Shown: in pieces, positions 1 to 30,795 of the stretch
Layout: every line of letters starts with the position of its first letter
How positions within the stretch are numbered: position 1 is the stretch's first letter
DNA from: a virus
Virus record (IMG/VR): IMGVR_UViG_3300035698_010276
Span: 1-30,795 of that record
DNA: 30,795 nt
Strand: one strand, 5' to 3'
The notes under the pieces: generated by a model
Databases searched by the model: none
What the model was told of the DNA's origin: nothing
The model's input: only the letters and a program-made list of their open reading frames with translations
Program-made: the position numbers and the translations under genes

Positions 1-44
1 TGGCAGAATTAGCTCTCTATCTCCATAAAAAAGGGTTTCTATGA
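1..44 (+). CDS. 3' end of an upstream gene (partial)
   Basis: Reading from base 3, an open frame runs in from the left edge and stops at TGA 42-44, giving a 13-residue tail ending in KKGFL. The gene begins outside the window, so nothing can be said about its function. The following 76 bases hold no gene. They are very AT-rich and end in a strong ribosome binding site (AAGGAGG) for the next ORF. This frame is the only one open into the edge for more than a few codons, but so short a piece could be chance. Confidence 0.35.
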   Translation, partial: AELALYLHKKGFL

Positions 45-120
45 CCTATGTTATAGCCCCTATCCAAAAACTTATATATAAATATGCACCAGGCTTAATT
101 ATAAATAATAAGGAGGCGAA

Positions 121-420
121 ATGACCAATCTACAAACATATAGCAATGCATGTAACGCACTAGCTAAAGAGTTCTCTGGTAAATACTGCGATGATACTGA
201 GGTAGACTGGGTAGCTGACAGAATAGGTGAGATAGCTAATATTGGAGATGTGTTTTTGGATATGTCTAGTATTGCTATGGTAGTTAGAGAACAACCAACC
301 GTAGATAGATTTTGGGAGGCTTACTGGGAGAGTATTGAAAAGGACTGTAAAACTAATCTATATAATTTAGTTAGATATGGAGTTAAGCAGATGAGAAAAA
401 TTACTAATAAGGAGGCATAA
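121..420 (+). CDS. Hypothetical phage protein, 99 aa
   Basis: The ATG start sits behind a near-perfect ribosome binding site (AAGGAGG, about 5 bases upstream). The product is 99 residues, acidic in its first half and basic at its C-terminus, with no membrane segment or cysteine motif. It appears to be a soluble, mostly helical protein. Its stop codon TAA shares its last A with the ATG of the next gene, so translation of the two is probably coupled. I do not recognise a family. Its place at the head of a run of small genes is typical of phage early or accessory regions. Confidence 0.75.
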   Translation: MTNLQTYSNACNALAKEFSGKYCDDTEVDWVADRIGEIANIGDVFLDMSSIAMVVREQPTVDRFWEAYWESIEKDCKTNLYNLVRYGVKQMRKITNKEA

Positions 421-737
421 TGGGAGTAAACTTTCACACAATCGTCAACGAGTGCAAGCACTGTGAGAGAAAAGATGAAACCCATCTGGGCAAGTCTAGT
501 TATGGCTGGAAGTTTATGCTACAGCTTAATGACAAAAAATACTATACAAACTGGGAAGAGATGAAGATCTGGTTGGCTGACAAGAAGATCTTTAACGAGG
601 ATGAGGAAAAAGTATCTATCAAGGAGTTTGTGGATAGGGTAGAAAGTCTCAAGGATGTTGATGAGCCAAAGACAGACTATAAAGGATACGTAACCATGAT
701 AGACGGATATAAATTTATGAATACGGAGTTTAGTTGA
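420..737 (+). CDS. Conserved-type hypothetical protein with CxxC motif, 105 aa
   Basis: The start ATG overlaps the preceding stop (TAATG), and a GGAGG site lies just upstream inside the previous gene. Near the N-terminus is a short CKHC motif, then a GKSSYGWKF segment. The rest is rich in aromatic and charged residues (YYTNWEEMKIWL). Small proteins of this shape, with an N-terminal CxxC and a GKSS-G-W stretch, occur in many phages, but I know of no assigned role. The motif could bind zinc, although only two cysteines are evident. Membrane segments are absent. Confidence 0.8.
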   Translation: MGVNFHTIVNECKHCERKDETHLGKSSYGWKFMLQLNDKKYYTNWEEMKIWLADKKIFNEDEEKVSIKEFVDRVESLKDVDEPKTDYKGYVTMIDGYKFMNTEFS

Positions 738-759
738 TATTATTAAAAGAGGAGGTAGT

Positions 760-1038
760 ATAAAAACATTAAATAAAGAACAACTAGAAATAGTTTTAAG
801 TGAGATGTGTGAAGGGGTTGGTGTTAGGCGCAAAGATGTAGACACTAGTAAACAAAACTGGTTCCTAAAACACTCCTGGTCAGACAAAGAGCAAGACAGC
901 TTTGTAAAGTGGCTAGGCAAAGAGCTTACTAAGTGGAAGATTGCCAGGAAAGGCAAGTACCGAGAACAAAATCATGGAGAATACTTAGCGGGAAAGTTTA
1001 TATTTAACTTCGGTTGGAAAACAAAGGATGCAAAATGA
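760..1038 (+). CDS. Hypothetical protein, probable AUA start
   Basis: The first ATG in this frame is at 805, but it has no good ribosome binding site. A strong site (GGAGGT, 751-756) instead points to an ATA codon at 760, and the codons between 760 and 805 read as plausible protein (KTLNKEQLEIVLSEM). With that start the product has 92 residues; from 805 it has 77. It is basic and rich in Lys and Trp, ending FNFGWKTKDAK. The last codons overlap the next gene by ATGA. I see no family. The gene is well supported, the start less so. Confidence 0.65.
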   Translation: MKTLNKEQLEIVLSEMCEGVGVRRKDVDTSKQNWFLKHSWSDKEQDSFVKWLGKELTKWKIARKGKYREQNHGEYLAGKFIFNFGWKTKDAK

Positions 1039-1226
1039 AGCTAAAATCAACCCCAAGCGTTAAGGAGTACATCTCTGACATAGAAACTAGTAAGAGATTT
1101 AAGAAAGCATACATGGAGTGGCATGATGTAGAGATTGAGAAAGCAATAGAGAAAAATAATAAGGTATGGAAAAAAGTTCTTAATGATAAAATATCTAAAA
1201 TAGTATATATGCTGGAGGAAAAATGA
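1035..1226 (+). CDS. Small charged helical protein, 63 aa
   Basis: I chose the ATG at 1035 because it overlaps the previous stop as ATGA. An in-frame TTG lies further upstream at 1014 but has no better context. The 63-residue product is dominated by Lys and Glu with regularly spaced hydrophobic residues, which suggests one or two amphipathic helices. It ends MLEEK and overlaps the next gene by ATGA. Function is unknown. Tight coupling on both sides supports it being translated. Confidence 0.7.
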   Translation: MKLKSTPSVKEYISDIETSKRFKKAYMEWHDVEIEKAIEKNNKVWKKVLNDKISKIVYMLEEK

Positions 1227-1387
1227 ATAAGTTTGAACTAAAATACTGTCATGGTTGCAACTGTATGGCCAACCATTTTGTGAAGGATGAGGGTGTTGTT
1301 TGTGGCAAATGTAGAAAGCTTACTCAAAATAGTGAGGCAGACTTACCGCCAGGATTTGCAGATATATTTGGAATGGGGAAGAAATGA
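1223..1387 (+). CDS. Small zinc-ribbon protein, 54 aa
   Basis: This short gene starts ATGAAT behind a GGAGG site (1213-1217), overlapping the previous stop. The 54-residue product has cysteines at 9, 12, 14, 27 and 30, so two CxxC knuckles about 15 residues apart, the usual spacing of a small zinc ribbon. The C-terminal half is acidic and Gly-rich. Such mini zinc ribbons in phages often bind nucleic acid or host polymerase, but nothing here shows which. It overlaps the next gene by ATGA. Confidence 0.7.
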   Translation: MNKFELKYCHGCNCMANHFVKDEGVVCGKCRKLTQNSEADLPPGFADIFGMGKK

Positions 1388-1518
1388 GAGACAATAAGAA
1401 GTTCCTTTGGTTCTTCAAAAACTTTGAGGACTTTAACTATTTTCTAGCGCTAGCGTGTGTACCAATAGGAGCTATGCTTATATTGACAACTATGATTAAA
1501 GATGGTATGCTTTGGTAA
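1384..1518 (+). CDS. Small single-pass membrane protein, 44 aa
   Basis: Starts with ATGA overlapping the preceding stop and ends at TAA 1516-1518. A charged N-terminus (MRDNKKF) is followed by aromatic residues and then a hydrophobic stretch of about 18 residues (roughly residues 20-38, including FLALACVPIGAMLILTTMI). This predicts one transmembrane helix near the C-terminus. Phages often carry such peptides as holin-like or membrane-modifying factors, but no lysis gene is adjacent, so no role is assigned. Confidence 0.6.
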   Translation: MRDNKKFLWFFKNFEDFNYFLALACVPIGAMLILTTMIKDGMLW

Positions 1519-1539
1519 ATAATAGGAATAGGAGGATAC

Positions 1540-1959
1540 ATGCCCGATCCAAATCAGAAATTAGTAGAAAAACTAGCGAGACGGAAAAAAGGAGTATATT
1601 CCTCAATTAGAGCAATGGATGCGGCTTCAATTAGAATGATTGCTGCTCACATGGAACTGGATAGGTGTTCTATTACTGGTCGCCTAGATGAATTAAGGAA
1701 TATCGGACTGGTTCAATTTTCACACAAGGACTTAGATACAGTTACTGGGATTACTGTTAAGTATTGGAAAACGCGCGCAGTAGAACCATACGAATATACT
1801 ATTGATGGAAATGCATATACATGGAAGGGATTTATTAAGCAGGCGGAGGAGTGGGGATTTGATGGCGGTTCTGTTATAAGGACATCTCAAGCTGCAGATT
1901 ATCTTAGGGGTGTTGGACATGAGATTGGATCTTTTAAGGATGAACATGGGGATTTTTAA
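1540..1959 (+). CDS. Winged-helix-like DNA-binding protein, 139 aa
   Basis: ATG at 1540 follows a strong AGGAGG site. The first 70 residues look like a winged helix-turn-helix: a helix (KLVEKLARRKKGVYSSIRAM), then a segment resembling helix-turn-helix (SIRMIAAHMELDRCSITGRL), then a recognition-type helix ending RNIGLVQ and a beta-wing region. The second half has an aromatic strand pattern and a helix (KQAEEWGFDGG). This arrangement suggests a transcriptional regulator or DNA-binding accessory protein. No close family was recognised. It overlaps the next ORF by 14 bases. Confidence 0.7.
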   Translation: MPDPNQKLVEKLARRKKGVYSSIRAMDAASIRMIAAHMELDRCSITGRLDELRNIGLVQFSHKDLDTVTGITVKYWKTRAVEPYEYTIDGNAYTWKGFIKQAEEWGFDGGSVIRTSQAADYLRGVGHEIGSFKDEHGDF

Positions 1960-2278
1960 GAATAAAGTAATGGATAAGAAATTTTCAGATAAACTATGGG
2001 ATAAGACTGGGCTATCGTTTTGGAATGATTATCAAAACCTGTTTAAACCAAAGATATATAACTGGGTAAACTATAGGCTTATCTGTTTTGAGATGGAATG
2101 GGATAAGATGGACAATTCATTTAACATAGAGCTTGGATTACTTGGATTTAATATGCGATGGCAGCATTCACTTCCAGGAACCACACCACAAAGTGAAGAA
2201 TTATTAGAAAGAGTTAAAGAATTTAAGAAAGACATGAAAAAAGGTGGCAAAAATGAACTTTCGCCTGAAGATTCTTAG
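1946..2278 (+). CDS. Hypothetical protein, 110 aa
   Basis: I prefer ATG 1946 over an upstream in-frame start at 1910. The 1946 start gives a short overlap with the preceding gene and an AAGGA stretch a few bases before it. The product is rich in Trp, Asp, Lys and Phe, with a pattern of alternating aromatic residues (LCGF-type strands followed by MRWQHSLPG) and a lysine-rich C-terminal helix. There is no cysteine motif or signal peptide. Proteins of this composition are common as small unknowns in phage early regions. Function is unknown. Confidence 0.7.
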   Translation: MGIFKNKVMDKKFSDKLWDKTGLSFWNDYQNLFKPKIYNWVNYRLICFEMEWDKMDNSFNIELGLLGFNMRWQHSLPGTTPQSEELLERVKEFKKDMKKGGKNELSPEDS

Positions 2279-2384
2279 ATTTGCTATAATGCTACTCGGG
2301 TACAAGCTCGTAGGATCGCGTTTAAGCCCTAAGAACGGCACAGAGTACCTGATACTAGATCCAGGAAGGGTGTATTATGAGTAA
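2253..2384 (+). CDS. Small hypothetical protein, 43 aa
   Basis: ATG at 2253 overlaps the preceding gene in another frame, with a weak AAGGTGG site upstream, and the ORF runs to TAA 2382-2384. The product has a basic, hydrophobic N-terminus (MNFRLKILRFAIMLLGYKL) that could be a short membrane anchor, followed by a polar region ending DPGRVYYE. Its end overlaps the next small gene by eight bases. Overlaps at both ends fit the local gene packing, but the ORF is too short to be certain. Confidence 0.5.
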   Translation: MNFRLKILRFAIMLLGYKLVGSRLSPKNGTEYLILDPGRVYYE

Positions 2385-2643
2385 TTGTGACAAGTGTGGT
2401 AAGGAAATCACATTAAAAGACTATAAAGATAAAGATGAGGCCCTCATGTGTTCTCCGCGAGGATTTAAGGGAGATGGTTAGGGTAATTGGAGCTGGAAGA
2501 GAGTTGCTGAGGGCGGCAACTATTTTCCAATAGTGGACCAAGGGTCTCTTTGTAAAAAATGTAGAAAAGGATACATTATGGCAAAGGTTTTTACTGATGT
2601 TGAAACTGCCAGTAAATATATTGACAAGGATGTTCTATTATAA
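2377..2643 (+). CDS. Zinc-ribbon ORF interrupted by an in-frame UAG
   Basis: ATG 2377 opens a frame that reads 34 codons to TAG 2479-2481 and then stays open, in the same frame, for 53 more codons to TAA 2641-2643. The first part carries CDKC (C4, C7) and C25. The second part carries CKKC (codons 59-62), which would be the missing half of a zinc ribbon. The whole 88-codon frame is therefore protein-like across the stop. Possible explanations are a nonsense mutation, stop readthrough, or restart at the internal ATG 2578. Other genes here end in TAG, so the code is not simply altered. Confidence 0.55.
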
Positions 2644-2649
2644 TATAAT
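2621..2649 (+). promoter_or_regulatory. Consensus sigma70-type promoter
   Basis: TTGACA at 2621-2626, a 17-base spacer, then TATAAT at 2644-2649: both boxes match the consensus exactly. Transcription would start near 2656, just before the AAGGAG site of the membrane-protein gene at 2667. The -35 box lies inside the last codons of the preceding ORF. Confidence 0.75.
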
Positions 2650-2666
2650 ATATAAAAAGGAGAAAA

Positions 2667-2918
2667 ATGAAGGTAGAAAAATTTATTGGCATAAATATAT
2701 TGTTATTATTAGTCGGTTTCTTTTTTGGCCATATGGTTGTTCAGGGTAGGCCAATTATTAAAGAAGAAGTTACCGAAATCAGGTGCGATAAAAGCAAAAC
2801 ACAAATGGATGCAGAAGCAGCTAAGGCATCGTGCGGAAGTTATCATATTGCAGAGTTCGAATATGTTGATAATGGCAAGGGTGAAAACATTACACCAAAA
2901 TGGAAATGTACTGATTAA
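2667..2918 (+). CDS. Small membrane-anchored or exported protein, 83 aa
   Basis: ATG 2667 is preceded by AAGGAG. The N-terminus is a basic MKVEK followed by a hydrophobic stretch of about 17 residues (INILLLLVGFFFGHMVV), a signal anchor or signal peptide. The rest, about 58 residues, is polar with three cysteines (C39, C56 and one near the end), so a disulfide outside the cytoplasm is possible. No lipobox is seen. It is the first gene after a consensus promoter and may be the lead gene of a small operon with the kinase. Function is unknown. Confidence 0.7.
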   Translation: MKVEKFIGINILLLLVGFFFGHMVVQGRPIIKEEVTEIRCDKSKTQMDAEAAKASCGSYHIAEFEYVDNGKGENITPKWKCTD

Positions 2919-2919
2919 G

Positions 2920-3357
2920 ATGAATAAGATAATCATGACCAGAGGCCTGCCAGCCTCAGGCAAGACTACATGGGCGAAGAAAATACAAAAAGATAATCCA
3001 GGAAAGTATAAGAGGGTTAATAAAGACGAGCTGCGCGCGATGCTTGATAATGGAATGTGGTCGGGGTATAACGAGAAGTTTGTTCTTATGATCCGTGATA
3101 AAATAATAGAAGAAGCTCTTATTGGTGGATGGAATGTTATTGTTGATGATACTAATTTCCACAGCAAACATAAAAATAGACTTTGGAAGATTGCAGCTAA
3201 GTTTGATGCCACTACAGAAACTAAGGATTTTACGGGCGTTGAGCCAATCACCTGTATTGAGCGAGATATGGAGAGAGCTAACCCAGTTGGAGAAAAAGTT
3301 ATTTGGGATATGAATGATAAATACCTAGGAGGTCAAAATGACAAGTGTACTGACTAA
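2920..3357 (+). CDS. P-loop kinase, polynucleotide-kinase-like
   Basis: I start this at ATG 2920, two bases after the previous stop, because the kinase fold begins right there. The 145-residue protein has a Walker A loop (GLPASGKTTWA, residues 7-17), a helix with an RAMLDNG segment, and VDDTN (about residue 75), the usual second motif of the T4 Pnk/AAA_33 kinase group, followed by a basic region with KHKNRLW. The family phosphorylates 5' ends of nucleic acids or small hydroxyl substrates. Some phage relatives phosphorylate modified bases in DNA, so the substrate is open. There is no phosphatase domain. It overlaps the HD-domain gene by 20 bases. Confidence 0.8.
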   Translation: MNKIIMTRGLPASGKTTWAKKIQKDNPGKYKRVNKDELRAMLDNGMWSGYNEKFVLMIRDKIIEEALIGGWNVIVDDTNFHSKHKNRLWKIAAKFDATTETKDFTGVEPITCIERDMERANPVGEKVIWDMNDKYLGGQNDKCTD

Positions 3358-3769
3358 AGCATTTATATTTGCTTGTAATAAGCACGGAGATACGCTTGAC
3401 GATAGTGGGGAGCTATATGTTAAGGCTCACTTGATGAATGTTACCATGATCCTCAGACAGGTCACAGATGATCAGGAACTTCTTGCGGCAGCTATGTTAC
3501 ATGACACCATAGAGGATACAGATACAACCTATGAGGAGCTTAAGGAGGAGTTTGGGGATAGGATAGCCGATATTGTTTATGAGTTAACTCAGGAGGGTAG
3601 AAAAGATAGCTATGGTTATTATTTCCCAAGACTCAAAAGTGAGGACGCAATTCTAATCAAGTTCGCTGATCGCCTATCTAACCTATCTAGAATGAAGCCA
3701 TGGCCAAAATCAAGACAGGCACATTATCTCAGAAAGTCTAAGTTTTGGAGAGACGGGAGTGATAGATGA
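3338..3769 (+). CDS. HD-domain hydrolase, SpoT/MESH1-like
   Basis: The 143-residue product shows the metal signature of the RelA/SpoT hydrolase branch: a His in the HLMNVTMIL helix (about residue 32), the HDTIEDTD motif (HD with following ED), and KFADRLSNL with the distal Asp. In this family these residues bind manganese and remove the 3'-pyrophosphate from (p)ppGpp. It lacks a synthetase domain and is shorter than MESH1 (about 180 residues), ending soon after the conserved core. It could therefore act on another nucleotide. An AGGAGG-like site (AGGAGGTC) precedes ATG 3338. The stop overlaps the next gene by ATGA. Confidence 0.8.
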   Translation: MTSVLTKAFIFACNKHGDTLDDSGELYVKAHLMNVTMILRQVTDDQELLAAAMLHDTIEDTDTTYEELKEEFGDRIADIVYELTQEGRKDSYGYYFPRLKSEDAILIKFADRLSNLSRMKPWPKSRQAHYLRKSKFWRDGSDR

Positions 3770-3942
3770 AGTTCCCAGCTATGTGCTCCGATTGTGGAAA
3801 AAAGAGAGTTCCAAAAGTAAATCAACTTAATGGAATAACTGTAAGTAAGGGAATCTGCCCAATTTGCAAGAAGGAAGATGTGTGGATTATTCCAGGAAGA
3901 GACTGGGAGTACCAAGCTGGTGATAATTCTATGTGGGACTGA
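3766..3942 (+). CDS. Small zinc-ribbon protein, 58 aa
   Basis: ATGA overlap with the HD gene sets the start at 3766, and the stop is TGA 3940-3942. The 58-residue product has two CxxC knuckles, C7/C10 and C31/C34, separated by 20 residues with a basic linker (KKRVPKVN), which is a classic four-cysteine zinc ribbon. The tail is acidic and aromatic (DWEYQAGDNSMWD). The next promoter begins at the base after its stop, so this is the last gene of the operon. Function unknown; binding to nucleic acid or polymerase is a guess. Confidence 0.7.
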   Translation: MKFPAMCSDCGKKRVPKVNQLNGITVSKGICPICKKEDVWIIPGRDWEYQAGDNSMWD

Positions 3943-3971
3943 TTGACAAGTATATGTAGATATGATATACA
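3943..3971 (+). promoter_or_regulatory. Promoter of the amidoligase operon
   Basis: TTGACA (3943-3948), 17-base spacer, TATACA (3966-3971). Transcription would start near 3978, giving a leader of about 28 bases before ATG 4006. No obvious ribosome binding site lies in that leader. The promoter starts exactly after the stop of the previous gene. Confidence 0.7.
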
Positions 3972-3977
3972 TATACT
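3949..3977. promoter_or_regulatory. Perfect inverted repeat over the promoter (operator-like)
   Basis: AGTATATGTA at 3949-3958 and its exact reverse complement TACATATACT at 3968-3977 are separated by nine bases. The left arm begins right after the -35 box and the right arm covers the -10 box. A dimeric protein bound here would cover the promoter, so this is a good candidate operator. No regulator is assigned. Confidence 0.65.
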
Positions 3978-4005
3978 ATATATATTAAATGAATTTGAAT
4001 TAGAT

Positions 4006-5994
4006 ATGCCCATCTTAACGCAAAATTACACAAGCACAGTACAAGCTTTTAGCGAAGATTCAGATTTAACTGATACAGCAGTAGAATCTAACACAGTCAT
4101 AGTTAGGAGAAGGCATGGAATGCCCGCAATTACTCTTCTTTCTACAGGAGATAGGGGACTTATTGACGTAGTTTTAGGTGGTATGGATTTATCTCATGCA
4201 ATATTTTATGGAGATAATCTAGCTGGTGTTGATTTTCAGGGTTGCAACTTATCTGGTTCAGTTTTCAGAAATACCAATATCGCTGGAGCAAATTTTAACA
4301 GTACCGATCTAAGCGATTCTCATTTTAGAAGTTGTTTTGCTAGGGGGTCATCATTTGCTAATGCAAATTTAAATGATGCAGTTTTCTTGGGATGCAATCT
4401 TGATCGAGCACATATGGCAACTGCTAATTCTAATGATAGAACTAACATAGAGGGTTCTGAGGGCAATTTTGAGATGCCATCTGGAGTTATAAGAAATAGA
4501 TTTGCGAGACACATAGCAACTGGAACATCTAATGCAACAATTAGCGGAACAACTATCACTAATGAGCCTAATTTTACTGCGCTTCTTAGAAGGCAGGAAG
4601 AAGAGTTAACTCCAAATCGAAGTGCATCAGAGGCAATGGCTGTTCCAGAGTTTAGTGCATCAGACCAAATGGCTAGAAGTATTTCTGATAGAATTAGAAG
4701 AAGACAGCCTGCGGTTATGGATAGAGAGGATGTTAATACAATGTTACCATCTTTCAGGGCGGGAGAGGGAGTGGTGTTAGTCGAGAATGGTAAAAAGATA
4801 AAACCAAGAACATACAGATTTGGGGTAGAGATAGAGACTATTAGGCCGTGTGACACAATACTTAAATTTAGGAAGACTAACTTTGGGACAGATGGAAGTA
4901 TAAAATACGGTGAAGAGAAGGGTGTGGCTGGGGTTGAAGCCAGATCAATGCCAATGAAGTATGGTGACATGCAAAAATATGTAACTGGTATTAGTAAGTA
5001 TCTTGTAAAGAGTAAGTGTAAGGTAAACGAGTCTTGTGGGTTACACCTACACACATCTCATCCCAAGTTTTTTGATAAGACATACTTGCGCAGGCTCGCG
5101 CTATTCTGGGCATCTATAGAAGATGTTATTATTAGCACTCAGCCAAAGTCAAGATTATCAAATAGATTTTGTCAGAGGAATTTATTCCAATATATTACTG
5201 ACTATGGGATGTCTATTCCAGCTGCAAAAGATAAATTAATAAGTCATATGGGAACTAAGGAGAGATATTCAGCAATGAACCTAGCAGCTCTTCGTAGCCA
5301 TGGAACTATAGAAATTAGGATACACGCTGGCACAATAAATGCTGAGAAAATAAATAACTGGGTTATTCTTATGAGGCATATCTATGATTATGTTTTTAAT
5401 AACTATAACTCAAGGAAGGTTAACGACCTTTTTAAGCAGCAGATAAGTGAGAAGAAGATTGAGAAAGTGTTCAATCTAATTGAACTCCCAGAGGATGTAA
5501 GGGATTTTTACATGCAAAGGATAGAAAAGTTTGGATGGAGAAGATTAAAGAAACAGACTAGGCTTGCAAAGGAATGTCTTGTGTTGCAAAAGGAAAAAGC
5601 TAAGTTGGTGAAGCCACTTGAGAAGCTTAATAAGCAAATTAAATCTAGAATTAAAGAGCTGAGGGGTAAGGATACTGAAGGATCAATAGGGTTTTCATAT
5701 GGATCTATAGCATATGACCCTGATGAAGATAGTCCAACCACAGAAGTTGCTACGCCACATTATCAAATCCAAGATACAAATGTATCATTTGGTGTTGGAG
5801 GAGGAGCTGGAGGAGGAATCGGAGCTGGAGCATCAATAGCCTTTGGGGGTGGTACTAACACCACAATTGGTCAACCAAGTGAAACATTGTCAGAAACTGC
5901 AGACCGATTTTATGGAGGTGGAGCAGCAGCGGCATTGGCTGAATCTAATTTAGTAATGCAGAGATCTCCATCAATAGTGGGGGTAACAACATAA
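4006..5994 (+). CDS. Pentapeptide-repeat/amidoligase fusion protein
   Basis: I place the start at ATG 4006; an earlier TTG would fall on the promoter -35 box. The 662 residues divide into parts. Residues about 48-137 are pentapeptide repeats (for example NLAGVDFQGCNLSGSVF). A low-complexity linker follows. Residues about 268-460 resemble the glutamine-synthetase-fold amidoligase family (Amidoligase_2): FGVEIET opening motif, a DGSI strand, CGLHLHT, and IEIRIHAGT. Then comes a coiled coil (about 508-553) and a Gly-rich segment (about 595-620). Family members form amide bonds using ATP. The glutamine amidotransferase immediately downstream would supply ammonia. The substrate is unknown. No AIG2-like partner is visible. 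Confidence 0.75.
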   Translation: MPILTQNYTSTVQAFSEDSDLTDTAVESNTVIVRRRHGMPAITLLSTGDRGLIDVVLGGMDLSHAIFYGDNLAGVDFQGCNLSGSVFRNTNIAGANFNSTDLSDSHFRSCFARGSSFANANLNDAVFLGCNLDRAHMATANSNDRTNIEGSEGNFEMPSGVIRNRFARHIATGTSNATISGTTITNEPNFTALLRRQEEELTPNRSASEAMAVPEFSASDQMARSISDRIRRRQPAVMDREDVNTMLPSFRAGEGVVLVENGKKIKPRTYRFGVEIETIRPCDTILKFRKTNFGTDGSIKYGEEKGVAGVEARSMPMKYGDMQKYVTGISKYLVKSKCKVNESCGLHLHTSHPKFFDKTYLRRLALFWASIEDVIISTQPKSRLSNRFCQRNLFQYITDYGMSIPAAKDKLISHMGTKERYSAMNLAALRSHGTIEIRIHAGTINAEKINNWVILMRHIYDYVFNNYNSRKVNDLFKQQISEKKIEKVFNLIELPEDVRDFYMQRIEKFGWRRLKKQTRLAKECLVLQKEKAKLVKPLEKLNKQIKSRIKELRGKDTEGSIGFSYGSIAYDPDEDSPTTEVATPHYQIQDTNVSFGVGGGAGGGIGAGASIAFGGGTNTTIGQPSETLSETADRFYGGGAAAALAESNLVMQRSPSIVGVTT

Positions 5995-5995
5995 T

Positions 5996-6748
5996 ATGTG
6001 CGGATTATACGGATTTATAGGAGAACCAACTGGCAATACTAAAGTTATTTTAAATATACTTGGAGTAGCTAATGAGCGAAGGGGTAGAGATTCTTCTGGG
6101 ATGGCATATTATGACGGGAAACATTTTAGGATTTCTAAAAGAGTCGAACCTTCCCATACATTTCTAAAACATAAACCAGCCCAGAGGGGAATGGCATCTA
6201 AATTAGTTATAGGACATACTAGATATGCCACCCATGGGGCAGTGACTCGCGAAAACGCACATCCATTTAAGCACGGAAAATGGATCTTTGCTCATAATGG
6301 GGTAATATCAAATTTTAGATCTCTAAGTAGAATGTTAAATAAGAAATATGAGGTTGATTCACAGATTATTGGTGACTTACTTCCAAACAGAATGCACTTA
6401 CTTAAGGGCTCATATGCGGTGGTTGCCGTTAATACAGATGAGCCAGATAAGATATATTTTTGGAGAATGTTTTCACCACTCTTTGTTGCTCTCTCAAAAA
6501 CTGGATCATTCTTTTCCTCTATTGGACCAGTCCTACAGAGAAACCTACCAGGATACGAGATTAAAGAAGCTCCAAATGGATCATACGGAATTATTGAGAA
6601 CGGAGAAATGAGTTTTGATTTTCAAGAATCTGGATATAGTTCCAGAATATATATGCCCACTTTATTAAATGATTATTGGCCTTGGGAGCCAAGAGAAAGG
6701 AATAGATATGCAACGACTAACCTTATTGCTCAAGCGTTTTGTAAATAA
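5996..6748 (+). CDS. Class II glutamine amidotransferase
   Basis: Starts one base after the amidoligase stop, so it is surely co-translated. Its 250 residues form a lone Ntn-type glutaminase domain. Cys2, exposed when Met1 is removed, is the nucleophile (MCGLYGF). RRGRDSSG, the RYATHG loop and FAHNGVISN are the conserved substrate-binding motifs shared with the N-terminal domains of GlmS, PurF and AsnB. No sugar isomerase or synthetase domain follows, so the ammonia it frees from glutamine must be used by another protein. The amidoligase next door is the obvious candidate. All catalytic residues I can check are present. Confidence 0.9.
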   Translation: MCGLYGFIGEPTGNTKVILNILGVANERRGRDSSGMAYYDGKHFRISKRVEPSHTFLKHKPAQRGMASKLVIGHTRYATHGAVTRENAHPFKHGKWIFAHNGVISNFRSLSRMLNKKYEVDSQIIGDLLPNRMHLLKGSYAVVAVNTDEPDKIYFWRMFSPLFVALSKTGSFFSSIGPVLQRNLPGYEIKEAPNGSYGIIENGEMSFDFQESGYSSRIYMPTLLNDYWPWEPRERNRYATTNLIAQAFCK

Positions 6749-6920
6749 AGACGCTAGAGATCTCGTTCGTCTTGAGGTTCTTAACAAGGACTTGTCTGTA
6801 AAAGACATTGACTTTGTTATTACCTATCTTGTTTCTCAGGATCTTGAAGGACTTGCGAAAGCAGCTCACGAGAGAGAAGATGAGAAGGAAGAAGTCAAGG
6901 AAGATAAGAAGAAGAAATAA
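6708..6920 (+). CDS. Small charged protein of the amidoligase operon, 70 aa
   Basis: The ORF overlaps the end of the amidotransferase gene by 41 bases. I chose ATG 6708, although an in-frame ATG lies at 6669 deeper in that gene. The product has an N-terminal amphipathic region (RLTLLLKRFVNKDARDLVRL), a middle helix (VKDIDFVITYLVSQDLEGLAKAA, about residues 33-55) and a highly charged Lys/Glu tail. It is the last gene before a hairpin. The charged, flexible lysine-rich tail could be an acceptor for an amide-forming enzyme, but that is only a suggestion. Confidence 0.65.
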   Translation: MQRLTLLLKRFVNKDARDLVRLEVLNKDLSVKDIDFVITYLVSQDLEGLAKAAHEREDEKEEVKEDKKKK

Positions 6921-6927
6921 TCACCTC

Positions 6928-6955
6928 CTACCCCTGTCTTAATTGGCAGGGGTAG
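6928..6955 (+). terminator. Strong hairpin at the end of the amidoligase operon
   Basis: CTACCCCTGTC (6928-6938) pairs with GGCAGGGGTAG (6945-6955) with one G-U pair, around a six-base loop TTAATT. It lies eight bases after the last stop of the operon. There is no T run after it, so it is not a textbook intrinsic terminator; it may act with a factor or protect the 3' end. Confidence 0.55.
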
Positions 6956-6971
6956 ATTCACCCATTATAAT
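6943..6971 (+). promoter_or_regulatory. Promoter embedded in the hairpin
   Basis: TTGGCA (6943-6948), 17 bases, TATAAT (6966-6971). The -35 box overlaps the loop and 3' arm of the preceding hairpin. Transcription would start near 6978, just ahead of the AGAAAGGAAA site and ATG 6995. Confidence 0.65.
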
Positions 6972-6994
6972 AATAAAATAGAGAAAGGAAACAT

Positions 6995-7249
6995 ATGGCG
7001 ACACTTTACCACTGTGCTGGATGCAAATCATATACGGCAGAACCTATAATCATGATCAACATTGATGAGTCTACTTTACATAAAGTAAGCTTTAAAGATA
7101 GCGGTAGAAAAGAGATTAAGCCAATTAAAATGGTTGGACAATATATGCTCTGTGGGCCAAAGTGTGCGGCATTGTTAATGTTGGATATTTTTACAAAAGA
7201 TAAACAAGAAAAAGAAGCTAAGGAGGAAAATGAAAATATCTCTACCTAA
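6995..7249 (+). CDS. Zinc-binding small protein, 84 aa
   Basis: ATG 6995 follows AAAGGAA and is the first gene of a new transcription unit. The 84-residue product has CAGC near the N-terminus (C8, C11) and CGPKC (about residues 54-58), a paired-cysteine arrangement suited to zinc binding, separated by about 40 residues of beta-strand-like sequence. A charged Lys/Glu tail follows. It overlaps the next gene by 20 bases in another frame. I do not recognise its family. Confidence 0.7.
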   Translation: MATLYHCAGCKSYTAEPIIMINIDESTLHKVSFKDSGRKEIKPIKMVGQYMLCGPKCAALLMLDIFTKDKQEKEAKEENENIST

Positions 7250-7403
7250 GTTTGTTAAAAAGGCTAATAGCTGGTGTGTTACCACAGTGGCTCTTAATAC
7301 ATCTAGTTATAAGAACTCCACCAAGCAAGTGCAGCATTGGTGTTCTAGTCTTGAAGAGGCCGCCAAGAAGTATACTGACCTGTGTGCTGGGGATAAAAAA
7401 TGA
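7230..7403 (+). CDS. Small hypothetical protein, 57 aa
   Basis: ATG 7230 is preceded by a strong AAGGAGG site inside the end of the previous gene, and the ORF ends with ATGA overlap into the next. The 57-residue product contains SWCVTTVALNTSSYKNST, a QHWCSSLEEAAKKYTDLC segment and three cysteines. The spacing looks like a small alpha/beta fold rather than a zinc ribbon. No family is recognised. The ribosome binding site and tight overlaps support expression. Confidence 0.65.
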   Translation: MKISLPKFVKKANSWCVTTVALNTSSYKNSTKQVQHWCSSLEEAAKKYTDLCAGDKK

Positions 7404-7594
7404 ATCAAAAAACTGCTAAGATGATTAAAGAAGTCTTTGGCTCGCGCAAGGAAGATGCAAAGAAGAAGTACAAAGAACTTAGTCTAAAGGGGAGGACTAG
7501 AGCTAGAAGTAGGATGAAGCTATATATTAGTTCCCCAGATAAAAAAGAATTATTAAAACCTCAGATTCTATCTGATGTAAAATTGGAGATATAA
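7400..7594 (+). CDS. Small basic protein, 64 aa
   Basis: ATGA overlap sets the start at 7400. The product is strongly basic, with many Lys and Arg (SRKEDAKKKYKELSLKGRTR, then ARSRMKLYI), and predicted helical in its first two thirds. It has no cysteines or membrane segment. A nucleic-acid-binding role is plausible from charge alone. The gap to the next gene is only two bases, so it belongs to the same unit as the DUF1599-like protein. Confidence 0.65.
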   Translation: MNQKTAKMIKEVFGSRKEDAKKKYKELSLKGRTRARSRMKLYISSPDKKELLKPQILSDVKLEI

Positions 7595-7596
7595 AA

Positions 7597-7908
7597 ATGG
7601 TAACAAGAGATGTGTTAGTAAAAGAAGTAGAAGCAACATTCCAGGATTGTCTTGGAATATTGGCAAAAAAGAATGTAGATTATGCTAAGGAAAAAGACGC
7701 CTTTGCTAATTTCAGGCTTTCAGAGATGGTTGGTGTTAGTCCAGAGAGGGCTAACCTTGTGCGCTTAGCTGACAAGCTTGCTCGCATTAGTAATCTCTTA
7801 GATAAGCCAAATGTAGTGGTAGACGAGACTGTGGCTGATACCATAAATGATTCCATAAATTATATGGCCATCCTAAAATCAATGTTATTCCATAAGGATG
7901 ATAAATGA
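7597..7908 (+). CDS. DUF1599 / Nmad1-like protein
   Basis: This 103-residue helical protein fits the DUF1599 family, also named nucleotide modification associated domain 1. It has an N-terminal helix, then KKNVDYAKEKDAFANFR (the family's N-x-DY...F pattern), a second helix with VRLADKLARISNLL, and ADTINDSINYMAIL near the end. The family is widespread in phages and related in fold to all-alpha NTP pyrophosphohydrolases such as MazG. It has been linked by gene context to modified nucleotides, but its reaction is not settled. It overlaps the phosphoesterase gene by four bases. Confidence 0.75.
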   Translation: MVTRDVLVKEVEATFQDCLGILAKKNVDYAKEKDAFANFRLSEMVGVSPERANLVRLADKLARISNLLDKPNVVVDETVADTINDSINYMAILKSMLFHKDDK

Positions 7909-8444
7909 AGCTGAACCCACAAACATACGTCATATCTGATCACCACTTCTTTCATTCTAATATTGAGAAATATGCCCAGAGGCCACCAGACCACATGGAG
8001 ATTCTAATCAATAATCATAATAAGGTTATTACCGCAAATGATAAGGTTTTATTCTTGGGAGATCTAGCGTTCGCAAATAAAGAAAAAATGCTGACAATGA
8101 CTAGTAGACTGAAGGGTGATAAATATCTTATTCTTGGTAATCATGATCATAAAGGCGTTGGTTGGTATGAGGATCTTGGATTCAAGGTCAGTGAGGCAAT
8201 TTATAAGGTATTTGCTAATTCTGGAGGAACATATCCAACCCTACTTACCCATGAACCAGTTCAAAATTTGCCAGAAAATTGGTATAACATCCATGGACAT
8301 ATTCATCGCGGATTAGTCACTGAGTTTGGTCTATGCGATAGACATTATAATGTTAGCTGTGAGGTGTTAGATTATACTCCAATTAAGATTGCAACCATTA
8401 TGGCTGAGTGGAAGGCTGATCGTCTGGAGTCTCGTAAAACGTAG
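7905..8444 (+). CDS. Calcineurin-like metallophosphoesterase
   Basis: All signature motifs of the family are visible in 179 residues: SDHHFFHSN (DxH, residues 10-18), FLGDLAF (GDxx), LGNHDH (GNHD), LLTHEP and HGHIHRG (GHxH). These bind two metal ions and hydrolyse phosphoesters, often cyclic nucleotides, nucleic-acid ends or nucleotides. The opening resembles the small phage and bacterial group annotated as phosphoesterases of unknown substrate. It starts with ATGA overlapping the DUF1599-like gene. The 3' end overlaps the convergent MazG gene by 47 bases. Confidence 0.9.
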   Translation: MKLNPQTYVISDHHFFHSNIEKYAQRPPDHMEILINNHNKVITANDKVLFLGDLAFANKEKMLTMTSRLKGDKYLILGNHDHKGVGWYEDLGFKVSEAIYKVFANSGGTYPTLLTHEPVQNLPENWYNIHGHIHRGLVTEFGLCDRHYNVSCEVLDYTPIKIATIMAEWKADRLESRKT

Positions 8445-8784
8445 CTTCTCCTTTTAATGCTCTCCAATTATCTAATGCGAATTTCCTTGCCTCACTGTAC
8501 GTTCTGCCATTACTAAATACCTCTGCTGGATACTTAAGGTGGTTCCTAGCTGTCTTTTCTCTAGTCGCTCGTTCAAGATCAATTCCATATTGATTGGCAA
8601 GTGTCATCGTTAAAAAAAGCACATCAGCTAACTCTGTAGCCATTGCCTCTGGATCATTTATTTCTACCTCTGCTTCGTCAACTTCATCCCTTAATAGTTT
8701 AAACAATTGCTCTGGTTTATTATTTTCTTGCATTACTGGTCTGTCAGTGAGGAAGTCCCCCACAATTTTTTGTAGTTCTAACAT
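8398..8784 (-). CDS. MazG-like nucleotide pyrophosphohydrolase
   Basis: This is the only gene recognised on the minus strand. Its 128 residues include LLRDEVDEAEVEI and MATELADVLF, the ExxE and ExxD elements that bind magnesium in the all-alpha NTP pyrophosphohydrolase (MazG) superfamily, then a REKTARNHLKYP tail typical of phage MazG-like proteins. Such enzymes cleave (d)NTPs to monophosphates and may balance pools or remove non-canonical nucleotides. A ribosome binding site (AGGAA) and its own promoter lie upstream. The gene converges with the phosphoesterase and overlaps its end. No terminator is visible for either. Confidence 0.85.
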   Translation of the reverse strand: MLELQKIVGDFLTDRPVMQENNKPEQLFKLLRDEVDEAEVEINDPEAMATELADVLFLTMTLANQYGIDLERATREKTARNHLKYPAEVFSNGRTYSEARKFALDNWRALKGEATFYETPDDQPSTQP

Positions 8785-8812
8785 CTGTTCCTAAGTGGTA
8801 AATAACTAGTTC

Positions 8813-8842
8813 ATTATATGTCCTGAACACACATAAAATCAA
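8813..8842 (-). promoter_or_regulatory. Promoter of the minus-strand MazG-like gene
   Basis: On the minus strand, TTGATT (plus 8837-8842), an 18-base spacer and TATAAT (plus 8813-8818). The start point would be near 8806, 22 bases before the MazG ATG. It stands back to back with the plus-strand promoter at 8866-8895. Confidence 0.6.
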
Positions 8843-8865
8843 TTACTACTTTGTATATTTAACCA

Positions 8866-8895
8866 TTGCAAGGATGCTGTTAAGTGACCTATAAT
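8866..8895 (+). promoter_or_regulatory. Promoter for a probably leaderless small gene
   Basis: TTGCAA (8866-8871), an 18-base spacer and a perfect TATAAT (8890-8895). The expected first transcribed base coincides with the A of ATG 8902, and no ribosome binding site is present, so the message would lack a leader. Confidence 0.6.
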
Positions 8896-8901
8896 ATGTT
8901 T

Positions 8902-9024
8902 ATGGCAAACAACGTATTAAACTTTTTGATAGAGATTATTTCATTCATTTTATTGATACCCTTTGAGGCATTCTGTGTACTAAAGAATGGATTGACAATC
9001 ATCGGTGATCTTTGGAATAGTTAA
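8902..9024 (+). CDS. Small membrane peptide, 40 aa, leaderless candidate
   Basis: ATG 8902 lies six bases after a perfect TATAAT box, so the transcript probably starts at the ATG itself. The 40-residue peptide is hydrophobic: FLIEIISFILLIPFEAF (residues about 8-24) is a likely membrane helix with an internal Glu and Pro, and a second semi-hydrophobic stretch (LTIIGDLW) follows. It could be holin-like or a membrane modulator, but nothing proves a role. The gene is small and rests mainly on the promoter match and the hydrophobic pattern. Confidence 0.5.
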   Translation: MANNVLNFLIEIISFILLIPFEAFCVLKNGLTIIGDLWNS

Positions 9025-9045
9025 GAAATATAGACACCTTCCTCC

Positions 9046-9075
9046 TTGTTTTTAGCACTCTTCACGAGATATTAT
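9046..9075 (+). promoter_or_regulatory. Possible promoter upstream of the HNH gene
   Basis: TTGTTT (9046-9051), 18-base spacer, TATTAT (9070-9075). Both boxes are one or two bases from consensus. It lies in the 86-base gap before ATG 9111, which otherwise holds no gene and ends in a GGAGC ribosome binding site. Confidence 0.4.
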
Positions 9076-9110
9076 TAAGTAATAATTGTATCTTAGAAAA
9101 GGAGCGATGG

Positions 9111-9491
9111 ATGATGAAGGAAGTGTTAAGTTTAATGGGGGAAAATCCAGAAATAACAATTGCAGCGATGACTGCATTTGGTTTAGCATTTTCAAAGAAG
9201 ACTAGAAAAATAATAGGAGATAGAGATGGTTGGAAATGTAGAGAGCCTGGGTGTGATAAGTCATATCAGGAGGGTGACGTTGTACACGCTGCCCATTTTA
9301 ACCATGATAGAAGTGAGTCAGATTATGATGAGCCACAGAGTGGAGTTATTCTTTGTGTAGATCACCATCAAAAGCTTCACGAGTCATTTATTGGACAGGC
9401 ATTTAAAATTGGTCTATGTGAAGAGGGTAACGGACATGCTATAAATATGCTTAAAGGCGCTAAGAGAAAAAATAAAACCAGAAGAAAGTAG
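9111..9491 (+). CDS. HNH endonuclease-like protein near the terminase genes
   Basis: The 126-residue protein has a short hydrophobic N-terminal region and then an HNH-type domain: WKCREPGCDKSY (CxxxxC), VHAAHFNHDRSE, and a later GVILCVDHHQKLHE with the third motif Cys-x-x-His-His. The cysteines probably bind zinc. Many tailed phages carry an HNH nuclease beside the terminase that assists DNA packaging, and this gene's position before TerS fits that. A free homing role is also possible. ATG 9111 is followed directly by a second ATG, either of which could be used with the GGAGCG site. Confidence 0.75.
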   Translation: MMKEVLSLMGENPEITIAAMTAFGLAFSKKTRKIIGDRDGWKCREPGCDKSYQEGDVVHAAHFNHDRSESDYDEPQSGVILCVDHHQKLHESFIGQAFKIGLCEEGNGHAINMLKGAKRKNKTRRK

Positions 9492-9494
9492 ATA

Positions 9495-9788
9495 ATGAAT
9501 GCAGGAAAAGAAATTATTGGAGGTCACCATGTTGAACAAGAAATATTCCAAGAAATTGGTGATACGGCTAATTATCCTGAGACAGTTATTTACGAACGCG
9601 TTAATTATGCTCTTACTAAGCTTAGAGAAGAGATTGGCAATGTTGGTGCTATCCCTATTAAAAATGAAAGAGAGATTCCAAGAGAAAGACATAAAATACC
9701 TGTATTAGTTGACCATCATGGGAGTCAAAATGATTCTAAAACATGGGGAAACATATTGATTAATAGGAAAAATAAGCGATTATTGTAA
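9495..9788 (+). CDS. Hypothetical protein, 97 aa
   Basis: ATG 9495 lies three bases after the HNH gene's stop, suggesting coupling. The 97-residue product has an acidic first half with helices (EQEIFQEIGDTANYPETVIY, then ERVNYALTKLREEIG) and a basic C-terminus (INRKNKRLL). It has no cysteines and no membrane segment. A competing ORF in another frame (9499-9708) is shorter and mostly hydrophobic, so I prefer this one. No family is recognised. Confidence 0.65.
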   Translation: MNAGKEIIGGHHVEQEIFQEIGDTANYPETVIYERVNYALTKLREEIGNVGAIPIKNEREIPRERHKIPVLVDHHGSQNDSKTWGNILINRKNKRLL

Positions 9789-9811
9789 AATTAGTACATA
9801 TAAAAGGATTG

Positions 9812-9833
9812 ATATATAGACATATATATTTTT
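9812..9833 (+). terminator. Weak AT-rich hairpin followed by a T run
   Basis: ATATAT (9812-9817) and ATATAT (9822-9827) can pair around AGAC, followed by five Ts (9829-9833). A weaker outer GATTG/CAATC pair flanks it. It follows the preceding ORF by about 20 bases. An all-AT stem is weak, so this is only a possible terminator in the 131-base gap before the RHH gene. Confidence 0.3.
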
Positions 9834-9883
9834 CCAATCTTCCTGGCAGTCTTACTAACACGATTGCTAATATCCTATAATAT

Positions 9884-9913
9884 TTGACATTGGTTATATT
9901 AGTTATATATACC
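9884..9913 (+). promoter_or_regulatory. Promoter of the ribbon-helix-helix gene with direct-repeat operator
   Basis: TTGACA (9884-9889), 18 bases, TATACC (9908-9913). Two copies of GTTATAT (9893-9899 and 9902-9908), nine bases apart, sit between the boxes. The predicted start falls on ATG 9920, so the message may be leaderless. Confidence 0.55.
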
Positions 9914-9919
9914 TTATCT

Positions 9920-10078
9920 ATGGCAAAGATAATCATCAGTCTTCCCGACGAGCTTCTAATTAAGGTAGATACTTACTGTAAAGAGAATGAATACAATAGG
10001 TCCGAGTTTATTAGATACGCAATGAGGGAAGTGCTTAGGCCAACATCTTTAGTAACCGAAAAATACGAGGGAGAGTAA
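9920..10078 (+). CDS. Ribbon-helix-helix (CopG/MetJ-type) regulator, 52 aa
   Basis: I use ATG 9920; an in-frame TTG at 9884 falls on the promoter -35 box. The 52 residues match the ribbon-helix-helix fold: a strand AKIIISLPDELL (the DNA-contacting ribbon), helix IKVDTYCKENEY, turn NRSEF, helix IRYAMREVLR. RHH proteins bind DNA as dimers of dimers, often to short direct or inverted repeats in their own promoters. A pair of GTTATAT repeats sits in this gene's promoter. It lies just before the packaging genes and may control them or itself. Confidence 0.85.
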   Translation: MAKIIISLPDELLIKVDTYCKENEYNRSEFIRYAMREVLRPTSLVTEKYEGE

Positions 10079-10079
10079 A

Positions 10080-10433
10080 TTGTCAGTGAAATTTTTTAAA
10101 TTGTTTAAGACAAAACAAGTACGTGTTCCTCATACGTGGGACATGATAGCTAAGACATATGCGCGACCAAGATTAGATATTGGATTACTGGAATTGTTAA
10201 AGGGATCTTCGCTAGAAAAAGCATTGTTTGGTGTCACTACTGTCGTTTGGGAGAACGAACTGGGAGAAATTAGAAGAGAAGAGTTCCTTGGTAGTGACTC
10301 AGATGTGTTAGATGCATTACTTGATCAAGTTTCTGAATATGGAAATAAGAATGTAGAACGAGGAGGAGAGACTTTTGTTATTTCTAAGTGGGTTCCTCCA
10401 GTGACTGGCGGCAATCTCCCATTAAGGAGATAA
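10080..10433 (+). CDS. Hypothetical protein upstream of terminase, 117 aa
   Basis: A TTG start at 10080, one base after the previous stop, is backed by a GAGGGAGAG site. The product has a basic N-terminus (KFFKLFKTKQVRVPHTWD), a predominantly helical middle (LLELLKGSSLEKALFG), then a strand-rich part with VVWENELGEIRREEFLG and a Pro-rich end. The gene lies just before TerS and so may belong to packaging, but I see no known domain. Confidence 0.7.
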   Translation: MSVKFFKLFKTKQVRVPHTWDMIAKTYARPRLDIGLLELLKGSSLEKALFGVTTVVWENELGEIRREEFLGSDSDVLDALLDQVSEYGNKNVERGGETFVISKWVPPVTGGNLPLRR

Positions 10434-10436
10434 CTA

Positions 10437-10964
10437 ATGGCTGGTCGTAAAAGCAAACCTTACATGGTTAAGAGGGCAAAGAATGGGGAGATAAAGCAGG
10501 TTCTTAAGGTTGATCTATTTTTAGAAGAGTTTTTAAAGAACGGTGGCAATGCTACTCAAGCTGCAACTGATGCATTTGGGCTTACTAATAGGTCTAGCGC
10601 CGCTGTTATAGGAACTAATTATTTGAAGCAAGCTAAGAGTCTTGGTAGAGTTTTCTTGGAGAGAAAAGGAGCAACCTATAGTAAACTACTGGAGCTTGCC
10701 TATGAGAAGGCACTGGCCTCAAAGAATACTGAATGGTGGGACAGGTTGATGAAGATTTCTGGATATGATGATTTTATGAGTAAGGCGCCAGCGGGAGTGA
10801 GTGTTAACATCCTTACTGCAGAGAATGGCAAGACTGATTTTAAGGGGTTTGTAGAAGAAGGAGAAGTTGTTAGTGAGAAGGAAGAGGTTGAAGAGGTTGA
10901 GGATGAGATTAGTCCTAAGATGAAAGAACTTCTTGGAGTGGAGGATGATGATGAAGGTAACTAA
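10437..10964 (+). CDS. terS: Terminase small subunit
   Basis: The 175-residue protein has the layout of phage small terminases: a basic start, a helix-turn-helix-like stretch (LEEFLKNGGNATQAATDAFGL, then SSAAVIGTNYLKQAKSLGR), a helical oligomerisation region (YSKLLELAYEKALASKNTEW) and an acidic tail rich in Glu and Asp ending VEDDDEGN. The N-terminal part binds pac/cos DNA and the tail probably contacts TerL. It is directly upstream of TerL and overlaps it by 14 bases. Sequence identity to a named TerS cannot be tested here; the call rests on layout and place. Confidence 0.75.
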   Translation: MAGRKSKPYMVKRAKNGEIKQVLKVDLFLEEFLKNGGNATQAATDAFGLTNRSSAAVIGTNYLKQAKSLGRVFLERKGATYSKLLELAYEKALASKNTEWWDRLMKISGYDDFMSKAPAGVSVNILTAENGKTDFKGFVEEGEVVSEKEEVEEVEDEISPKMKELLGVEDDDEGN

Positions 10965-12891
10965 AATTGACTATAAAAAATTTATTGAACACTATTTCAT
11001 GGTTATTGATCGTGAGCAGCAAATCCCAGTTCCTTTCAAGTTGAACATTGTACAAGAGAAGTATCTTGAGATGATTAATAAAGAGAACCCAACTCAAGAG
11101 GGGGTAAGGGATATTATTCTTAAGGCTCGTCAGCAAGGATTCTCATCTTTTATTCTTGCTATGTTTACGGTTGATTTCATTGTGCGCGAGTATTCAGTTT
11201 CTATTTGTATTTCTCACAGGAGGGATTCAACAGAGCTTCTATTTAAAAAGGTTCGTTTTTATCTAGAGAGTTATCTTAAAATAAAGGCTAAGGAAGAGGG
11301 TAAGGAATATACTGAAGACACACTAAAAAGTTGGCTGGGATCTGACAATAAAGGAATGATTTCTAATTCTCAGAATAAGGCAACGTTCTACATTGGTACT
11401 GCTGGCGCCAAGGTTGGAGGTCGTGGCGGATCTGCACGTAATGTTCACTTTTGTGTGGGTGAGGATGTTAAGATTTTATGTCCAGACGGTAGTTCAACTG
11501 AAATAAAAGATATTAATATTGGGGATGAGGTTATTTCTGAAAAAGGAAAAACAACTCAAGTGATTAATAAGTGGAATACTGGGATAAAGCCAATGAAGAG
11601 AATTCGTCTATGGCTTGGAAATGAAACAATTGATGTATCTAATGATCATAAAATTAAAACAATTGAAGGGTGGAAGGTGGCTAGAGATATTTCTAGCACA
11701 GACTGGGTTGAATGGTCTCATGGAAAATCAACTGAAAATGTAAAACATCTTTCAATTGATAAACAGAAAAACTGTGTACATCTGTCTAATGATGGAGATT
11801 TAAAATTAGATGTTGATGAGAATCTTGGATATTTTATTGGGTATTATTTAGCAGAAGGACATATCTCTAAAAACCTAAACAGAGTTGAACTTACATGTCA
11901 TAAGGATGAAAATTTTTACTTAAAATTTAAAGACCTATTCCCACTTGAGCAAAAAGTAAAAATTAGGAGTGATAAATTTGGTACAAGGAAAACAATAACA
12001 TATTATTCAAAAGAACTTGGAATGTTTATTAACAATCTTGTTGGAAGGGTAAAAGGAAAACATATTCCAGATGATATGATCAAGAATTATCCTAATGATT
12101 TTTTAATTGGAATGTACAGGGGGTGGAAAGATGGTGATGGCAGTAAAATGAGAGATGATGTTTGCTATCTGACAACAATAAGAGAAAAAATTGCTAGACC
12201 TATGCGACAAATTGGAATGATGGTTCTTAAAAAAGTTCTTTCATTATCATATCACGATAATGTTGAAAGGTATGATGTTCCAGTACAGCCATCTTATGTT
12301 TTACGCGAGCATAACAATGGTAATAATATTGGAAAGAGAAGTTTGAAATATAAATTTATTGATGGAAAATTTTATATCAGAGTTAAATATGTTATTGATG
12401 TTGATGAGAAGGACACGTTTGAGATAGAGGTAGAAGATAGTTCTCATTCTTTTTTAACTCCATGTGGACTAATATCTAACTCAGAGGCAGCTTTCTACCA
12501 GGATACAGAAATGCTTAAGGCTAGCGAAATGATCCTTGCTACCGCCCAACAGGTACCTCAGGGTAGGGGAATGATCTTTATCGAGTCTACTGCTAACGGA
12601 GAGGGCAATTTCTACCATGCTGAGTGGGAGAGGGCAGAGGACCATAAGAGTGTTTATAAGCCAAGATTCTTTGGTTGGCAGGAATATTACTCTGAGGCAT
12701 GGGTTGAAGAGAAGAGAAAAGAATTTCCAACTGATAAGCTATGGAAGCAAGAATATCCAAGTAACCCAGATGAGGCCTTCATTACCTCTGGATCACCATA
12801 CTTTGATGTGTTAGTTTTGAAGAAGATGCAAGATAAAAAAGCCATTCCAATTGAATTTGGGAGGATCGCTCCCGACGGACACTTTTTATGA
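10951..12891 (+). CDS. terL: Terminase large subunit, ATPase part, with intein
   Basis: Three ATGs lie at 10945, 10948 and 10951; I use the last, six bases after GGAGG. The 646-residue precursor begins with the packaging ATPase: a deviant Walker A (LKARQQGFSSF, near residue 58). The Walker B neighbourhood is interrupted: NVHF ends at residue 167 and SEAAFY resumes at 511, with a 343-residue intein between. After splicing, the ATPase part is 303 residues and ends with FESTANGEG (likely coupling motif), SNPDEAF and DGHFL. The nuclease domain is missing here and lies in the overlapping next ORF. The motor translocates DNA into the prohead. Confidence 0.9.
   Translation: MKVTKIDYKKFIEHYFMVIDREQQIPVPFKLNIVQEKYLEMINKENPTQEGVRDIILKARQQGFSSFILAMFTVDFIVREYSVSICISHRRDSTELLFKKVRFYLESYLKIKAKEEGKEYTEDTLKSWLGSDNKGMISNSQNKATFYIGTAGAKVGGRGGSARNVHFCVGEDVKILCPDGSSTEIKDINIGDEVISEKGKTTQVINKWNTGIKPMKRIRLWLGNETIDVSNDHKIKTIEGWKVARDISSTDWVEWSHGKSTENVKHLSIDKQKNCVHLSNDGDLKLDVDENLGYFIGYYLAEGHISKNLNRVELTCHKDENFYLKFKDLFPLEQKVKIRSDKFGTRKTITYYSKELGMFINNLVGRVKGKHIPDDMIKNYPNDFLIGMYRGWKDGDGSKMRDDVCYLTTIREKIARPMRQIGMMVLKKVLSLSYHDNVERYDVPVQPSYVLREHNNGNNIGKRSLKYKFIDGKFYIRVKYVIDVDEKDTFEIEVEDSSHSFLTPCGLISNSEAAFYQDTEMLKASEMILATAQQVPQGRGMIFIESTANGEGNFYHAEWERAEDHKSVYKPRFFGWQEYYSEAWVEEKRKEFPTDKLWKQEYPSNPDEAFITSGSPYFDVLVLKKMQDKKAIPIEFGRIAPDGHFL
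11452..12480 (+). mobile_element. LAGLIDADG intein in TerL
   Basis: The element starts at Cys (CVGEDVKIL, block A) and ends GLISN before Ser+1. Block B is VSNDHKIKTIEG. Two LAGLIDADG helices, YFIGYYLAEG and FLIGMYRGWKDGDG, form the homing endonuclease. Block F reads FEIEVEDSSHSFL. The penultimate residue is Ser, not the usual His. Excision rejoins NVHF to SEAAFY, restoring the Walker B region exactly. At 343 residues it is full length, so splicing and homing may both be active. Confidence 0.9.
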
Positions 12892-13574
12892 AGAATGACA
12901 TTATTAATACCTTCCAGTTTTCTGATCATTACCAGGCTAAGGTATATCGCGAGCTTGATGTTAATGAACAGTTAGTTATGTTTGCTGATCCAGCTGACTC
13001 TCAGGACTTCTGTGCCGCAGTTGTTTATTCTAAGAAACATCAGGACTGTCCTATAATATTTAATGAGGTGATGGAGTCATCTCAATTTGGGCACGAGCTT
13101 TATAACATTGGTAAATATATCCAGGTTAGAACAAACTATTTTCCAAAGCTAGCTGTTGAGCGCAACACTGGGCAGGCTACCATCTATGTTCTACAACAAC
13201 TTAATTATCCAGACATGTTCCGCATGGTTGACTTTACTTCTATGAATCCAAGAGAGGGCGGAGACATTGGCTGGCTAACAACTGGTCATATTTCTGGGGG
13301 GGAGTTAAAGGGTACGCGTAGGAAGATGTTAGATGACCTTGCTCTCACAGTTAAACAAGAGAGAATTACACTATATGATCAAGAACAAATTAAGCAATTA
13401 AAATCGTTTGTTATAGTAAAGGGCAGAGCACAAGCAGCCCAGAATAAACATGACGATTTAGTTATGGCAACTGCTGGAGCATTACAAATTGGGCAATTAA
13501 CACCAGACATGGATTTTGGTGATTATGATCCAGAAGCATTAAAAGAACATCGTCAAAAATGGCGATTTAAATAA
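12888..13574 (+). CDS. terL: Terminase large subunit, nuclease part (separate ORF)
   Basis: ATG 12888 overlaps the TGA of the ATPase ORF (ATGA), with no ribosome binding site at normal spacing. The 228 residues match the RNase H-fold nuclease domain of TerL: FADPADSQDFCAAVV (first metal-binding Asp), LAVERNTGQATIYVLQQL (second acidic motif) and KHDDLVMATAGAL (last Asp pair). It cuts concatemeric DNA during headful or end packaging. With the spliced ATPase part the total is about 531 residues, a usual TerL length. The split lies in the linker between domains. It may be natural or the result of a one-base change in a T5 run. Confidence 0.85.
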   Translation: MKNDIINTFQFSDHYQAKVYRELDVNEQLVMFADPADSQDFCAAVVYSKKHQDCPIIFNEVMESSQFGHELYNIGKYIQVRTNYFPKLAVERNTGQATIYVLQQLNYPDMFRMVDFTSMNPREGGDIGWLTTGHISGGELKGTRRKMLDDLALTVKQERITLYDQEQIKQLKSFVIVKGRAQAAQNKHDDLVMATAGALQIGQLTPDMDFGDYDPEALKEHRQKWRFK

Positions 13575-13585
13575 AGGAGGATATT

Positions 13586-13876
13586 ATGAATATCTCAGAC
13601 ATTATAGAAGCAAAAAACAACAGCCTATTAACGGTTGATGAGGCAAAGTCTTATATTCAAAGGCTGGTTGAAACATATATTCAAGTTACTAAAGCCAGGA
13701 TTGAGAATATGCGCCTTGATGTTGGAATTAAACTAGATCAGTTTGAAGACAACATAGATGACTGTGTAGATGACTGTGGATGTGACATGACAACAGCTGA
13801 GGCTGCTAAACTTGATAACATAGAAAATATAATTTTAGACATGGTTGAGGGAAATAAAATTATTTTGAATCAATAA
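13586..13876 (+). CDS. Hypothetical protein between terminase and portal, 96 aa
   Basis: ATG 13586 has a perfect AAGGAGG site. The protein is highly acidic and helical, with an N-terminal helix (VDEAKSYIQRLVETYIQVTK), an ID-rich middle containing CVDDCGC (three cysteines in six residues) and a C-terminal helix (DNIENIILDMVEGN). The acidic Cys cluster is unusual and could bind a metal. Position suggests a head or packaging accessory role, but no family is recognised. Confidence 0.7.
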   Translation: MNISDIIEAKNNSLLTVDEAKSYIQRLVETYIQVTKARIENMRLDVGIKLDQFEDNIDDCVDDCGCDMTTAEAAKLDNIENIILDMVEGNKIILNQ

Positions 13877-13877
13877 T

Positions 13878-14195
13878 ATGGCAAAAAAGAAAACTGCAAC
13901 AACTAAGAAAAAAGTTGTTGATGAATTATCTGATTATAAAAAAGAGGCTCTTAATAATGAGTATGTTTTTAAAGAACTTATTCGTGCCATTAGACCAGAC
14001 CTCTATGTCCTTATGGACATTTTAGATAATACTCATGTTAACTCTTTAACTATATTCCACGTTATAAGGTCTATTAGCAATATTGCGACTGGTACCAAGT
14101 ATGGGAAGGTTACTGTCCAAATTGAAAATGGGGTTGTGACATTTGTTTATGGAGAAGAAGCAAAGAAATTAAATGAGCCAGCTATATCTGGCTAG
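13878..14195 (+). CDS. Hypothetical protein before portal, 105 aa
   Basis: ATG 13878 is one base after the previous stop. A basic, Lys/Thr-rich N-terminus (AKKKTATTKKKVVDEL) leads to a helical body (LIRAIRPDLYVLMDILDNT) and a compact strand pair (GKVTVQIENGVVTFVYGEE). The basic tail may contact nucleic acid. The gene ends at a TAG directly followed by the next promoter, so it closes this operon segment. The family is not recognised. Confidence 0.7.
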   Translation: MAKKKTATTKKKVVDELSDYKKEALNNEYVFKELIRAIRPDLYVLMDILDNTHVNSLTIFHVIRSISNIATGTKYGKVTVQIENGVVTFVYGEEAKKLNEPAISG

Positions 14196-14231
14196 TTGAC
14201 AAGTTCTGTTATGAGCTGATAACTTCAACTT
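14196..14231 (+). promoter_or_regulatory. Promoter and nested inverted repeats upstream of portal
   Basis: TTGACA at 14196-14201 begins right after the previous stop, and GATAAC (14218-14223) is the best -10 at 16-base spacing, imperfect. The region is an imperfect palindrome: GTTAT (14208-14212) with ATAAC (14219-14223) and, outside, AAGTT (14201-14205) with AACTT (14227-14231). This may be an operator or an RNA hairpin. Confidence 0.5.
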
Positions 14232-14251
14232 AATTGGGTTTACAGAAAATT

Positions 14252-16399
14252 ATGGCAATCAAAGATTTATCACCTACAAAAAGAAAAGAAGAGCAAGTCT
14301 TCCACGAAGTATTCCATCATGCGGATATAGGTTTTGATGAAACTGAGAATCGTTCTACTGGCACTGGGAGAGTTGGATCTATCTCATTTGATGAGGCTGA
14401 TGAATTATTCCGTTCTTATATTGATGAGGACAAATGGCCATATGATGCACTCCTTTTTGATCCTCGAATTTTTACCTTTATTTTTGAAAAGACATCAAGG
14501 CTTATTGCTAATAAGCCAAAGGCAAAACTAATTCCTCGTGAGGGTTCAGACGCCATGGGAGCAAAGATCAATAATTCCTTACTTAACTATCAATGGGATG
14601 TTGCTACTAATGGTGGATCAATGCTGTCTAAGTGGGCGCTCATGGATATTAACACTCGTAAATATGGTGCAGCTTTTGCATTGACTAAGTGGAGATATGA
14701 GACAGATAAAGCTGGAAGAGTATTGTTTGATGGACCAGAAATGACAGTTCTAAATAATAGAGATCTAGCTCATGACCTAACTGGTACATCAATAGAGAAT
14801 TGTAACTGGATTCAGGTTAGGCAGTATGTTACTTTCCAAGATCTTGAAAGAGTTAACGACTATAATAAATCTAAACCAGTTTATAAGAACCTATCAAAAC
14901 TTCGCCAAGCAATTGGTAGCGATTCTACCACTGGAAATGGTGGAGATTCAAGATCGGCAAACTGGATTTCTCGCAACCGTCAGATTTCTAATCTAGAGAC
15001 AGACCCAGTAGGTAAAGATATTGTTTTTAAGACTGTGGAAGTTATTACTGAATATCGTAAAGATAGGTGGATTACTTTTGCACCCAAACATGGAATTATT
15101 CTTAGAGATATTGCAAATCCATACATGAATAACCAGATCCCAGTAGTAATGCTTCGTTATCTAGCTATTGATGATGATCTATATGGTCTTTCAGAGATTG
15201 AGCCAGTTAAGGGTCTTCAAAAAGCTATCAACGCTCTTCTTTGTCAGTATGTTGATGAAATTAACCAAAACCTTTATTCTCCAATTGCTATAGGACCTGG
15301 TGTACGCCAGCATACTCTAGAATGGGGTAAGGGTGCAAGATGGATTATGAATAATCCTATGACTGACTTCCGCCTAGTTGAGTCTCGTTCAAATGCTGCT
15401 CAATTCTTTAACAACACATACTCAGTTCTTGTTTCTGCGATGATGAATGCTCTTGGAGAGTCATCTCTTGGTGTTTCTAACATCCAGCCAATGCAGGGAG
15501 ATAAAACTGCCACTGAGGTTAAGGCACTTCAGGTACAGCGTAATGCTCGTGATAACTACAACCAATTAATGCTTTCAGAGTCTATGAAGAGGCAGCATTT
15601 ACTTTGGCACTCAATGAATCAGATCCTTCTTTTCACAGATCCAGATAAACAACATTATATTGTGCGTATCGTTGGAAAAGATGCTGTGAAGTATTATGAA
15701 GATAAGGGACTTGGGGATATGACTATGGCTGATGAGTCATTAGAATACATGGCAAACTTAAGTAAAGAATATGACTATGATTTAAAGAAAATGGCTAGAG
15801 AAGGAAGAGGATTTGATAATTATGAAACCCCAGCACATCCAGTTATGGTTGGTAAGGGAAAAGAGAAAAAAGCTGTACCAAAGTTCTCTAGTGACGGAGA
15901 GGGAGCTCAACTTTATGTGGAGCCAAAAGACATTACTGGTCAATATGACTTTAGTATTGATGTTGAGTCAATGACTGTTACCGCAGATGAAGAGAGAAAG
16001 AGTGGTCGTCAAACTGCTGTATCTTTGCTTGTGTCAAATCCAAACATTCTTGCACTTCTTCAGCAAGAGGGTGTTAAACCTAAGTTCAAAGAGCTATTCA
16101 TCACATGGCTTGAGGATCTTGGATTTAATGATGCTGAGAAATTCTTTGAGAGTGCAGAACAACAGGGTGGTCCTAGCCAAGGTGGCGGAGATCAAATGGC
16201 AGAGATGGCAAAGATGCTTGGAGGAGGCGGAGAAGCAGGTGGAACACCATCACCATCAGTAAACCCTGGGACTGGAGCTAATCAAATTTCTAAAATAACT
16301 CCTCCTCAAAAGGGTGGCGGTCAAGAAGATCCAACTATCAATGAACCAAACCCAGAGCAGTACAAAAAATTAATTAATAGATACGGCACAGGAGACTAA
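14252..16399 (+). CDS. Portal protein
   Basis: ATG 14252 is chosen; an in-frame TTG at 14234 would add six residues. The 715-residue protein has the features of phage portal vertices: N-terminal ATPase-adjacent region, WRYETDKAGRV and FRLVES-type strand segments, NPMTDFRLVESRSNAAQFFN, SSLGVSNIQPMQGDKTATEV (a typical portal stem/wing motif) and a Gly/Gln-rich flexible C-terminus. The dodecamer would form the DNA entry channel, binding TerL and scaffold. It follows TerL as is usual. No ribosome binding site is evident before the start. Confidence 0.85.
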   Translation: MAIKDLSPTKRKEEQVFHEVFHHADIGFDETENRSTGTGRVGSISFDEADELFRSYIDEDKWPYDALLFDPRIFTFIFEKTSRLIANKPKAKLIPREGSDAMGAKINNSLLNYQWDVATNGGSMLSKWALMDINTRKYGAAFALTKWRYETDKAGRVLFDGPEMTVLNNRDLAHDLTGTSIENCNWIQVRQYVTFQDLERVNDYNKSKPVYKNLSKLRQAIGSDSTTGNGGDSRSANWISRNRQISNLETDPVGKDIVFKTVEVITEYRKDRWITFAPKHGIILRDIANPYMNNQIPVVMLRYLAIDDDLYGLSEIEPVKGLQKAINALLCQYVDEINQNLYSPIAIGPGVRQHTLEWGKGARWIMNNPMTDFRLVESRSNAAQFFNNTYSVLVSAMMNALGESSLGVSNIQPMQGDKTATEVKALQVQRNARDNYNQLMLSESMKRQHLLWHSMNQILLFTDPDKQHYIVRIVGKDAVKYYEDKGLGDMTMADESLEYMANLSKEYDYDLKKMAREGRGFDNYETPAHPVMVGKGKEKKAVPKFSSDGEGAQLYVEPKDITGQYDFSIDVESMTVTADEERKSGRQTAVSLLVSNPNILALLQQEGVKPKFKELFITWLEDLGFNDAEKFFESAEQQGGPSQGGGDQMAEMAKMLGGGGEAGGTPSPSVNPGTGANQISKITPPQKGGGQEDPTINEPNPEQYKKLINRYGTGD

Positions 16400-16734
16400 T
16401 GGTAAAAAAGAAACAAAGCGAAGATAAAGTTAAATTGAATGATGGAGAGTTGAAAGAGTTAGAAGACGGAAGAGCTCTATATGAGATGGACAAGAGTAAT
16501 ACTGGTTGGCAGATAGTCAAAAATATTCTAGAAGGCTTGGCTTTTCATAGCTGGGTTGATCCTAGAACTGTTGACAATAAAGAGGAGTGGGAATGGCAGG
16601 AACTTAACGCATTCCATGCCGCAAACAACGCTAAGGAACTATTAGAGACTATTGATAAGGCTGTTTCTCGAAGTGATTACCTTGACAAGGTGAGAATTGG
16701 CGAGATACAAAGAAAATCAATGAGTATCCGATAG
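16399..16734 (+). CDS. Hypothetical protein after portal, 111 aa
   Basis: TAATG overlap with the portal stop sets the start. The product is charged and helical (EDKVKLNDGELKELEDGRAL), with a Trp-rich middle (TGWQIVKNILEGLAFHSWVD; EWEWQELNAFHAANNAKEL) and a basic end. It may accompany portal in the head, but nothing in the sequence gives a function. No cysteines and no membrane segment are present. Confidence 0.7.
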   Translation: MVKKKQSEDKVKLNDGELKELEDGRALYEMDKSNTGWQIVKNILEGLAFHSWVDPRTVDNKEEWEWQELNAFHAANNAKELLETIDKAVSRSDYLDKVRIGEIQRKSMSIR

Positions 16735-16743
16735 TATTTAATT

Positions 16744-17019
16744 ATGAATGGAGAATCAACACTACCTCCACTTCCTGCTAGTGATCCAACTAGCCTGTCG
16801 TGGAATAAAAGGAACAATTATTATGATGTTAAATCAAGAGACTTTTGGGGCAAAGCTAAGCTTATACGTGAGGAAGTCAGCGACTTTCCTAAGTGTAAGC
16901 ATTATTTTATTCCTAAAGACCGTGGAGCTAAATGTAAAAAATGCCATATCGGCTTTATCGGAATCAATGAAATTTCTGAGGGTAAACTATTTTACAAAGG
17001 GGAACCAATAGAAATTTAA
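16744..17019 (+). CDS. Zinc-binding small protein, 91 aa
   Basis: The start ATG is at 16744, ten bases after the previous stop, with no clear ribosome binding site. The product has a Pro-rich start, SWNKRNNYYDVKSRDFW and then FPKCKHYFIPKDRGAKCKKC followed by HIGFIG. CxH and CKKC can form a zinc knuckle. Small proteins with this C-terminal arrangement (CKHYF...C-x-x-CH-x-GF) occur in phage structural regions. An overlapping ORF in another frame (16748-17011) is rejected because it lacks any such pattern. Confidence 0.75.
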   Translation: MNGESTLPPLPASDPTSLSWNKRNNYYDVKSRDFWGKAKLIREEVSDFPKCKHYFIPKDRGAKCKKCHIGFIGINEISEGKLFYKGEPIEI

Positions 17020-17049
17020 CAATTTAATATAACGGATTTCACAACCCGC

Positions 17050-17070
17050 GGGAGAGATGCTCGAGCTCCC
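17050..17070 (+). other. Hairpin in the leader of the scaffold gene
   Basis: GGGAG (17050-17054) and CTCCC (17066-17070) can pair around an 11-base loop that itself contains GCTCGAGC. It lies in the 88-base gap between 17019 and 17108, which holds no gene and ends in a TTAGGAGGTGA ribosome binding site. It has no T run and is not a typical terminator. Role unknown. Confidence 0.4.
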
Positions 17071-17107
17071 AAACTTAACAGGGCATATATTTATTAGGAG
17101 GTGAACC

Positions 17108-18094
17108 ATGGCAGAACAAGCACAACCAAACGGTGGTGATGCACAAGTTAATAATGTCCCAGCATCAGGACAAGTACAAGACGCAGGAGCAGTAGCTCCA
17201 GAAGCTCCCGTAGCACCCGCTACACCCGCACCAGCGCCAGTACCTGAGCCAGAGAAGGACAGGACTTCGGATCAGTTTGAAAAACTACTTGATAGCAACA
17301 AAAGGCTTTACGAAGCTAATGAAGCTCTCAGACAAGATCTAACAACTCGTGCAATAACAAACCAACAGTTTGCGCCTATTAATCAGCCACCTGTGACTCC
17401 ACAGGCTCCGCAGCAGGCAGTCAATCCAAATGACTACATTGAAAAAGACCCTATAACTGGGGAAAGATTTATCAATGAAGTTAAGCTTCAGAATAAAATT
17501 TCTGAAATGGAACAAAGGACTACTCAAGCACAAGAGTCAATCAGTAGATATATCAAAACTTCTGAGCAGCGTGAGATTGATAGACAAAATAAAGAAGCGT
17601 TCACAGCCTATCCTGAATTGGATCCATCAAGTTTATTAGAACATGATGTAACCTTCCATAATCAGACTAGAGCTGTAATATACGATTCATTAATTAATCC
17701 AAGGGATTATGGTGGAAAACCATTATCCTTTAAGGATGCGGCAGACTTTGTGTCCTCATCAAACGGTAAACGTTCTGTCAAAGAGACGGCTAAAGCTCCC
17801 GTAGCACCCGCTACACCAGCTGGACCAGCTCCCGCGGCTCAACCTACCGCTGATCAGACACCTGCTGCTCCACAAACAGAAGGGGCAAAAGAAATGTTAG
17901 ATCAAGCGCAGGCAATTAAACAGCAAGCGGCAGCTACAGTTCAGGGAAATAACCAACCAGTCCGCACACCATCAACAGATGGAGCAGACAGACAACAGTT
18001 GGTTATGAAGACAAGATCTGGGGACTTGAAGGCTCTCGCACAACGTTTGACTGGTACCGAGCACACTCGGTCAGATCAAGCGGATAACTCCTAA
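17108..18094 (+). CDS. Scaffold-like protein, Pro/Ala-rich
   Basis: The 328-residue protein is mostly low complexity and helical: an Ala/Pro/Gln-rich N-terminus, a coiled-coil stretch (SDQFEKLLDSNKRLYEANEA; LQNKISEMEQRTTQAQESIS), a middle FNPKD-like region and a Pro/Ala-rich linker that repeats the APVAPATPA segment seen near the start. The basic C-terminal end (RQQLVMKTRSGDLKALAQRL) resembles the capsid-binding region of scaffolds. It lies between portal and capsid, where scaffolds occur. No protease domain is visible here, and none was found nearby. Strong GGAGG at 17097. Confidence 0.8.
   Translation: MAEQAQPNGGDAQVNNVPASGQVQDAGAVAPEAPVAPATPAPAPVPEPEKDRTSDQFEKLLDSNKRLYEANEALRQDLTTRAITNQQFAPINQPPVTPQAPQQAVNPNDYIEKDPITGERFINEVKLQNKISEMEQRTTQAQESISRYIKTSEQREIDRQNKEAFTAYPELDPSSLLEHDVTFHNQTRAVIYDSLINPRDYGGKPLSFKDAADFVSSSNGKRSVKETAKAPVAPATPAGPAPAAQPTADQTPAAPQTEGAKEMLDQAQAIKQQAAATVQGNNQPVRTPSTDGADRQQLVMKTRSGDLKALAQRLTGTEHTRSDQADNS
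17202..17226 (+). repeat. 25-bp direct repeat, first copy
   Basis: The 25-base unit begins AAGCTCCCGTAG and is identical to 17793-17817. Both copies are in the same frame of the scaffold-like gene and encode the same Ala/Pro-rich peptide. A recombination between them would remove 591 bases (197 codons) and keep the frame. Confidence 0.7.
17793..17817 (+). repeat. 25-bp direct repeat, second copy
   Basis: Exact second copy of the unit at 17202-17226. The identity at the DNA level, including codon choice, argues for recent duplication or gene conversion rather than protein-level convergence. Confidence 0.7.
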
Positions 18095-18106
18095 TATGGT
18101 CTCGTA

Positions 18107-18136
18107 CCCATACTTAGAGTAATTACTAAGTACGGG
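18107..18136 (+). other. Hairpin in the leader of the capsid gene
   Basis: CCC (18107-18109), one mismatch, then TACTTAG (18111-18117) pairs with CTAAGTA (18126-18132), one mismatch, GGG (18134-18136); the loop is AGTAATTA. It sits 18 bases or so upstream of the strong AAAGGAGG site of the capsid gene. It may stabilise the capsid message or be an RNA-processing site. There is no T run after it. Confidence 0.5.
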
Positions 18137-18164
18137 GACAATCATATAGAAAGGAGGAAAAAAT

Positions 18165-19073
18165 ATGGCATGGGGATTAATTACATACGATGATGCTTCA
18201 CGACGTGAAGATCTTATGGACGTCTTAGCTGATGTTTCACCAGATGAAACACCACTACTTACGCTTTTCGGAACCAGCACAGCTCGAGGAACACTCCACG
18301 AGTGGCTTACTTACAATATATCTCGCCCAACATCAGTATCTTCGGATATTGAAGGCGCAGATACTACTTTCAGTGACCTTACTGCTCCTAGTCGCGTAAC
18401 TAACAAGACTCACATCATCAAACAACCAATCCAAGTTTCTCGTACAGAACGACGTGTTAACGTCGCTGCAATCGGAGACCCTTACGCATTCCAAAAAGCA
18501 GATGGCCTTAGACAGCTTAAACTTAAAATGGAATACGCTATTCTTAACTCAACCACAGCTTCAGGTTCTTCAGGTGTTGCACGTTCGATGACTGGTATTG
18601 ATGCATTCATCACTTCCGTTGTTACAGCTCGTAACTCAGGTACTTCGTACTCTGAGACCGAACTCAATGACATGGCATCTGATGCATACATTGAAGTATC
18701 AGCAGACAAAGTGTTCGATATGCTTCTATGTACCGTGAAGATCAAGCAAGCAATTGCTAATTTCTCAGGAAATTCAACACGATATATTCAGGCAGAAGAG
18801 CGCAGACTCGTTAACGATGTTCTAGTTTACGATTCCGCAGTCGGTTCACACCGCGTAATGCACCACAGAGATGTGCGCAATACATCAGGTTCAGTGACCG
18901 TTTACGGTCTACGTGAGGAGCTCCACAAAGTTGCTTACCTTGACAAACCAATGTTTGAAGAGCTAGGTAAAGTTGGAGACGCTGATCGCGGCCACTGGGT
19001 AACAGAGTTTACCACAGAGGTTCTTAACGAAAAAGCAGACATCAAGAGAACTGGATACAACCAGAACGGATAA
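18165..19073 (+). CDS. Major capsid protein, SU10/DUF5309-like
   Basis: ATG 18165 follows AAAGGAGG. The 302-residue protein starts MAWGLITYDD and has REDLMDVLADVSPDETPLL then LHEWLTYNI, the opening of the SU10-type (DUF5309) HK97-fold capsid family, followed by PIQVSRTERRVNVAAIG and LKLKMEYAILNST. It forms the icosahedral shell. Codon use changes here to CGT, CTT and GCT with few AGA/AGG, unlike neighbouring genes, as expected for the most abundant protein. No signal for proteolytic maturation is evident. This is the most securely placed structural gene. Confidence 0.85.
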   Translation: MAWGLITYDDASRREDLMDVLADVSPDETPLLTLFGTSTARGTLHEWLTYNISRPTSVSSDIEGADTTFSDLTAPSRVTNKTHIIKQPIQVSRTERRVNVAAIGDPYAFQKADGLRQLKLKMEYAILNSTTASGSSGVARSMTGIDAFITSVVTARNSGTSYSETELNDMASDAYIEVSADKVFDMLLCTVKIKQAIANFSGNSTRYIQAEERRLVNDVLVYDSAVGSHRVMHHRDVRNTSGSVTVYGLREELHKVAYLDKPMFEELGKVGDADRGHWVTEFTTEVLNEKADIKRTGYNQNG

Positions 19074-19101
19074 TCCGTTTTAGAGTTAAAAGTTAGGCTA
19101 G

Positions 19102-19143
19102 AGTGGAACTAAGACGCGGAGGCTTTCTCGCTCCGTTACCACT
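19102..19143 (+). other. Structured element after the capsid gene
   Basis: AGTGG (19102-19106) with CCACT (19139-19143), then AAC/GTT across a one-base bulge, enclose CGGAG (19117-19121) and CTCCG (19131-19135). The pairs share one G, so the two stems cannot both be complete. The 88-base gap to the next start has no other gene. It could end capsid transcription or shape translation of the next gene, whose strong GGGGAGG site follows. Confidence 0.45.
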
Positions 19144-19161
19144 GACAGGGGAGGAACAAAT

Positions 19162-19623
19162 ATTTGGGGTTTGCCACAAGCGGCCAAATATATAAAAACA
19201 ATGGAGTTGTGGAGTCTGGGATTACCTGGGCTCCATAACACTTTAAATATGCTAGTATATGAAAACGGTAAAATCAGAGATTCAGATTCAACAGAGTTGG
19301 CTGATAAAATAATGAAGACAAGGGGAAAAGGCCCATGGGCCGTAATAGACTTGTTAGTTGAAGCGTGGATGAGAAAATCTCCAGAGGAGGTTGAGGCAGT
19401 AAAGATAGATGTTACAGATAGAAGAGAATTACTTAATGATAAAGAGTTTGGAACAACAAAAGATGGAACTGATATGGAGAGAAGATTTACATTAATATTT
19501 CCAACATCTCTTCAATCACTTATAAGGACGCAGTATAAAGCAGATGAATTACCATTCGATAGAAAATTTTATAGAGAATTTGCAAATAAATACCCTGGGT
19601 TCAAGATTGCGGCAAAGACTTGA
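19162..19623 (+). CDS. Hypothetical head/connector protein, probable AUU start
   Basis: No ATG, GTG or TTG stands at a suitable distance from the strong GGGGAGG site (19148-19154), but an in-frame ATT at 19162 does (seven bases) and yields a natural N-terminus, (M)WGLPQAAKYIK. The next TTG (19171) would be 16 bases away. The 153-residue product is helical, with TMELWSLGLPGLHNTLN and a charged middle (RRELLNDKEFGTTKDGTDME). Position between capsid and connector-size genes suggests a head-completion role, but no family is recognised. Confidence 0.7.
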   Translation: MWGLPQAAKYIKTMELWSLGLPGLHNTLNMLVYENGKIRDSDSTELADKIMKTRGKGPWAVIDLLVEAWMRKSPEEVEAVKIDVTDRRELLNDKEFGTTKDGTDMERRFTLIFPTSLQSLIRTQYKADELPFDRKFYREFANKYPGFKIAAKT

Positions 19624-19655
19624 TAAGAATACAGTTGTGAGATATACAAGACATA

Positions 19656-19958
19656 ATGAGCACTAGCACTAACCAACTTGAGAGAGAATTTTTATACGGC
19701 AGATTAACTGGCGTTGATTCTCAGACTCCAATTAACCAAATGAGGCGTAGATTCTATGCTGAATATCTTAGTATTGAAGCTGGCCCAGAGGTAGGATTAA
19801 TTGATTTAGAACATCAATTCTTATCAAAGGTAATCACAGATAACAGCGGTACACCAGGCAAATACCAACTATGGAAAGAGGCCGTTACTGCGATGGGAGT
19901 TACACCATCACAACATGAAGATGAAAATAAGCGATTATTATATATAAACCTACCATAA
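19656..19958 (+). CDS. Hypothetical protein, 100 aa, downstream of capsid
   Basis: ATG 19656. The 100-residue product begins with a helix (LEREFLYGRLTGVDSQTPIN), has QMRRRFYAEYLSIEAG and ends LYINLP. It is polar and apparently well folded. Its place right after the capsid region suggests a small head-tail or neck component, but the sequence gives no direct evidence. The ribosome binding site is weak. Confidence 0.7.
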   Translation: MSTSTNQLEREFLYGRLTGVDSQTPINQMRRRFYAEYLSIEAGPEVGLIDLEHQFLSKVITDNSGTPGKYQLWKEAVTAMGVTPSQHEDENKRLLYINLP

Positions 19959-19968
19959 CATTACTTGA

Positions 19969-19989
19969 CAAACCATATTTTAGTTTGTT
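19969..19989. repeat. Short inverted repeat in intergenic region
   Basis: ACAAAC and GTTTGT flank nine bases, beginning within a TTGACA (19965-19970). No -10 box stands at 16-18 bases from that TTGACA, so a promoter cannot be called. The arms are exact and could be an operator or a weak hairpin in the 73-base gap before the next gene. Confidence 0.4.
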
Positions 19990-20031
19990 TCAATGCCGTT
20001 ATAGAAGATCACCAATAGGAGTGAAAATATT

Positions 20032-20286
20032 ATGAAAACAGACTACGACAAAAACAACAAGCCTCTAGTCAAGACTTCCTCAGAGAAGCCATTTGGCAAG
20101 AGTACGTATCGTCAGGGAGACTCTAATAAAGCTCCTCTAACCAAAGTTGTCTCAACAAAGTCACCTTTTAGTAAAAAGGTTATGCCTTTAAACAAGGTAA
20201 CTAAGAGCAGCTCAGCTAGTCTTCAGAAAGCAAGTAAACTTTCTGGCCGCGCATCTTTAAAGAGCAAGCCAATAAAATTCTGCTAA
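20032..20286 (+). CDS. Small Lys/Ser-rich basic protein, 84 aa
   Basis: ATG 20032 has AGGAG ten bases upstream. The 84 residues are about a quarter lysine, with many Ser, Thr and Pro and hardly any hydrophobic core (SSEKPFGKSTYRQGDSNKAP; STKSPFSKKVMPLNKVTKSS). It is probably disordered and strongly positive, so it may bind DNA or the acidic part of another protein inside the capsid. Such basic head proteins are known in some phages. A single Cys is the last residue. No family is recognised. Confidence 0.65.
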   Translation: MKTDYDKNNKPLVKTSSEKPFGKSTYRQGDSNKAPLTKVVSTKSPFSKKVMPLNKVTKSSSASLQKASKLSGRASLKSKPIKFC

Positions 20287-20308
20287 CTAAGACAAGCTAT
20301 TAAGTCGA

Positions 20309-20340
20309 GTGTTGAATGGGAGGAATTACCCCCGCAACAC
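20309..20340 (+). other. Hairpin ahead of the first glycosyltransferase gene
   Basis: GTGTTG (20309-20314) pairs with CAACAC (20335-20340), and inside it GGG (20318-20320) can pair with CCC. A GGGAGG sequence lies in the loop region, 30 bases before ATG 20354, so ribosome access may depend on this fold. A 22-codon frame from ATG 20316 overlaps the glycosyltransferase start. Confidence 0.4.
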
Positions 20341-20353
20341 CAACAATAAAAAA

Positions 20354-22837
20354 ATGGCAAAAACAAAATCTAAACTTTTTTTAAACATGATTCTCAAGCA
20401 GGATGAGCCTCTTGAGATGGTTAAGCGTTCCATAAAATCAGTTGAGAAGTATGTTGACGGAGCATATATCACCGTTACATATAAAGATAAGAAGCCAAAG
20501 CCAACAAACCCTCTAGTTAAGTATCTCTCTAAAAAATTCAACGTTAGTTTCTTTAAATGGGTAGGAGATTTTTCTGCTGCTCGCCAATTTGCATTAGATC
20601 AGGTCCCAAGTGGTAAAGATAATTATATCTACTGGCAAGATGCCGATGATGTATTAGAAAATGCACCAGCCCTAAGAACACTACTCCTATCATGCGAAGA
20701 AAACAATATATCCGCGATATTCTTTGATTATCTTTATAATGTTACCCTTGATGATGATGGGAATATTGCAGAAATACTGGTTAAGCATAAAAGAGAGAGA
20801 ATCATCAGAAATGATGGTACGTTTAAGTGGATTGGAATGTTACACGAAACTCTTATCGAGCAGAGAACTGAGAATGTCCTCAAAACAACCACTAAAGAGT
20901 GTCGAGTTATTCACTTAAGCACTGCGGATAGAGCAGATGTTAATATTGATAGAAATATTGAGATATTGGAAGACCAGATAGGTAAGGAAAAGCATAGTGA
21001 CCCGAGAACATTAATTTATCTTGCAAAGGCATACTTTGATAAGGGTAAATTCTCCAGTGATGAAGATGGAAGAAAAAAATATTTTAACTTAGCTCTTACA
21101 TTATTCCATGAATATTTAGAGGGATTTGGAAAAGCTGGTAGCCCTGGTTATAATGAGGGATCTGGATGGCCAGAGGAGAGAGCTAATGCATGGGAGGCTG
21201 TCGGAGAGATAGCTATTATGTCTGGGAATGCTGAGATTGCAATTCAGGCTTTCCAATCTGCGATTGATGAAGCTCCTCAGTTTCCTAATTACTACGTTGA
21301 TTTAGCAATGGCCTATAGTATAAGTGGAGATATAAAGAAGGCCAAGCATTGGCTATTTGTCGCAACTAATATAGAAATGCCAGAGACAACTATGATTACT
21401 ACCCCTAGAGACCTTAAGTTTAGGGCTTTAGAAGTTGATTTCCAGATTAAAATGAGAGAGGGAAAGTATGCTCAGGCTAAGCAAGATGCACAAGCTATCT
21501 CAGACTTATTTCCAGAGAATGAAGACTATAAAAATAGGGTAGAGATGGCTCAACAGGCAGATTATGATAATAAAGCTTCACAGTCTATTGTTTTCCTTGG
21601 TAAATATCTTGAAATGACAAAAGATTCTAAAGAAAAACTAGAGAGCCTTGTAGAAGCTATTCCAGAATCTCTTAAGCAAGAGAAGTTCGCCTCAGAGATG
21701 AAACATAGATTTATGAAGCCAAAGATATGGGGAGAAGATGAGATTGCAATTATCTGTGGCCCAGGGTGGGAACCATGGACACCAAAGTCAATAGAGACTG
21801 GTTTAGGTGGATCTGAAGAGGCAGTAGTATATCTATCTCAAGAGCTAAAGAAAAAGGGTTGGAAAGTAACGGTTTATGCTAATCCACTTGGAAAAGGTGG
21901 AGATTATGACGGTGTTACATATAAGATGTGGCATGAGATCAACTATAAAGATCAGTTTAATGCATTAGTTCTATGGAGAGTTATAGGGTTTGTTGATTTT
22001 AACCCAATTGCTAAATTTAAGATGGTTTGGTTACACGATGTGCCAAATAACCCAGATTTTACAAGTGACCGAGTTAGTATGGTTAATAAGATTGCTACGT
22101 TATCAGAATATCACAAAGGCCTACTTAGACTTAATGATAATGGTAAGTTTATAAAGATGCCAGAGAAGAAAACCTTTTTAACAACCAATGGAATCTCAGA
22201 GATGGCACCTGACCCACTTGTGGTTAGGAATAATAAGAGAGTAATCTATTCATCTTCTCCAGATAGAGGATTGATTCACCTACTCAACATGTGGCCAGAG
22301 ATTATAAAGGAAGTTCCAGATGCAGAGCTCCATATTTACTATGGATTTAATACTTTTGACGTGATTCATAAGGGCAATCCTGGGAGAATGAAGTGGAAAG
22401 CCGCAATGATGGAGATGATGAAGCAACCTGGAATTAAATATCATGGGAGAGTTGGGCATAAAGATCTTGAGAAAGAGATGATGGCTTCTGGTATCTGGGC
22501 CTACCCTACCGACTTTACGGAAATATCATGTATTACCGCAATGAAGGCCCAGGCACTAGGGGCAATTCCAGTTGTTACTAACTTTGGAGCGCTCAAGGAG
22601 ACTGTTAAAAATGGCATCAAGGTTGATATGGATGTCACAACAGAGGAAGGTCAAAAGGAATATAAGGAGCAGTTGATAAAACTACTTAAAGATGACGGTG
22701 AACAAGAGGAAATAAGGGAAGAAATGATGAACTGGGCACAGGAATACTTTACATGGGAAAAAGTTGCAACGGAGTGGGACAGATTATTTAGGGTTAGTTT
22801 ACAAAACCCAGAGATGTTAATACCAGGAGAGGTTTAA
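20354..22837 (+). CDS. Three-part glycosyltransferase: GT-A, TPR, GT-B
   Basis: I start at ATG 20354; an in-frame GTG at 20309 lies in a hairpin. The 827 residues have a GT2-like GT-A domain first (MILKQDEPLEMVKRSIKSV and the QDADD metal motif, about residues 98-102), then TPR-like helices (RTLIYLAKAYFDKGKFS; NAWEAVGEIAIMSGNAEIAI; NYYVDLAMAYSISGDIKKA), then a GT-B domain of the family-4 kind (GLGGSEEAVVYLSQEL; YSSSPDRGLIHLL; GRVGHKDL; EISCITAMKAQALGAIPVV). One polypeptide could transfer two different sugars while TPRs hold a protein or glycan acceptor. It is the first and largest gene of the sugar module. Confidence 0.85.
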   Translation: MAKTKSKLFLNMILKQDEPLEMVKRSIKSVEKYVDGAYITVTYKDKKPKPTNPLVKYLSKKFNVSFFKWVGDFSAARQFALDQVPSGKDNYIYWQDADDVLENAPALRTLLLSCEENNISAIFFDYLYNVTLDDDGNIAEILVKHKRERIIRNDGTFKWIGMLHETLIEQRTENVLKTTTKECRVIHLSTADRADVNIDRNIEILEDQIGKEKHSDPRTLIYLAKAYFDKGKFSSDEDGRKKYFNLALTLFHEYLEGFGKAGSPGYNEGSGWPEERANAWEAVGEIAIMSGNAEIAIQAFQSAIDEAPQFPNYYVDLAMAYSISGDIKKAKHWLFVATNIEMPETTMITTPRDLKFRALEVDFQIKMREGKYAQAKQDAQAISDLFPENEDYKNRVEMAQQADYDNKASQSIVFLGKYLEMTKDSKEKLESLVEAIPESLKQEKFASEMKHRFMKPKIWGEDEIAIICGPGWEPWTPKSIETGLGGSEEAVVYLSQELKKKGWKVTVYANPLGKGGDYDGVTYKMWHEINYKDQFNALVLWRVIGFVDFNPIAKFKMVWLHDVPNNPDFTSDRVSMVNKIATLSEYHKGLLRLNDNGKFIKMPEKKTFLTTNGISEMAPDPLVVRNNKRVIYSSSPDRGLIHLLNMWPEIIKEVPDAELHIYYGFNTFDVIHKGNPGRMKWKAAMMEMMKQPGIKYHGRVGHKDLEKEMMASGIWAYPTDFTEISCITAMKAQALGAIPVVTNFGALKETVKNGIKVDMDVTTEEGQKEYKEQLIKLLKDDGEQEEIREEMMNWAQEYFTWEKVATEWDRLFRVSLQNPEMLIPGEV

Positions 22838-22839
22838 TT

Positions 22840-23043
22840 ATGAATACATTTATGGGACATGGAAAATGTCCAGTATGTGGCAAAGAGATACCAAGAGTTT
22901 CAACTAGAGATAATAAAACTAGATATTGTTCAAGGATCTGTGCATCACAGGCAAGATATAGGACTAGATATGTTGGCACCTCATCAGGTCCAGCTAATAG
23001 ACCAACAAGAGAACAAACTCTAAGACTACCAGGGGATGCTTAA
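22840..23043 (+). CDS. Small zinc-ribbon protein, 67 aa
   Basis: ATG 22840, two bases after the glycosyltransferase stop. CPVCGKEI (C10, C13) and YCSRICASQ (C30, C34) are the two cysteine pairs of a small zinc ribbon in the form often seen at the end of HNH-type or MYM-like ribbons. The C-terminus is basic and Pro-rich. It has no catalytic domain. It may bind nucleic acid or a partner protein; its presence inside the sugar module is unexplained. Confidence 0.7.
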   Translation: MNTFMGHGKCPVCGKEIPRVSTRDNKTRYCSRICASQARYRTRYVGTSSGPANRPTREQTLRLPGDA

Positions 23044-23229
23044 ATGGAGGATCCTACGGTTACTATAGAGGAACTTAGCCTAATGGGCGGCGCTCTTGCC
23101 ATGGCTGTGAATATGGATTTTATGTCTAGGGATCACGGTAAGATTATTTGGAGAAAATTATTAAAATTATCAAATTTAGATATTAAATCTAAGAAGAAGG
23201 AGAAAGATGACACTATTAAAAAAGGTTAA
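23044..23229 (+). CDS. Small hypothetical protein, 61 aa
   Basis: ATG 23044 directly follows the previous stop. The peptide has an acidic N-terminus (MEDPTVTIEELSLMGGALAM), a hydrophobic middle with Ala/Met and a Lys-rich end (SKKKEKDDTIKKG). It overlaps the next gene by 23 bases in another frame. The amphipathic pattern suggests a short helical protein. No family is recognised. Confidence 0.6.
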   Translation: MEDPTVTIEELSLMGGALAMAVNMDFMSRDHGKIIWRKLLKLSNLDIKSKKKEKDDTIKKG

Positions 23230-23662
23230 CCCAGAGTGGCAGCCAAGCGAGAACCCAGGACTAAAAGTCGGGGATACATTAGAAATTACTGACTACGCAG
23301 GCTTAGTTCGCGTTGGTATGGCAGTTATGGTTGATGAGGGCGGAAATGAAATGGAACTACCAGGTCAGGTATTTATCTGCCCAATTTGTTTCAAGCATAT
23401 TGACGGACTTATCAAATTTAACGAACATGTTGCTAGCCATCTTAAAACAAATAAGAAGAACATGGAAGCTAAAGTAGCTAATATTGAAGAGCTAAAAAAG
23501 ACTGATGCTGATGAACTAAAGGAAAAGGTTGATGCAGAGTTAGAGTCTAAAAAGGCTGAAGATGCTGAGGTTGCTAAAAAAGCAGCATTCGTTGCAAAGA
23601 TGAAAGCAGCTAAAGCTAAAAAAGCTAAGGAGAAAGAAGCTATTGCAAAGAAGGGCAAGTAG
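23207..23662 (+). CDS. Zinc-finger protein with Lys/Ala-rich coiled tail, 151 aa
   Basis: ATG 23207 follows AAGGAG. Residues 1-65 have strand-like sequence ending in a C2H2-type finger, CPICFKHIDGLIKFNEHVAS then HL, where two Cys and two His could bind zinc. The remainder (about 90 residues) is a long charged helix of Lys, Glu and Ala (KKTDADELKEKVDAELESKK). Such a finger plus coiled coil suggests an adaptor that binds DNA or protein. It is translationally coupled to the next gene (TAGTG overlap). The family is not recognised. Confidence 0.7.
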   Translation: MTLLKKVNPEWQPSENPGLKVGDTLEITDYAGLVRVGMAVMVDEGGNEMELPGQVFICPICFKHIDGLIKFNEHVASHLKTNKKNMEAKVANIEELKKTDADELKEKVDAELESKKAEDAEVAKKAAFVAKMKAAKAKKAKEKEAIAKKGK

Positions 23663-24474
23663 TGAAAAAGAAGGTCTTATTTGTCTATGACCATAAGTAT
23701 CCAGAGCTATGGAGAGATGGTCTGTGGGCAGCTTTAGAGCTTCTTAAAGATGACTTCGAGGTAACCAAATTCAATCTTCAAGATAGGGGTAAGAAGAAAT
23801 TCTCCCCTATCAATAATTTTGATTTTGTCCTCGGATGGGGGGCATTCAATAGTCCAGTAGAAAAGTCTTTCAGGGAGCTTAAGGAGAAGATACCAGATAA
23901 GAAAATGGGTCTTTGTATTGCTGGTAATGCTTTCCCTCCAGATGAAATGGATGCTTATGATGTGCTTTTCTATGAAACTGAGTGGTATCTTCCACAAATA
24001 AGTAAACATAAGAAAGCTATCCACGCATTCGGAGTCAATACAGATATTTTCAACCCATGGCCAGAAGCTCCTACAATTTGGGATTACCTTTCAGTTGGAT
24101 CTTTTTCTTACTGGAAGCGCCATGAAAATATTATTACCAAGCCTGGTACTAAGATGGTTATTGGGGAAATACAAAAGGATAACTGGACAGAATCTTTTGA
24201 TATTATCTCCAACCTATTACTCGCTGGAGTGGGAATATCAGATATGGTATACCCAACCAAGCTAAGGAATCTCTATAACTGTGCGGGCACAATAGTACTA
24301 TATTCTGACATTAACGGTGGTGGAGAGAGGTCTTTACTAGAGGCTCGCGCATGTGGGAAGAAAGTCGAGATTATGGATGATAACCCCAAGCTACAGAGCC
24401 TATTAGATGGGCCACTGCTAGATCATCATTATTATTATGCTCAGCTTAAAAAGGGCATAGAGGACGCACTGTGA
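23662..24474 (+). CDS. GT-B-type glycosyltransferase, 270 aa
   Basis: Start GTG 23662 overlaps the previous stop. The protein opens with KKVLFVYDHKYPELW, a Rossmann-like strand and loop. The C-terminal half carries the donor-site pattern of GT-B enzymes: SVGSFSYWKRHENI, IVLYSDINGGGERSLLEARACGKK (E-x7-E motif region) and DNPKL. It is shorter than usual (about 350), lacking some N-domain elements. It probably transfers a sugar in the surface or virion glycan made by this cluster. Acceptor and donor are unknown. Confidence 0.75.
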   Translation: MKKKVLFVYDHKYPELWRDGLWAALELLKDDFEVTKFNLQDRGKKKFSPINNFDFVLGWGAFNSPVEKSFRELKEKIPDKKMGLCIAGNAFPPDEMDAYDVLFYETEWYLPQISKHKKAIHAFGVNTDIFNPWPEAPTIWDYLSVGSFSYWKRHENIITKPGTKMVIGEIQKDNWTESFDIISNLLLAGVGISDMVYPTKLRNLYNCAGTIVLYSDINGGGERSLLEARACGKKVEIMDDNPKLQSLLDGPLLDHHYYYAQLKKGIEDAL

Positions 24475-25055
24475 TAGAAAAATCATGTTTAAATTGTGGG
24501 GAGAAATTTAAATGTAAGCCTTGTCATATTGATCGTGCAAAATATTGCTCTAAAGAATGTAAATATATGTTTAGTACAGGGAAAAAACCAAAAAATATAG
24601 ATGGGCTTAAACTAGGAAGAGGATGGAATAAAGGGATACAATGTTCGGAAGAAACTAGGGATAAAATAAGCAAAGCTAACTCTGGAAAACAGAGGACAGA
24701 AGAACAGGTTAAGAAAATGTCTATTGCTATGACTGGAAAAAAAAGAACAATGAAAACTAGAAAGAAAATAAGTCTTTCTCAGAAGGGAGAAAAACATTGG
24801 AATTGGCAGGGTGGAATAACATCACATAATCAAGTTGGAAGAAGTTCTATGGAATATAAAATCTGGAGAAAATCTGTATTAGAAAGAGATAACTATACTT
24901 GTCAATGGTGTGGAATTAAGGATAATTTGGTGGTAGACCATATTAGACCATGGGCTGGGCATGAAGAATATAGATTTTTAATTTGGAATGGGAGAACTCT
25001 TTGCAGAGATTGTCATAAGAAAACTAGATATTACTGTGGGAGAATAAAAAAAAGC
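24471..25055 (+). mobile_element. HNH/NUMOD3 homing endonuclease segment
   Basis: The first 585 bases of the fused gene encode zinc ribbon, NUMOD3 repeats and HNH domain, typical of free-standing phage homing endonucleases. It ends at the ATG (25056) that would start the ancestral GT2 gene. The right boundary is a guess from domain content; no flanking target repeat was identified. Confidence 0.6.
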
Positions 25056-25670
25056 ATGCATCCGTTCATATCTATGGTTATTCCTTGTTATACAAAAACT
25101 AAAGAGATGGAAGAAATGGCACTAGACTGTGCTTCATCATATAGGTCACAGGTTGATGAAATGATTATTTTAGAGGATGGTCAATTACCATCTCAAAAAT
25201 TGGCAGAGATGGCTGATGTTTATATATATAATAAGCACAACAAGGGTTTTACTGCCAGTGTAAACGAGGGATGGAGAATGGCTACTGGAGAGTATGTGAT
25301 GATTGTTAATTCAGATACAACATTGTTAAATAATGGAAATTTGAGGGATTTGTGTATTCCAGGTAAAGTTGCAAGCCCTCTCATCGCGAACCAGGAAATT
25401 GAGCGCCTTGCAGGACCATTCTGGGTTGCCCCAAGAGAGGTAACAAAAGAATATGGTTATCTACTTGAGGAGATGAAGACCTATAGTAGTGATTCAGAAT
25501 ATGATGAAAGAGTTAAAGATATATTCCAGAAAGTCCCAAGTGTAAAAATTTACCACGAGATGGCACAGAGTGTATCTGCGGCTGGTATTGAAGGTGGAGA
25601 AGAGCAGATTAGGGACAGAAAGATCTATGCCGAGATGATTAAAAAGGGATTAGTGAGATTAGTGAAATGA
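24471..25670 (+). CDS. HNH/NUMOD3 endonuclease fused to a GT2 glycosyltransferase
   Basis: The GTG start overlaps the previous stop (GTGA). Residues 1-195 are a homing-endonuclease-like unit: a zinc ribbon (CLNCGEKF, YCSKEC), NUMOD3-type repeats (SEETRDKISKANSGK; TEEQVKKMSIAMTGKKR; KKISLSQKGEKHWNW) and an HNH domain (ERDNYTCQWCG, VVDHIRPW, TLCRDCHKK). From Met196 begins a GT2 domain (PFISMVIPCYTKTKEMEEMA, NSDTTLL as DxD-like, NKHNKGFTASVNEGW). The joined frame has no stop. Met196 is a natural GT2 start, so the fusion may come from insertion of a mobile HNH gene. Confidence 0.85.
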   Translation: MIEKSCLNCGEKFKCKPCHIDRAKYCSKECKYMFSTGKKPKNIDGLKLGRGWNKGIQCSEETRDKISKANSGKQRTEEQVKKMSIAMTGKKRTMKTRKKISLSQKGEKHWNWQGGITSHNQVGRSSMEYKIWRKSVLERDNYTCQWCGIKDNLVVDHIRPWAGHEEYRFLIWNGRTLCRDCHKKTRYYCGRIKKSMHPFISMVIPCYTKTKEMEEMALDCASSYRSQVDEMIILEDGQLPSQKLAEMADVYIYNKHNKGFTASVNEGWRMATGEYVMIVNSDTTLLNNGNLRDLCIPGKVASPLIANQEIERLAGPFWVAPREVTKEYGYLLEEMKTYSSDSEYDERVKDIFQKVPSVKIYHEMAQSVSAAGIEGGEEQIRDRKIYAEMIKKGLVRLVK

Positions 25671-26233
25671 AGCTATATCTTGGCGCTGCTGATGGGCCAC
25701 TCCACGAACAACACAGAAAGGTAATGGGTGATCCAGAAGAATGGACATTTGTGGATAAGTATGTGGATAACGGTAGAAATAAGCTTTGGGATGCGGAGAA
25801 GTTAGATGAGGTAGAAGACTCTTCTGTGGAAAAGATATATGCATCACATCTGGCAGAACACTTTTCTCATAGGGATGTTCAGGACATTTTAGACAACTGG
25901 TACATCAAGCTTAAAAAAGGTGGAAAACTTATTCTCAACGTTCCAGATCTTGAATGGGCATGTTTTAGTTTTCTAGTTGCACTAAAGCAGGAAAGAGAGA
26001 ATATTGATCCAGATCCGATGCAATATTATAGATATAGCATTAATCATGATAACCATGAACACGATTTCCTGCAGATTTTCTATGGTAGTCATGAGAATGA
26101 TGGTGAGTATCATAAGGGCGGGTTTACAAAAGAATCTATAAAATATTTACTTAGAAGATTTGCAAAAGTTGAAGTTGAACAGGCTGTGGAAGCACACCAG
26201 ATGGGCTGTTTACTTGTGCGAGCAACCAAATGA
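25667..26233 (+). CDS. SAM-dependent methyltransferase, 188 aa
   Basis: ATGA overlap with the GT2 stop. The Rossmann fold is of the COG4627-like predicted methyltransferase kind: KLYLGAADG (SAM-binding start, in place of LdlGcG), a DKYVDNGRNKL strand, VEKIYASHLAEHFSHRDV (E-H-x motif) and LKKGGKLILNVPDLEW. In polysaccharide clusters such enzymes methylate sugars, and this one fits that pattern. It lacks obvious SET or DNA methylase motifs. The His-rich C-terminal half is long for this small family. It overlaps the next gene by ATGA. Confidence 0.8.
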   Translation: MKLYLGAADGPLHEQHRKVMGDPEEWTFVDKYVDNGRNKLWDAEKLDEVEDSSVEKIYASHLAEHFSHRDVQDILDNWYIKLKKGGKLILNVPDLEWACFSFLVALKQERENIDPDPMQYYRYSINHDNHEHDFLQIFYGSHENDGEYHKGGFTKESIKYLLRRFAKVEVEQAVEAHQMGCLLVRATK

Positions 26234-27051
26234 AACTACACATCAACTGTGAAGACAATCCCCATACTTTTAATAAGAAGAACTATTTAGTTAGAGCTGC
26301 CGAGAGACTTGGACTTGATGTAATTGTTGGCTGGAATCCAGGAGTAGATGCTGATTATGTTTTAAACATAGAACCATATAGTATTCTTGGTAAGGGGAAT
26401 AAGTGGACTGGAGCATGGTGGATAGATACTTTACTAGATAACATTAGATTCAATACTGAATTTCAATATATAGATGATATTTTCCTTGCTGGTAGCTCAC
26501 ATAAGATCATACCAGAGCACAATCATCACTTGTTTTTCCAAGCAGCTGATTTAGATATTCACAAACCGATGCCAGTAAAAAAAGACTGTGATTTCATTCT
26601 GGCGGGGACAATGGGATTAGATATTTACAAGGAGAGAGAGAGGGTAATAAAATTACTCAGAGAGAGTGGTTTTTCTTTTGTTGGTGCTGGAAAGAATTTT
26701 AAAGGACTTAATTACACCATGCAGTTGAATCGCGCGCGCGTACAGTTCATTAGATCTATGGATGTAGATGGACATGGGGAGATAGCTCAAAGGTTCTTTG
26801 AGTGCCTTGCTATTGGTCCAGTGCTGACTAACTGGGTGCCAGATTTAGAGCAAACAGGGCTTGTTGAAGGTGAAGATTATCTTGCGTATCATAATGATGA
26901 AGAAATGATACTTAAGATGCATGAGCTTATAGATGATCCAGACTATGCTAATGCAGTTGCCCAGAGTGGTAGGCTTAAGTCACTTGCGAATCACACATAC
27001 GAGCACAGACTAATAACACTAATGAATATAATAGGAGATAGATGTGAGTAG
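26230..27051 (+). CDS. GT-B/CgeB-like glycosyltransferase, 273 aa
   Basis: ATGA overlap sets the start. The protein has a Rossmann-like start (MKLHINCEDNPHTF), an SSHKIIPEHNHHLFFQAAD stretch, FILAGTMG-type strand, and a late RARVQFIRSMDVDGHGEIAQ then RFFECLAIGPVLTN, which is the signature of the CgeB/Glyco_trans_1_2 group: E-C-x-A-x-G-P-V-L-T. This group transfers sugars in spore coats and surface glycans. The C-terminus is helical. Donor is unknown. It overlaps the cytidylyltransferase by eight bases. Confidence 0.75.
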   Translation: MKLHINCEDNPHTFNKKNYLVRAAERLGLDVIVGWNPGVDADYVLNIEPYSILGKGNKWTGAWWIDTLLDNIRFNTEFQYIDDIFLAGSSHKIIPEHNHHLFFQAADLDIHKPMPVKKDCDFILAGTMGLDIYKERERVIKLLRESGFSFVGAGKNFKGLNYTMQLNRARVQFIRSMDVDGHGEIAQRFFECLAIGPVLTNWVPDLEQTGLVEGEDYLAYHNDEEMILKMHELIDDPDYANAVAQSGRLKSLANHTYEHRLITLMNIIGDRCE

Positions 27052-27469
27052 GGTTTATACTGGCGGAACATTTGATATATTCCATTATGGGCATGTTAAC
27101 TTCCTGCGCCAATGTGCTCAGATTGGATTTGTTACAGTTTCTCTCAACACAGACGAGTTTATAGAGGAGTACAAAGGTAAGCCCCCAGTAATGTCCTTTA
27201 ATGAAAGGCAGAAGTCTCTATTTGGCTGTAAATATGTTGACAATGTTATCCCCAACCTGGGTGGATGTGACTCAACAATATCAATATCAGCTGTTAATCC
27301 AGATGTGATTGCCATTGGGACTGACTGGGCGACAAGAGACTATTACGAACAGATGGGTTTTAATCAGGAATGGTTAGATCTAAGAGAGATCACACTAGCT
27401 TATCTACCATATACAAAGGAAATTTCTACTACTAGCCTGAAGCAGAGGATAAAAGATTATGAAAATTAG
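27044..27469 (+). CDS. Cytidylyltransferase-like enzyme (TagD/RfaE-C type)
   Basis: GTG start at 27044, inside the end of the previous gene. It has the nucleotidyltransferase signature GGTFDIFHYGHVNFL (HxGH) and ISTTSLKQRI (ISTT-x-x-I/L-x-x-RI), with SLNTDEFIEEYKGKPPVMSF between, as in glycerol-3-phosphate cytidylyltransferase and related enzymes. The reaction would be CTP plus a phosphoalcohol or sugar phosphate giving a CDP-linked donor. In this cluster it may supply CDP-glycerol or a CDP-sugar for a glycosyl or glycerol-phosphate transferase. The substrate cannot be told from sequence. It is 141 residues, usual for TagD. Confidence 0.85.
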   Translation: MSRVYTGGTFDIFHYGHVNFLRQCAQIGFVTVSLNTDEFIEEYKGKPPVMSFNERQKSLFGCKYVDNVIPNLGGCDSTISISAVNPDVIAIGTDWATRDYYEQMGFNQEWLDLREITLAYLPYTKEISTTSLKQRIKDYEN

Positions 27470-28091
27470 TGCATTTGTTCTGGCTTACATAGAAACTGAG
27501 GATCAGGCGCTTATGACAGATGCGTGTATTAATTCTTTAGTTGGTAAGGTTGATAATCTAATCCTAATTGATAACGGATCAACATATAAATATGAGACGC
27601 CATTCGGGGTATCAAAGACAATAAAATTACCAAAGAATCTAATGTATATTGGCGGGATAAACGCTGGGATTAAGGCTTGCTCAGAGACCGACTGTGATTA
27701 TATTTTACTAGTAACAAATGATACTGAGGTTGTTGAGGGAGATTTAGAGACTCTTTGCATTCCAGACTCGCTTGTGTTCCCAAAGATGGTAACTCAAAGG
27801 AGAAGTAGGCAGCCTTTTTACCATGGTGGATTCTACTGTATGCCAAATGATCTCTCTTGGATTATGCATAATGATGAATATAATTTTTTCTTTTCTGATG
27901 TAGAGGTGTTTTATAGAGGAATAAAAGCTGGTCATGGGATGGCATATAGACCAAATGTTGTGGTTAATCATGAACTATGGAAAACGATGAAGGAGGGTGA
28001 AGAGAGAAGTGGGCTATATGTGAAAGATCAAAGAATATTTATTCAGAGAAACAATTTTAACCCAGATGAAGAAAGCTTTTTAGTTATTTAG
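27459..28091 (+). CDS. GT2-like glycosyltransferase, 210 aa
   Basis: ATG 27459 overlaps the cytidylyltransferase end. The protein opens with MKISAFVLAYIETED, then LILIDNGST (nucleotide-binding strand and loop), MYIGGINAGIKACSE (G-x-N-x-G), and DYILLVTNDTEV (DxD-like metal motif NDT). This is the GT-A fold of family 2. The C-terminus has VFYRGIKAGHGMAYRPN, typical of the acceptor side. It is short (210 residues; typical 250-300), but the core is complete. Confidence 0.8.
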   Translation: MKISAFVLAYIETEDQALMTDACINSLVGKVDNLILIDNGSTYKYETPFGVSKTIKLPKNLMYIGGINAGIKACSETDCDYILLVTNDTEVVEGDLETLCIPDSLVFPKMVTQRRSRQPFYHGGFYCMPNDLSWIMHNDEYNFFFSDVEVFYRGIKAGHGMAYRPNVVVNHELWKTMKEGEERSGLYVKDQRIFIQRNNFNPDEESFLVI

Positions 28092-28102
28092 TTGTATATA
28101 CT

Positions 28103-28834
28103 ATGGATATGTTAGATAAAATTTCTCTTATACTTCCAACTTATCATCCAGACAGAGTTGATAGAGCTAATATACTTATAAGTATGTTAAAAGAAGAATC
28201 TGGATCTGAGGTAGAGGTTATTGTTGTGACTGATAATCCAGAAACACATGATAGTTACATTGGGGCAGATCAAGTAATTAAACTTCCAAAAAGAATAGGT
28301 TTCACAAGGGCAGCAAATATAGGGGAGAAGTTCGCGAGCTATGGTATTGGCTGGTGGATTGATGATTATGTTATCCCATCTCCAGGGTGGGCTCCAAAAG
28401 CGCTAAGTTACTTCTGGAAAAGATTCCCGACTGGACATGGAATCATGGAGCTATCTGGATGTAAAACAGATTGTCCAAAATCAATGTCAACTAGGGAGTA
28501 TATGTATAATCTAAATGGAGGAGACTGGCTGTGGAATGATTATCTCCATTGTGGAGATACGGAGAGTTGGAAAAAGGCAGTTTCAAAAGATGAATTTTAT
28601 GTATGCCCAGAGGTTCTATGGAAAAGAGATAAAATTTATGATAATTGTAAGACTGAAAGTCTAAAAACAATTTCACTTGATACTGAGTTGAGAGTAATCA
28701 GGGAGACTGATGGTTGGCCAGACAAACATGTTGATAACTTACAACAACTTTATCTTACCTGGGCAATGGGAGATAAAAGAAATGAAGAATTATATAAAAA
28801 TATTTTTAATATAACCTATGGGGAAAAGAAATGA
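28103..28834 (+). CDS. GT2-like glycosyltransferase, 243 aa
   Basis: ATG 28103 follows the previous gene by 11 bases without an evident GGAGG. The start ISLILPTYHPDRVDRANILI is a GT2 first strand and helix, VIVVTDNPETHDSYI follows, FTRAANIGEKFASYGIGWWI has the N-x-G element and IDDYVIP the metal-binding motif in place of DxD. Cysteines are frequent in the C-terminal half (CKTDC, HCGD). The family is likely, the target unknown. It overlaps the epimerase by ATGA. Confidence 0.75.
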   Translation: MDMLDKISLILPTYHPDRVDRANILISMLKEESGSEVEVIVVTDNPETHDSYIGADQVIKLPKRIGFTRAANIGEKFASYGIGWWIDDYVIPSPGWAPKALSYFWKRFPTGHGIMELSGCKTDCPKSMSTREYMYNLNGGDWLWNDYLHCGDTESWKKAVSKDEFYVCPEVLWKRDKIYDNCKTESLKTISLDTELRVIRETDGWPDKHVDNLQQLYLTWAMGDKRNEELYKNIFNITYGEKK

Positions 28835-29574
28835 AAGCTAGCATAACTGGAATACATGGATTTATTGGATCAGCTCTAAATAAGCGATTATTGGATATGG
28901 GATGGGAGACATTCTCATATATTCGTCCAGATGTTGATTATATATTCCTATTTGGATCAGCTTCTTCTAATGTTCTATTTGATCATAATATTGATAAGTG
29001 TATGTCAGATACTATTAATGGGTTCCTAGATGCCATTAGATTTGCGAGAGATCATAATATTAAGCTGGTATATCCATCTAGCGCTACAGTACACAATAAG
29101 AATACTAATTATGCTAATTGTAAGGCGATATTAGAGGAGATTCATCACGCGTATGATATGCCGATCCTTAGACTAAGGATATACGCTGGATATGGAGTCG
29201 GGGAAGGGCATAAGGGAGATTATGCAAGTATTGTTTATCAATTTTGTAAGGAAATGAAGAACGGTAAAAGACCAGTTATTTTTGGGGACGGAAATCAGAG
29301 TAGAGACTTTGTTTATATTGATGACATTATTGATAGGATAATTGGGCATATTACAGCTAATGAAACTGGCATTATGGAGGTGGGAACTGGAGTGAGCACA
29401 TCTTTTAATAGAATAGTTTCTCTAATTAATTTAGAGCTTGGCACAGATATAAAACCAGAATATATTGATAAGCCTATAAGATATATAAGAGAGACTCAGT
29501 GCCCAGAGCATAGAGGTTTTAAAGTTAGTATACAAGATGGAATAAAAAGGATTCTAAATGATCCCACTTTGTGA
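28831..29574 (+). CDS. NAD-dependent sugar epimerase/dehydratase (extended SDR)
   Basis: ATGA overlap sets the start. It has the nucleotide-binding GIHGFIGSAL (GxxGxxG), the catalytic region PSSATVHNKNTNYANCK (Ser/Tyr-x3-Lys), LRLRIYAGYG and FGDGNQSRDFVYIDD, all standard in NDP-sugar epimerases and dehydratases. At 247 residues it is shorter than the usual 310-340 and lacks part of the early Rossmann domain. Likely it makes or alters an NDP-activated hexose for the cluster's glycan. Confidence 0.85.
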   Translation: MKASITGIHGFIGSALNKRLLDMGWETFSYIRPDVDYIFLFGSASSNVLFDHNIDKCMSDTINGFLDAIRFARDHNIKLVYPSSATVHNKNTNYANCKAILEEIHHAYDMPILRLRIYAGYGVGEGHKGDYASIVYQFCKEMKNGKRPVIFGDGNQSRDFVYIDDIIDRIIGHITANETGIMEVGTGVSTSFNRIVSLINLELGTDIKPEYIDKPIRYIRETQCPEHRGFKVSIQDGIKRILNDPTL

Positions 29575-30397
29575 GCTTCCTCAGCCAATAGGGGTGTACG
29601 AGGCCGTGTATGGGGTCTTAAAGAGCCAAAGATACGTTAAAGGTGATCTTGCTAAGGAATTTGCAAGTAAGTGGGCAGATAAATGTGGGATGAAATATGG
29701 GATTTCAGTTGGAAGTGGAGCTCAGGCATTAGAGTTGGCAATATCGTCAATATTTGTTGGTAAATCAAACGGAATTACATATACTTCTAAAACTTTTAAA
29801 GCAGTTCCAAATGCAATTAGGAGAACTGGACATATTCCTATTCCAAGCGAGGATTCTCCAATGATTTTTGCTCATCATTTACATGATGAAGTCTTAGACT
29901 ATAAACCAAGGATTGAAGATTGTTCTCATGTGCACGGATATAAACCAGTTGCTGATACTGCTATCTTTTCTCTTTTTCCCACTAAGATCCTGGGGGCCTG
30001 TGGAGAAGCTGGAGTTATCGTCACAAATGATAAAGATGTATTTGATAAATGCTCTAACTTGGCAAATCATGGGACGCCAGACGGAACCAACGCGCGCATG
30101 GATGAGATTCAAGCAGCTGTTCTTCTTGCTAAGCTTCCATATCTAGATGAATGGAATAAAAGAAGGCAGGAAATAGTTTCTATGTATGACAGAATGCATA
30201 TGACCGAGAGACCAATTGGTGGAAGTTTTCATTATATGTATTGCATAGATGGTGATCAAAATGATGTAGATAGCTTAAAGTCTATGGGAATAGAATCTAA
30301 GCTTGTTTATGATGAGCCATATGTAGCGCTTCCACTTTACCCAGAAATGACCAATGAACAGGTCGGAGAGGTAATCAAATGCGCCATGCAATTATAG
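29558..30397 (+). CDS. DegT/DnrJ/EryC1-type sugar aminotransferase
   Basis: Overlaps the epimerase by 17 bases. The 279-residue protein has the PLP-dependent fold: SQRYVKGDLAKEFASKWADK, SVGSGAQALELAI, IEDCSHVHGYKP and FSLFPTKILGACGEAGVI, where the Lys of PTKILG is the expected Schiff-base residue and the acidic residue of EDCSH holds the PLP ring nitrogen. These enzymes put an amino group on a keto-sugar nucleotide. It is about 80-100 residues shorter than usual; the reduced central region is worth noting. Overlaps the next gene. Confidence 0.85.
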   Translation: MIPLCELPQPIGVYEAVYGVLKSQRYVKGDLAKEFASKWADKCGMKYGISVGSGAQALELAISSIFVGKSNGITYTSKTFKAVPNAIRRTGHIPIPSEDSPMIFAHHLHDEVLDYKPRIEDCSHVHGYKPVADTAIFSLFPTKILGACGEAGVIVTNDKDVFDKCSNLANHGTPDGTNARMDEIQAAVLLAKLPYLDEWNKRRQEIVSMYDRMHMTERPIGGSFHYMYCIDGDQNDVDSLKSMGIESKLVYDEPYVALPLYPEMTNEQVGEVIKCAMQL

Positions 30398-30795
30398 GCT
30401 GTGGATTTATAGCCAAGAAACATGTTGAAGCTATCAAAAAGTATGGTGGAGAAGTTTATGGTTGTTATGACCCAATTCCAGGTAGAAGAAAATATGGGAT
30501 ACCATTTAAAAGTGCAGAGTCTCTAATTATCAGCAGTGACATCATTCATATATGTGCACCAAATGTATTTCATGTTGAATATCTTAATATGAGCAAAGGT
30601 AAAAGGGTAATCGTAGAAAAACCAATTGGGTTAAATGTAGAACAGACTAAGCTTATAACAAATAATAAAGCAGCTGTTTGTTTTCAGCGTAGATTTAATA
30701 AGCAGTGTCAGGAAATCAAGAAAGCATGTGAGAAAGAAAAGCCACTTAAAATTCTTACCAATGTTCTTGTTGAAAGAGATCCTGCCTACTGGGAA
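30379..30795 (+). CDS. Gfo/Idh/MocA-family oxidoreductase (partial)
   Basis: ATG 30379 overlaps the aminotransferase by 19 bases, and the gene runs off the window after 139 codons. The start RHAIIGCGFIAKKHVEAIKK is a Rossmann GxGxIA motif, and VIVEKPIGLN contains the EKP catalytic signature of the family; HICAPNVFHVEY fits the dinucleotide domain. Members oxidise or reduce NDP-sugars, including steps before amination in aminosugar synthesis, so its place beside the aminotransferase makes sense. The C-terminal substrate domain is not visible. Confidence 0.85.
   Translation, partial: MRHAIIGCGFIAKKHVEAIKKYGGEVYGCYDPIPGRRKYGIPFKSAESLIISSDIIHICAPNVFHVEYLNMSKGKRVIVEKPIGLNVEQTKLITNNKAAVCFQRRFNKQCQEIKKACEKEKPLKILTNVLVERDPAYWE

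Follow-up and report, generated by a model that had tools for sequence, protein, structure and literature searches.

The window, the whole 30,795-nucleotide stretch of DNA analyzed here, carries two adjoining genes that belong to the known amidoligase/glutamine amidotransferase (GATase) cassettes of phages, and the new part of this pair is the pentapeptide-repeat arm at the N terminus of the amidoligase. By analogy with its relatives, we consider the pair to be, on balance, probably a tailed-phage amidoligase that depends on glutamine, a new-armed member of cassettes that have been proposed to modify host peptidoglycan. The features of the locus are listed here.

3943–3971, plus strand: promoter-like TTGACA-17-TATACA, read from the sequence upstream of the amidoligase gene; tentative
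4006–5994, plus strand: amidoligase gene; ORF of 662 residues with Pfam matches to PF12224 (E 9.9e-16) and PF00805 (E 2e-13)
4177–4425, plus strand: pentapeptide-repeat β-helix, residues ~58–140, about four coils; from Pfam, shuffles, AlphaFold, and Foldseek
4777–5553, plus strand: glutamine synthetase (GS)-fold amidoligase domain, residues ~258–516; from Pfam, PHROG, invariant columns, and fold match
5536–5679, plus strand: long basic helix, residues 511–558; from the AlphaFold model
5701–5991, plus strand: Gly-rich low-complexity tail, residues 566–662; predicted to be disordered from pLDDT <50 and composition
5996–6748, plus strand: stand-alone class II GATase, 250 residues; from Pfam GATase_4/6, NCBIfam, and structure match
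6708–6920, plus strand: small ORF, 70 residues with a Lys/Glu-rich end, overlapping the 3′ end of the GATase gene
6928–6955, plus strand: 11-bp hairpin past the last gene; −21.9 kcal/mol, z −5.05, no T-run

The ORF list gives the amidoligase as a 683-codon frame (3943–5994) that opens with TTG. This TTG is the first base triplet of the TTGACA −35-like hexamer, and ATG at 4006 is therefore the likely start. From this start the protein runs from the pentapeptide repeats through the GS-fold domain and the long helix to the Gly-rich tail. The initial annotation had placed pentapeptide repeats and a GS-fold amidoligase in a single 662-residue protein, followed after one base by a lone class II glutaminase with Cys2 intact. 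Both statements are borne out by the Pfam matches and the structural comparisons given below, and the GATase ORF indeed opens one base past the amidoligase stop.

It had also described the pair as an operon with its own promoter and end hairpin, and here the outcome is divided. The hairpin is real by its folding energy, but it lacks a T-run, and a terminator scan found none, terminators not rising above chance. It also overlaps a second promoter-like site at 6943–6971. The promoter scan returned 14 sites against 14.2 in shuffled sequence, which is no excess, and a promoter of the pair's own at 3943–3971 is plausible and unproven. An inverted repeat (GTATATG-13-CATATAC, 3950–3976) overlaps this promoter-like site and is a possible operator. 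Since the 70-residue ORF overlaps the end of the GATase gene, the unit may have three genes; the product of this ORF has no match in Pfam, PHROG, or PADLOC. PADLOC likewise returned no match for the amidoligase or the GATase, and a role in phage defense, which was considered, found no database support.

The amidoligase domain matches the Pfam Amidoligase_2 profile with 58.8 bits, above the curated cut-off of 22. Its motifs are FGVEIE (272–277), DGS (296–298), GVEAR (E311), CGLHLH (344–349), PxSR (R383), and GTIEIRIHAGT (433–443). In alignments with 46–50 relatives, E275, E277, D296, H347, H349, R383, E436, and R438 are invariant, and E311 is nearly so. The metal- and ATP-binding elements of glutamine synthetase are ExE, CGxHxH (SGMHVH in GS), and ExR (RIExR in GS); the GS-like catalytic motifs of the family, ExE, GxE, CGxHxH, R, and ExR, are all kept in the window protein. 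The AlphaFold model has pLDDT mostly >90 across the domain, and over residues 258–516 it matches YbdK with Z 13.7, GS with Z 12.9 (glutamine synthetases lie at ~12–13), and Dop with Z 11.8. Foldseek gives a GS-fold match at E 1e-4. When PDB sequences were searched with the amidoligase profile, nothing related came up at E values up to 1, and the structural relatives came from the fold comparison alone. Judged by sequence and predicted fold, then, the amidoligase is intact: the profile and structure checks that the initial annotation proposed returned an Amidoligase_2 match, a GS fold, and the full set of ATP and metal residues.

The glutaminase scores 47.9 bits against GATase_4, for which the Pfam cut-off is 23, and its residues C2, R76, H100-N101-G102, and D121 are invariant in an alignment of 21 sequences. 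The N-terminal part of the NCBIfam glmS model matches it at E 2e-30, and the structure of the GlmS glutaminase (1xff) matches at E 1.7e-11. It is not a GlmS equivalog, with 105.9 bits against a cut-off of 418 and a match confined to residues 2–175.

The adjacency of the two genes is conserved, as had been anticipated. A survey of neighboring genes shows that 92 of 175 distinct phage amidoligases have a GATase directly beside them, immediately downstream in 69 cases (the window pair included) and immediately upstream in 23. The set is drawn from IMG/VR and phage records, and a handful of loci fetched via the GATase introduce a small bias. An adjacent GATase is absent in about half of the relatives. 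In cellular genomes, the GATase is next downstream in 25 of 79 distinct amidoligases. GATase-like matches are rare overall, occurring in 410 of 50,697 phage records. In a comparison of 59 dereplicated pairs, amidoligase distances and GATase distances co-vary with a rho of 0.19, which exceeds all 2000 permutations and is absent among distant pairs; this weak correlation suggests that partner exchange is common. The nearest relative found of both window proteins is L016 (IMG/VR contig 3300037307_000160), where the amidoligase core is 35% identical and the GATase that comes after it is 47% identical over 173 residues. Unlike the window protein, the L016 amidoligase (309 aa) begins at the catalytic domain and has neither the pentapeptide arm nor the Gly-rich tail; its charged C-terminal segment is comparable to helix 511–558. 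At L018, L022, L023, L026, and similar loci, one GATase is flanked by two different amidoligases, and the downstream one opens at several of these loci with repeated Cys-pair motifs that are putatively zinc-binding.

The initial annotation offered the pair as a candidate undescribed amide-tagging system; this novelty does not stand, as the pair is already a published phage cassette (PMC5498523, PMC3890496, PMC10580990, PMC6256558). An amidoligase with a GATase, or a seven-gene peptide-bond module containing both, is described in LUZ24-like phages (PMC3890496), phage tf (PMC3517423), OM43 phages (PMC10580990), Pseudoalteromonas phages (PMC5498523), and phage PhiM6 (PMC6256558). Carriers of the cassette include the podoviruses phiEco32, LUZ24, and RIO-1, as well as PaP3, tf, and PA11 (PMC10580990, PMC6256558, PMC5498523); the survey of Iyer and Aravind (Iyer et al. 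2009) underlies PMC5498523, PMC10580990, and PMC6256558, and not PMC3890496, and Hardies et al. 2013 is cited for the cassette in PMC5498523. The module has been proposed to alter the host peptidoglycan or cell wall and thereby block superinfection (PMC5498523, PMC6256558, PMC10580990). Among the neighbors of the relatives we find a RimK-type ATP-grasp, a COOH-NH2 ligase, and a gamma-glutamylcyclotransferase, which are genes of the published cassette. In the window, these three have no match in the scanned ORFs, the window being a linear fragment in which some ORFs of 100–150 aa lie outside the scan. With no companion gene matched among the larger ORFs, the peptidoglycan reading is borrowed from the relatives.

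The arm is where the window departs from these precedents. Its match to PF00805 lies above the Pfam cut-off, and 14 of 17 repeat units are in register, where shuffling the protein 2000 times yields at most 9. The AlphaFold model of the arm, built on two sequences (the arm alone and one other pentapeptide protein), is a four-sided β-helix with a core pLDDT of ~90, and Foldseek matches it to solved pentapeptide proteins. The arm thus has the tandem A(D/N)LXX units and the four-sided β-helix by which pentapeptide proteins are defined. The full-length model resolves neither arm nor tail, with a pLDDT of ~30 in the arm, because the relatives lack it.

As the initial annotation supposed, the fusion appears to be a new and unreported element. 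Among 254 distinct amidoligases, 175 from phages and 79 from genomes, the window protein is the only one with a pentapeptide arm and the only one to exceed 5 in a unit score out of 10; the census is a sample of the best 80 loci per scan. Neither a tblastn search with the whole protein against phage records and plasmids nor a search of 294 genomes from one phylum, that of L148, gave a pentapeptide–amidoligase fusion among the matches listed, which were amidoligase-only or pentapeptide-only. No earlier report of such a fusion was found in the literature searched, where the one article to use both terms deals with something else. On L002, a 163-kb phage contig, an almost pure pentapeptide-repeat protein is encoded at 10290–10852, ~800 bases past an amidoligase–GATase pair; this is a single case and may be a coincidence.

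N-terminal extensions of other kinds, 120–420 residues long, are found on many GATase-linked amidoligases, and several of these extensions are Cys-rich with repeated CxxC pairs. A constant enzyme core with a varying N-terminal arm points to the arm as the determinant of the target, and a docking role for a swappable arm is the simplest reading. In the window protein, the arm most likely serves to dock or space the enzyme, choosing the target without a part in catalysis, and the docking suggested by the initial annotation is a plausible hypothesis.

The record itself is a 30.8-kb linear fragment of a tailed phage, with capsid, portal, and terminase genes present. The capsid protein matches PF17236 (E 1.8e-64) as a distant protein of the SU10/phiEco32 type, and its best phage matches are ~31% identical. 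The terminase large subunit (10933–13574) is split by an insert that resembles an intein, matches Hint and LAGLIDADG, and begins at about residue 174 of the first ORF; the terminase resumes in a second ORF, which has a 4-base overlap with the first. Just upstream of the amidoligase, 3338–3769 encodes a 143-residue HD protein that matches RelA/SpoT over the hydrolase portion (E 8.7e-22) and is a candidate phage alarmone hydrolase. A block of sugar genes at 20309–30397 includes a TPR-glycosyltransferase, other glycosyltransferase-like ORFs, a cytidylyltransferase-like ORF, an epimerase, and a DegT aminotransferase. Within it, a single ORF (24471–25670) combines an HNH endonuclease bearing a NUMOD3 motif with a glycosyltransferase family 2 domain, possibly a homing element in or before a glycosyltransferase gene.

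In the mechanism that we propose, the class II glutaminase would split glutamine to release ammonia, as is known for its family, and the ammonia would be passed to the GS-fold enzyme. Following the chemistry of that family, the enzyme would use ATP to convert a carboxylate to an acyl phosphate and then, presumably, to an amide. The N-terminal β-helix would select the target. Peptides of the host peptidoglycan are the favored substrate because of the cassette precedent, and their amidation could render competing phages or lytic enzymes less effective.

The pair might instead amidate or cross-link a host protein or a protein of the phage virion, with the arm as the protein-docking part, an alternative that we hold to be possible and somewhat doubtful. 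Pentapeptide folds often serve as scaffolds for protein binding, the GS-fold ligases PafA and Dop act on proteins (Dop being among the fold matches), and the gene lies near portal, terminase, or tail genes in some relatives. However, no target sequence or tag peptide was found, and the position of the gene varies. A narrower form of this idea, in which the arm would grip one defined host or virion protein for glutamine-fed amidation or cross-linking, that is, protein tagging rather than a cell-wall enzyme, seems quite unlikely. We also regard it as unlikely that the pair's product is a small metabolite or else a modified nucleotide or sugar amide, the acceptor perhaps being a sugar acid that decorates virion or host glycans. 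The glycosyltransferase, cytidylyltransferase-like, epimerase, and DegT genes on the same fragment speak for such a product, but they form a separate block 14 kb away, and this block is not seen in the scanned neighbors of relatives that have the pair.

The initial annotation further suggested that the pentapeptide fold may mimic DNA. An arm that acts on DNA gyrase or some other DNA-binding protein by posing as DNA would resemble Qnr and MfpA, with which it shares a fold class, but the repeat core is short, with about four coils, and only weakly acidic (7 D/E and 4 K/R in 83 residues, net charge ~−3). Every match to the Qnr and MfpA families of NCBIfam is far below its cut-off (17–27 bits against 240–500), and unrelated pentapeptide families score alike. 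We therefore reject a Qnr-like role on charge and family scores and consider DNA mimicry by the arm very improbable. The peptidoglycan reading remains our preferred one, and its chief rival is a protein target. Phage amidoligase/GATase cassettes are widespread, and their function in the published sources is itself a proposal; a separable natural docking arm offers a handle on the substrate and could be used as bait.

Set against known systems, the window pair is closest in kind to the cassettes of phiEco32, LUZ24, PaP3, tf, RIO-1, and PA11, which likewise encode an Amidoligase_2 enzyme and, in a neighboring phage gene, a class II GATase. It differs from the phiEco32/RIO-1 type in its short glutaminase (250 aa) and in the pentapeptide repeats of its amidoligase. 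The enzyme resembles YbdK-type carboxylate–amine ligases and glutamine synthetase in fold (Z ~12–14) and in the order of its acidic, His, and Arg motifs, whereas its identity to them is ~10% and a separate glutaminase would offer the ammonia. That glutaminase has the class II core, the Cys2, and the glutamine-binding and oxyanion motifs of the GlmS glutaminase domain, but it stands alone, without the SIS sugar isomerase domain. Finally, the arm shares the right-handed four-sided β-helix of the pentapeptide-repeat proteins Rfr, Qnr, MfpA, and HetL, and in contrast to these it is a short, weakly charged arm joined to an amidoligase.
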